Assembly (NCBI GenBank): GCA_033675265.1
Contig: JAUJYZ010000593.1
Span: 232,501-296,500 of the forward strand
Source: Actinostola sp. cb2023
Lineage: Eukaryota > Cnidaria > Anthozoa > Actiniaria > Actinostolidae
Direction of reading: 5' to 3'
DNA length: 64,000 nucleotides
In this document: positions 1 through 64,000 of the stretch, piece by piece
Position numbering within the stretch: the first letter of the stretch is position 1
Layout of the letters: every line of letters starts with the position of its first letter
The notes under the pieces: model-generated
Databases searched by the model: none
What the model was told of the DNA's origin: nothing
The model's input: only the letters and a program-made list of their open reading frames with translations
Made by a program: the position numbers and the translations under genes

Positions 1-244
1 TATGCCCTGAAGAAAAGTAGATGAAAACAGTGCTCAAACAATGAAAGCGAATAATTAACAATTATTGGATGAGGTAAATATCTATAGGAGACTAGAGAAA
101 ACTATAAACTGCTGCGTTTAGGTTGGTTATAACCGAATTTCTTTTGTTTTAAAAATATTTGAGCACACCACAGGGAGACCGCATTTCGTTTTTTCCTATT
201 TCTAGATTTCTGTTTGCAACGGAACTCAGACCATAGATAGGTCT

Positions 245-360
245 ATTGGTGTAATATACTCTAGTGTAGAAATAGTGGTAAGTAAAGGGATTAGCAATGG
301 AGTGTTCCGGGTTCGAAACCCCGCCGTTTCGAGTTTATGAAATTATGAAATTATGAAATT
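245..360 (+). repeat. Possible tRNA-derived SINE
   Basis: A canonical RNA polymerase III B-box (GGTTCGAAACCCC) lies at about 309-321. An A-box-like stretch with TAGTGG sits about 50 bases upstream, and a tail of three tandem GAAATTAT-type units follows. That is the usual layout of a tRNA-derived SINE. I could not fold a full cloverleaf, so a working tRNA gene is unlikely. Confidence 0.4.
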
Positions 361-670
361 AGTTTTTTAAGCAAATAAAAATATTGCATTCCTAGTTTTT
401 TTAAGACGTATAACATGTTGCTTGTGTCTAAGTTTAATTTGAAATAGTATTTCCTGATTGATGTGGTATTTCTATTCCAAGGACTTGAACTGATATTTCC
501 AGTCCTAGAACTTGAAATAATACTGATTTCAAAGTACTCTAGAGCGGACTTGAAATCATCCCAAAGTACTCAAGAGCGGACTTTTCGGGGTATCAGTTCC
601 ATCATATCACCAAATTGAGGACACCAGCTGGTTGGCTTTTTACATCATGAATAATGAATGAGTTTTTGAA

Positions 671-750
671 AGGAAAATCTTGACCGAAGTCGTGAAACTA
701 CAGACCGAGCGCAGCGAGGTCTGTACCACGACCGAGGTCAATATTTTCCT
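671..750. repeat. Foldback inverted repeat
   Basis: The arms begin AGGAAAATCTTGACC and end GGTCAATATTTTCCT. They continue through GTCGTG/CACGAC and ACAGACC/GGTCTGT around a small centre. This is a stem of about 35 bp typical of a short non-autonomous element. Confidence 0.6.
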
Positions 751-1639
751 GTACAGACCGACCAAGCTCGGTTAATAAGATACTTATTATATGGCCATTT
801 CAACAATAACTGAACAAAGTAATTATGAGTTTTTCGGTCAACGTTGTATTGACCCTGAAGCGTCCGTAAATAAGCCTACTTGACTCAGCGAATCCAGTAA
901 ATTAACTGAGCATCAAAACTTGAATTGAATGAAGTAAAGCGTGTTTTTATCAATATATTTCAAATCAGATGCCGTTATGCACACACAAAAATATTCACAA
1001 TCCATTTTTAAGTCATTTTAGGTAAAGAAAAACGTAAGAAAAGACAACAGTTTCATTTGTTTTTGTTTAGCCTTGTGAAAACTCGAATTAATAGTTTGTC
1101 TTTTGAAGAGACGCAAATCGACGAAAATATGTCTATTAAAATATTCGGCAGCTTTGCATCCACACGCTACAACAGCCTTTTTGCCGAGCCGGAAAAACCA
1201 ACAATTTTCACGACTTTATCCTTAGGTTTTCCATCGGATTTAGTACTTTAATGCACTGTCAAATGGATTCCATCTTCTCTTAATTGTTCAAGGCAGAACA
1301 CCAAGAAGAAAGTACAAACAGCGACCTTCTTCATGCAGTGTTCTTGTAGCTTCTTGTTGAGTTGGCAGTAAGTTGTCGGCTTACATTCAATTCTACAGAC
1401 TACGACACAAAGCGACTTTTTGGACTCTGTTCGAACTTAAATAAAGTCTTTCCATTTAAAATAAGTTCCTGTGATGCTTTTTTGATGATTTCAGTCAAAA
1501 TTAATATCAGCTGTCGGACCGGTTTTCAAGCCGGTCCTTCTCGGAGAATCTAGACCGGAAAAACGGTATCCGATTTCATCTAATCAGATTGCTCGATTTG
1601 CTAGCGTCCATGCAGGCTCCAAGAAACTCGGCCATATAA

Positions 1640-2783
1640 TATAAAGGAATAGTATTCACTTTTTTCCTTAAATTGGGTCTATAATAATTTAAGTGAAAAT
1701 CCTTGGAAAGGGTATGAATATTCCAATGTGTAATCCTTTTATTTAAAAATAGGGTCAGGGTTCCGACATCCCTGCGACACATCCCTATCCTACATTTCTG
1801 GGAGTACACCCAGCCCCCCCTCCCCCCGAGTGTCTCAGTATATACCAATACAATAATGTATCTCGTTTTATAAACAATACTTAGCATACATACTAATTGG
1901 GGACACAATATAAATACTTGTACTGCAATCAAACTAAGTCAACTATAGCTAAATATTAATACAAACGATTATTTTCTGTTAACTATGATAATACCTACTT
2001 TCTTCGCAAACCAACGGTCCTCCACTGTCTCCATGACATCCACACTTTGAAGTATTTCCACCAAAACCAGCACAAACCATCGAAAAGTCATCACATATCA
2101 ACAAATCGGTGTCGTTTACCCTTAGGGGACTGGGCACGAGTTGGTTGGTCACCCTGTTTCGCTTTTCCAGGCCCCTATGGCCGTGAAACAAAATGGCTGA
2201 CAGTTGACATTCATTTGATCGAATTCCTGTAAGTTTGGATGGATTTTTCGATGAAAATCGTACTTTTAAGCGAAAATATTTACAGGGATTCCAAATATGG
2301 TAAGTACAAATGTCCAAATAAGGTAGTAAAAGCTGGTTGAGTTAACGACACTTTTGTATGAGGCATTTTTTGATATGACCGGCGTCGTCATCCAGGAGTT
2401 GCCAGCTTGGCATGTTTGATAGCTTACTATAGCTACCTGTAAGATAGCACTTTGTCCCTACTGGAACACGATCACCCTGTCTCGGTAAGCAGGCCAGGCC
2501 AACAGCAAAGTTAAGCACAGCGGGTCTGGAGAGTTTGATGAGTGCAATGTCGGGTGAAAGCCCTTTGTCCGTTAAGAAACGAGGATGGAATACCATCTTG
2601 TCGATTTCAAATGTCTGGGTTGATATCTCGTTCTTGAAGCGATTGTGAGCACCTTGCGGGACATTGACAAATCATTCGATAAATAAGTATATATAAATAT
2701 ATAGTGAAATAGGCCTTTGTAGGATTACCATCACGGCAAAAGACCTGACTGTGTTTATTGATGACGCTGATACAATATCAGTG
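1640..2783 (-). repeat. Segmental duplication, copy 1 (protease 3' exons)
   Basis: This block matches 53494-56726 in the same orientation: the downstream intron sequence (about 1650-2040 with 53495-53895), the Asp-bearing exon, and the upstream intron through ATATCAGTG. Copy 1 lacks the long intron present in copy 2 and carries extra sequence inside the Ser exon. The two copies have therefore rearranged independently. Confidence 0.8.
1995..2652 (-). pseudogene. Chymotrypsin-like serine protease, 3' exons, disrupted
   Basis: On the minus strand 2652-2437 is a 216-nt exon (phase 1 to phase 1) that starts GAHNR and contains DIALIKL, the S1-family segment with the catalytic Asp, followed by CLPRQGD. 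At about 2115-1995 lies the GDSGGPLVC segment with the nucleophilic Ser, ending at a GTAGGT donor. In copy 2 these are joined through a GWGNTYYG-type exon. Here that intron and the first third of the Ser exon are missing: SYSKLSNMPSW is the old exon read in a shifted frame, and about 250 bp of foreign sequence (about 2120-2385) separates it from the GDSGGP part. A trypsin/chymotrypsin fold is clear; an active product from this copy is unlikely. The matching His exon could be the one at 22.1 kb. Confidence 0.75.
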
Positions 2784-3044
2784 ATGTCATCAGATAAACT
2801 TATTTAACATTATATTGTTCGACCTGCAGTTGACTGTCGATCCTTCTAACTCACTAAACTGATCAACGTCTGCAAAGTTTGTTTGCCATCCTGTATAGCC
2901 AGAGTCCCACGAGACCCGACCTTTTCATAAATACATACATCATATATGCAGAGCATCTTACACACGAAGCTCAAGTATGAAAGGAGCTTGACCAGGGGGC
3001 GAAGGCGTAGTTCAAACGCCGAACTTTCCAAGAGCCGTTCGTAA

Positions 3045-3345
3045 TTACTCGGGCACTTCCGGAGGAATTGAAGTTCCAGTTTTAAAATGGGCTTTCTTTT
3101 TCTTTTTCTTCGTAGGCCACATAATGCGAAGTATGTGATCGTATCGGTCAGGAATGTCTGTTTCAGGGTTTCGATTGGCTGAAAACGGGGGCGATGATAT
3201 CTGAACTCCTAATGAAGCAATTCTATGTTCAAACGAGTCAAATAGTTTCCGAGCATATATCGAAGACTAGAAGTGCTGGGTCATCGTTATTAGAAGTGCT
3301 AACTCATCATTCTACGACTACTGACTAGAAGTGCTGTACATGACG
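3045..3345 (+). repeat. Dispersed repeat, copy 1
   Basis: The sequence from CACTTCC(G)GAGG through GACTAGAAGTGCTGT is repeated at 62530-62815 with only scattered differences. It includes a TTCTTCGTAGGCCACA block and repeated GACTAGAAGTGCT motifs. No coding capacity or terminal repeats were recognised. Confidence 0.75.
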
Positions 3346-3718
3346 AGCCGCACAGAATTTAAGGCAATTATAGTTGATGGACGGTTACTAGGATTAAAGT
3401 GATTATCGTTTTTAAAATCCAATTATCACTAACTCTTGTGAATGGCTCGTGTTCAAGGGCAAGTGGCTTTTGTCATGGACACATACAGACTGTTATGAAG
3501 TTATCGTTTTGCATGAAATATGTTTTGTTAAGCTTTAAAATATTCATCATTTCATTCAAATTTATTCTCTCGGTACTGAAATGCGGTACTTCAAGATGAA
3601 GTTGAAACACAACAACGCCAAACTAGCCGAAACTACTTGATCAGAAGATTATGAAAATGGTTTCAGGTTATTTTATTTAAAAAATGTAACTACAGATTGG
3701 CTACGCAGGCTAAGATTT

Positions 3719-3889
3719 GAACCACTGAGGACCTAACAAATCCTGGCCGTGACCACCCACTAACACACACTACACTCACTATTAAACCTGAACTAGAGGG
3801 ACGTATTAAAAAGAACCACTGAGGACGTAACAAACCCTGGCTGTGACCACCCACTAACACACACTACACTCACTGAACCTGAACTGAAT
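3719..3889 (+). repeat. Two-unit tandem duplication
   Basis: GAACCACTGAGGAC(C/G)TAACAAA followed by GTGACCACCCACTAACAC and CACTACACTCACT occurs twice, about 100 bp apart, just beyond the 3' end of the kinase gene. The first copy carries a short extra stretch at its end. Confidence 0.75.
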
Positions 3890-3901
3890 ACTCTACTGTA
3901 T

Positions 3902-5005
3902 TCAGGCTTTATGTGTGTGGCTTTCTAAGCGCTTTTTACATTCACTGGCAGACGGTCTTATTCCAGCATTAGCATCTAGACAGGAAAAACTGACACCCTG
4001 TAAAACGTCACATTTCTTTGTCATATGGTTCAAACACCACTGAACCATGACTCCAAAGGAGAACATGTCTGTTGCAATCGATTGAGTGCTTGTCCCAGCA
4101 ATTAGTTCTGGAGCAATCCAGGGATGTTTTTCACGATAATGTTCTTTTTGTTTATCTGTCAAGTTGTATTTCTTAGGATGATCAAGAGACCTGCTCTTGC
4201 CGAAGTCAATTAATACAGGAATCCATCTGCTGCCATTAAAATGAAGTAATAAGTTGTTGTGCTTTATGTCATTGTGTAGCCATCCTTTACTGTGCAAGTA
4301 AGAAATTGCATGACATGCTTCTTGAAATAACGGACAGAATTCATTTAAAGGCAAAAGTAGTTGCTTCACAGCACGACCTAATGTCCAACTTTCCACTCCC
4401 TTGCCATAAAACTGAGTAACTAAAATGTATGGTTTTTCTCTTGTGCAACCGCCAAACAGGAAAGGCAAATTTGGAAAATGTTGGTTCTTTTGAACAGTGG
4501 CAATGACCTCCGCCTCTCTCCAGACCTGGTATTTATCATTGTATTTGTATTTTTTGACCGCTACAGGAATGTTACCACGATACGTTGCTAAGAATGTATT
4601 TCCAAATGTCCCCTCACCCAGCTGTATGTCCTTTTTACCGAGGTCGCAGGGCTCAAAATTCAATAGCTCTCTATTGATTTCAGGGAAACAAATCGATGGA
4701 TCGGGATCTTTTGTATGATTACAGCGTATACGCTTAGTTGGAATTAGTGATCGGCAGCTTGCAGATGCATGCGATAGCGAAGGATTATTCACAGCGTGTT
4801 CTACCATTGCTCGTCCTCTGGATAAAAAAGGAAGTTTTCTCAATTGTTTCTTAGTTTTCTTGACAGTTTGGTCAGCGCTATAGGCTGGGGTCTTTAGGTG
4901 GTCAACAAGCTGTCCATTTTGCCTCCGTTTACGATTCCGCCTATATCTTTTCTTATCCTCTTTGGTATGTCTCAAGACAACATCTTTCTGGTTAGCTTTC
5001 TCCAT
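3902..5005 (-). CDS. Protein kinase-like protein (single exon)
   Basis: Uninterrupted frame of 367 residues. Residues 1-60 are very basic (KKRYRRNRKRR) and could be a nuclear localisation segment. The kinase domain covers about 125-362: glycine loop GEGTFG (130-135), VAVKK with the ATP-anchoring Lys at about 151, a Glu in REAEV (164/166), catalytic loop LHNDIKHNN (Asp246, Asn251), DFG (267-269), APE (298-300), and the alpha-F Asp in TDMFSFG (313). The HRD motif reads HND, so the Arg that usually contacts the activation-loop phosphate is replaced; this suggests activity without activation-loop phosphorylation. All residues needed for catalysis are present. Whether it targets Ser/Thr or Tyr cannot be told. 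It stands head to head with the gene at 5526, 520 bp away. Single-exon kinases of this kind can arise by retrocopying. Confidence 0.85.
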   Translation of the reverse strand: MEKANQKDVVLRHTKEDKKRYRRNRKRRQNGQLVDHLKTPAYSADQTVKKTKKQLRKLPFLSRGRAMVEHAVNNPSLSHASASCRSLIPTKRIRCNHTKDPDPSICFPEINRELLNFEPCDLGKKDIQLGEGTFGNTFLATYRGNIPVAVKKYKYNDKYQVWREAEVIATVQKNQHFPNLPFLFGGCTREKPYILVTQFYGKGVESWTLGRAVKQLLLPLNEFCPLFQEACHAISYLHSKGWLHNDIKHNNLLLHFNGSRWIPVLIDFGKSRSLDHPKKYNLTDKQKEHYREKHPWIAPELIAGTSTQSIATDMFSFGVMVQWCLNHMTKKCDVLQGVSFSCLDANAGIRPSASECKKRLESHTHKA

Positions 5006-5525
5006 AGTTTACGAGTTGATCAATGATAAATTTCGTAACGTATAAGATGCTTCTATAATATGTGACTGCTTTTGGGATGAACAGCCATCCAGTCTCACTG
5101 CAAGCTCGTGGCATCCAATCACATTGTAGAAACGAGTACCGATTGCTGTGACCTGTTGACCTTAACTTCTCTAGTCGCTAGCAGAGGCGCTAGTTACAAT
5201 TTTGTGCAAAACACCTCTAATTTCTTTTTCCCCAAAGAATCTTTGTTCATGTGAGGCAGCTGCCTGTATTTAGTCTAATACTACTACTAATTTATTTATT
5301 ATAATAATAATGTCGCTGGCTTCTGATTTTTGTTTGTAACTTTTAATAAATCCTGTGATATTTCAAATGTAGATCGCATAACAATGTAACCTGACGTTTT
5401 TCAGCTGACAGCGTCGTCCAGAAATATCGTTCATCACAACTTCCGGTCAACAGCGTCCTATTTGCTCCAGTTACTAGTGACTCTTGGCACACTTTTAGAC
5501 CTTTAAACTTGTGTATTGCTATAAT
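5006..5525. promoter_or_regulatory. Shared intergenic region between divergent genes
   Basis: These 520 bp separate the start codons of the kinase gene (-) and the two-exon gene (+). No TATA box or CCAAT array stands out. A bidirectional promoter is inferred from the arrangement only. Confidence 0.3.
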
Positions 5526-7146
5526 ATGTCGTGCTCAATTCCATGCTCTTCTTGTAAAAAAAACTTTAAAAGTTCCGGAATATTGAAAAAGGATTTTTCT
5601 TTAAAACACAATGGCGAAGAAATAAGGTTCCAGTTCTTCGATGAAAACAACACTGAAGTTGAGCTGCCAATTTTATCGCATCTAGACGATTCCAATAATG
5701 GCTATAAGAAGTGGTTGGCCGCAACAGCAGAAAGAATTGAGGAAGCATTGCATCCTGCACTTCCAGGTAAGTTTACCTTGATGAAGGTGGTCAAAATCGT
5801 TTCACGATCGAACACAAGTATTACATTCCATTCTATTAGCCACGGTCAATCTGTCAGTATTATTAACATAACTTTATATATTATGGGCTTTGTACTTCCT
5901 AAATTATACACTGACAGCAGCCTAGTCAGTTAATTATTCAGTTGTGAGTATGGTTATGCTAACTTATTATATAGACACGAGTGTTTTACTGGAAAATATC
6001 TCACTCGTAAAATTCGTACGAAACTACATCCGGGACCCGAGTGGCGTATTTTCCATATCCTCACTAGTGAGGATATCGTTGACGTCAGGCTCAGTACTTT
6101 TAGTCAAAAACTATATTTTTTCGTCAATTTTTTTTTGGTCTATATAATAAAAAGAAAATTACACGGCGGTTTGAAGATATGAATTTTATTTTCTCGTGTT
6201 GTTTTTGCCACTCGAAAATAAAATTCATATCTTCGCGCCACCGTGTAATATCCTCTCTATATACAATACTCATGAACATCTTAGATAGATAGACTGGTTT
6301 ATTAAAATTACACTACAGTGGTATAGACTGAATTGCGTAACATGTATTACAAATATAAATATAAGCTAAAATATATATATATATTGCGTAAGCCTGTATT
6401 GCTCCAGACATACTACACTAGAAAATATACATATGTACAATTTAATTTTGATAAAAAAGCTATGTGATAATGTAACAATAGAATTTAGTTCAAGCAAAGT
6501 TTGATGCGCATGTTAAAATTATACAAGATAATAAAGTTTAATACGGTTAGAGAATACACACAGTAAAAACAATCAGATCAGATTTCATTAATAAAAATCT
6601 AATTTTTCTATATTCATCAATAATAGCATTACATTCACAGGAAAATGGGTACGAGTTGTTGATCCTGCGGTACCAAAGGAAATAGTGCAGCAACTTATTT
6701 TCAAGCTGGAACAGAATAAGGGTTGGGGCCCTCTTATACCTCACAATATTAAATTTGTGCCACATCGCCAAAACCCATACAGACGGAGGACAATGAAGAT
6801 ATCGTACAGATTTTATAATATTGGTGACATCATAGATGTACTTTCTGAAGCTCACGTGTCGGTGACGACATCTACCAAGTACAATGGTCACCGGACGATA
6901 ACAGATGAACCAAGTAGAGCACCTTTGTCTATGGCAGAGCGCATTGCCCTGGCAGTTCGACAAGGGAAGGCTGGATATGCGTCGAATAGAAAAATGGATC
7001 CAACATCTGCCTCCAGTATTATATGCAAGGAAAAGGAAGATAGGGCAACGAGGGAGTTTGAAGTTTTATGGTGGCCTAATCTTCTCCCCAAAAGTCACCA
7101 TGATAAAATAGAATTCAGATTCCATGTTTCCAAGGTCGATATCTAA
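5526..7146 (+). CDS. Two-exon gene, product unknown (248 aa)
   Basis: Exon 1 is 5526-5766, ending in phase 1 at a consensus GTAAGT donor. Exon 2 is 6641-7146, after ATTCACAG. The split Gly codon and unbroken frame give 747 nt including the stop. I chose the ATG at 5526; codons upstream in frame offer only GTG. The N-terminus has a CxxxCxxC cluster (Cys3, 7, 10) that could bind zinc. A mixed helix region follows (KKWLAATAERIEEAL, about 59-73), and exon 2 encodes a basic, aromatic-rich segment (KFVPHRQNPYRRR) and a WWPNL motif near the end. I do not recognise the family. The intron carries a hairpin element (6157-6250). The adjacent divergent kinase may share its promoter. Confidence 0.65.
6157..6250. 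repeat. Hairpin MITE-like element in intron
   Basis: AATTACACGGCGG...GAAGATATGAATTTTATTTTC is followed by its near-complete reverse complement ending CCACCGTGTAATA. The stem is about 40 bp with a short centre. A separate perfect palindrome (GATATCCTCACTAGTGAGGATATC-like) lies just upstream, near 6055. Confidence 0.7.
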
Positions 7147-7556
7147 AATAATACCATGATCGCCTCGGTTTCCATGAAGCTGCGGCTGTCGACCCCTGCC
7201 AGTTCCTTCCCCCTGTAGTTGTCTAAGTTTCTGTCATGTTGTAGTATCTGTTGGCATATTGCGGTTTGAAACACCGGAATATTCTTTTGTTATCGACTCT
7301 TGAGTTATCTCTGTTTTAATTGTTGAACGTCTCCCGCTTTACAAAAAAGGATTAGTTTGTTTGTTTAACGGACAGGTGTCCTGTCACTGGAATTGGTGCC
7401 TACCTATGTCACACTATCCAGCTTTAAGATATATTTTTAAAACACTAAATCTTCATTCTCTAACTTTAGTAAAACAGGGAAAATTAGACAATGTATTTTT
7501 GTATGACAGCCAACTCACAAAAACGTTGTACTTCCTCGGCGATCATGGTATTTAAG
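7147..7556. other. Spacer without recognised features
   Basis: A 64-codon open frame at 7361-7555 has no support. No repeat partner was found in this window. Confidence 0.4.
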
Positions 7557-8165
7557 TATAATACGGAGCGCGATCGATTGGATTTTGTATTAATTTTCTT
7601 TCGAATTATTGCTATCTTGTTTTAAAACGAAAGTCTTCCGAAAACCAGGCAAGCTTCTCTTTACACTTACTGAGCAAAGGCGAAACACCCGATTGCTCGT
7701 TCTTATCAGGCGAAACACCCGGGATAAGAACACGTAAAGTAAAGAGAAAGCCTTGGATGTCTTCGGTATAATACGGAGCGCGATCGATTCGATTTTGTAT
7801 TAATTTTCTTTCGAATTATTGCTATCTTGTTTTAAAGCGAAAGTCTTCCGAAAACCAGGCAAGCTTCTCTTTACACTTACTGAGCAAAGGCGAAACACCC
7901 GATTGCTCGTTCTTATCAGGCGAAACACCCGGGATAAGAACACGTAAAGTAAAGAGAAAGCCTTGGATGTCTTCGGTATAATACGGAGCGCGATCGATTC
8001 GATTTTGTATTAATTTTCTTTCGAATTATTGCTATCTTGTTTTAAAGCGAAAGTCTTCCGAAAACCAGGCAAGCTTCTCTTTACACTTACTGAGCAAAGG
8101 CGAAACACCCGATTGCTCGTTCTTATCAGGCGAAACACCCGGGATAAGAACACGTAAAGTAAAGA
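7557..8165. repeat. Three-copy 210-bp tandem repeat with internal dyads
   Basis: The marker ATACGGAGCGCGATCGATT starts at 7561, 7771 and 7981, giving an exact 210-bp period with almost no divergence. Each unit contains AGGCGAAACACCCG twice, a dyad GTTCTTATC...GATAAGAAC, and outer arms TCCGAAAACCAGGCAAGC/AAGCCTTGG...TCTTCGG, so each unit can fold on itself. The copies are nearly identical, which points to recent or homogenised duplication. Confidence 0.9.
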
Positions 8166-8320
8166 AAAGAGCCGGACTTTTGTTGTCATTTAATATTTTT
8201 GTTGAATTTTTGAAAGGACCGCTCCAGCTAGTAGAGCTGGTACTGGACGATGCTTTTAGAAGTACACTTACTTACTTACACTTGCACTTACTTACATCCT
8301 GTATACCACTCTGAGGGGCC

Positions 8321-8418
8321 GGGTGTTTGAAAAGCGATTAGTGCTAATCCTTACCGTGAATAGTTTAATTTCTTAAGATTTAATCCTGGATTATTGCTAA
8401 TCGTCTTTCAAACAACCA
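8321..8418. repeat. MITE, family A copy 1
   Basis: The arms GGTGTTTGAAAAGCGATTAGTGCTAATCC and GGATTATTGCTAATCGTCTTTCAAACAACC are inverted copies, seen here in short form. The same family is present at 15655-15756. Confidence 0.75.
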
Positions 8419-8738
8419 GACCTTTTAAAAGGGCAACTACTAATTATGTGCTCATGATTCTAGTAGTATTTATATGACTATAGGTTTCTATTACTGAGTA
8501 AACAATAAAAATATTGAAATATTGATAATGAAATACCTATGAATCAACGTATAAATGTAAGTAAACTAACCGTGATGAGAGATTCAAGTATAATCATAGA
8601 TAAGTCAACTAAGTGGATCAAAAACATTTTAGGCCGGCCTTGATGAATATTAAAATAATTACCTTACGCAACATATTTGTATGAACAAATCTTATTAAAT
8701 ATAAACTAGCGTGACGAAACACAGCTTAACTTACCTAA

Positions 8739-11700
8739 TCATTGCTTTATTATATAAACACACGTGGAAAGTTTGTATACGGAACTAGGTTTACTTAGCT
8801 GTTCCGTTCCTACAAAGAGGCCAGATCCTTGGCTTTTACTCTCTCTCAAGCCATCATAGTGAGCCCAAGTTTCACCGAACTTTACAAATGCGGTGTAGTG
8901 GCCATTTCCAAACATCGTACAGCCAACTAGTTCGTAGGTAGTCGCTTCCACTGTTATGTTCATTGGAAGTTGGGAAACGACTGTCACTTGCGCCGAGAAA
9001 CGCTGGAGAGAAAAAGGAAGTGCAAATGGTATACCACTGACAAATGATCTTCTATGGTAGGTCCGCACACCATTGCACAGCTGGATCTTGAATGATTGGT
9101 TTGTGGTGGCACATAGTCCTGGTGGACCAAAGACCCAATCTGCACCCGGTGGTGGACTGCCGTTTTGGAATCGTTGGCCACACTGTGTTGGGGATGGGCT
9201 AATCCATTCTCTCAATGCGGCTTCCAGCAAATTTTCAGTAGGTTGTAGAACAGATGCCTCTTTTAGGTAGATCATCGGAACAGTGGAGGTACATGAACTC
9301 TTTGGGCAATGAGGAGATACACAGGTTGAAGTGATGGTAGTTGCAAAGGCCTCTGAGAGATAACGAACAAAATATTCTTCCTCATTCCCCCATACATTGA
9401 TCGTTCCAGAGGTAGTAACGTCAACTTGTGGTAGTTGTTGCAGCCATTTAATTTTGGCATCTGCAAAGCGTCTATTATTATACAACTCAGCAACTTCCAA
9501 CAGCTTTGAGGCAAACGGTTTCTTTATCTGACGGATTTGGTGTAGGAGATAACTGTTTCTCTTGATGTTCACACTCTCAGGGGCATTAAGGCACGGGTCT
9601 AAGACGACCACGCCCATCAAGCTTAGAATGACTGTAATATCATCTAGTTTTACTGTAGAGACTACAATTTAGGACACATCATTAAGATTAACGTTTTGTT
9701 AATTTTTGTTAATATGGCAGCCATGGTGACAGCATACTTGACCTTTGAATTGAAGTTTTGAAAAATAACTTTCAAGGCCTCGGGAGTATGGAAAAATGTT
9801 GATGTATTGGATTATTAAACATTCTATATGATACTATATGCCTTCAAGTTTATCGCTCCAATTAGATATCATGAAATAATATTATAACAAAGAAGAAAAT
9901 AAAGAGTATCAAATTTCATGTATACCTTAATGAGACTTCCAAACAAGTTAAACAAATTTTCAAATTAGACCGAGAGACTACCCAGTAACTCTGATTTATT
10001 CACATAGAAATATCCACCCTACGAAAACTTTCTATTGTCCTCCAGGAGACTTTTATGTAAAATTTTGAAATTGAAGGTCAAAGGTCAGATTACATGTTTC
10101 CATAGAAACAACTATATACAAAGGTTAAGGTTTCGACTTTATTACATTTGTCAAAGTTTCAGTGAATAATCACAAAAAGGAAAAGAAATAGACCACCCCT
10201 CTTGTTTTTAAAGCCGCCATTTTGAAATGTTTGAGACCCGTGCCTTAACTCTCCTGAGCTGAAGATTGTAAGAAAGTTATCTATAGGACAAGTGTTAATT
10301 AGTTTGATCGTAATGTTGCCACATTTTGACTTGTACAGTCCACCCCATGGACAAACTTTGGGTAGTCGGATAGCTGTTGTTGTTGGATATAGAAGGGATT
10401 GTGAACTAGTATTTCTTGGCTTTCCAAAATTAAGGCCCTGCTTAACAATTTCTGCTTTTGGCTGCTTAAGTTGATTTGGTTGTGGAGTTACATCTGTTTG
10501 GGTGGGCTTGGACGTGAGAGGAGTGTCATTGACAAACAAGTATTGGTATTTCTGAGGAATTGAATATTCATCAACTACACAAGTCTTTGATGTCGTTTGG
10601 CTGTAATCCAAAACGTCGCCTCCAAATAGTTCGTCGAACTTCAGGTTCGTGGCAGTAATCCAATGGCTGTCATCTGCTGTCCATTCAACTTTCTTTTTTG
10701 TCCAATGACAACCAGGAAAGTGAAAATCCTTGCCTAAAATGAAATGTATTTTTAGAAATCAGATACAGTACCAGAAAAGCATTTATTCACCTACGCCTCA
10801 GTGATAAATAAAAAATAACACATCAATTATAATGATTATTATAATTTCTACTGAGTTACTCTCAGAGGAACATTTTCATATTACATATTTACAACAGCTA
10901 TTTGAAATTTTCTAAGTGTGCATGCATTACCTGATGATAGACTGTGGTAGTTAAACAATATAATTCATGATTTAAATATAGGCAAACCATAACTTGCCCT
11001 AAAGGTCTTAATTATAGTTGATTCTATACCTTGATTATAACATTGCTGTGCTTCACGAAAACAATAACGTAGAAACAGCAGATAAGTAGCATAGTGATGT
11101 ACCAAGATCTGTTCAGCTGTGAAACCAAATCAAAAGAAATGAGCATGAGCTTTGCCGAGTTGACTGGTCCTGAACCCATTTGAGATTTACACTGGGGGAA
11201 AGGTGAGATAGCTAGATGCTTATTGTGATTTAATTGTAAGAAACGTTCTACATTCATAAGCAGATCAATAAAACCTTCTTATGTAGGGCCTTTTATAATG
11301 TTCTTTTTCAACTCCCCCCGCCGTTCCAACACACCCCAAACCCACCCACCCTCACATAATTATAATATACTACTTCAAAGTCTAAGTACCTGAGTCACCG
11401 GGCTGCTTACAGTCATGGTTTGTGGCCTTAGCATACAATTGGCGTTGCAGCTTATGAGAAGATTCAAACCCCTGACCAGAATATTTACACATTGAGCCAA
11501 ATCTTCGCATTAGCATCGATGCATGCTCTATCGTCAGATGGCCATAATCTCCTGTTCCGAGTTGTGGGCCAAACAAGTGTCGTAAAATGTAACCCCACTC
11601 TTTACACTGCAAAACATGTGAAACATTTCAGGTGACATTGCATAACTGGCATGCCGATTAGTTTTGAAGCAATATACATTACCTGTACATCGAATACGTC

Positions 11701-14700
11701 TATCCTGTCATGCTCATCCTTCTCAAACACTTCGTCTCTCATTATAAGTGCAATGTCTCTCCATTGTGTACACATCTAATTGGATCATTTATGAAAGAAA
11801 ACAATGATGGATATTTTGGAAATCTGATCGAGACCCCTGCAGTGACATAAGACCTACCCTCAAATAAAAAGTAGTCACTGACAACCAGAATGGAGAAGAT
11901 CCAATATTGAAGATTGAACATCAGAGACGACAAGTATAACAATATGCCAGTTCATGCAACTCACCAGAGTTATTAACTTTTTCTGTACAGACATAGAGTA
12001 GTCTATGAGTTCATCCACCTTGTCATCTCTTCCATCACAAATAGTAAGTTTATCAGTGATCTCAGATTTTAGGTTTTGCCAGACAACTTGTCTCTCAGAT
12101 ATGAATTTACCAACTCCCTCTTCAAGTAAAGAACAACTCAAAATAAGTGAAAAAAAAAAATGAATTTTCTATTTAGTTCAGTAGAATTGGTTCCGGTTAT
12201 AATGCTAAGAACTGACGTACATGAGAACTAGGGGTTATGTTAACCCTAAGTTCATTTAGTATTTAGGCTTTTTTACATGTTTGCACCGTAAATTGTTGCC
12301 CTCAAATTTCTCGAAATGCCGGCTATATTACAGACATTCTCTCAAAATTGTTGACCGTGCTATAATGACATTTTCGATCTAGACACACATGCAGTTCAGT
12401 TCAATTACCTTTTGTGCATATGGATATTTCTTCTTGGTTTGTGCCATGATCTCTCACAAAGGTTTTCTTTGAAAGGGTATTCTGATATTCCTGTTATATT
12501 TAAAATGAGATGAATAACAGAACGTAATTGCTATATATTCATTTTTCAAGCATAAATGGCAATTCGATTGCCAAGAACAAATATCAGTTGTCACCTATAT
12601 CTTATTCAAAAGCCTAATAATTTGATAGAGCAGATCAGATTTCGTATGAGTGAGAAACCTACGGGAAGGCCTCACGGTTACGGTCACGGTACGGAAAAAC
12701 AATCAGAAATCAAACTTACGGTTACGGTCGAAAATCTTACAGTACCGCTTCTCACTCACACGAAATATGCTGTAATGCAATAACAATACCAACCAACCGT
12801 TATCATTTCCTCACAGAACTTTGTTTGATTTAGAAGAAATAATTCTGAGATGTCGCGATCAGGAAACCTTTTTTTGAATTTATAGTCTGGTAGGGCTGCC
12901 TGAACAATGTCTTCTATATTCTTTAGGAATCTCCGTTCTGTTGGTCCTGAAAATTAAAATGCAATCTACGATCAGCCCTATTCTTTTACACTGCATGAAT
13001 GTTGCACAATGCTTTAAAAGGAAATTAATCCATGTACATACCTGAGATAGAACTCACTTTGATATTACTCTTATTGATTTTTGTTTGTTGATTCTTTTTC
13101 TCCTTAACTGTAACATAATCATGCTTGAAATTCTTTGGGCCAAGTTCTGACAATTTTTTATTGAGTTCAACCAGTGAGCCACAATTATACGCATGCAATC
13201 CAAGGGAACCAAGGATTTGTTCGGTGTTACGCATCTCGCAGTGTAGGGAGCAGAGACACACATCAGATAGATTCTCTTCAAGTAAAAACTCCAGATCATC
13301 ACGTATGCCTTTCCATCTGCACAACATAATAATATATATTAGCATCAAATTGTCATCTATTTGTCATAATTTTACTATATCTTTGCGTCCTTCATAATCT
13401 ATAGTCTATAATCTATACCCTCCCTCCTTCCCAGGTGACATATAAAATACCTCCAAATGATTGGCTCGCATTGACGCTTCATTTTGACAATACACAATCA
13501 TAATGGCAATGCAAGATGGTGCACGGTTGCTAACGCGCGTGATAGAAAATAACTGCTACGTTTACTATCATTTATGGACCGGCCATTATTTGATGGGAGT
13601 ACCTGGCTGATTATAGCATAACATATATTTCTATTCATTTTGAAACATAAATTTTCAAACAAGTTACGTTATTTTATCAGCTTAGCCTGGATGTTCTGAT
13701 ATTCATGTTTGAATGGAATTGTCGGCTCATTAGAAATGAAGAGTTTCAATGTTTATTTACACTCACTTTCCTATGTCACCCTTGCTTTCAGCAAAGCAGT
13801 TTAAGCAAACAACACCTGGATCTGTCATTGTACATCGACACTTCTATATTATTAATTGAAAAAGAAAGCACAATTTAAGTCAGCAAACTGACGGTTCGCC
13901 AGCAAAAGTCATGCGCAGCGCAATTATGCACAGAGGCTAGATGATGGTCGCAACATGGTAAAGTCTTGCGGCTACAAACCATCCGGCTTCATAAAGCTAC
14001 TAATAATAGGCAGGTACATTCTTCGTTTCACTTTGATTCCACATTCACAATTCTTTAAGCTGTGGTTTTTCTCACCCTTATTGCTTTACAATACAAGCAA
14101 AACTCCTTATCGAGTCCTTTCCCACCAAGTTTAAAGTGAGGATCATCCTTTTTTCTGGTGAGTAACTGGAGAGCTTTGTAATCCATTGTTACTGAATAAT
14201 TAAATGAAAATCAGTGTAAGGATGCATGAGTGTTGAAATGATGAGAGGGGATCGGCTTTTTGCTGAGTTAAACTGAGTCCAGTTTAGTTTGAAAAGACAT
14301 TGCGCGGATACCGTTGAGTTGTTAATTAGTCCTTTTTTACAACAAAAAAAAAACAGGAAAAAAGCGATTGATTACAACAATATTGCGTATAAAATGGTTC
14401 AAAATGCTACCGTCAGTCGTAGCTCATTGCGTGAAGTTAAGACTATTATAATGAAGATATGATAGCATTTGATTTCACATTGTTAATTAACCATAGGTGT
14501 CAAAATATTCCGCTTTAATTTACTGATTTACAATAGTCCACCGGATAGTCCGTTTAAACACATAATACACGTTTACCTGTGAAAGTTATTTTGTAATGCA
14601 TTCCATCAACATGAATGCCGTCTTTCTTAATCTCCTCCTTCTGCTCGTTCAGGTTCCGAAGAATGGTAACTACATTATTTCTAGAGAAAATACACATGGA

Positions 14701-17700
14701 TTATGTAAAGCAACTCTGTTAAATCGTAATCAACAGATCTTATTCGCTTCACTCAATGTTTGACCATTACAATCCTCTTGAGAAATACGTTTAGATCTTT
14801 GTTTGAAATGTGCGGATGTAAAATACACAGCGGAAGCCGTGTTTACCTTGGGCAAATATAATATAAGGAGTTATTGCCCAAGAGGCCACAAGAGGTATGC
14901 AATATAGTGGCAAGGTCTAATAACTGAATTTATCTCAAACAGTCAAACCTAAAAACATCACCTATTAATATATAGTTGATGTCATATTAAAAGAACACAA
15001 TCAGTTAATGCACGAATTCACATATCATTGATGCCAGCATTCATCAAACTCACCGAGTCTCTTGGCAGTTGGCAATAACCAGAGGGTATACTGATTTTGC
15101 ACTCTGTTGCTTATGTATTGGAACTCCAATTGGTACAAGGCCAATCATTACTTGATCCCTACCTATAAGTACAACAAAATAGGGTTAAATGTCAATATTA
15201 GAATTTATATACAGCTATTTCAAAAAACGTTGAAAACTGAATACTGCATACTGAATAATAGTGCATTCCAAGACCAAAGGGCATTGTGGGCCTCGTTATT
15301 TTGAAATAAAAAGTAAATATACATCGATTTATGTTCGCCATATGGAGCTAGTATATAAAATAAAATAAATGAGTATTATTTAGTTACGTTAGACAATATT
15401 ACACGAGTCCCAAAATGCATTTCGGTCTTGGAATACACTATTTAGAATTATCAAGGTTTTTTGAAAGAGCTGTATACACCTGTTTTCAAAAACGTTGTCC
15501 ATTTACAAAATACAAAATAGTAAATAGTAGAAAGGAATTAATTAGAGAAACAATGAGCCACAGTTCCGTGTGATTGAACTTCTTTTGTTTCTCTAATTAA
15601 TTCCTTTCTACTATCTACTATTTTGTAAATGGACAACGTTTTTGAAAACTGGGTCCGGTTGTTCGAAAGGCGATTAGTGCTAATCCTGGATTAGTGTCAA
15701 TAGTTTTCTTAATATTTAGGCCTGGATTCGGCGCTAATCGCCTTTCGAACAACCGCGGGCCCTGCAGCTGTAAATATAAATATTTGAAGGAACTCAAAAG
15801 ACTTCTTCAGGCAAAATAGTGGTGGTTTATTCCAGACGTTTCGCCGCTAATGAAGGCTTTGTCAATGCACAGTGACTCTCTCTCTAAAATTGTATATATA
15901 CACACAATATGCAAATATAAATGGAATTCGTACAATTGTAACAAAGGTAGTAATGAATTGTCAATATATCTATATATAATACAGCCCTTTGCAAAAATTC
16001 TGGCACTCAAGTATATCAATATATCGGGTGCATTATGGGCAATGCTATTTTAGAGTTTTCCTACAAAATATGCATCATCAGATACTTACAAACAACAAAC
16101 TAGAGACTAAAACGAACATTATGCTAAATATATCCACCAACTTTGCTAGTGTCAAACCACTTTTTGATTATTTAATTACCCATAATGCACGTGATATATT
16201 GATATACTGATATACTTGGTCGTAAAAGTTACCCCAAAATGGACGTCCATCAAGCTTTAAATTTACTTCCATGGTGTCGCTGTCAACTTGATGAAGGCGC
16301 ATTTCACGACTCATCCACTCAAGAACAGGACGGAGATCTGCATGTGCCCCAAGAATGTCATAATCAAGAGGGAGCGGATTAATTCCAGTGCAATCTTTAA
16401 CAATTGTAAATACGAGCTTTCTCACTGCTTTCACTTGGCCTTTCGTCAAAAACAGTGGGAAATCGCTGTTTTTCTATAAACATGAGAAATACGAATACGA
16501 TTAAATCGCAAAGTACAAGCTTAAGCCCGATCGAGATCATATTCAGTTGTACAATACAAAGAAGTACCCTGCACATGTGAAAACAAACAAACAAACAAAA
16601 TGACTTCCGATGATAAGTAAGCATCATATATAGAGTCCATAATATTCACAGTCTATGAACAGAGTGAATTTTTTTTCTGGTAATATTGTTTGTTTTGCCT
16701 TTACTGTATTTCCGGTGTTTGTTTGGTTATTGGATTATGCGAGCCAAAAATATCGCTGGCACAAAATAGTTTCAAGAAGTTACAAACACTTGAAAACAAG
16801 GCAACATCAATAGGTTTATCATTTAAACAGTTACTAATACAGACCATGTATTCATTTGATTGTGTTTTCTCCTGTTTCTATTTAGCATTTGTTCACACTC
16901 TTATATTAAAATATTATATCATACTCGTGTACTTACGCCGCTTCTTCCAAGATGCGTAACGTTAAGTAGTGTCTGCCACGCGTCATCAGGAATGGTAGAT
17001 GATAACTTGAAATAGAGCAAAACCCAGTCGGGCACACGTAGCTCTCTTAAATACTTTTTCAAAGAATCATCACTAAGAATTTCTTTTAAACCTGTTTTGG
17101 CGCCCTTTTTTTCCACAAGCATATCTACCATTTCACAAAGATCATCTTTCGCCTCTGAATCCGGAGAAAAGACAACCATATTTCCCATAACTGAAGAAAT
17201 CGAGGTTTGATATTTAGCAGCTATGTACTTAAAGGTGTGGTAAACCTTTTGTGTTGTATCGTCTGCGCGAGCAGTGAATTTTGGCTTCTTCTCCGGTGGC
17301 TCGAAATCCTCCTCGGGCATATTTACATTTTGCAATAGTTGCTTTAATGACTCCAGTTGATTTTGAAGCCGCTTGACATCGTCTTCAGATTTGAAGAGAT
17401 TCTTCTCTAGGTTGAGTATCTTGCCGTGCTGATCTTTTATTTCTTCGGAAAGCGTTTGAGTTGTTTCCTCGCGATCGGCAGAATTGGCGCCAGAAATGGA
17501 AGAATTGGCGCCAAAATCACTCAATCGAAACTTCGCGTTTACAATTCCTGGCAAAACGTTAAATACACGATGAAATTTCGGGTTCTTCTGACGTAGAATT
17601 CCAATAAATAACCCAAAAGATGTTGCAACATAGGCTTCGGATACGTGGGTTTGCTTTTGCAGACCAAATGCGCCTCTTGCCATGGACGAGCCATCGGTGG

Positions 17701-17869
17701 AGGTCAATTTGCTCACTTCTACTGCTTTTACTTCGCCCAGGTATTGGTTAAAAATACATTGTCTCGCAAACTTTGCTGGGTACATTCCACATAGTCCTGT
17801 ATTTAAGGCGTACCACGCTTTTTGACTGTCGAGAGTTGGACCGAAAACTCGTAGTATAGTGGAATTCAT
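8739..17869 (-). CDS. 14-exon RNase H-like transposase-type protein with C-terminal USP-like cysteine protease
   Basis: Exons (minus): 17869-16937, 16473-16233, 15162-15054, 14680-14577, 14191-14076, 13843-13767, 13316-13042, 12946-12794, 12490-12409, 12136-11965, 11775-11683, 11606-11399, 10733-10250, 9621-8739. All phases join and the total is 3930 nt (1309 aa). The exon 8 donor (GTTGGT) and the exon 13/14 junction are the weakest. Residues 1-311 are novel, with a coiled coil at about 135-185. Exons 5-6 carry a zinc-ribbon-like CLYC...CRC...CLNC cluster. SLHCEMRNTE (exon 7) and GQGFESSH...ATNHD (exon 12) resemble the later motifs of large RNase H-like invertebrate transposases. Exons 13-14 encode a USP-like peptidase: Cys box NTCPIDNF (Cys about 1003), His box GHYTAF (His about 1257), then YDGL (Asp about 1272). 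A consensus donor (AG/GTAAGT) lies just after the TGA, so a 3'-UTR intron or alternative end is possible. No stop in any exon suggests a working, perhaps domesticated, gene. Confidence 0.7.
9590..10244. mobile_element. TTAA-flanked DNA element inside the USP-like gene
   Basis: TTAA at 9586-9589 and 10245-10248 flank perfect 11-bp inverted ends GGCACGGGTCT / AGACCCGTGCC (15 bp including the TTAA). The element is 655 bp and has no transposase. TTAA targets are typical of piggyBac and Kolobok superfamilies; I cannot decide between them. It sits in the exon that encodes the protease Cys box. The best splice model uses a donor whose T is the first base of the TTAA, and an acceptor 31 bases inside the far end, so most of the element now acts as intron. 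Confidence 0.7.
12629..12772. repeat. MITE-like inverted repeat in intron
   Basis: AGCAGATC(A)GATTTCGTATGAGTG is mirrored by CACTCACACGAAATATGCT. The interior has several TTACGGTCACGG-type repeats in the same direction. It lies between exons 8 and 9 of the USP-like gene. Confidence 0.65.
15208..15479. repeat. MITE-like inverted repeat
   Basis: TATACAGCTATTTCAAAAAAC...GTGCATTCCAAGACC is mirrored by GGTCTTGGAATACAC...GTTTTTTGAAAGAGCTGTATA. It is in the intron between exons 2 and 3 of the USP-like gene. Confidence 0.75.
15484..15649. repeat. Near-perfect hairpin element
   Basis: GTTTTCAAAAACGTTGTCC through AATTAATTAGAGAAAC is followed, after about 35 bp, by its reverse complement ending GGACAACGTTTTTGAAAAC. 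The arms are about 65 bp with only small indels, so the element is young or held together by its structure. Confidence 0.85.
15655..15756. repeat. MITE, family A copy 2
   Basis: CGGTTGTTCGAAAGGCGATT through GTGCTAATCC is mirrored by CGGCGCTAATCGCCTTTCG...AACCG. It matches the element at 8321-8418 and starts only five bases after the preceding hairpin. Confidence 0.8.
15826..15862 (-). ncRNA. Degenerate hammerhead-ribozyme-like motif
   Basis: On the minus strand TGACAAAGCC...GGCGAAACGTC resembles the CTGATGA / stem II / GAAA-CGTC core found at the ends of Penelope-like and other retroelements, but the CTGATGA is altered to TTGACAA. It is probably a relic. Confidence 0.35.
16006..16219. repeat. 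MITE-like inverted repeat
   Basis: CACTCAAGTATATCAATATATC...GTGCATTATGGG is mirrored by CCCATAATGCACGTGATATA...GATATACTTGG. It lies 14 bases from the exon 2 donor of the USP-like gene. A related CCCACAATGCACGATATATTG occurs near 41430. Confidence 0.75.
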
Positions 17870-18441
17870 CGCCACTCCACTGACTTCAGAATCATTTTGA
17901 ATAACCCGCGCTTGAGGATTATGCTACTCTAATAAATAGAAATACGAGATCTCCTAGATTACATTGCAGACAACCATCAATGAAAAACAGAGCAAATCCA
18001 AAGATCAAAGTTTTCATAAGAAGGCTATTGGTTAAAAGATGTACGGGGAGATGTCATTGGCCCATTGGAAAATTGCAATCGCGCGCCATCTAGAAAATTA
18101 TGTCCACACACCTGATTATCTGGACAAAGTTGCATGACCATGTCTACAACTAAAATGCTATTGGTCGCTAACCCTGTTTCATGCATGTCTTTCACGTGAA
18201 CACACATGCATTGAAGTTTCATTGGTTAATCGATTGTCTAAGATCGCGCGCTAAATTACGATTTGTCCATTTGCGCGCAAACTGTATTCTTCTTATCAGA
18301 CTTCTTATACTGTATTCAAGTTTAATAATGCCCTTCTTGTGCGCATTTGAGACGGAGGTTACGCTCCGAAAAGAGAATGTGGACATTGTCAAAGTTGCTG
18401 TAGATGTTGTGCGAGAGGCGCCAGTGGAGACAGAGATATAA
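17870..18441. promoter_or_regulatory. Bidirectional promoter region with five CCAAT boxes
   Basis: This 572-bp spacer separates the start codons of the USP-like gene (-) and the HLH-like gene (+). ATTGG, the reverse of CCAAT and core of the NF-Y site, occurs at 18027, 18056, 18064, 18160 and 18221, in the same orientation. A CACGTG E-box lies at about 18193, and GCGCGC patches occur at 18080 and 18245. No TATA box is evident. CCAAT clustering is typical of divergent promoters; co-regulation of the two genes is inferred. Confidence 0.5.
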
Positions 18442-19884
18442 ATGATAGAAGACAAAGTGTACATATTCGATTCCAAGTACCGGGGAGATCGTGAAATCTT
18501 GGGGGATTTCTCTACTCAAGACAATGACTGCTTGGTTGGGTTGTTCAATGTTCATGGCATTGACAGAATGTCTGGGTAAGTGTGTCGATTGAACAAAAAA
18601 ATACTATTGTCTTATGCACAGTATATACATACACAGTATGCGCCAGAACGCACAAGTGCGCCAAATATCTAAACTGTTGTATTATTTTATATTTTAGACA
18701 TATCATGGGATCCGAACACGACCATTCGGCAACTATTGTTTTCAGGGTCTATGGATGTAAATCCCAAAAGAGGGACGTGGTTAAACACATCGCTACTGGA
18801 GGCCTGACACCAAAGCGTGTGCGGTACCCACGCAAGCCCGACGATAAGGTAAACCAGGCTATTAGTTCATTTTGAAATACCAATCACAGCTATGTGGGAC
18901 AAATTAAAGCTCTGATAATGTGGCGCAAATATCCAATTTTAGCGGGCATCTACTCAGTATTTTGCTCATTATCCCGCGCGTACAATTTCGCTTGGGTCAA
19001 CCAGGGTCAAGCGAGCGCGCACACTTTTTAATCGTGAATAACACTTTCCTTGGTTTCTCTTCTACTTTATAAAATTTATCCTCTTCTTATTCTGTTTTTA
19101 GAAGCTCAGATGCGCTGCAAGAGAAGTGGCTATGAAACTGACAGATTCACAAGGTATTTTACACGGGAGGGAGGTACTCTGGAATTTTTTGGGTGTGCCG
19201 TTATGATCCCAAAAACCTTACCCTATCCCAGACCTAAAACGACACTTTTCTGTGCCCTATCCCAGACCTAAGCTTGATAATCAATACGCTATCAGTACCC
19301 AACACGTCCGAGTTGTTGCAGATTTAGCTTTGTTCTGGAATGCGACCAGGCAAAAAACAACAGATAAAAGTATAGTGGAGTGTCATTAACATACCCTACC
19401 CCAGACCTCAAGACCTTGCAAACGATACCCGTATACCTTATCTATGGAAGTAAACACCCACACACCCCCGGCGGGGTAATTTACAAGTTACATTAAAGTA
19501 CGAGTATAATTATGCTAATGTTTCTCTACGTTACTGTTACAGAAAACTTAAAAGGAATGAAGAATGCATGGAAAGACCTGGCAGAGGCAGTGCCATACCT
19601 TTCTGATTTTTTTAGACCAGAACAGCCATCTTTAAAGGACACGGACGTAATTTACTTTTTGAACACGACTACAGACTACATTTACAATCTGGAGCAGGGA
19701 ATTGAGTGTTGGAAGGCTCGTGCTCAAAGGTATCTCAAACATTTATATGCCACCATTTCCATGAACCAAATGAATTAATTGACATTATATTTCTTTCAGT
19801 ATGGTACAAAATCAAGAGGGACTGATGGACAACGCGACAGATACTAGTGACAGTGATGCCACTCTGGATTATGAAAGCGAATAA
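18442..19884 (+). CDS. Small helix-loop-helix-like protein (202 aa), five exons
   Basis: Exons: 18442-18575, 18698-18848, 19102-19153, 19543-19729, 19800-19884. Donors are GTAAGT, GTAAAC, GTATTT and GTATCT; acceptors all end in AG after T-rich tracts. All phases join (609 nt). The ATG at 18442 directly follows an in-frame TAA. Residues about 80-110 are basic. Residues about 113-165 form two predicted amphipathic helices, LKGMKNAWKDLAEAVPYL and LKDTDVIYFLNTTTDYIY, split by a short loop, like the HLH of Myc-type factors. The canonical DNA-contacting basic motif is not visible, so it could act as a dimer partner or not be a true HLH. The C-terminus is acidic (DTSDSDATLDYESE). The intron at 19154-19542 contains a repeat with CCCTATCCCAGACCTAA motifs. 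Confidence 0.65.
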
Positions 19885-20048
19885 ACTAAAACTGAAATAT
19901 GTATGTGTGGAGTTTATTCTCTTTCTTTGTAAATATGTACAAATATTGTTTTTGAAAATACCGTGTGAATAAGATATCTATGTTCTTGTACAGTCTTTAT
20001 AAATGTATTTTTGATACATACCATGATTATAATTTACCATTGATGAAC

Positions 20049-20054
20049 AATAAA
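20049..20054 (+). promoter_or_regulatory. Polyadenylation signal AATAAA
   Basis: AATAAA lies 165 bases after the stop codon of the HLH-like gene, with a T-rich stretch following. It is the likely 3' end signal of that gene. Confidence 0.55.
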
Positions 20055-21993
20055 AATGTATATCTAAGATCTAACTTTGTTTTAACTTTGTTTTAGTTTT
20101 ATGGAATTTTTTTGAATATAATAATATATATTATACTAAATGCCTTCAAAGTAGTCGAAATTTCTACAATTTTACACACTCAAAATACGCTCTATCAGCC
20201 AGACACTCGACATGGCCAGGTAATCCCTTAATCCCTTAATCCCTTACTACCATAGACGACCTCCGAGGACGACTTTCAAACCTTTCTTCAAAATCATTCA
20301 AACATATTGATTTTGAAAGAAACAGTACTCGTTTCTATTTTATATTTAACTCAATATAATTTTTGTCTTTGAACAACGGAGTTATTTCGTAATAATTTAT
20401 TATAACGAGAAATGTGAATGCTCTGTGATGAGTTATAGACATGTTCATGATAACAAGCCGCTAGGAAAGTGATAATTGGATCAGACTGCGAGTACAATAG
20501 AAACCGTGATTCCCTGCTGAGATTTCCACCAACTTGAAAGCGGTGGAAACGCCGTAACTAAGCAGTGCGGCTCGCCATGAGAAGCTCGTGTTGTATCGAG
20601 AGAGAACCAGTTGTGTTGAATTAATATGCAGACGAGAAATGATGTTGTATCGAGGGCAAGCCATCGATCACCTTTTAAACACGTTCATTTCACATACAAG
20701 TTCCACGAAGTTTCTCATCAAAAAATGAACTCAAAAACTATCATGATCTCGCTATGCCATGTTGGCGTTTGTTGCTAATTGTAATAGCTTCGTGTACACT
20801 AGAAGTTATATCCGGCTTGTATTTAAACTCACGACCAGCGATGTAAAAATACTAACATCTAATCGACAGAAAGCTACAGAGGTCAAACAGTCGAGCCAGC
20901 CGAGTTGTTTTCAGTAATACTGCATCAATGTAATTAAGCAAATCCCTATCTGAATATTATTTGGCCTTGCATTTCTGTCTGAAAGTGTATTTCTAACCGA
21001 TGTCAAATACTGATGTCGGTGGCTTGTAAGAACTCGTAAAACAGAGATAGAGATCTGCGAATCGTACTTGGGACGTATATTCATGCTTAGCCGTTCTGAT
21101 AACGTCGGCTTGCACGTATATTGTTACTCGTGCCCAGGCCTAAGGCCGAGGCACGAGGTATAAAATACAGTCCGTATTTTTTTGTTGGTTCATGACGCGA
21201 ATCCACAATCGAGTGGGACTGGTAACTAGACCATGAGGAGAAATCCAAAATGGCCTCTCTCAGAAATGTTATTTAATACTGATCAGTTTGTAAAAACTAC
21301 AGTTGATTGTCATTAATTTGTGAAATAATTTTGCAAGGAATTCATATCTGAGTAGCATATACACTATACCTGTATGTATTGAAATGTAAAAAATGAATGG
21401 AAGGTGGAGGCCCATAAGTATGCGCCATTCATGCTGCAGTGCATCCCAGTACTCAACATCAATTGAACTCAAAAGTAATCAAACGAACTCAAAAGCAAAT
21501 CAAATGAACTCAAAAGCAAATCAAATCAACTCAAAAACTATCATGATCTCGCTATGCCGTAATTTACAAGAGCCATTCTTAATTATATCAAAAGAAGCCG
21601 TCTCATTATCTATTGTTTTAAATAAGAACGGCTCATGATTAGCACGACGACGGTCTGAACTAGGCCTAACAATTATTGATTAAACCAATGTATTGGCATA
21701 GCCCTACCAGCGTCCTTTCAAACCTGAACTTCGTGTTTAAGCCTCTCAATGAAACAATGGATTCTTTAAACCTATATTTTATTTTTATGCATACGAACGA
21801 GACCTGAGATGTATTTGCATATGAATTGTGCATTTATGCAAAGGGTCTATTGCTGGGTTTGTATGGGTTTGTATGCGATCAAGCAATGGATGACTCGGCG
21901 GCCATGTTGGTGGTACAAACAAGAGAAGCTAACGAGGAATGCATTGTTATCGGGATCCAACATGGCCGCCATGACGTCACATGCAAGACTTAC
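20055..21993. other. Repeat-bearing intergenic stretch
   Basis: No gene was recognised. It holds three TTAATCCC units at about 20224, a repeat (20578-20760) shared with 62817-62965, a hairpin CTCGTGCC...GGCACGAG at 21128-21158, a second copy of CTCAAAAACTATCATGATCTC at 21529, and an inverted GGCGGCCATGTTGG / CCAACATGGCCGCC pair at about 21898-21972. Confidence 0.55.
20578..20760 (+). repeat. Dispersed repeat B, copy 1
   Basis: The block starting AGAAGCTCGTGTTGTATCG and running through GCCATCGATCACC and AAGTTCCACGAA recurs at 62817-62965, where it directly abuts the other dispersed repeat. No coding content was recognised. Confidence 0.7.
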
Positions 21994-22162
21994 CAAGTAT
22001 TACTTTGAAATACCAAGGAATCGGATAGGGAAATATACAGTGGGCAGCGGTCACTACCCATTGAGGGCTAATCAGTGTTCCTGCACAGTATTGAGTAAAA
22101 GATAAATTGCTTCTTAATCCGTCCAGTTGAACTTGCCAGGGCCATAAGTGACGTACGGGCCT
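21994..22162 (-). CDS. Serine protease exon with the catalytic His
   Basis: After a GTACAG acceptor the exon reads WPWQVQL...[18 protein letters not shown], the S1-family segment bearing the catalytic His in TAAHC. It ends KVILG at a GTAAGT donor in phase 1. That phase and sequence fit the next family segment, GAHNR, which opens the Asp exon at 2652 downstream on this strand, 19 kb away. The other Asp exon (56593) lies upstream and cannot follow it in cis. The acceptor is only 20 bp from the minisatellite array. It is either part of a gene with huge introns or an orphan exon. Confidence 0.75.
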
Positions 22163-22181
22163 CTGTACCACTTACTACACG

Positions 22182-23788
22182 CTTAATACGACACCGACCA
22201 CCTGCTATTGAGAGAACAATAATATTAATACGACACCGACCACATGCTATTCAGAGAACAATAATATTAATTATAATACGATACCGACCACATGCTATTG
22301 AGAGAACAATATTATTAATACGACACCGACCACATGCTAGTGAGAGAACAATAATATTAATACGACACCGATCACATGCTATTCAGAGAACAATAATATT
22401 AATTATAATACGATACCGACCACATGCTATTGAGAGAACAATATTATTAATACGACACCGACCACATGCTATTGAGAGAACAATAATATTAATACGACAC
22501 CGATCACATTCTATTGAGAGAACAATAATATTAATACGACACCGACCACATTCTATTGAGAGAACAATAATATTAATACGACACCGACCACATGCTAGTG
22601 AGGGAACAATAATATTAATACGACACCGACCACATGCTAGTGAGGGAACAATAATATTAATACGACACCGACCACATGCTAGTGAGAGAACAATAATATT
22701 AATACGACACCGATCACATGCTATTGAGAGAACAATAATATTAATACGACACCGACCACATTCTATTGAGAGAACAATAATATTAATACGACACCGACCA
22801 CATGCTAGTGAGGGAACAATAATATTAATACAACAACGACCACATGCTATTGAGAGAACAATAATATTAATACGATACCGACCACATGCTATTGAGAGAA
22901 CAATAATATTAATACGAGACCGACCACATGCTATTGAGAGAACAATAATATTAATACGACACCGACCACATTCTATTGAGAGAACAATAATATTAATACG
23001 ACACCGACCACATGCTAGTGAGAGAACAATAATATCAACACGACACCGACCACATGCTATTGAGAGAACAATAATATTAATACGACACCGACCACATGCT
23101 ATTGAGAGAACAATAATAGTAATACGACACCGACCACATGCTATTGAGAGAACAATAATATTAATACGACACCGACCACATGCTATTGAGAGAACAATGA
23201 TATTAATACGATACCGACCACCTGCTATTGAGAGAACAATAATATCAACACGACACCGACCACATGCTATTGAGAGAACAATAATATTAATACGACACCG
23301 ACCACATGCTATTGAGAGAACAATAATATTAATACGACACCCACCACATGCTATTGAGAGAACAATAATATCAACACGACACCGACCACATGCTATTGAG
23401 AGAACAATAATATTAATACGACACCGACCACATGCTAGTGAGAGAACAATAATATTAATACGACACCGACCACATGCTATTGAGAGAACAATAATATTAA
23501 TACGACACCGACCACATGGTAGTGAGAGAACAATAATATTAATACGACACCGACCACATGCTATTGAGAGAACAATAATATTAATACGACACCCACCACA
23601 TGCTATTGAGAGAACAATAATATCAACACGACACCGACCACATGCTATTGAGAGAACAATAATATTAATACGACACCGACCACATGCTAGTGAGAGAACA
23701 ATAATATTAATACGACACCGACCACATGCTATTGAGAGAACAATAATATTAATACGACACCGACCACCTGCTATTGAGAGAACAATAA
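22182..23788. repeat. 42-bp minisatellite array, about 38 units
   Basis: The unit is close to TAATACGACACCGACCACATG followed by CTATTGAGAGAACAATAATAT. Common variants are TTGCTAGT for CTATTG-type positions, GATACC for GACACC, and ATCAACACG for ATTAATACG. Because 42 is divisible by three, long open frames run through both strands (14-residue repeats), but they are by-products. Small islands of the same unit occur at 25826-25943 and 26808-26943. Confidence 0.95.
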
Positions 23789-23945
23789 GCAATTATTCGA
23801 TGAGGTTGAGCATGATATCGTATATTTTCAAGACCGAGGTCTGTGTTATCTGCGGAAGCCGTAGGCTGAGGCAGATAACACAGACAGGAGGCCTTGGTAA
23901 TTTACGATATCATGCGAAAACCGAATACAATAATTGTTTTATTAA
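23780..23945. repeat. Inverted-repeat element at array edge
   Basis: AACAATAAGCAATTATTCG...CATGATATCGTA is mirrored by TACGATATCATGCG...ATACAATAATTGTT. The centre CTGTGTTATCTGC...GCAGATAACACAG is itself a strong hairpin. It closes the minisatellite array on its right side. Confidence 0.7.
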
Positions 23946-24329
23946 ACATTTTGTGTATAAGTAAGAACACAATTATTATCATTTAAATTAAATGAGATAT
24001 ATTATTAAACAAACTTTTTATTTTGAAACTGAAGTGCTCAAAGTACACAAACTTAACTCTCAATAAAATGAAATTCAGTAAACACGAATAAGTTGCTTAG
24101 TATAATTAAGAAATAAATGAGAAAAAATGTCAGTTTAAATTTTAGTTGTTGAAGGTAACATTACAGTTTAAGAAATTATAAGATTTTGAAACTTGCGAGT
24201 TCGAGTTACTAACACTTACATCTCTCATCAAAAATTCTTCTTGTGACAAAGTATATATAGGTGAAATGTTTGAGGTATCGTTACTTACAACTAGACTATT
24301 TGGTTTCAGTTCCATGTGATGCAGCCATG

Positions 24330-25250
24330 ATGGTTTCTGACATTTTTTTATTGGTGTTTATGTCCGTTTGACAGTAGCTTCTTATGCTGTTCTCGCTCTT
24401 ATGACCACTAACCGCCATGATGTGGCGTGCTTCAAAACCAGAACTATCCAGTATGGTTACAGAAGTCGCTCCAATAGAGTGATTCGAGAGATAGTTTTCA
24501 TTCTCTCTCCAAGCATCCGTTCTCCAACTACCATGTTGTCATAGCAAATTTCGTCAATTCCGATTTTGGCGTCTTTCTTCGGTCTCTGAAACAAAAACTG
24601 GTTTCTTGGATTCAGGTGTTTAATATAGAGCTCCAAAGAGGCAACAGGACAGTTCGGGCCAGGTTTTTCGTACATCGTTCCGCCCTCAAAGCCGTCATCG
24701 TCCTCTCTTCTGTTCTTTGTTAGTTCGTCGCCCGTTTTACCACAGGCAACCCAAGCTCTTATTTAGTGGTTTTTGGTAATTACAAAAAAAACACTAAATA
24801 AGAGCTTGGGTTGCCTGTGGTTTTACACACGTATCTAGATCCTTTGTCGTCACAGCTGAATGAGAAGTCGGTTACTTTTAGCTCTCGGAGATTTTGCCGG
24901 CCACGACGGCAGAAAAACAACATGATCTCAAAAAAGACTTTGTTTTGCAGTGTTTTTGGGTCAACCAAGCTAAACACTCCGCATTCATACAGCTTTCGAA
25001 GGGCATTTTCAAGTATGGCCGGTTTGTGCACAACCTTCGCTAATCCTTGTCTTTTGAGATCAACACACTTCGCTAGAAAGACTTTATTTGCTTCACAAAA
25101 CACTGTGTCGTTGATTACGAAGAACCATCGCTTTTTCTCGCTTCGGCATAAAATGTTTTTAAAATAATGGCCAATGAAGTTTTGTCTTGTGGCTCTTCTA
25201 ATCTTTTCTCTCTCAGGTAATCGTTGAATATGGTGTTCCGATCCCGCCAA
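24330..25250 (-). pseudogene. DUF3504-type (Crypton-derived-like) tyrosine recombinase, broken
   Basis: The minus strand encodes, in several frames, the parts of a DUF3504-family tyrosine recombinase. Residues in 25250-24790 include a helical core and FFCRRGRQNLREL, with the first catalytic Arg. 24740-24457 carries CPVASLELYIKHLNP and FLFQRP. After a frameshift, 24480-24330 encodes NHSIGATSV, VSGHKS and SYC, the HxxR, H and Tyr region. In NHSIGAT the second catalytic Arg appears to be Gly. The frame breaks near 25200, within a snap-back at 24739-24821, and near 24490. Enzymes of this family integrate Crypton elements by site-specific recombination; this copy cannot make a full protein. Confidence 0.7.
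24739..24821. repeat. 30-bp snap-back duplication inside the recombinase relic
   Basis: ACCACAGGCAACCCAAGCTC through ATTTAGTG is repeated as an exact reverse complement after a 23-bp spacer. One arm is recombinase coding sequence, so the other is an inverted copy made in place. It interrupts the reading frame. Confidence 0.85.
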
Positions 25251-25825
25251 AAATCAAAGTTGACATGAAACATTGAACTTCACAGTACAACATCGAAGTT
25301 CATCTCTCAACTTTCAAGTACTTGAGATCGAATATCCAACTTCATGCATCAACATTAGAGTTGTCATCTGAACATCGAAGTTCACAAACAGCAACTTAAT
25401 TTCAACCGGCGACTTTCGACTTTTTATATAACTACATGTAATCATTGCAATTTAATTGGCGACATTTATCGTGCTTAAATAAAGCTATTCATTCATTCAC
25501 ATCAACACACAAACTCGGAACAATATAGTTGAAAACTTTCACGCTTGCCTTCGTTGCTTTTTTTGTGTTTTTGCATCTTTATCTTCGATAAGAAGATTTA
25601 GATCGTCTTGTGACACAGACGCAAATCGTGCTGCCATGGCCATTGAAGCTCGTTGTGGCAAATGTACCACTTTATGACCTTGAATGAACTTGACAGGATA
25701 AATCTATTATCTGCAGCAGATAATAGATTTATCCTGTCAAGTTCACAGGCTATCGAAAATTAACTGTATGCTCTCAGCCAAATCAGAAACGAGATAATGA
25801 GTAAAATGTTTAATAATAATATTGA
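25251..25825. other. Spacer with AACTTCA-type degenerate repeats
   Basis: Between 25260 and 25400, AACATCGAAGTTCA and related AACTTCA motifs recur six or more times. A perfect long palindrome follows at 25685-25745. No gene was recognised. Confidence 0.5.
25685..25745. repeat. 61-bp palindrome with a single-base centre
   Basis: The arms TGAACTTGACAGGATAAATC through TATCTGC and the exact reverse complement are 30 bp each, separated by one A. Nothing else in the window is so compact and exact. Confidence 0.9.
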
Positions 25826-25943
25826 TACTACACCGACACATGCTAGTCAGAGAACAATAATATTAATACGACACCCACCACATGCTAGTGAGAGAACAAT
25901 AATAGTAATACGACACCGACCACATGCTAGTGAGAGAACAATA
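25826..25943. repeat. Minisatellite island, left
   Basis: Nearly three units of the 42-bp minisatellite lie here, 2 kb from the main array. The island is cut by the element at 25944-26807 and resumes after it. Confidence 0.85.
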
Positions 25944-26807
25944 CATTGCCAGAAATATGGGACATTAGCCAGCGGTTTCCTCGGGCTCAGCATTTTGTCC
26001 CAAAACTCGCTAAAAAGTTCTAATTGCTAATGAAATGACATAGAGATCTTAATTAGCGTTCATCTTTGTTTAGAAAGCGATTTTAGAACTTCAAAATATC
26101 AAAAAGACTGACTTTATTTTCCAACTGTCGATCAAAATATGACACAGGAAGCCCAACACAGAAATAGAGGGTATACACGGAAATACATCGAAATTTAACC
26201 CTTCACGCTCTCGGACTCCCTGTGTGCAATCCCAGAATGCACTAAGAACTCATGTAAACAGGAAAATGGCGGATGGTGGAGAAATAGCGAAGTTTTTGGC
26301 TCGTTCTGACTCAAAACTAGATCTCAACATGGCGTCTTTACCATTTATTTGTACCTAAAGTTCAGAGCTTTTGGGCGGAAGATGGAATTGCGATATAACA
26401 TATTTTATCGGCGATTTGAACACACTAAACAGTGTTTTACTGGCATCGAGATGTGCACTTCTGCTGTGTCAAGGCCTACTACCTCAAACTGACCGATAAC
26501 TGCGTAGGGTTGTTCGATCTTACAGTAAATGTATGGGAAATCTGGTAGCTTCAATGTGAAGAAAACAAACTGCTCGGGCGGAAAACCTGGTCTTCGTTGT
26601 AGATCGGTAATATGGTGAGTGCAACGATTGATAGATACCTTAATACTTTCTAGATGTGCAACGAGTGTGTTAAACCTCTGAACGCTACAAATTCTGAAAA
26701 GTCAATTTTTCCCATACATTTTCTTATACAGAACGGCAACCATTTTGCATTTTTTGTGCCGTAAAACGCATGCGCGGCGGCCATCTTGTCCCATATTTCT
26801 GGCAATG
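25944..26807. mobile_element. Non-autonomous DNA element with about 21-bp TIRs, inserted in the minisatellite
   Basis: The left end CATTGCCAGAAATATGGGAC is matched exactly by GTCCCATATTTCTGGCAATG at the right end. The 864 bp between carry no transposase. Both flanks are 42-bp minisatellite units, so the insertion is later than the array. The TSD cannot be fixed because the flank (AATA) is itself repetitive. Confidence 0.85.
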
Positions 26808-26943
26808 AATAGTAATACGACACCGACCACATGCTAGTGAGAGAACAATAATATTAATACGACACCGACCACATGCTAGTGATAGAACAATAATATTAAT
26901 ACGACACCCACCACATGCTAGTGAGAGAACAATAATATTAATG
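26808..26943. repeat. Minisatellite island, right
   Basis: About three more units of the 42-bp repeat, continuing the island interrupted by the 864-bp element. Confidence 0.85.
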
Positions 26944-27110
26944 CAGACATTCTAGATTCTGATTGGCTAGCAGTGTAATTAACACGTAAAAAGTGCAGTG
27001 AAAATTACTTTTCCTAAATGATATTATTAGTAATCATTTGTAATTATTAGTACTTAGAAATTGTTAGTACTAATCAGAAGCAATAACTCCACGTGAAAAC
27101 ACACATCAAT

Positions 27111-27190
27111 CACTACAGAAAAACCTGAGCCCCAGGTGGGAAACGAACCCACGTTTCAGTCCCACCTGGGGCTCATATTTTTCTGTAGTG
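27111..27190. repeat. Hairpin element with pol III B-box-like loop
   Basis: CACTACAGAAAAA and TGAGCCCCAGGTGGGA are both mirrored exactly on the right arm. On the minus strand the centre reads GGGTTCGTTTCCC, close to a pol III B-box. It may be a tRNA-related foldback or a coincidence of a short centre. Confidence 0.6.
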
Positions 27191-27351
27191 GATGAATGCG
27201 AGTGTTGTAGAATAGTATACAATTTTGCCTTTATTTCATTATTAATAGAAATCGTGGTAAATCGTTATCAATGATTGTTAAATAATTTAGTAAAAATCCG
27301 TCAATAAATAATCACCGTGTAAGTGTTTTTGTTCGTAGATATCTTACTACG

Positions 27352-27549
27352 GATAAGGCCTCTCACATTTACAAACATCTAGAGAGCTCGTCGGAATGCC
27401 GAGCCCTATGCTCCAGTGAATCATTTAAGATACTTGATCAGGCTATAACTGGCTTCCAACTGAAAATTAAGGAAGCCATTCACATCCTTTGGGAAACGCC
27501 CTCTTTAAATCAACAAGTCTCTCATGTAAATTTAAAACTTTCACTGTAA
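27352..27549 (+). pseudogene. C-terminal fragment of a Penelope-like retroelement
   Basis: A 65-residue frame, SHIYKHLESS...FQLKIKEAIHILWETPSLN...VNLKLSL-stop, matches the C-terminal pattern I associate with reverse-transcriptase/GIY-YIG proteins of Penelope-like elements. Everything upstream is missing. The hammerhead-like core that follows at 27636 fits this family, whose ends carry hammerhead ribozymes. Family assignment is from memory of the pattern and could be another retroelement. Confidence 0.5.
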
Positions 27550-27635
27550 TCACACACTTCAATGTTCTTTTGTTCTTCATACTGATATATCATTATATAT
27601 AAGCTCATACATTGTATAGATCACTCATTAAATTA

Positions 27636-27663
27636 CTGATGATGGCAGCAGCACTGCCGAAAC
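27636..27663 (+). ncRNA. Hammerhead ribozyme-like core
   Basis: CTGATGA (27636-27642) is followed by stem II GGCAG/CTGCC (27644-27648 with 27654-27658) capped by CAGCA, then GAAAC (27659-27663). These are the invariant parts of a hammerhead. Stems I and III are not obvious, as is usual for the minimal retroelement type that works as a dimer. Confidence 0.55.
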
Positions 27664-27908
27664 ATGTTTAAATTAAAAATTGTTGTAATCTTTATCAAAT
27701 TATTGAGACGAAGCTTCTGCTCTCAAGAACATTTGGAGATATCTTAGCCTTTTAAAAACCAAAAGACAAAGTAAACATCAGATCAATAGCATTGACTCGT
27801 ATGCAAAATAGAATCAATCAAAATCAATAGATAACAATAGATGTGTAAGTAAAAAACAACTTTATTATTCAATTAAACTGACAAAAAAAATGTACAAATA
27901 TTTGTCTT

Positions 27909-28763
27909 CTAGTATGTAACCCAATTATCTGAGAAGCGTTTAACTCTAAGACGCTTGAGAGACGGGTTCTTTCCTCGCATTCTTGGTGTAGTTGGTGGTG
28001 TTGGAGGGTAGATATAGTTTTCATCAGTCGTTTTAGCGGGTTCTTTAGTATTGAAAGGTGTAGAGCGTGATTCTTTCTTGTGCATTTGAACAATATGACT
28101 TCGACGCTTCTCGTTTCGCAAGAGATATTTCGGCATGTTTATCTTGTCCAACGATTCGGTAAACCGCTCCCATCCCTTTGGATCATTTTCTTTTCTAGAC
28201 CTAAGTTGGTCATTAATCAAGTCAATGATGTTTGAACCAGGAATCGGGTGCTCATTAATAATTAATAATAATCATTAATAAATTAATAAATAATAATCAT
28301 TAATCGTGACTTCGCCTTTATCGTTCCACGAAACGTGATCACTGTTTGCCTTCAATCGATTAATCATGGACTGGGCCAAAGTGCGTGAGCTTTTTGGAAT
28401 AGATTCAAGAATTTCGTTGTCCGTCAATGGGTGTTGGTCACTTTGTTCAGTTTGCATGAGGTTTGATATCACGCCTTTCACCCTCTTCTTTGTTTCCCTG
28501 ACTACTTGTTGAAGCGTTTTCTTGGTGAATCTTAACGGTAGGAATAAACTGCCGCTTTTGTTCTTGAACTTCGAGAAAGCGCTGAAGGTTTTGATTGTAT
28601 TGCGCTACCTTATCATCTGCCGGTTTCTTAGTGTCGTGTCTTCCATCTTCTTGTCTAATCGAATCAAAGATTTTGTCGTAGGAACGGTCTGCATGTTTTC
28701 TTTGCGTTCCAACATGTCCATGAATTCTTCAGGAACAAGAACCATACGCTTAGAATACTTCAT
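27909..28763 (-). pseudogene. Polinton/adintovirus-like structural-module protein, frameshifted
   Basis: The frame starts MKYSKRMVLVPEEF, a pattern I know from a conserved protein of Polinton-like elements. It continues, after one-base frame breaks at about 28600 and 28500, into a segment with the motif VSWNDKGEV, then PIPGSN and a basic C-terminus ending RFSDNWVTY. An AT-rich insertion of about 45 bp (28252-28300), made of inverted ATTAATGATTATTATT units, interrupts it just before PIPGSN. The exact role (capsid-associated or core protein) is not known to me. It forms a cluster with the next two entries on the same strand. Confidence 0.55.
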
Positions 28764-28766
28764 CGC

Positions 28767-28976
28767 TTAAGAAAACAACTCGGTAAGAGCTGAAATAGCA
28801 GGAGGTAAGAGAGTGAGTAAAATCGATCCACCACTCTGTACGATGTAGCGTGTTTTATGCTTGAATGGAACTTGGCGATCTGCTAAACGTCTTAGTTGTT
28901 CTCTGAACCTACAAAGCTTGCTCTTCTGAGAGGGTGACAGTTTGACAACTCCTTTTAACACGTTGAAATGGTACAA
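28767..28976 (-). CDS. Small basic Polinton-like protein (69 aa), possible core peptide
   Basis: The frame is short, intact and very basic: LKGVVKLSPSQKSKLCRFREQLRRLADRQVPFKHKTR, followed by a hydrophobic, GG-containing tail. Similar small proteins sit beside the packaging ATPase in Polinton-like elements. The stop lies only three bases before the next ATG. Its role is inferred; a nucleic-acid-binding core peptide is possible. Confidence 0.5.
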   Translation of the reverse strand: MYHFNVLKGVVKLSPSQKSKLCRFREQLRRLADRQVPFKHKTRYIVQSGGSILLTLLPPAISALTELFS

Positions 28977-28996
28977 CTTTTTTTCATCACCTACTT

Positions 28997-31081
28997 TTAT
29001 AAACGTTTTACGTACGATACATGTCGTTCATTAGGAACAATATTTGTGCGAAGTCTGAAATCTCGTTGAGTGCTGGGGTGCATGTCAAATAGCAAATAAC
29101 CATACATATTGTCAGTTGCATCGTTGAAACTTTCTAATTCAGTCCTATAACAAAACGCTTGTTGAACCAAGGTAGAAATACCAAGAGAATCACGACAGTT
29201 TTTGAAAGCAAAAATGTAATGCAGTTTAAAGATATTGTGCGAGAAAACTTCCCTGGTGGAAATAAGTTCTGGACAATGTAGATTACCGTGATATTTCTAT
29301 GATGAGAAGAATGTTTTGTCATGTGATCAACCATACGCTGGTCGTTAGAACACGAAGCCATCAGATCGTCAACAATCATAATTCCTGGTTGGTTTTCAGA
29401 CAAGTCGAGAACGTTTTCGATTCTGGGAATCCGTCTACAAAAACGAGATTAGGTACTTCCTCTTTGAACTTAAGTAACGCTCCTGATAAGAACTGTAGCA
29501 AGAACAATAGGCCCGCGGCAACGGGAGCCGTTAGTAAAATCCGATGTCGAAGTGATAATTAAATTTTAGAAACCAATTTCATTGGCTTAGAGCTGTAAAG
29601 CGCCAAATTCAAATGGCTTTTCGAAAAGAACAAAATATTTACAGCAATCCAAATATCAAGACTTTGTCAGAAGCTTTGCAATTGAATTATCCATTGTATT
29701 ATAAGTTTCTATGGGATTTGTATGTGGGGAAGTTCACTTTTCGGAGTTGTTTACTGCGCTGAATGGGAATGCCGAGATCTGGCTACAATCGTAGATGACA
29801 TTAATGACTGAAAATGTCGTGCTATTGGAGCGGCATAAGACATGCTGACAATTGAAGTCCCTGACGTTATAAAGGCGAAGCGTTGTATACACAGAATACG
29901 TAAAGGATACAAGAAAACTAACAAAATGCGAACAACTAAGTATGTAGGTTAATCTTTGTCGAAGTAGATCGAACTTCAAACAACATTTCCTGCCGATTTA
30001 TAATAAAGCGAACACAATTACAGAATCAGTCAACAGGCAATCAATATTTGCCGGGAAATGCTACCTCGAGCGCGCATTATTCTACCGCCAACAAAACAAT
30101 AACAAAATGTATGTTCAAAGTTTAGTTCTTCAAAGAGTTAGTTCGTCATTGGCCATGGCGACAGTGTCCAGGATATCAAAATCCGCTTGTATCAGTTTCT
30201 AGTTGGATTTCTCCATTCCCAAGGGGGGAACATTCTTAGCGACGGAGCATTTGCATCACTTTATAATTCCAGCCTACGAAATTATCATTGCACAGAAGAC
30301 ACCCTCACGATGAATAAATGGCCAAACAAGCAATTATCGAGAAGCAAGGGCCGGTCTTTGTGCTTTGCTTCATGTAAGGGCTATTTGATATCAGAATTTA
30401 TCACCTTGTGATTTTGTTCATGTACCAGCAGGCAAAGGTCAACACGTACGCGTTCGCTCGATCTCGGCTTCAGCGCAACTCTAGCTAACTCAGCTCGAAT
30501 ACATCTACATCTATGTAGACTATGTTCGACTGATCAGTAGCAGTGACTAGAATTGACTAAAAGAGGCCAAAAGATCGACAAAACCAGGTAAAAGTTCTCG
30601 ATTTACAAAGACGAGAAAAGCATGGCGTCGCAGCGGAATGAGTGGAATGTCCATGTGGCTGTACGCCGAACACACTTCGATTGGTTCCCCACATACGATT
30701 CCCACGGAAATCGGCCGAATGATGGTTTGGACAATGAATTCGTGGAATATCATTAAAAATCGGAATAAATCGGAACTTTTACGGGAAATAATCGGGAAAA
30801 AGCATTTTTGACCAATCAGAGGGCCGTATTTAATTGAATAATTGGATTAAAATAAGCTCTTACTGCGCAGCCGTTGCCGTAGAGCGCTAAAGTTCTTATC
30901 AGGAGCGTTACTTAACAAAGCAAGACTGATATGCTCCATAACAGTAAACAGTTTTGAAAATTTCTCCAGCAAACATCTCTTCAAGGTCTTTCAACAATTT
31001 CAGTGTTAAAACTGTTTTTCCGCATTGAGAAGGTCCCGACATCATGATACTTGAAGGAGTCTTAAACCTTACATCTGCCAT
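28997..31081 (-). pseudogene. Polinton-like genome-packaging ATPase, split by a transposon
   Basis: The N-terminal part (31081 down to 30916) starts ATG and carries a Walker A motif GPSQCGKT. The C-terminal part (29469-28997) carries a Walker B-like segment IMIVDDLM, then HHRNITV and, at the end, YGYLLFDMHPS. These are features of the FtsK/HerA-type ATPase that packages DNA in Polinton-like elements. The two parts are separated by the TTAA-flanked element at 29474-30911; the frame is continuous across it when one TTAA is counted. Further frame breaks exist near 29410 and 29200, so the gene was already decaying. No polymerase, integrase or capsid gene was recognised nearby. Confidence 0.65.
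29474..30911. mobile_element. TTAA-flanked DNA transposon, 1438 bp, inside the ATPase gene
   Basis: TTAA at 29470-29473 and 30912-30915 flank inverted ends that begin GTAACGCTCCTGATAAG and match over 25 bp with one mismatch. No transposase frame was found inside. TTAA targeting suggests piggyBac- or Kolobok-type transposase supplied in trans. The ends differ from those of the 655-bp TTAA element at 9.6 kb, so two TTAA families are present. Confidence 0.85.
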
Positions 31082-31798
31082 GGCTGAGGCACTTGTATAC
31101 TAACGAGAAAAGCACAACAGAACTAAGTATTTATCAATTTACTTTATTTTTATTGACACACTTTCTTTAACCGGAAAAGAGGAGGTCGAGGGCCAGCTCT
31201 AAGAGTAATTGATGAAACGCGAGGTCAGCTGGGGCATCTGCATCGTGAATTGGTGACTGTGCTTTGGCCCTTAAACATTAAAGAGTTGCCCTTGAAATGT
31301 GTCACTCCAATTAAATTTATTGCGTTTTTAGCCTTGGCCGAGTACAAGGTTATTAGGGGTGCTTTCCATTTGTTCAAACAATTCGGTTGGGGTGACCGAT
31401 GCATAATGGTAAGAACTTTTCCACTCACGTAGCAAGCCAGATGGAATGGGAGCTTACCATTAATGCTTTGATCCGGTTTGGATTTGGAATGTATTCTGTG
31501 GGATCCCTGAGATAACTGGAACCGAGAGATTCCATATCTCGATATTTCGCAAACCGGAGTACTTTGACGCGATATTTGTAACCCTCAAGCGAATTATTTT
31601 TCGATTTTCATCGAGAAAATGTTCAGAAATCTTTCTTGCTCCAAATTAAATATACAACAATATAAATAAAATATAAATTTTAAATATACAACATATGTCA
31701 CAAGCATTTTACTTGCACTTTAATGTTACCCTAGTTAATTATTATTAACGCAAAACCCCTACAATACAATGACGAGTTGCAATGACGGTACAGGGAGG
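31082..31798. other. Spacer beside the Polinton-like block
   Basis: A 67-codon minus-strand frame (31428-31225) lies here. I could not assign it, and it may be part of the Polinton block. The rest is AT-rich without features. Confidence 0.35.
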
Positions 31799-31980
31799 TT
31801 ACTCAGACAGGTCTTGTAAAATGCTGTCTATCAATGAATCCAAGCACTTTGCCTTGACACTGAGGGTACAATATCCACAAGAAAATGGACAGTAGTTCTT
31901 TAGAGAACGCTTGGATTTTGAATACTTGCACAAGCCTTTTTCCTTCCACACGGAGCAGTAGTAGTGATTGTCTGAACATT
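31799..31980 (-). CDS. ShKT-domain exon
   Basis: After a pyrimidine-rich acceptor (CCCTTCCCCTTTTAG-like) the exon encodes a six-cysteine ShKT module of about 36 residues with the spacing C-x6-C-x7-C-x11-C-x3-C-x2-C, then a 24-residue tail and TAA. The exon begins in phase 1. ShKT modules occur in cnidarian peptide toxins but far more widely as accessory domains of secreted proteases and other extracellular proteins. Nearby exons of a chymotrypsin-like protease on the same strand suggest the second. The final GAGTAACC could also act as a donor, in which case the exon continues. Confidence 0.65.
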
Positions 31981-32047
31981 CTAAAGGGGAAGGGAACAAT
32001 ACATTATTAATCAATGAGGGTACGTTTATCATGTAATTTCAAAACGT

Positions 32048-32338
32048 AAACTCATAGGACAACAAAATGATGATCATATCTGGAAAGAGCTCGATGAAAT
32101 TAGTAAAAATGTGAAGTTTGGAAAAGATCGCTTCACAAATTGCGAAGATATTTGAATTTTCAAAAATCGAAATTTTGTATGAAAATAGTTTTGTTGGAGG
32201 CAAGAGTTGCCTACCAGCGTGAATCAGTTTCAAATGTTTTCATATAAAATTTCGAATTTTGAAAATTCATATCTTCGCGATCGCAATTTCAACGAGCTCT
32301 TTCCTCTATGATAATCATGCATTTCTCTGTCCTATGAG
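32048..32338. repeat. MITE-like inverted repeat
   Basis: ACTCATAGGACA...GATGATCATATCTGGAAAGAGCTCG is mirrored by CGAGCTCTTTCC...ATGATAATCATGC...TGTCCTATGAGT. The inner arms around GAAGATATTTGAATTTTC also match. It is a foldback of about 290 bp. Confidence 0.7.
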
Positions 32339-32473
32339 TATATCTGACGGGGCACGCAGGAACAATGATCATGAAATCATTTTACATGAGAAATAATTCA
32401 ATTCCTTAGGGGAAATGTATTCCTTTATCCTGCCCCCTGTCATGGCTGCCGGCACGTGATCGTGCAAATCCTC

Positions 32474-32826
<353 letters not shown>

Positions 32827-32949
32827 AACAAAAATGCAGAGTGCAATTTAGAAAAGTGTGAAATAGTACTAATTTTAAATAGTACTAAATAGTGCTATTT
32901 CTATTGTTTTCTATTGTTTCATTACTGCTATTTTCAGCGGTCTTTCCCA

Positions 32950-33927
32950 CTATACATCGGAAAAGATTTGCCTACAAATTGGAACATTTGGTCTTTTCGG
33001 CCCTAGCCCCTGCGAATCCCTTCGAATTCTTATTCTTCTTTTTTCCTGTCAGTTTCTGATTGTTTTTCACTTCAGTATATTAATATTATATATATAATAT
33101 GCAATATGTACTTCAGTTTTTTAAATTTACATTTTCGCTTGACCCCCTCCCCTCCCCCTCCACGAAATCCCCAAATCAGTCATAGATTATTGCTTTTATA
33201 ATTTCATGCCGTGATTAGATCTGATTAATACATCGACATATATAACACTTACTTGATACATTAATTGTGCATGGAAAAAGGGTTCACTACTGCTTTGCGT
33301 TGAGTATTTCCACCCGCTATCAGTTCCCTCAGATTCATCAGTTTTGTTTGTGCAACGGCGAAGGCACAAGCTGTTATCAATAGTCATACTAACAACACCA
33401 GAGAAGCCTGACACATCATATTTTTGAATGCCCAGGAGTTTACATCGAGTCAAACTAATACAATGATCAATAGATATAAATACTAGGAAGAGCTTCGAGG
33501 CTGTTGTGTATATACTCTGTATGGGACTCTATAAAAACTGGCCGCAATACGGTGCGAAAATTTTACGAACTAACATGTATTTGGTATCAAAATGTCCATA
33601 AAAGCGCGGGCTATGCTAATCCGTAGTTAATTTCGTGACTAGGCCTGTGTAGTTTCAATAAAAGCTATTTATGTGGGCTGACAGGCCAGTTTGAGGTCAT
33701 GTCACGCCAATTCTCTTGTAAGGTAGACCCATTCAACTAAAAAAATACGGTACTTTTTTGCATCGAATTTCAATTATAACCAAATAATATGGTCCACGAA
33801 AGATAAAAAAAAACTAAATCCGTCGTTAACTTTTTAGTTATATGCATTTATACGAGGAAAATTGCAAAAAAACCTTGAATTTGAGTCCATGTTTGTATGT
33901 ACTAGAATGTGGGGGCGTGCCAGAGAA
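32950..33927 (-). repeat. Duplicated block, inverted relative to 52533-53492
   Basis: The minus strand here matches the plus strand of 52533-53492 nearly throughout, from CTCTGGC(A/G)TGCCCCCAC to TTTGCCTACAAATTGGAAC. It carries the exon-like segment at 33450-33258. Confidence 0.85.
33258..33453 (-). pseudogene. Possible signal-peptide first exon, copy A
   Basis: This copy matches 53001-53195, where one frame encodes a clear signal peptide. Here a three-base insertion after GTTAGTAT makes a TGA in that frame, while the alternative frame (TDESEGTDSGWKY...) stays open to a consensus GTAAGT donor. Which frame is used, if any, is unclear. It lies upstream of the ShKT exon on the same strand. Confidence 0.4.
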
Positions 33928-35508
33928 ATTCTAGCTGACTACTTGTGACAAATCTTTCCCGATGAAGCTAGCCGCATGCATACAAATTAGCCCACTTCAC
34001 TGACGAGGAGTCGTACAGGCAGCATGTCTCAAACCCGTTTGTACACTGAGATTAGAAGAACATCGCCAGCCTTCGCCTGGATCTCTTGTTGGTGCTGCTC
34101 AAAAAGTGAAACAAGCTTTAATTCGTACCACTCATGTCGCTGGTAAATCTACTGTCAAGAAACCAGCCTCATATAGTCCTTCTATGCTCGGCGTCCATCT
34201 CATGCAGTCAACTACCAAATGAGCTGCTCAGCATGACCACGAGGTGATATTCTGTATATGAAACGTTCTCTAGCCTTTATTTCGTTTTCTAGTCAGGTTT
34301 TGCAATATAGTCTTCACGTGTTTTCGTTTATTAGCGGTACAACTAGATTTTATCAGGCCACAGGGATGGCAGTACGAGATTTACTCCACGCTTTTGCGTT
34401 GGCATGGCCGACCCTCGTTTAGCCGATGGTTTCTTATTTTATGTTTATTCTAATTGCCTAGAACAGTTTTTCAGGGGTATACAACGCTTAATGGTCACAG
34501 AGATGACGATTTTTACAGCTTTCTATGGATCACAGAGTTGGTCGAGTTGATAAAATGTGCTTATAAGTGCTTATGCATATTTGGCCACAGAGCTGGCGCA
34601 CGTGTAGCAATAGAATGTGTTTATATTAATTAGCCACAGGGTTGGCAAGATATTCATTGCGGGTTAACAATTGATTGTTGAATTTGGTTTATGTGCCTAC
34701 TGCATGTGTGTTGGTCACAGAGATGACGAGTATCTTCTCTTCAGTTATCTATGCGGATCACAGAGCTGATAAAAACGAGTCATTATGCATGTTTCTGGCC
34801 ACAGAGCTGGCACGTATAGCAATATAATGTGTTTAGCCACTGGGTTGGCAAGTTAGTTACTGCCGCATGACAGCTGGTCACAGAGATGACGAGTATTTTC
34901 TCAGCCGTGTTTTCTATGGATCACAGAGCTGATTGCCCGGGGGGTCTCCTTTTATTCTCCCCAGTGACAGTGCTTGAAAGGGTCTCTAAAGCAGCCTCTC
35001 GGATTACCGGGCGCCAAGGCTGTCACTGCCTGGGTTTCATTTCGGTGACAGCATTATCATGTTGCCGTCTCTCAGTTCTCATGTTCCTTAGCATTTATCA
35101 GGTCCTTCTTCGATCCTTCTTCCTTTTGCCAGTTCATCACTGGAAGCGCTGGAAGCCGTATCATACCCACAATGGGAATTGCTTAGTCACTGTGATCCAC
35201 AAAAGGTGCATGTTACGCAGGACAAATTGGATCTCTTATGACGGCGCTCAGCTACTAGCCCAGGGAGTGGCAGCAGAAATGCCCATATTTATGCGATCAT
35301 ATCGACACTTGTGATTCCGGGCCGCGAGTATTTACAGATATATCTAACCTTACGCCACGTGATCCCCAATGTTTTGTGGCAGGGGACCGATACAGGGAAA
35401 CAGCTGTTTTCGGATCCTACTTTATTTTTGAGATTGGGAGGATTATAACGTAAGGCCTCAAGGAATAGATTATAGCTAGCCGCAGGAGTAACCAAAGTTA
35501 CTTCCCTG
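33928..35508 (+). other. Spacer with degenerate CACAGAG-type repeats
   Basis: Between 34490 and 34935, GGTCACAGAGATGACGA, GATCACAGAG(C/T)TG, GGCCACAGAGCTGGC and AGCCAC(A/T)GGGTTGGCAAG recur in the same order in about two and a half units of roughly 160-220 bp. A 142-codon frame at 34886-35314 starts within the repeats and shows no domain. Confidence 0.5.
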
Positions 35509-36037
35509 GGGCCGGTTGCATAAAACTTACGAGTCTACTTAAGTGTACTCGTAATTTAAGACTGTTGCAAATAATGAGTTAATTGCTCACTTAAGAGTTT
35601 CACTTAAGTATTGGATCTTACGATTATCGTAAGTGACCACTTAAGTGCTGTTTATGCAACGAAATATACGGGTGTTGCACAAACGCTTTGCGCCCATTTC
35701 TTAAGTGCAGAAGTCGTCCGTAAATTTACGGGAGCCCTAGAGGTCCCGTAAAACTAAGTGCGTCATGGAAAATCTTACTTTCAGTTTCAAATTTCCTTCA
35801 ATATTTTTAATTTATAAACATATCATAGCCTGGTATTGTAAGTGTGTTTATTTGGACTAATTTGGAGATATATATTTTCAGGAAAAAGTATTATGCTTTT
35901 TAGCGCTATTTTGCAGCATGCATGTATGCACATTTTAAGATTTGACAAGCAAATTTTGGCATTTATAGGTTTTATTTATCCTGCCGCTAGAATAGTTTAG
36001 ATGGAGAACAGTCAGATGGCCATGAAGCCTTAGAATC

Positions 36038-36428
36038 CCCGGGGGGGGGGGGGGGGGGGGATGGGGGAGTTACTCCCTTTGCCCAAGTGGTAGGGGTGAT
36101 CGGCGCTCCTTTTAGGGTTCAAAATATTTCCTGTGTGTACCTTTTAGGGTTCCGACTCAAAAGTCAGTTACGTAACATGACTCCGTACCTTTTAGGGTCG
36201 ATTGTTATTTAATTTCTTTAGAACCGCAGAAAAAAAGATAATAATAATCATAATCATCATCATCATCATCATATATGGTCGTACCTTTTAGGGGTTGGAA
36301 TTAACATGGCTCCAACATCTCTTTTAATTTATGCGTACCTTTTAGGGTCGTTTTCAAAATCAACCGGATCACCCCTACCACTTGGACAAAGGGAGTAACC
36401 CCCCCCCCCCCCCCCCCCCCCCCTCGGG
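36038..36428. mobile_element. Nested G-run element with 9-bp TSD
   Basis: CTTAGAATC flanks the element at 36029-36037 and 36429-36437. The ends are CCCGGGGGGG.../...CCCCCCCTCGGG with inner arms GGGAGTTACTCCCTTTG/CAAAGGGAGTAACCCC and GGTAGGGGTGATC/GATCACCCCTACC. GTACCTTTTAGGG occurs about five times inside. A 9-bp TSD is usual for Mutator-like elements. Confidence 0.85.
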
Positions 36429-36434
36429 CTTAGA

Positions 36435-36715
36435 ATCGACGAGTGAGCAGTTAAACTCAGAGCAAGATATTAGTTGGGAGGACAATGTGCCACAACAACC
36501 AAAGAAAGAAGAAAAGAAAAGTCCACAAGTGAGAGCAGGCGACACCACAATCATAAGTAATCTGTACGAACAACAAGTTTAGACAATCTTAAAAAAAATT
36601 AAAAAAGAGGAACATGAGATTAAAATGCGAGTATTAAGAAAGAAATAACAATTACTAGACCTACAAATTAAAATTGCAAAAGACGAACTCGCACAAATAA
36701 CTGGATATATATATA
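36435..36715 (+). pseudogene. Harbinger Myb-like protein, C-terminal remnant
   Basis: The plus strand encodes an acidic then basic segment (EQDISWEDN...KKEEKKSPQ), LYEQQV, an in-frame TAG, and then a charged helix (KKIKKEEHEIKMRVLRKK) with a further stop. This resembles the C-terminal coiled region of Myb/SANT-like proteins that accompany Harbinger transposases. It is cut upstream by the nested 391-bp element. Confidence 0.4.
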
Positions 36716-37477
36716 AATGTGCTCATTTTACTTTCCTTTATTTCATCAAGTAATCGTTTACATTTTTGTACAATCGATGTTATTAAGTTTTGAAAGTTTT
36801 TTGATTTATTGGCTTCTATAGGTTTTGTTAATTATACATTTTTGTAATCAAATTCTATGAGTTCTATCAATTAAAAATATTTATGCTTAGCGAAGCACTT
36901 AAGTGTCCCCGTAAATTCACTCTTAAGTAATTCCATATCAAACTTATGTCCTGCATCATTGAACATTTGCTCCTGTTGGGATCCAGTATCACGCGGACAA
37001 CGTTTTTTGTTAATGCTTTGTTTACTAATGCACGTGAGGCCCGATTGATCCAGCAATTTGTTCACTATGACCGCTAAATAAAGCAGATTCGTACGTGACT
37101 GGTTTATCATTTCTGAATTCATATTTTTCCTTTGACAATGTGTAAATCAGGTAGCTAAAATATAAGAGAGGATGGAAAAGCTGCATATGTTTCCTCAAAG
37201 GGAAAATATATCACAAATTCGAACTAACTTATTGATCTCGTGCGTGTAAATATTGGAAATTGCCTTCAAAAAACGTCCTTTCCGAGCCATAATTTATTTG
37301 CGAATTCGCCGGCCTATGTAGCTTCTACATACAGACCGCGATACAGTGCACCAATATGATGTTCACAATTACCAAACAAAGAGTTTTAGATTTCATTTTG
37401 CCACCGCTTAATTAAGTTTAATATACATGTATTTTATATCAAAATGCGCATACAATTACAGAGCATTAGAATCTGGC

Positions 37478-37880
37478 GGTAGGTTTTTGATTGACACAAT
37501 TCCCAAGGGTTTCTGAGGGTTTCAGTGCGTAGCGTATCTCACGCTATCCTATCATCAGAAATTTCAGTTCTATCGACTTTGAAGAAACGGAAAATGCCAC
37601 CTTCAAATCTATTTATTTTTGCTTGAATTGCCAGCTTATTCATTCCTTACATATTCGTCTTTTATATTCCGTTGGTAGGTTTTTGATTGACACAATTCCC
37701 AAGGATTTCTGAGGGTTTTAGTGCGTAGCGTATGTTACGCTCTCCTATATCTCTTCAGCAATTTCAGTTCTATCGACTTTGAAGAAACGGAAAATGCCAC
37801 CTTCAAATCTATTTATTTTTGCTTGAATTGCCAGCTTATTCATTCCTTACATATTCATATTTTATATTCCGTTGGTAGGT
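37478..37880 (+). repeat. Two-unit tandem duplication inside the Harbinger element
   Basis: GTAGGTTTTTGATTGACACA starts units at about 37480 and 37674, and the first bases of a third occur at 37876. The units are about 195-200 bp and nearly identical. Confidence 0.85.
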
Positions 37881-38222
37881 TTTTGATTTGTATTTTAACA
37901 ATGCAGTAAAAAGCAAAAATGTATCAAAATTATGCTGTTTTTCGCCTAAACAAGACTCGCCTCATCTGCATATGTGAAACAATGACCTTTTGTATAACAT
38001 AAGTTTGATATGCACTTACGAAAGTGTTCAGTAAGCTTCATGCAACACGCTTTAGGAAACCCGTAACACAATCTTAAGTGCCTCACTTAAGTGAACACTT
38101 AAGTACAGATTTTATGCAACCGGCCCCTGGCCCATAGCTTAAAGAGTGAAGGGAAGCCGGTGGAAATATATTACTATTTTCAAGCTTTTCTGAATGTTTC
38201 ATCTATGCTAGCCAACTCTTAA

Positions 38223-38548
<326 letters not shown>

Positions 38549-38633
38549 TATACGTGCCAAACTGTTTACATAACAGTCATAACCTTCTTATGTTAATTTG
38601 ACTATTATTCATTGAATTTCTCGTCACTTCACC

Positions 38634-38671
38634 TTGATAATGGCGTCATGATGACTCCGAAACGTCGGTCT
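38634..38671 (+). ncRNA. Degenerate hammerhead-ribozyme-like motif
   Basis: CTTGATAA, a stem II (GGCGTCA/TGACTCC with one mismatch), then GAAAC and GTCGG. UGAUAA in place of UGAUGA should impair cleavage. It lies between two AAT arrays and probably marks the end of a lost retroelement. A reverse-oriented relative (GCGAAACGTCGG) is at about 38770-38806. Confidence 0.35.
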
Positions 38672-38704
38672 ATATACATTTTGTCATATGTTTTTGCCTG
38701 TCTA

Positions 38705-38743
<39 letters not shown>

Positions 38744-41158
38744 GTAGATGTTAAAAATAAGATGATAAATTTCCGACGTTTCGCGACATTACTAACACCA
38801 TTCTCAAGGATAAAGTGCCAAAGTCAATGTAATAATATTAATGCTGATAATAATGCTGATAATAATAATCAAAATCATAATAATCATGTCATAATAATAG
38901 TAAATAATGTTATACTTTACCAAGATCAGGTTGTGCCAGGCATGGCGCAGGTTTTACCGCTGTGTGCATCTTAATCCAATCAACGAACGAACTTATTCTA
39001 GCGAACACAGTGTAAGTGGTTTTCGCTTCGCATTTTTCGTCTCCCCAGCTGATTGCACCGCGAACAACCCACTGACCATCTACAATCAAAAGTCTTCATT
39101 AGAGTATGTTTGGGAGACTTGAAATGGAAACAAAATATATTTTGCATGTATTAAAAGTTCAGCCAATAAATCCAAGGGTCACTCAAACATAGCGACTGGA
39201 AGCAGTGAGCTGGTGCTCAAAAGCGTCACAAAATGATTTTTTTTGAAAATACAAAATATGCAATTTCGTTTATGTAAAATTGTAGACAATAACGAAGAAC
39301 ATCAGAATCGATATATTTCATTTATTGTTATTCAAATAACATCCATTATTCTGGCCATCAATGGAATAATCCGTGTGTGGCCTGGTAACGAGTCTAAACA
39401 CATCTTATTCTATTTGTGAAAAACTGCTATAAATTTTAGCATGATCCTAAAATATTAGTGTTAAATACGAGAATTAAGGTAATTCCCTTGTTTTGCATTG
39501 CGCACGCTCAATTGCGCACGATTCTGAAGCTCGCGCGAGCTTGCGCACATTGGAAACCATTGGAAATCGTTAAATATTTCAAGTGTAACTGACGTTTTTT
39601 CAAAATAAATCGAAAACGAGAATGGTGGCCCCCATTTTATTGAGTTCTTTAATAATCGGTGCTGCGTATTATATATCGAAATATGAAGGAACGTTTATTG
39701 GATAAATTTTCAAACATTTAGATGAGAATAGTTAAAGCGTACGATTTCTGGATGCACATACTTGCATGTTTCGTTAATATTTCAACAATAATCATATAGT
39801 CATTCAATTACTTTGATTGATTTAGTAGAAGTAAACTTAGAATTATTTGTAATCTATGTTGTAAGGAAGTTCTTTGGACCGAGAAAAAAGGTTTTTCATT
39901 ACAACTTCCGGTTGCTACCACATTTGGCTATACACCTAAAAATTGATATATTTGAAGAGCATCTAGCGCGAAAACGAGAATGGTGACCCCTCTTTTTATT
40001 GCAGTTTTTAAATGTCCATTACATAATTAATGTCCATGCAAAGTTTCAGAACAAAGTTATTGGCAAAACTTATTTTAAGGAATTATAAAGAGCCGAAAAG
40101 GCTTTGCGTGACTACGTGTTGTATCATGCAAATCATTGGCCTTTGTGTCGACAAAAAATTCAGGAAACTTCCTAGGGTAACAGAAAAATAAAATTAACCA
40201 GTGTAAGATATTTTTTACCGCCATACTATTATATGCTGAATGGACAACTTGCTCCCAAAGATCTGTTGAAATCCTGATTGAAGTACTGGCATTAAAGCGC
40301 GAAATTTGAAAGACAAATGATGTTTTGATTGTATTTTTTGTCTGTCGACAGATGCATTCAGTCAACTTTGATGTTATATAATTACTGAAGTATAAGTCCG
40401 ATTTTAAACAGAGGAACGCCAAATTGTTAATAAATTAATGGACTTTATATTCTTCTGTATAGATTCTGATTTTCTATCTGGATTTGATTATTTTTTCGTC
40501 AAAACATATAGTTATGTAGAAAATCGGAACAAAAGGGGACACCTAATCTTTCATTGAAAACTTCCGCAATAATCTACAAACCAAAACGTCTTTAAGGAAT
40601 TAACACTAAATATGTTTTTCTCTCATATCTCTACTTATTCTAGCAGCAGCACGTTTTTATTCGACTCTATTATAAAGACGAAATTCAGTGAGACAGCCGT
40701 GTACAGCTCTAAATATGTGACGGGGGACATGCTAATTGTATACAGTCCTTCCTAATTGCATATCCAGATTTCACTCTAAATACAGTTTTATAGTTTTGTT
40801 TTTGCTTACTAAGCGATAATTTTATCATTTCTTGTCAAAATTGTGCTGAAATAATTGTCATTTCTCTACCCGATTACAGTAAGATCATCATGACAATTCA
40901 AACGTTCCACATAAGTTGACTTTGAGCATCAGCTCACTGCTCCCAGTCAGCCTGATTTGAGTGTAAAAAAGACGACGACGAATAATAATATATATTTAAT
41001 TTATACAGCGATTTGCAAAAAAAATTGGTAAAATCCTAATATTTAACAATTATTCGCCGAATGCGAAGTGATTATCGGTGAATATTCACTGAGACAAAGT
41101 CGAGGCTGAATATTCACTATAATCATAATCACTGAGCCTGAGGTGAATAATTGTTTTT

Positions 41159-41309
41159 GTATAATTTTAGACTTGAATATCAGAGAAAAGACGAAATTCA
41201 GGATAACAAAAAAACGTTTTATTAGTACTTACGTACCGTCTCATAATCACTGGTCGCTCGACCAATAACAGCGCGCGAAACTCTATATTCAAGTCTAAAA
41301 TTATACTAA
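41159..41309. repeat. Foldback with 23-bp ends
   Basis: GTATAATTTTAGACTTGAAT and its reverse complement ATTCAAGTCTAAAATTATAC bound a 151-bp stretch. Just upstream, AATATTCACT/AGTGATTAT-type repeats around 41050-41150 form a second small inverted structure. Confidence 0.7.
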
Positions 41310-42352
41310 ATCGATATATAGTAATTTGCATAATCCTAATGCTTTGATTTTAGCCATTATTAGCCTTATGTGTGTGAAAAGAAATTTGAAAAATATGGCT
41401 TATTCATCCATTTTATGATGAACTCATTACCCACAATGCACGATATATTGATTTTTGCATACATTGGCTAAAATTTAGAACAATTCAGCGGTTCGGTTTG
41501 CGGGCGCAAAATATATCAAGTGATTTTCTTAGGAATAAAGTGGAACATCCGACACGTTTCTGTTTTGTTTTGTGCAATATTAAAATAAAATAAGTATTAT
41601 TGGTTCACGTCTGTAAGAGATAAGAGAATAAACTCTCAAACACAGGTATCCCATACAAAATTGTCACACACAGGTATCCCATCCATGAAAATACTGTAAA
41701 ATAAGCATATGGGCATTTTGTCTGCGCATGCGTCACCAAAGCTTCTTTGCACGTTTACCGCCATTTTTGTACATTCGAGAGTGTAAAGACGGAGTTTTGA
41801 ACGGCGATCTACAAGCGAAGAAAAGGTTTTATCTTGTAGATCGAGAAGTATGCGAAGATGACCGACAGTGCTATCATCACTGGTAGTTTAGAAGCATATC
41901 GTGTTTTGTTTTCACCATGACAACATCGTTCAAAGTGTCACCCAAAACGGAAAATCGCCCGTATTGGACCGTCTTCAACATCAAAACTTTGCACGCCATG
42001 GCTTTTACCTGGAATGTTAGATAGCAGAGGTAAGTGCTTTAGTGTTAAAGTTTCTTATGTGATAATGTCTACCAAGTTCGTTGGACAAATCGGTTGATAA
42101 ATGGTTGTGACTAAGTAAGGAATTTTGCTTTTAAGTAAAAATAGCTCGTGTTTAAGCTCATTTTTAAGAATCAAGTAAGTTTTCCCCAAGCTTCATGTTA
42201 ACACATCATGTTTGTCTATCTTTGTTATTTTTAACTGTATAGGAATGTACACCGTTAAAATTGTGCACGAAGTACGATCGCCGTTTCACCATAACTGGCT
42301 TCAGCTTATTGCCGTTGGGCTGAATTCAACCACAACTCCAAATCGGCAGTTA

Positions 42353-42381
42353 TGAATGAATGAATGAATGAATGAATGAAC
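42353..42381 (+). repeat. (AATG)n tract
   Basis: Seven AATG units are followed by AACTTTATTTAGACACGG, the look of a retroelement 3' tail. Confidence 0.8.
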
Positions 42382-43929
42382 TTTATTTAGACACGGAATC
42401 AAAAATCACTAAAATTAAAATGAATTACAAAGTGCCGTGAGCCGTGTAAAAAGATAATTATACTTAAATATAGTTTATTATTATATTATTATTATTATTA
42501 ATTATTATTCACAAAATTCCATGTCATTTGGTTGAAGTGATTTCTCTGATAGGTTAGTGTTGCTTTAATGTTCATTCATGGAGAGTTCTGTGACGGGACA
42601 AATTCTGGTTGCTAAGTTATTCATTATTGAGTCTCATTTCATCGCATTTTGCACATTGTCAATGATGTGTTGGATGATGACACATCGCTCATTACCGAGA
42701 AAAAAATATTAGTTTTAAGTTTTCCCAAGCTTCAAATTTCCTCTAGTGGAAAGATTATTAGTTTATTAGTCTTTTTGTGTTATTCATTTTTAAGGCAAAA
42801 TTTTGCCGCACTCTCATTTTGACTCAAATTTATCATGTACTTTTGCATTCTAAATTAGCACTAAATAGTGCAATGTCTTTTGTTTTCTATTGTTCCATTG
42901 GTGCTATTTAGTACTAGTTAGTTAGTACTGTTTCATGGTTTTAGTGCTTGCACTCTATATAATGATTTTTCGTATTCTTATTTTCGTATCAAATATGGGC
43001 AAAAAAAACTTTGCTGTAGTTTCATATTTCAGTACTCAATTATTTTAATTTGTTTCACCTTAATGTTTTGGGAATCTTTACTGAACCAATACATACAGTA
43101 AGCTTTAATACATAAGTTCCTACAGTTCTCAGTTGAAAATAATTATTGTCTTAAAATTCTCGTTTTTTATCTAATGTACATTATGTGTTCATATCATTTG
43201 AAGAATTGATAGGTTACATCCACATAACTGGGACTGCCAGTCTCGCATGACCATCATTTCCAAAAATTGAACAAAAGTGTTAACCATGCCAGTACTACTA
43301 ACAGCAATTATGCCTCCTCGCTGATCATGAGACAATTATGCCTCCTCGCTGACTTTCATATAAACATATCTTCATGTTGTCAAAGCATATAAGCATGGAC
43401 TTATCTGGTGGCACAATGAGGACAGCTGCAAATAGGCGATGTTGCTGTTGTTGATCCTCGAGATGATGCTTGAAATCTTGTGTTGTGAAGAATCCCATGT
43501 CTGCAAACAGATTGAGCCTTCTAAAGGTGGGATTGTTTTTTTGTATAACCTGCCTCACATCTATATTAGGCTGACTAACAGGACAGTGAAAAGAGTCATA
43601 GATCTCATTTCCTTTTCTTATAATTTGAATGTAGGAGGTAACTATATGTGATAGATCTGACATTTGACTTGGAATCTTTAAGAGACCTTGTAAATACTGA
43701 AGGGCCCCGAAAACAGCTGCAATAACAGTACATGCATTACTGCCATTCTGTCTACCACCTACATGTATGTTTGACTGACATATGGTGGAGGGCAACAGCC
43801 ATTCAGTAATGTCCATGTGCTTTCTTTCACCAATCTGTATAGATGTAGCACTGGTATTTGCTCGTGGTGCCATTGTAGATTGGTGGCTTGTGGACTTGGT
43901 GTTTTGTGATGTACATGTAGATTGATGGC

Positions 43930-44110
43930 GTGTAGACTCGGTGTTTTGTGATGTAGATTGATGGCTTGTAGACTGGATGTTTTGTGATGTAGATTGATGG
44001 CTTGTGGACTGGATGTTTTGTGATGTAGATTGGTGGCTTGTCGACTGGGTGTTTTGTGATGTAGATTGATGGTTTCTTGACTGGGTGTTTTGCGAAGCAT
44101 GCCAGGAACA
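43930..44110 (-). repeat. 36-bp coding repeat (12-residue STSQNTQSTSHQ type)
   Basis: About six units of a 36-bp repeat reading GATGTAGATTGATGGCTTGT-like on the plus strand. The same tract also stays open in the other minus frames, which explains the overlapping frames there. Confidence 0.85.
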
Positions 44111-46225
44111 AGTACAAGTTGACTGATCTCTAGTTGGAGTACAAATATTGTTAGGGCATCGAGGACAGATGGATTGTAAGTTAACGTTGCTTAATTTGGT
44201 ATGCCCTCTGACTAAATGATGACATTTTGGAAGTGGCGGCTGGATACTGGTGTTATGGCATGGTGTTGGGTTGGTATGGGTATTACATGGTTGTGGTGGT
44301 GGATCTAGGTTGGTTATTTCATTTTTCAGTTGCTGAATCACATTGTCAAATTCACCAAAGTCCATCCCTCACATTTGGACAGTTTGAACCTTCATTGTCT
44401 GTAGAATCTACTGCACTTGTGTCTTCATCACATGATGCATGTCCATTGTTATTGGATGCTGGATTTAATATTGCATTATTTGCAATTTCACCAAGTTCTC
44501 TCACTTTCTTTTGCAGGAACTCTTTACATAAAGGACAAGATAAATAACCTTTCAAACAAATATCATGAAAAGAATGCGAACATCCATGAAGTATTGTCCA
44601 GTTTGTATCTTCATTTGAGATTTGGCACTCAGGTAAGTCACAGGTTTTAGCCAGTTTTGTCAGGTTTTATCTCAGTTTGGTATCCAAGTGGAAGAACTGT
44701 GGTTTTCGTTGACGTGTTTGGAAACATGGTGGGCAGTGTACATGAACTTCTTTGTTGGTTTCTTGTGTTTGTAGTCATGAAGCTTTGTGCAGGAGATCTA
44801 ATAATTTTTTGTATGATTGATGTTAAAATCTTAGTTGACTTTGTGAGAATATATGAGAACTGTTTTGGTGAAGTAAAGAATAATCTGAAGTTTGATTGTC
44901 TATCTTTAGGAATGGAAAATTGATTTAGCTTTTCTTCTCAGTTCTTCTGCAGTGTCAGATGGATTGGTTTGAGCACGAAGTATACTATGTACATTTTCAA
45001 CAGGATATCCATCAAAGATTGCCAAGTAATTACGCAAAAGGTCAAATAATTGTGGTGAATGCTTTCCCCAGTACGAGCACATATTTATCCAAACCAATGG
45101 TGCCTTGTTGTAATGTCGTCGTCTCAGGCAGGTAAACATAATCCAGATTCTTATAATAGCACGGAAGTATTCAGTATAATTATTTAGCTTGAAGGAAATG
45201 CTGTAAATGGAGAGTACCAGAGGTATATAGTTGTCTAATAGGTTGAACAAAGTTCCATATTCCAGATTTTTAAATTTTGAACATTTTCTAATCACAGATT
45301 CTCTTATTACTGTCCAACCACCATATACAATCTCCAGCAGTCAACTTACTCTCCAGGGTTTTGGATTGTTTGCTAGTATACTCCTTGGAAACAGTGTTTC
45401 ATAGATCAACTTAGAAAATGGGTGAAATGTCAGTAATAACAATATGCTCTCTGCTGTTTAGGGAGATGTGAAGTGGACCAATACTTGGGACAATAGACAT
45501 AATTGCAGGTGTAGAGGAGCTTGGAGTATTTTCAACAGTTGCTGTGAAGTTTGTGGCTTGGATATTTTCAGAAGAGTGAGGAGATTGAAAGGAATAGGAG
45601 TGATCATCTGGAGTGTGGCATATGTAGTTTGGACCTGAATTGAACAAGTTTTGTTTTTGTAGACATTGGTATATGATTTGCCGATAGTAAAATTGGCATG
45701 GCCAATCTCCTGGCTGAATAACAACAAACGGTTGCATGTAATCTGCCATGCCAGTACTCATTATTACACCATAGGCTGCTTCAAAGTCGTTTTTGGATTT
45801 CTGTCGGAGTTCAATAAAATCAAGTAAATGTAAATTTTCCATTTTTCTCATTGTTCTGACCGAATCCACTTTGGTATCACAGAAGCATAGCTCCTGCTTA
45901 AATCGTGCATACTTGATGCTGATGTGATAACATTTTGGCATGATTCAATGTTCACTCCATATGGGTCATGTATGGAAATATAATTACTGTGTGATTTTAT
46001 GGCAGGGATGTTTTTGAATGCCTTAACAATTATTGTGCACATGGATTTTGCTTCTGATGCCTTGTCAACTTGTGGTCTCCTTTTTGTGTGTATTGAAGTG
46101 TAATCATCTAATATTAACACTAAAAGCCACTTATTTTGGATGGCTTCCCTTATAAAGGCTTCAAAACACACAAAATAGGATTCTGCCATCCTATGAAGCT
46201 GACTGTCAACTGTTCTTCTAGTACG

Positions 46226-48671
46226 GTCCGGTAGCAGAGACCGAAAAATTGGAGTTTCGCACAAGTCACGAGTCAGAAAAGGTTTGACATCGGATTTGTG
46301 TAGAAGAAGACCCCCTGAACAACCTCAGGTAGTTTGTAGAGTTGAATTGTGGTATAGGTTTCGAGTTAAGAGCATGTTTTCATGCCGAACCTGCCTCTCA
46401 GCATAGAAACGAGGCTCATATCTTAGAACCGTGTTTACTCGTTTATTTTGTGTTGAAAATCAATGCAAACAACACAGAAAGGCAAGTGACCTATGAAATA
46501 AAGGTTGCTCAAATATATTTTGGTGATAAAGAGTGTCACGTGACTAATCACGTGACTAATCACGTGACTAAATAATGTAAAAAATCATACGAAAATTAAA
46601 AATATCGATGAAACCGGCGTCTAAGAGTTGCAATGTGGCTGGTGGAATACAATACTGTCAGCAAAGTGTTTCTGTAAGCGTAACTTCAGACATTGCCTCG
46701 TATATCCCTCTGCACTGACGCCGTTCTGCTCCAAGATCTTGCGAAATTTTTAAAGAAGCAATGTCATGTCATATGCTCTGCCTTGATCTATTATACCTGG
46801 ACGCAGATCGTCTGCCAATTCTTGGAAGGCGGCGTCATATGATGACTGTTCTCTCTCTCCGATTTCCTGCCAGTTTCTTTAGGTTTCTTTTACTGACATA
46901 GAGAGCAAAGCAGTTTTTATGATACTTCGCTTCTGCTGCCATAAGATCATTGTTGACACTGCGGAGGATGTGCAGCATACCCTCGTCGGCCTTGGTTTCC
47001 GCAGCTTTCTTGACGTTTTCACAGGCTTCAAACGTACTTACACTTATCATGTTCTTTACTTTTTTGTGTGTGTTGTTCTTGCATATAAAACACTTTGACC
47101 AATCCATTTGTGCTGTCAGTGACCGACACAGTCTGGTACTGCTCTCATTCTGAGTGGCTTTCTCGCTATGACTAGTACTAGTACCAGCAATCACATAACT
47201 GATGTTTTGGTGACTGACGTATGATGCATAACAGGTCGAGTGCCATAGAACCTCATAGAAAGCCTTTTGAAAACCTCATCATGGCGGTGTGTTGATGCAC
47301 TAATCAAATTCAAAACTGATTGATCGTTTGCTTTCCTCAATGCTTCATTTGGTCGATTATGCTGGCAGATTACACATTTAGTGAAAGTAGTGAACTTTCT
47401 TTTCTTTGGGTCAGGAGGAAGGGGTATGTAGCCCTCGGTGGATTCATCATTTTTACTAGCCATGACAACTATCAAAACAACAAAAGACAATATAATGAAG
47501 TTACATGTAGATGTAATGATCATTATCAAGTTCAAATCAATATCGACAATGAATGATTGAATCAGTTGCTTCTGGGTTTTTTTGGGTGATATTTCTTTGT
47601 AAAACCTTAATTTACAGCAAAACAATTACATAGTGCATATTCAGTACAGTACTACAGTTACTTGAATTTGTAACTGTAACCGATTATCTGAGAGCGATAA
47701 TAAATAGCATATGAATGTACTTACAGAGACATCAGTGGAGTGACTATGGGCGCCGCCATGTTGGATATTGAAGCCTCGGTCTGAACAATCACGGGAACGA
47801 GGCGATCAGCCTCACTTTCATGTTTCACAAGGTTGGCTCACAGTGTACCTGTTTTTTCTCTGTCTATACGTTACTTTTTGTTTCATGTAATGTGTTCTTG
47901 GAATGAAAACGCACTTAATTCTTTATGAGAAAATAAATAGGAATATATCAGATTATTATTTTCCAACAAGAGTTCTGCTCTAAGATAAAATTACAATTAT
48001 AATTCTATTTAGAACGTTTATGCGTTACAAATCGATACATAACGGAAGAAAAAGTAAACTTTTGTCGATGACAATTAATTAACACATTTTGGCCAATTTT
48101 CTCAAAAGATAAGGATGTGATTACGAAAAAACTTTTGTAGAGCCTCGCTTTCATGTGGACATAAAACATGTAATAAACAGTCTAATTTGGATAAATGTAA
48201 TTTACAAATGTGTTCTAAATATGCAACGTCCCACAGTAATGGCAAACATATCGAATGTTTGAAGTTCAACCACATTGCAACTCTTAGACGCCGGTGTCAT
48301 CGATATTTTTAATTTTCGTATGATTTTTTACATTATTTAGTCACGTGATTAGTCACGTGACACTCTTTATCACCAAAATATATTTGAGCAACCTTTATTT
48401 CATAGGTCACTTGCCTTTCTGTGTTGTTTGCATTGATTTTCAACACAAAATAAACGAGTAAACACGGTTCTAAGATATGAGCCTCGTTTCCATGCTGACA
48501 GCCAGGTTCGGCATGAAAACATGCTCTTAACTCGAAACCTATACCACAATTCAACTCTACAAACTACCTGAGGTTGTTTAGGGGGTCTTCTTCTACACAA
48601 ATCCGATGTCAAACCTTTTCTGACTCGTGACTTGTGCGAAACCCCTATTTTTCGGTCTCTGCTACCGGACA
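46226..48671. mobile_element. Element with about 400-bp inverted ends, inserted in the transposase relic
   Basis: 46226-46640 and 48272-48671 are inverted copies, from GTCCGGTAGCAGAGACC to TTGCAACTCTTAGACGCC-type inner ends. Differences are few; the left arm has three CACGTGACTAAT units where the right has two. Flanks AGTAC and AGTAT may be the target duplication. The unique centre holds a zinc-binding protein gene. The outer flanks are two parts of one transposase-type gene, so the insertion is later than that gene. Confidence 0.75.
46835..47463 (-). pseudogene. Protein with two CxxC-type zinc modules, frameshifted
   Basis: The ATG at 47463 opens MASKNDESTEGYIPLPPDPK followed by KCVICQHNR and, after a frame break at about 47200, KCFICKNNT...YHKNC. 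Each half is a CxxC...HxxxC module, so the protein probably binds two zinc ions. The reading frame runs off at 46835 without a recognisable end. I recall such modules from proteins encoded in cnidarian transposons but cannot name a function. Confidence 0.5.
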
Positions 48672-49640
48672 GTATAGAACAAGAATTCGAATGACCCAAA
48701 TTATGTTCTGTATCTATCCCCTCCTGGTTGATATTGCTACTCTTGAGGTATAGTGCATGATCAATCTCAAAAAGATTACAAGTTTGGCTGAGAGAGTAGC
48801 ACATTTTATATATCATGGAAACAACCCTTTTCTTATTCATCTGTATTCGGTCGACTGAGTGGCGTGGGGCAGTCATTGAATGAGTATCAAATAACTTTGT
48901 GCTGCCAGCAGATATGCACAAATTCTGAAAACTTTCAGGGTCGTAAACTGGTGGCTTTTTTTCTTTCACAAACTTGTGATAAATTGTGTCTTTTATCAGA
49001 GCAATTTCTTGTTTTATGTCACACCCTTTGTAAAAAAAATAGTTGCTTAGTACTTGATATATATTTTATTGTGTTGTGTACATTAATTAAAAGTTTAATA
49101 ACTCAACAAAAGCGTTTTTCAATAACTTACTTTTTGATAAACTCTTCAGATTTTCGTATTCCTCTTTTGAAATCACAATGGACTCCCTTTTTTATTTTAT
49201 TTTTGACCTTCGTCCTGGCGGCTTTGATTCGATGTTAAGTAGCTACAGTACACGTAAGAATGACGGACAGCTATTTTAGTATAAGTGTAAATGTATAACT
49301 TTACGGTAAGTAGAATAATATTTGAAAGGAATTACGAAATTCGGTACTGACGTGATGGTAAGACTGTCCAGTTCGTCTGAAGCTATGTACTACTCTCCGG
49401 CAGGACTCGCAAATATGTTGCGATTGTACATCTACGAGTCCAAAACATCGCTCAAAATCGCCAACGTATGATGACATGTCTTGAAAGTCGTGAGTTTGGC
49501 GTGTTTTTTTTTGGCAAACTGCACATCCTTGTCTTGACCTTTTTGGGTAGCATTCTATATTTTTTACAAATATTATCACGCAAAAAGCCAACAAAATAAA
49601 GCATTTTAGCAAAAACGACGCCATGTTTGTTATATGGTTC

Positions 49641-50745
49641 CATTTAAAAAGAGGCGCGAAATTTGACGCGGCCGCGCACACAGGCTCATGTCAGCGGTTA
49701 ATAACATTAAAATTGGATTTTCTTACGCATGCGCAGACAAAATGCCTATAAAATACAAATGAATACACCCATACCCAGTATTTCGCGGTACTTCTCTTTC
49801 AAAATGGCGGATGTAAACAAGGAGAAAGCTGGGGGAAGAAATCACTGGAATACGAGCACTTTTTCAATAATTTTTGCGCCAAAACTCGGCCAAATGGCAG
49901 CCATGATACTCTTCCATTATACTCTTTCTTTGGAAGAATCTGGCGACACGATTTATTCGTATTATGGAGGATAAACTACATGGAAATGTTGCTTGGTTAT
50001 CGAAATTTGAAGTGAGACGTGTCGAGGTTGTTCATCAGTTGGTGAGACATAGCTATGAGCAGGATATTTCGGGCTACGTCAGCATTTCTACGACTTATAT
50101 ATGGGCTGCTATGGGAAACAAACACGAACTTTACGGCCTTCTGGCGAAAAAATAAGTCATTACAGTGACGAATGTTCATGCTGTCGTAAGAAGCATAGTG
50201 GTTTTTAAGGTTTCTAGATGTGCATGTGGAGGTACGCCAAATGTAATTGTCGGGAAGTAAACTTGAATTTAATATTATTTCCCAGTCAATCTCTTATAAA
50301 GTCGCCATTTTGTTTTGTTCAGAAACGTATTCAGTGCGCATGCCCATCCGCCATGTTGTCTCGGATTTTTGCCCATGACGCTGTATAGCGCATATAATAC
50401 AAATCTCTTTGCGCTTTACATTATTCGTAAACTGAAAACTATAATAAAAGAAAAACAGTCTGTAAAAATATCATGTCAGTTACAGTTGTCAGACCTTTGA
50501 TGGTTGTCGGGCTTCATAAATGTGTCTCCGTTACTGGCCATTAATCCTGTTTAGGGAGATATTATGCAAAACAGGTCACGTGACTACTAGTTTTCGTCTT
50601 TATCTCTCAATATCTCCTTAAATGAAGTTGATAGTTTATCAGCCAAGACACATCTATACCAAGCATACCAAGACAAGTCTAAAACCACCTAAACAATTTC
50701 AATTATGTTTCTCTCCACCGCCACAAACTTAAACAGGTGTTTTAT
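49641..50745. other. Spacer, two short open frames of unknown meaning
   Basis: A plus-strand 81-codon frame (49729-49974, containing KMADVNKEKAGG) overlaps a 63-codon frame (49964-50155). No domain or splice context supports either. ATGGCGG-type promoter-like sequence near 49800 and AAAATGGCGGATG are also seen at 26270. Confidence 0.3.
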
Positions 50746-51600
50746 TAGAACTAACGTTTTCCCATAACTGGGATTAGGAATGCAAATGAGTTTGCTAATA
50801 TGCTAATGAGCTGTATACCGTACTGCCAACTAAATTATACCGAAATAATCTGCTGAACGTACTACACATAAATACCCTTTTCAGTTTGTGTTATTTATGT
50901 TATGTTCAAATAAGCTGTTAGTGGTCTAGCTCCGGCTTCTCGATTATAAGATTCAAATAACGCCGTACTATGCTTGGATACCGTTAGTTTTGTTAAACAC
51001 GAAACCGCGCTATAAAAGGGACTGGACCGCCTTCATTTCACACCTTTCCAGTTCAGTTGAATCAATTTGAAATGGTGGAGTAACATCTTCGTATTCATGT
51101 CGTATTGAACGACTCAAAGTTCATAATTATTATTCAGCTGGACTTAGATAAAACTGAGCTAGATATATTTTCAAAACTGATCATTCAAAACTAATAACAA
51201 GATTTTGAAAATGAGTTCTTGATGTTATTAAAAGAACGAAGAAAGTCAAAAATTTGAAATTCAAATTTTTGAATTCCAATTTCGCGCCCATTGTTACGAC
51301 CAGAGCTCTTGACAGTACGATGGACGACTGACAACTGAAGGTGATAGCTGCCTGGCACAGGCCCTTTTATAGCGCGGTTTCGTGTTTAAGCACGTTCTAT
51401 AGAATGACGAATTATTTTACGTTAATCATTTACACGCAGGTAGATTATGTCAAGTTCACAGAAAGTCCAATAAGAATAATATTTTAAAATTAAAACGTCT
51501 TCACCAAAATTATTTAGTTGGCAGCACGGTATACAGCTCATTAGCATATTAGAAAACTCATTAGCATTCCTAACCCCATTTATGGGAACACGTTATATTA
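50746..51600. mobile_element. Foldback element with about 90-bp ends
   Basis: AACTAACGTTTTCCCATAAC...GAGCTGTATACCG is mirrored by CGGTATACAGCTC...GTTATGGGAACACGTT-type sequence at the right end. An inner pair AAACCGCGCTATAAAAGGG / CCCTTTTATAGCGCGGTTT is also inverted. TATAAAAGG is a strong TATA box and appears in both arms, pointing inward. Confidence 0.75.
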
Positions 51601-51905
51601 TGTCACTAAATTGTTAAGTTCGATATAATACATCAATTTACCGACATTTGTTAAAATCCGCCAACACCAAGAGAATGAAGGCATATTTGGGTGTTTTCTT
51701 GAATATTGCCAAAAACCCAGGCCTTAAAGACTCTCCGTCGCCCGACATGCTTTGCGGGCGCTCATTGTATTTTCGTATGATACGAAATTCATCCTTTTCT
51801 CGGTATGGAAGGAGAGAGGACATAACATGGACCCCAGGTCCATGGACCCCCATCGTGGACCCCCTCTCAAATCCATGTAGCAAAATCCCTCAGAAAATAA
51901 CAGTA

Positions 51906-52049
51906 GAGTGATTCCAATAAACCTGGGCACTACTAATTAGCTGTCAGTGTTTATTAGATGCAAATGAACAAAGGAAAACAAATGAGCGAGTGTCTAATAG
52001 TGTGTATTGGTGTAATTAGTAATGCCCAGGTTTATTGGAATCACTCAAA
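51906..52049. repeat. 142-bp MITE with about 35-bp TIRs
   Basis: GAGTGATTCCAATAAACCTG GGC..TAATTA is mirrored exactly by TAATTA..GCCCAGGTTTATTGG AATCACTC. The centre is about 70 bp with no coding content. Confidence 0.85.
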
Positions 52050-52532
52050 AAATAAATGCAACGATAAGGGTTTAGTAATAATTATTGTAAGCATTCAAAT
52101 CGATCGATTGTTTACGCTTCATAAACTCACCGTATTACACTGTAACTTTTATCGAGTCAGTACGTTCAGCTAACAAGGTCTCAATTCCGCTAAAATCATT
52201 CCCATTTTGCAAACAAAACTCCCAAAACTCCTAGACAGGGCTTGTTAAACTTTGACATATCACACGCCCGAAACGTCTACGTTTCGATCAGATAACTATT
52301 CGTTTAGGCTCGATTTCCACAGCGTACCCCTATAAAAACGACAGCTGTTTGAACTTGTAAAAACAGGCAAAAATATCACGCTGAATGAATGGCAGTATTC
52401 AACGGAGGGGAGGGGTGGTTTTTGAACCTCCAGATCCTTAAATTGGGTTAAATTAATTTGCTTTTCCACTATCAAATAAAATACTCGATCCTTCAATAAT
52501 GGGGTACATTTGTTTGGTATTCAAAATCTCTG

Positions 52533-53492
52533 GCATGCCCCCACATTCTAGTACATACAAACATATGGACTCAAATTCAAGGTTTTTTGCAATTTTCCTC
52601 GTATAAATGCATATAACTAAAAAGTTAACGATGGATTTAGTTTTTTGATCTTTCGTGGACCATATTATTTGGTTATAATTGAAATCCAATGCAAAAAAGT
52701 ACCGTATTTTTTTAGTTGAATGGGTCTACCTTACAAGAGAATTGGCGTGACATGACCTCAAACTGGCCTGTCAGCCCACATAAATAGCTTTTATTGAAAC
52801 TACACAGGCCTAGTCACGAAATTAACTACGGATTAGCATAGCCCGCGCTTTTATGGACATTTTGATACCAAATACATGTTAGTTCGTAAAATTTTCGCAC
52901 CGTATTTCGGCCAGTTTTTATAGAGTCCCATACAGATTATATACACAACAGCCTCGAAGCTCTTCCTAGTATTTATATCTATTGATCATTGTATTATTTT
53001 GACTCGGTATAAACTGCTGGGCATTCAAAGTATGATGTGTCAGGCTTCTCTGGTGTTGTTAGTATTATTGATAACAGCTTGTGCCTTCGCCGTTGCACAA
53101 ACAAAACTGATGAATCTGAGGGAACTGATAGCGGGTGGAAATACTCAATGCAAAGCAGTAGTGAACCCTTTTTCCATGCACAATTAATGTATCAAGTAAG
53201 TGTTATATATGTCGATGTATTAATCAGATCTAATCACGGCATGAAATTATAAAAGCAATAATCTATGACTGATTTGGGGATTTCGTGGAGGGGGAGGGGA
53301 GGGGGTCAAGCGAAAATATAAATTAAACTGAAGTACATATTGCATATTATATATATAATATTAATATACCGAAGTGAAAAACAATCAGAAACTGACAGGG
53401 AAAAAAGAAGAATAAGAATTCGAAGGGATTCGCAGGGGCTAGGGCCGAAAAGACCAAATGTTCCAATTTGTAGGCAAATCTTTTCCGATGAG
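52533..53492 (+). repeat. Duplicated block, inverted copy of 32950-33927
   Basis: Near-identical to the reverse complement of 32950-33927. At 53493 it stops and sequence matching 1650 onward begins, with no spacer. Confidence 0.85.
53028..53195 (+). CDS. Possible signal-peptide first exon, copy B
   Basis: From the ATG pair at 53031/53034 one frame reads MMCQASLVLLVLLITACAFA, a textbook secretory signal peptide, then VAQTKLMNLRELIAGG and a stop 25 codons later. A second frame stays open to a consensus CAA/GTAAGT donor at 53196. A possible GTGGAA donor after LRELIA would give phase 1, matching ShKT-type exons, but no such exon lies downstream on this strand here. It is a likely exon copy of a secreted protein; the downstream partner is missing. 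Confidence 0.45.
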
Positions 53493-53647
53493 TATACACT
53501 TTTTCCTTAAATTGGGTCTATATAATTATTTAAGTAAAAATCCTTCGAAAGATAGAAATATTCCAATGTGTAATTCTTAAATAGTGTCAGGGTTCCGACA
53601 TCCCTGCGACACACCCCTAAACCTACATTTCTTGGAGTACCCATTCC

Positions 53648-53683
53648 ATCCCCCCCCCCCCCCCCCCCCCCCCCCCACCACCA
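53648..53683. repeat. Long C run followed by (ACC)n
   Basis: More than 30 consecutive C bases, then CACCACCACC. The minus strand can form G-quadruplexes. The matching spot in copy 1 (1806-1829) has only two short C runs. Confidence 0.9.
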
Positions 53684-53856
53684 CCACCACCACTGGTGGC
53701 TCAGTAGATATCAATGAAACACTGTCTCTCGTCTTATAAACACTATAAACAATACTTAGCATACATGCTAATTGGGGACACAACATAAATACTTGTACTG
53801 CAATCAAACTAAGTCAACTATAGCTAAATATTAATACAAACAATGATAATACCTAC

Positions 53857-56593
53857 TTTCTTCGCAAATCAACGGTCCTCCACTGTCTCCATAACATCCA
53901 TTGATTAAACTATTTCCACCACAAGCAGCACAAATCTCCGAAAAGTTATCAACCCCCCATATCCAGGAGTTGCCAGCTTGGCATGTTTGATAGCTTACTA
54001 TCCGTAGAGGTGCCTGTTGTAATGTTATTGTAATGTTGCTTCCATAGTATGTGTTACCCCAACCTTTAAAACAAAAACACTTTATTTAAAAATGTAATAT
54101 ACTGTATATAAGGCACTCGATTTCAGAATTGTTGTAGTATACATGCATTTATACAAATATACAAATATCGAATATAATAAAATGTAAAAACAATGCTAAA
54201 ATACAACTGTTTAAGCACAAAACAGTCCTGATAACTATGGTTGTCCTTGGTGGATGCGATACTAATCTAACTTTGATGTTTCAGATATATTTGTTAAAAA
54301 TAAGCGATGTTTCACACTTTGCTTCTCATTAGATATCTTGTATCTCATTAGATATTTGTATAAATGTATACTACAACGTTTCTGCAAACGAGTGTATATT
54401 TGCATGAAGACGTTATTTTCCTACAACTACCAGAATGCTTTGGGAACTCTCTTTCAGAATCGCGATCCTATATATTCAGGTTAATATTCCCTCATGAGAA
54501 TAGTGAGACAAATCTTATTAAGAAAATGGACAACACATTCTGAGGGTAGTTATAGTATATGACATCATAGACATTGTCAGGCTAGGAGAAAATTAATAGG
54601 GGAGTCCATCTATTAATATACGTGGTTCCCATCAGATTGTTAGCTTGGCTCTTTTTAGCAACAAGCTGTGATTGGTTGGTTCCATGCACGCGTTCAGATT
54701 GGTCGGTTTACTGAAGACCGGGTAATTTTTTCATCGCGATGTGCGATATTGACAATGGTGTAAAATCAAGAGAATAAATATGAAAATACGCTGTGAGGCT
54801 AATTCCTGCCATTTAGAGGACGAAATCCATTACAAATTGAAACCCTACCCGGTACTTCTGATTACGCTAGGTAAAACTTGCTATTAAACAACGCGGTGAA
54901 ATCACGAATAACCGCGAAAAATATATAGAGAAATCAAAAGCCGAGAAAGAAAGCGAGCTGGGGTTTATACAAGAGAAAAAACGATCCACTCAAAGAAATT
55001 ATCAAGCGACTTATCAAGCTCATCAGATCCAACTACTCACAAGATCATGTATGTGCTTTGTCGTGGCACAATTATGTATAAATAAAACACAAGTCTATGG
55101 CAAACAAGACTGACTTCAAGTCCCAACACGACTCATCGGTTTTTATTGCAAATGTTTTGAGAAACGACTACAATCAAGCGAAACATGTTCAATGAATCAA
55201 AATCAGTCAAACAACTGAGAGGCAGTTCAAAGATGGAATGTAAACCTCATTAAGTCTAAGAAAAATAATCCTCACACACTTTGCAGTCGTTGGCGAGAAA
55301 AAAAGGACCATAATCTATGCACGCTTTACCTTCACAAATCTTGTTTGAATCTCTCGTATTTGTTGACTCAGTTTCACTCTCAGGTTGTTGTTTTCTGTTG
55401 TTGTTTTATTTGTTTAACTCAAATTCATGACTAAAATGCATAACCTGTTCATTTTGGTTTCGCCGATTTTGCTGAAACTTAGTTAGAATATTCACCAAGT
55501 CAATTGAACACGATTCACAAACTTTTACGCAAAACTATCGGACAGTTGTTTTTTTGAGCGCGTTTAAGTAGCGAGAACAAGGTCCATTGTAGCTCCGATA
55601 TCACTAAGAATATTTGTGGAAAGGGAAATCGAATTATGTTGTAATATTGCCAAATAATAGCTTCAACTTTCTGCAAGTCTGATAGTCCATCACGCGAATA
55701 TTAAAAAAGTTATGGCCGAAGTTTTATTTCAGACGAATGCGTCTGGAATTTTGGACGGAGTCACCTTAACTGAACGGATTTTCTTGACTTTCTTGTTTGA
55801 ATTTGATTGAGCAGATTTCTTATTTACATAAATGGCGGGAAAGCGCGCGGCCGCTTACAAAATCAAAAATTCAAAAAACACATTTTAAAATCAAAAAAAT
55901 TGCCATATAATAAACGATTTATCAATTTAATTTATTAAAAGCTACATGTACATGTAGCTGTGGTATAAAATGTTCAGCATCGACGAAGGAGATGTCCGCC
56001 ATGTTTACTGCAAGTGACGTCATTTACCTCCAACCAATCATCCAATCATAGCTTGCTGCTAAAAATAGCCATGCTAACAATCTGATGGTTCTAAGGGCAT
56101 TAGGGAAGATGGACTCCCCTATTAATTTCCCCTTGACATTGTCCATTAAAAAGCTAGTTTTTGGATGGTCACAAGTGAATGGTCAATGTCAAATTCATTA
56201 AAAATAAGCAACTTTCGATCTATGACTTCAGCTACGACGTCACAATGGTGACGTCACTTTTGTCTTCTTATGCAAACACGTTACAGGACATTACTTAAAT
56301 TCGCCTGGACCCTTATTGGCGTGAGGTGGCCCTAGACATGGTGCCGTGTTACTATAACTGTACGTTTCTGACGTTACCTGACATATAGCACTTTGTCCCT
56401 ACTGGAACACGGTCACCCTGTCTCGGTAAGCAGGCCAGGCCAACAGCAAAGTTAAGTACAGCGGGTCTGGAGAGCTTGATGAGTGCAATGTCGTATCCAA
56501 TCTCTGAGTTCGTTAGGTAACGAGGATGGACTACCATCTTGTCGATTCCAAATGTCTGGGTTGATATCTCGTTCTTGGAGCGATTATGAGCAC
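53857..56593 (-). pseudogene. Chymotrypsin-like serine protease, Asp and Ser exons (copy 2, partial gene)
   Basis: Exon 56593-56378 (216 nt, phase 1 to 1) opens GAHNRSKNE and carries DIALIKL with the catalytic Asp. Its CAG/GTAACG donor joins in phase to exon 54063-53857, which opens GWGNTYYGSN and contains GCYGDSGGPLIC with the nucleophilic Ser, ending at a GTAGGT donor. Both exons are open, unlike copy 1. No His exon or signal exon lies upstream on this strand within the window, and the sequence at 56727 is replaced by a transposon. The final exon of the fold is also not seen downstream, where the block breaks at 53493. It is therefore an incomplete gene, or its ends lie elsewhere. The 2.3-kb intron contains a transposon (54579-56134). 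Confidence 0.7.
54579..56134. mobile_element. 1.56-kb DNA element with 9-bp TSD in protease intron
   Basis: GACATTGTC occurs at 54570-54578 and 56135-56143. Inside, AAATTAATAGGGGAGTCCATC is mirrored by GATGGACTCCCCTATTAATTT, and CATCAGATTGTTAGC by GCTAACAATCTGATGG. No transposase was recognised. The 9-bp TSD fits Mutator-like elements; an 8-bp reading would fit hAT. Confidence 0.8.
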
Positions 56594-56726
56594 CTTGCGG
56601 GACATTGACAAATCATTCGATAAATAAGTAGATATAAATATATAGTGAAATAGGCCTTTGTAGGATTACCATCACGGCAAATTAGACCAGACTGTGTTTA
56701 TTGATGACGCTGATACAATATCAGTG

Positions 56727-57258
56727 TCAATTCCAGCTGTTACCACCCCCCCCCCCCCCACCCCGGACATACCCCGGGGATTTGTAAGGACCTGTGTCCC
56801 AGGGGCGGGGATTTTGTACAAGAACATGTTGTCCCGGGGGTGGGGGGCGGGGATAACTTGACCGAGCATATAATCAATGGTGGAATTCATAATAATGGTA
56901 TTCGCCGGTAAAGAGACTACTTTTGTCGCAGATTGGCTTGAAAAGCGAGGTCTTGCAAAGTTAAAGGCTTTGTTTGAAGGTATAAAGAAACATATATGTA
57001 TATAAGTACAGATGACTTGTTATCTCTACTGTTGTGGTTCATAACTCTTTCCAAAATGCGTCTAGCTTTATTATTAAACATGCCTTTAATATATTCAATT
57101 GTTGGTTGCTTTTCCGTTGCCCGGGGGCGGGGAATTTGTTATTTCTGGCGGCCCAGGGGCAGGGAATTTGTAGTCCCACGAAAAAAAAAAAGACAAATCC
57201 CCGAGGGTCAGCCCGGGGGGGGGGAGGGGGGGGGGGGGGGGGTAACAGCTGGAATTGA
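56727..57258. mobile_element. G-rich element with 18-bp TIRs
   Basis: TCAATTCCAGCTGTTACC at the left is exactly mirrored by GGTAACAGCTGGAATTGA at the right. C and G runs adjoin both ends, and CCAGGGGCGGGGATTTTGT-type repeats fill the interior. It ends the similarity between the two protease copies, since copy 1 continues differently after ATATCAGTG. Confidence 0.8.
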
Positions 57259-57419
57259 TCCATGCATAACGCCCAGCGCAGTACCCAAGCAAAATCGCAG
57301 GCACTTATAAAATGCAAGTTTTTGTCATAGAACCCACCCTAGGAAAAAATAACTTTGCCCAGCATGGCAACAAAAGTGCAATGAATGTGGGGGTATTATT
57401 ATTATTATTATATTATTAT

Positions 57420-60400
57420 ATTATTATGAACCATTTCTCAGTGGCCTGCAGCCGTCGTAAAGGTGATAACCAGCACCAAAAGAAAGTGCATAGCGTACAG
57501 GAGACAGCGGACAGTGAGGATGAGTATATATTTAGTGTGGAGTCCATAGACTCACTCCACTCTAAGAACAGTATCCATTGCAGTTCGAACCACGTCCCGT
57601 CACATGTACTTCATCCCATCGTAATAATCGCTCCCAATAAACTCCTTCAATTACGTGCGTTCGTATTGGCTTATACTCTACTACTCTGCTCAATCCGCTC
57701 AAAGTTAATATCAATGCCACCCATGTAACCCGAAGTTACATTAGTTATGTTCAACAGATCAGAGTTGAAGCCCCTGGGACGGCTCAAAATTGAAACTACC
57801 AACCCCAACAACAAACAGTGTCTCCTCACAGAATACATTGTTGTCCCTACGGGTCATACGCCACTCTTGGGTGCCCAGTCTGTTCAACAATTTGCCCTCA
57901 TTTCTGTAAACACTGACATTATTTTGTTGCTATCAGCAGCTCCTACACAGTGTGATCTAGTGAGTGAATTTGAAGATATATTCACAGGTGAAGGGAAACT
58001 AGATGGTTTACTCCACCTTGAAGTTGACCAGTCAGTGTCGCCAATTGTTCTCCCAGTCAGGAAGGTTCCCTTTGCCCTGACGGAACCCTTAATGAAAGAA
58101 ATTGACCGCCTAGTGGAGAAAGGAATCTTGAAACCTGTTGATGTACCGACAGAATGGATTTCATCATTGGTGGTAGTCACAAAGCGTAATGGCAGCATAA
58201 GGCTGTGCATTGACCATATAAGCCCTTGAATAGAGCATTAAAGCGGAACCACTACCCTCTACCAGTCATGGATGACCTGCTACCCCAACCAACAAATGCA
58301 AAAGTCTTCAGCGTCGTTGATGCTAAAAACGGTTTCTGGCAAGTACAGCTGGACGAAGAGAGCAGTTATTTGACCACTTTTGGTACACCATGGGGAAGGT
58401 ACCGTTGGACCCGAATGCCGTTTGGCATTTCACCAGCCCCAGAGGAGTTCCAAAGAAGGCTAGAACATGCCGTGGAGGGTCTTGATGGTGTGATGCCGAT
58501 CTTCGATGACATTATTGCTTATGGAGTAGGAGATACAGAAGCAGAAGCAATGTCCAACCATGAGGAAAAGCTCAGAGCACTGTTCGAATGCTGCCGCACT
58601 AAGAACATCAAGCTAAACCGAGACAAGCTAAAGCTGCGCCTTACAGAAGTGAAGTTCATGGGACATGTGATATCAGAGGAGGGCTTAAAGGCTGACCCGG
58701 ACAAAGTCCAAGGCATCAAGGAAATGCTAACACCCACCAGTAAGCAAGATATCAAGAGGATTCTTGGCATGGTGAACTATCTTCAAAAGTTTGCCCCAAA
58801 CCTCTCGGATGTCACTGCTCCCATGCGAGAACTACTCAAGGAAGCTAACCAGTTCTGTTGGGATGAGCAAATACAAGGCAAAAGCTTTGAGCAAGTAAAG
58901 AAGATAATCTCAGAAGCTCCAGTATTCAAGTTCTTCGACCCCAAGGAAGAAGTAGAGCTACAATGTGATGCATCGGACAGAGGATTGGGTGCATGTCTTA
59001 TGCAAGGGGGACAACTAGTCGCCTATGCTTCAAGGTCCATGACAGACACATAAGTCAACTATGCGCAAATAGAGAAGGAATTAATCGCAATAGTCTTTGG
59101 AGTGGAGATATTTGAGCAATACGTCTAGGGTCGCCCTGTCAAAGTACAGACGGATCACAAGCCATTGGAAAGTATATTCAAAAAGAGCCTGCTTTTAAAC
59201 GGCTGCAAAGAATGTCACTAATTAGGCTAAAGAAATTAAGCTTGCTAGTGTCGTACAAGAAAGGATCAGAAATGTACTTAGCGGACACTCTAAGTAGAGC
59301 ATTCAGAATGCGCAAGACCAAGCATGAAGATACAGGTGAGAATGTAGTGTATGTAGAAGAAATGAGAGGAAGGACAGAGATAGAGACAGGTGATGTGAAT
59401 ATGATTCAGTATATTCCAGTGTCCGAAGCAACCCAAACAGTCATACAGCAAGCAACAGAGTCAGATGCCACAATGCAGGTCCTCAAGGCAGTCATCAGAC
59501 AGGGTTGGCCAAACACCAAAGAAGAAGTTCCTGCGAATATCAAAGACTACTTCCCATTCAGAGAAGAGCTGTCACTACAGAATGGACTGGTGTTCAAAGG
59601 TGAGAGGCTAGTCATACCCACCAGTGTACGAGAAACCATGTCAACAAGGATCTATGCAAGCCATATTGGCACCCAAGGCTGCTTGCGCAGAGCAAGGGAA
59701 GTGCTATACTGGCCAGGCATGAATAGGGACATACAAGAATATGTTTCAAAGTGTGAAGTTTGCAACAGCAAGCCAGTGGAACAAAGCTAAGAACCCATAA
59801 TCTGTCATGAAGTTCCAAGCAGACCATGGGAGAAGATAGCAGTTGACCTTTTCGAGCACGATGGAAGAGATTATATGGTGACGGTTGACTATTACTCCAA
59901 CTACTTTGAGGTAAACCAGCTAACTACTAAAACAGCCACATCATCAAGAAGCTAATAGCTCATTTAGCCAGACATGGTATTCCAGACCAACTTGTGTCAG
60001 ACAACGGTCAACCATTCGTATCTGCCGACTTCCAAGAATTCTCCAACCTGTACGGTTTTGAGCATGTTACAAGCTCCCCAAACTACCCCCAATCAAATGG
60101 TAAGGCAGAAAATGCAGTGAAGACTGCAAAAAACCTCCTGGAGAAAGCTCTGAAGTCAAACCAGGACCCATATCTGGCACTACTTGACTGGATAAATACT
60201 CCAACAGAAACACTAAATACTTCTCCTGTCCAAAGACTGTTCAGCAAAAGAACAAAGACGTTGCTTCCAACATCCAACAGATTGCTGAAGCCAACAGTAC
60301 CAGAGGACATTGGCCAAAAGATGAAGCTACAAAAAGCCAAACAAAGTATCTACTATAACAAGGGAGCCAAAGAGTTAGAGGCTGCGTCCAGGAGACATCG

Positions 60401-60783
60401 TGAGAATTCAGCCCCGCAAATCTCAGATGGGGAAGTCGAGGGATTGGACCCAAGCGAGAGTTGAAGGGAAAGTTGACATTAGGTCATATCGTATCAGAAC
60501 AGAGGATGGGCGAGTGTACATAAGAAATAGAAGACACCTGAAACACACCCGAGAAGTGATGCCAACCAGTGAAAGTACAATGGCCTACCTGCCCAGACCA
60601 ATCATTGCCCCTGGAACGTCAAACCCAGATGAAGACAAGACATCAGTACAACCGGCCGTCATTACATCGGAGCAACAAGACACAATACCTTCAACTGGTC
60701 CATCAACCCCAAACAAGCAGGAGACTCCCTCTGCCTTGACAAAAGGGAGCTTCAGATTCGATCACAGGCAGCCCAAGCAATAG
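57420..60783 (+). pseudogene. Ty3/gypsy retrotransposon pol relic
   Basis: In order: a zinc-knuckle tail (NHFSVAC) near 57426; a protease-region linker (57747 on, HTPLLGAQSVQQF); RT from about 57990 to 58900 (ILKPVDVPTEWISSLVVV, FSVVDAKNGFWQVQLDE, RMPFGISPAPEEFQ, active site IFDDII, GHVISEEGLKADPDK); RNase H (LQCDASDRGLGACL); integrase zinc finger (HIGTQGCL...CEVCNSK), core (AVDLFEHDG, SDNGQPF, NGKAEN) and a C-terminal tail to 60783. Frame breaks at about 58228, stops at 59053, 59127 and 59788, and a gap near 59950 disable it. Gag and the 5' LTR are absent; the 5' end stops at a (TAT)n tract. No LTR pair was found. Confidence 0.9.
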
Positions 60784-61808
60784 ACTTCTGGAGGCCTTTT
60801 ATGAAGAACATTTGTATTTCAATAAATTCTATTAAAACTTATTTGAGTTGTTTATTGTGTCTTACTTTATCATCCTGTAAAGTTTCAGCTCGATCCGAGG
60901 CCTATTTACGAAGATTTCCAATATCTGCTCCTCTCCACATGAATATGTGGAAGGCTGGAGACTCGGACTCGACTCAACCGCTATATTCGCCAGAAAAAAA
61001 AAAAAAATGCCCATTTCAACGCTTGTCTCGCTACAATACCTACATATATGTTTAGACCGATAATCCCTCCATCAGGCAGTGATTTCAAATTGTCATCAAA
61101 CCAAATATTCCTCGAGAAATCCGTGGTTTTAAACGAATGTTTTGAAATCTTTTGAGGCTTGTGATCGCTGGGGTTCAAGTGCGAGTGAATTGCACGTAGC
61201 TGATTGGACAGAATTATCACCTGATTAGTGCGAAAAGCACGCTCCCCTCTGGGCCACAGGAATAATACCCTTGGTAAGTCTAATGTATGTGGTACAATAT
61301 TATTCCTGTGGCCCAGAGGGGAGCGTGCTTTTCGCACTAATCAGGTGATAATTCTGTCCAATCAGCTACGTGCAATTCACTCGCACTTGAACCCCAGCGA
61401 TCACAATCCTCAAAAGATTTCAAAACATTCGTTTAAAACCACGGATTTCTCGAGGAATATTTGGTTTGATGACAATTTGAAATCACTGCCTGATGGAAGG
61501 ATTATCGGTCTAAACATATCTGTAGGTATTGTAGCGAGACAAGCGTTGAAATGGGCATATTGTTTTTTTTTTCTGGCGAATATAGCGGTTGAGTCGAGTC
61601 CGAGTCTCCAGCCTTCCACATAATCATGTGGAGAGGAGCAGATATTGAAAATCTTCGTAAATAGGCCTCGGATCGAGTTGAAACTTTACAGGATGATAAA
61701 GTAAGACACAATAAACAACTCAGATAAGTCTCAATATAATTTATTGAAATAAAAATTGTCTTCATAAAAGGCCTCCAGAAGTCTATTGCTTGGGCTGCCT
61801 GTGATTCG
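60757..61808. repeat. Inverted duplication of about 0.5 kb per arm
   Basis: 60757-61267 and 61300-61808 are inverted copies with few differences, around a 32-45-bp centre. The left arm begins inside the end of the gypsy pol relic (CACAGGCAGCCCAAGCAATA), so the right arm repeats that coding end in reverse. Several differences (poly-A length, small substitutions) show that it is not an assembly mirror of one molecule. Confidence 0.85.
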
Positions 61809-62230
61809 ACTACGAGTACGAGTACGAGTACAAGTTTTGAGCGCGCGCGCTAACTTGTTGTCGTAATCGTGCTCGCGCAAATTCAAAATTTAGATTCAAA
61901 AACAAACAAACGAAATTTTATCGCTTCCGCTTTTTCTTCAAATTTTAACAAAAATAACACTGATCTTTAATTCTTGCTTGTCACAACAAGAAGAACAATC
62001 ATTAAAGAAGATGTTATTGAGTGTTCTAGATTTAAAAGACCGAAATATTTAGTCAAAATGTCTCACTCAAAACTCGTACTCTAGACAACGAGTTTTGCAA
62101 GAAATCTCGTCGTAGTCGAAACGACGACAACGAGTTTTTCACGCTGGCGTGACAATGTCACGGCTTTACGCATGCGCACTAATCGTAAAGGCGAAAACTC
62201 GTACTCGTAGTCGTACTCGTAGTCGAATCT
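61803..62230. mobile_element. MITE with (TACGAG)n ends
   Basis: ATTCGACTACGAGTACGAGT at the left is mirrored by ACTCGTAGTCGTACTCGTAG TCGAAT at the right, and TTTGAGCGCGC by GCGAAAAC-type sequence. About 425 bp, no coding content. Confidence 0.7.
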
Positions 62231-62529
62231 GAAGCTCTCTAAAGACACGCAGTGGACGGGTTGTCAGACCCCCAGCAAGATTTATCGATGATCAGCACTA
62301 GAGTTGGAACACTGTAGAACACTGACATTTAGCTTTAGTGTTTGTTGTTTTCCCTAAGGAAGAGGAGATGTAACGTTATATCTGTATTTCCGGTATTCAG
62401 TGACGTCACATCCGGTTTTGAGTGGCGGTTTGTAAGCTAACTGGAGTTCGTTGCAAGTCACCGGTATCAAAGATTTCTGGCCGTTTACAGTCGTTTTAGT
62501 GGTTTGTCTTCCTAAGGACAATGTTACAG

Positions 62530-62815
62530 GCACTTCCAGAGGAAGCCCGAGTTATAAAATGGGCTTTCTTTTTATTTTTCTTCGTAGGCCACAGAATGCG
62601 AAGTATGTGATCGTATCGGTCAGGAATGTCTGTTTCAGGGTTTCGATTGGCTGAAAACGGGGCCGATGATATCTGAACGCCTAATGACATAATTACATGC
62701 CCAAACGGGTCAAATAGTTTCCGAGCGTATATCGAAGACTAGAAGTGCTGGCTCATCGTTAATAGAAGTGCTAACTCATCGTTCCACGACTACCGACTAG
62801 AAGTACTGTATAGAA
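62530..62815 (+). repeat. Dispersed repeat, copy 2
   Basis: Matches 3045-3345 in the same orientation and is followed at once by the repeat B copy. Confidence 0.75.
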
Positions 62816-62816
62816 A

Positions 62817-62965
62817 GAAGCTCGTGCTGTATCGAGAGAGAAGCAGTTGTGTTGAATATGCAAAAGAGAAATGATGTTGTATCGAAGGCAAGCCATCGAT
62901 CACCTTTTTAAACACGCTCATTTCACAAACAAGTTCCACGAACTCATCAAAAAATGATCTCAACA
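62817..62965 (+). repeat. Dispersed repeat B, copy 2
   Basis: Matches 20578-20730. The abutment with the previous repeat occurs only here, so it is either a composite element or a junction of two insertions. Confidence 0.7.
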
Positions 62966-63390
62966 CGTCGGGCACAAATGACCCCAAAATCGGCAATGTT
63001 AATTGTGACGTCATCACGAATTGTTACATTTCTCGGGAAAATCGAGATCACTTTAAAACGTTCTGAAAAGTAGATATTTCGAAAGAGAATAACATTTCCT
63101 AAAATTTGGTGCAATTTTTATCTCGATGCGATAATTTATAGCTGAGTTATAAAGGATATTCATTTTATGATGACGTCATAGAAATGACGTCACCTAAATA
63201 GCATTAAAGCTTTACGGAGCAATGGAAATCGATGAAATGACGTTCTCGTGGTCATTTATTGTTAATAATAGATGTTTGTAATGGACGAAGCTGAAAGTTT
63301 CGTTCCACGTTCTTTATTAGGGATATTTTAAAATATTGGTGACGTCATTATGACGTAACATGAATCTGTCAATATTTTTGATTAATATTT
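62966..63390. other. Spacer rich in TGACGTCA-type motifs
   Basis: TGACGTCA or its close variants occur repeatedly (about 63006, 63171, 63185 and 63340), always near ATTATGA or ATGA. No gene was recognised. They could be CREB/ATF-type sites or part of a repeat. Confidence 0.4.
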
Positions 63391-63699
63391 CTAATACTTA
63401 TCTTCAAAAAATCAAAAATCTAAAACGATACGATTTGAGGGGCCAGTCTTAGTTCTTTCAATATGCAAAGTGTAAAGACAAAAGATTTCCAAACAAAAAA
63501 GTTGAATGAAGAAGTTATTTTTATATATATTGTTCATAATTTCCCAAATGAATTATATAGAGCCATTCGTAAATAAACTTCTTCATTCAACTTTTTTGTT
63601 TGGAAATATTTTATCTTTACACTTTGCATATTGAAAGAACTAAGAAGCCCCTCAAATCGTATCGTTTTAGATTTTAGATTTTTTGAAGATAAGTATTAT
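63391..63699. repeat. Foldback element with about 125-bp arms
   Basis: TAATACTTATCTTCAAAAAA...GATACGATTTGAGGGG...AAAAAAGTTGAATGAAGAAG is mirrored on the right arm through to AAGATAAGTATTA. The centre is about 65 bp. Confidence 0.85.
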
Positions 63700-63705
63700 T
63701 TACCA

Positions 63706-63794
63706 TACTTCGTGGCAATGTTGTATGCATGTGATTTACAATCTCGAGCCGAAGGCGAGAGATTGTAAATCACATACAACATTGCCACGAAGTA
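63706..63794. repeat. Strong hairpin next to the foldback
   Basis: TACTTCGTGGCAATGTTGTA...GATTTACAATCTCG is mirrored by CGAGAGATTGTAAATC...ATTGCCACGAAGTA with a GCCGAAGG-like loop. The stem is about 38 bp with one bulge. Confidence 0.8.
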
Positions 63795-64000
63795 TTGTAA
63801 AATACTTATGATATTCATTCTTCATTAAAATGTTACAGCTATTGTTTTATTTTGAAGAGTGAGCTAATTTAGTTGTAAAGCCATTGTGCTCGAAGTTCTA
63901 AACAAATTGAATTCCAATTCAGTACAAAATGATAGGGAGGTACTTTAGTAAAAAAGGCAGTCATCAAAAGAAAACATATCATTTTCGATAAGTTAATTAT

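What the first reader, a model, noticed from the sequence alone, without database searches (positions are those of the whole stretch)
8739..17869. Intact 14-exon fusion of an RNase H-like transposase-type core and a USP-like protease
Fourteen exons give one uninterrupted 1309-codon frame with matching intron phases. Transposon copies rarely survive this way, so selection as a host gene is likely. The C-terminal peptidase keeps the Cys, His and Asp positions of a USP fold. The N-terminal 311 residues match nothing I recognise. A transposase-type nuclease able to cut ubiquitin or a ubiquitin-like modifier would be a notable combination.
Basis: partly seen in the sequence, partly recalled or inferred. 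Interest (0 to 1): 0.75.

Follow-up and report, generated by a model that had tools for sequence, protein, structure and literature searches.

The report
RAG1-like transposase fused to ubiquitin-type protease
A coral-type animal genome carries many copies of a jumping-gene enzyme built like RAG1, the enzyme that shuffles our antibody genes, joined to a protein-cutting part of the ubiquitin/SUMO kind; the copy in this window has been interrupted very recently by another small transposon.

Summary
The exon chain is real, but three readings change. (1) The core is RAG1-like. A model of its coral homologue matches RAG1, RAG1L and Transib best in the PDB; RAG1's E662, E962 and four zinc ligands align. 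(2) The frame is interrupted. Window 9574-10258 is a young MITE: 25-bp inverted ends, AG duplication, 40 scored copies, many 99-100% identical. It lies in the peptidase exon after the Cys box. (3) It is no lone gene. The core matches 52 contigs of its genome. One branch shows a shared 5' end in different flanks and an apparently empty site, so it has moved. The peptidase comes in two kinds: USP-like here and in Oculina, Desmophyllum and Paramuricea; Ulp1-like in Exaiptasia, Actinostola and other loci of this genome. USP membership is unproven: Pfam UCH stays below its cut-off and the domain could not be modelled. Best reading: a branch of the RAG1/Transib superfamily, not found described in my searches, with exchangeable ubiquitin/SUMO-type peptidases. 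Domestication of this copy is unproven.

The parts
16937..17869 (-). exon 1: ATG and N-terminal 311 residues (conserved N-terminal region, coiled coil)
   Evidence: aligns with P0006, P0007
16233..16473 (-). exon 2: start of RAG1-like core; D386 in LKLDGRPFWG (RAG1 D600 by motif)
15054..15162 (-). exon 3: E426 in IANCQE (aligned with RAG1 E662)
14577..14680 (-). exon 4
14076..14191 (-). exon 5: D466 (RAG1 D708 by motif) and C494/C497 (RAG1 C727/C730)
13767..13843 (-). exon 6
13042..13316 (-). exon 7: LHCEMRN motif (RAG1 LHCDIGN)
12798..12946 (-). exon 8
12409..12490 (-). exon 9
11965..12119 (-). exon 10
11683..11775 (-). exon 11
11390..11606 (-). exon 12: H801/H806 (RAG1 H937/H942) and E826 (RAG1 E962)
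11030..11116 (-). exon 13: end of core
10259..10733 (-). peptidase exon, 5' part: linker and Cys box NTCPIDN (Cys 1028)
9574..10258 (-). young MITE (683 bp plus AG duplication) inside the peptidase exon; 25-bp inverted ends, 88%
8739..9573 (-). peptidase exon, 3' part: rest of the USP-like domain with GHYTAF and HYD, and the stop
17857..20366 (.). upstream stretch with a second copy at C755:142120-144019 (99% apart from gaps; 18438-18992 missing there) that breaks off 12 bp inside the reading frame

Best explanation
The gene is one diverged copy of a multicopy anthozoan transposase family. Supported by a structure model of the coral homologue: the central ~570 residues form a RAG1/Transib-type DDE recombinase core. 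Read from sequence: a papain-like peptidase module follows that differs between members, USP-like in some and Ulp1-like in others. Shown for one branch of this genome (Ulp1-type in the copy whose end I read, C318): copies share one 5' end in different surroundings, and one copy has an apparently empty counterpart, so that branch has moved recently. Inferred: the core cuts and joins transposon ends by RAG1/Transib chemistry, and the peptidase removes ubiquitin or a ubiquitin-like tag from the transposase itself or from host proteins, so that the transposase is not degraded or silenced. Shown for this copy: it is open over about 1,300 codons except for a MITE that landed in the peptidase exon very recently. 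On this haplotype the peptidase is therefore split unless the MITE is spliced out.
Against: Sequence profiles do not pass: Pfam RAG1 reached only E=0.12 on one exon and nothing on the joined core; the family profile found no RAG1 in the PDB; hhalign to a single RAG1 core gave probability 2%, though over the right residues. Foldseek's superposition is loose (TM-score by target 0.35-0.46, rmsd 8-20), and the model's mean pLDDT is 59. D600 and D708 were not aligned by MAFFT; D386 and D466 are my motif assignments. No 3' end, TIR pair or TSD was established for the mobile branch, and no TIRs for the window copy. Mobility of the USP-type lineage is not shown. Pfam found no C48 in P0002 or P0011; their Ulp1 motifs are read by eye. 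Peptidase activity and target are inference.
Confidence: 0.8

Rival explanations
1. Domesticated host gene: this copy has left the transposon life and is kept by selection.
For: Open over about 1,300 codons apart from the MITE; the other scored matches to the core are at most 79% identical by exon, closest C1542 (66-78%) and C133/C1544 (65-79%); no TIRs found near it.
Against: Multicopy family with a mobile branch in the same genome; a MITE splits the peptidase. No dN/dS or synteny was measured.
Confidence: 0.15
2. The MITE works as a new intron: splicing from its left end (donor 10250) to the duplicated AG (acceptor 9573) adds only three residues and keeps the peptidase, so the gene is still functional.
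For: A GT-AG pair exists in frame and the AG duplication supplies the acceptor.
Against: Weak donor GTTAAG and weak pyrimidine tract (read by eye); no RNA evidence; one search lists 13 other in-frame splice pairs across the MITE.
Confidence: 0.2
3. The C-terminal domain is a papain-like peptidase of another kind (or no longer a peptidase), not a USP relative.
For: UCH 13.7 bits, below the cut-off; no Pfam hit for the joined window domain or the Oculina and Paramuricea domains; none in the PDB by profile, only unrelated chance matches by single sequence; model unusable.
Against: Order Cys (NTC) - His (GHY) - Asp (HYD) as in USPs (motifs recalled); UCH is the only Pfam family listed for the exon; hhalign pairs its His box with that of a clear USP, though at probability 1%.
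Confidence: 0.3
4. The core belongs to another DDE superfamily (such as hAT/Hermes) and resembles RAG1 only by common architecture.
For: Hermes is the next Foldseek family, E 7e-3.
Confidence: 0.05

Closest known systems
RAG1 / RAG1L (ProtoRAG) recombinase
   Same: fold of the core, E662 and E962, zinc ligands C727/C730/H937/H942, LHC motif
   Different: 14-16% identity in the structural alignments, its own conserved N-terminal region, and a C-terminal ubiquitin/SUMO-type peptidase. RAG1's RING ubiquitin ligase (recalled) gave no Pfam hit in the N-terminal part here; a RAG2 partner was not looked for.
Transib / Chapaev superfamily transposases (Kapitonov & Koonin 2015, PMC4411706, passages read)
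   Different: many introns and a peptidase fusion here; TIR/TSD signature not established; no Chapaev sequence was compared
Ulp1 (C48) proteases carried by Cryptons (PMC3212892, passages); Ginger transposon paper naming Ulp1 (PMC2836005, listings only)
   Same: peptidase as an extra module of a DNA transposon, Ulp1 type in part of this family
   Different: here fused to a RAG1-type core, with a USP-like module instead in some members
VTD/OTU deubiquitinases of Helitrons (PMC9741609, passages)
   Same: deubiquitinase domain in a transposon protein; the authors suggest it may prevent degradation of proteins needed for transposition
   Different: different peptidase family and different transposase (HUH helicase)

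Membership tests
RAG1/Transib superfamily | RAG1-type fold of the catalytic core | tested here: met
   on the Oculina homologue P0001 (52% identity to the window product over the region searched); the window product itself was not modelled
RAG1/Transib superfamily | zinc ligands C727, C730, H937, H942 and acidic E662, E962 | tested here: met
   aligned in 6 of 6 family rows; invariant or nearly invariant
RAG1/Transib superfamily | catalytic D600 and D708 | tested here: inconclusive
   MAFFT did not align them; D386 and D466 fit by motif; D466 invariant in 10 of 10, D386 kept in 8 of 9 rows with a letter
RAG1/Transib superfamily | TIR starting CACWRTG-like and 5-bp TSD | tested here: inconclusive
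   5' end (C)ACGAGGAGCTAAGACC, with the C in 4 of 5 copies, in one of which it also stands in the empty site; 3' end not found
RAG1/Transib superfamily | match to the Pfam RAG1 profile | tested here: not met
   best 10.9 bits on exon 12 alone, cut-off 25; none for the joined core or nine relatives. So the claim rests on fold and residues: RAG1/Transib-like rather than a filed RAG1.
RAGL transposon | paired RAG2-like gene | not tested
   no search for kelch/PHD was made
USP (C19) peptidases | UCH profile above cut-off | tested here: not met
   13.7 bits against 23.9; none
USP (C19) peptidases | Cys box, GHY His box and following Asp in order | tested here: inconclusive
   alignment read by eye; motifs recalled
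USP (C19) peptidases | USP fold | tested here: inconclusive
   model of the exon has mean pLDDT 36.7
Ulp1 (C48) peptidases, in relatives | C48 profile above cut-off | tested here: inconclusive
   Exaiptasia P0007 19.1 bits against 20.7; none for P0002 and P0011; HW..D..GSCG-type motif read by eye in P0002, P0007, P0011, C755 and C318
DNA transposon | many copies with a shared end and different flanks | tested here: met
   for the branch of C154, C14, C318, C585 and C1580; not shown for the window copy
DNA transposon | empty site | tested here: met
   C1423 carries C154's left flank at 100% over 2.4 kb and continues without the element; that the two are alleles is inferred

The most novel reading that the evidence does not exclude
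A separate branch of the RAG1/Transib superfamily in anthozoans, still mobile, in which the recombinase carries an exchangeable peptidase against ubiquitin or SUMO: the functional opposite of RAG1's own ubiquitin-ligase RING. It would make transposase tag removal a tunable part of RAG-type transposition.
Probability: 0.55. Interest if true: 0.8.

Novelty: new variant of a known kind. Interest (0 to 1): 0.62.

Why it matters
RAG1 founded our adaptive immunity. A multicopy, apparently mobile cnidarian branch of its superfamily, with its own conserved N-terminal region and exchanged ubiquitin/SUMO peptidases, would widen that superfamily. It would also make a concrete question testable: do RAG-type transposases need to control their own ubiquitin or SUMO tags?

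Tried and rejected
Long TIRs around 8.7-17.9 kb: three matches of score 14, no more than ten block-shuffled controls gave (0 to 5 matches, best score 17). A TTAA-duplication reading of the insert was dropped: the reading frame and 25 of 26 usable copies (window included) fit a 2-bp duplication; L011 does not. Of the 30 loci cut out, 3 with ragged ends and 1 repeat were set aside. My first idea that LHCEMRN carries the third catalytic acid was dropped: by RAG1 numbering it is a non-catalytic motif. A protein search with the USP region returned only its own query. USP domain against the PDB: nothing by profile, antibody and other chance matches by sequence. The second structure job failed. TSD candidates for the C318 copy were not decisive. 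Five library searches for RAG1 or transposases with ubiquitin/Ulp1 modules listed no title or abstract start that describes such a fusion; two searches showed 20 of 27 and 20 of 34 papers, and only open PMC papers are held. A copy number for the USP exon in the own genome did not complete. My notebook says 'more than 60 contigs'; the count is 52.

Full report
The observation. On the minus strand 17869-8739 I find 13 exons with GT donors, AG acceptors and matching phases, then a linker/peptidase exon that today is split. From about residue 306 on the product aligns with Oculina patagonica LOC144666603 (52% identity over the region searched; 49% in the alignment). The N-terminal part aligns with P0006 and P0007. 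The exon chain is therefore real.

The interruption. Window 9574-10258 has 25-bp inverted ends (88%) and an AG on both sides. In the own genome (G000, 424 Mb, 1594 contigs) it has 40 scored matches, itself included, out of 344 candidates, all at least 95% identical, the best 99-100% end to end. In 25 of 26 usable copies the two bases on either side agree; 30 of the 40 were cut out, 3 ragged and 1 repeated were set aside, and L011 disagrees. It is a young MITE with a 2-bp duplication. Without it and one AG, the Cys box runs on in frame, with the same spacing of 19 residues to the next block as in Oculina, Desmophyllum and Paramuricea. So the frame is interrupted on this haplotype between the Cys and the His/Asp parts. 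A GT-AG pair (10250/9573) could splice it out at the cost of three extra residues; whether that happens is unknown.

The peptidase. The window domain has Cys in NTCPIDN, His in GHYTAF and Asp in HYD (USP motifs recalled). Pfam UCH gives 13.7 bits against a cut-off of 23.9, and other tests were negative or unusable. I call it USP-like, not a USP. Relatives end differently: Exaiptasia P0007 (Pfam C48 19.1 bits, cut-off 20.7), Actinostola P0002 and P0011 (motif by eye, no Pfam C48), and in the same genome the C755 and C318 loci carry Ulp1-type HW...D...GSCG motifs. Related cores thus carry two peptidase kinds.

Transposon or host gene. The core gave 78 matches on 52 contigs, its own included (77 of 514 candidates scored); some contig pairs may be alleles. 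The C154 copy starts at a base shared with C14, C318 and C1580 (C585 one base later) at 98-99% identity, while the flanks differ (32 of 2232 candidates scored). C1423 holds C154's left flank at 100% and runs on without the element, which I read as the empty allele. The end reads (C)ACGAGGAGCTAAGACC; the 3' end was not established. The one copy of this branch whose end I read, C318, is Ulp1-type. The window copy has no near-identical sibling among the scored matches (C1542 66-78% and C133/C1544 65-79% by exon are closest), no TIRs were seen, and its upstream 2.5 kb has one copy at C755, 99% apart from gaps, that breaks off 12 bp inside the reading frame, next to an Ulp1-type paralog. Whether this copy is domesticated or an old transposon copy is open; I favour the latter.

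Homologues. 9 of 9 hits and the 20 named ones of 24 bear names of corals, gorgonians and sea anemones (anthozoans, from recall); four of those 24 are unnamed. Literature: RAGL transposons with RAG2L are known from cnidarians (PMC7204232 and PMC9435367, passages). Ulp1 in Cryptons (PMC3212892, passages) and VTD/OTU in Helitrons (PMC9741609, passages) are precedents for the peptidase. No title or abstract start listed describes the RAG1-type fusion.

Mechanism. Inferred, not shown: RAG1/Transib-type cleavage by the core, and removal of ubiquitin or SUMO from the transposase or from host factors by the peptidase, as suggested for Helitron deubiquitinases.

Noticed in passing
window 32955-33871 and 52583-53490: About 0.9 kb of inverted repeats, 97-100% alike in five pieces, about 20 kb apart: looks like a large TIR element; inside, ORF 43325-44368(-) has a 'NGSNACT' papain-like Cys motif (recalled as typical of tegument-like deubiquitinases), with no Pfam match above cut-off.
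   Followed up: partly
L001 (G000:C1507:1380988-1384863): Another long open frame in the same genome with a clear USP domain (Pfam UCH 1e-32), a weak HMG-box match and, by eye, an Ulp1-like HW end; possibly a different transposon family with the same kind of cargo.
   Followed up: partly
L059:1-4128 (C154): A repeat of about 4.1 kb with 12 long matches (3.7 kb or more) of 97-100% in the own genome, on the same contig as the RAG1-like element.
   Followed up: no
window 22137-23800: Array of a 42-bp tandem unit, 36 to 44 register copies by family, open on both strands, next to a trypsin-like stretch (by eye).
   Followed up: no
window 3902-5008 (-): Protein kinase ORF (Pfam 2.4e-24); a kinase-like stretch by eye also lies beyond the C318 copy (C318:392913).
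   Followed up: no
window 7556-8185: Three tandem copies of a 210-bp unit (93-99% to the reference copy) just downstream of the gene.
   Followed up: no
C755:141400-142120: Reverse-transcriptase-like sequence (Penelope-like by eye) abuts the broken copy of the window's upstream stretch.
   Followed up: no
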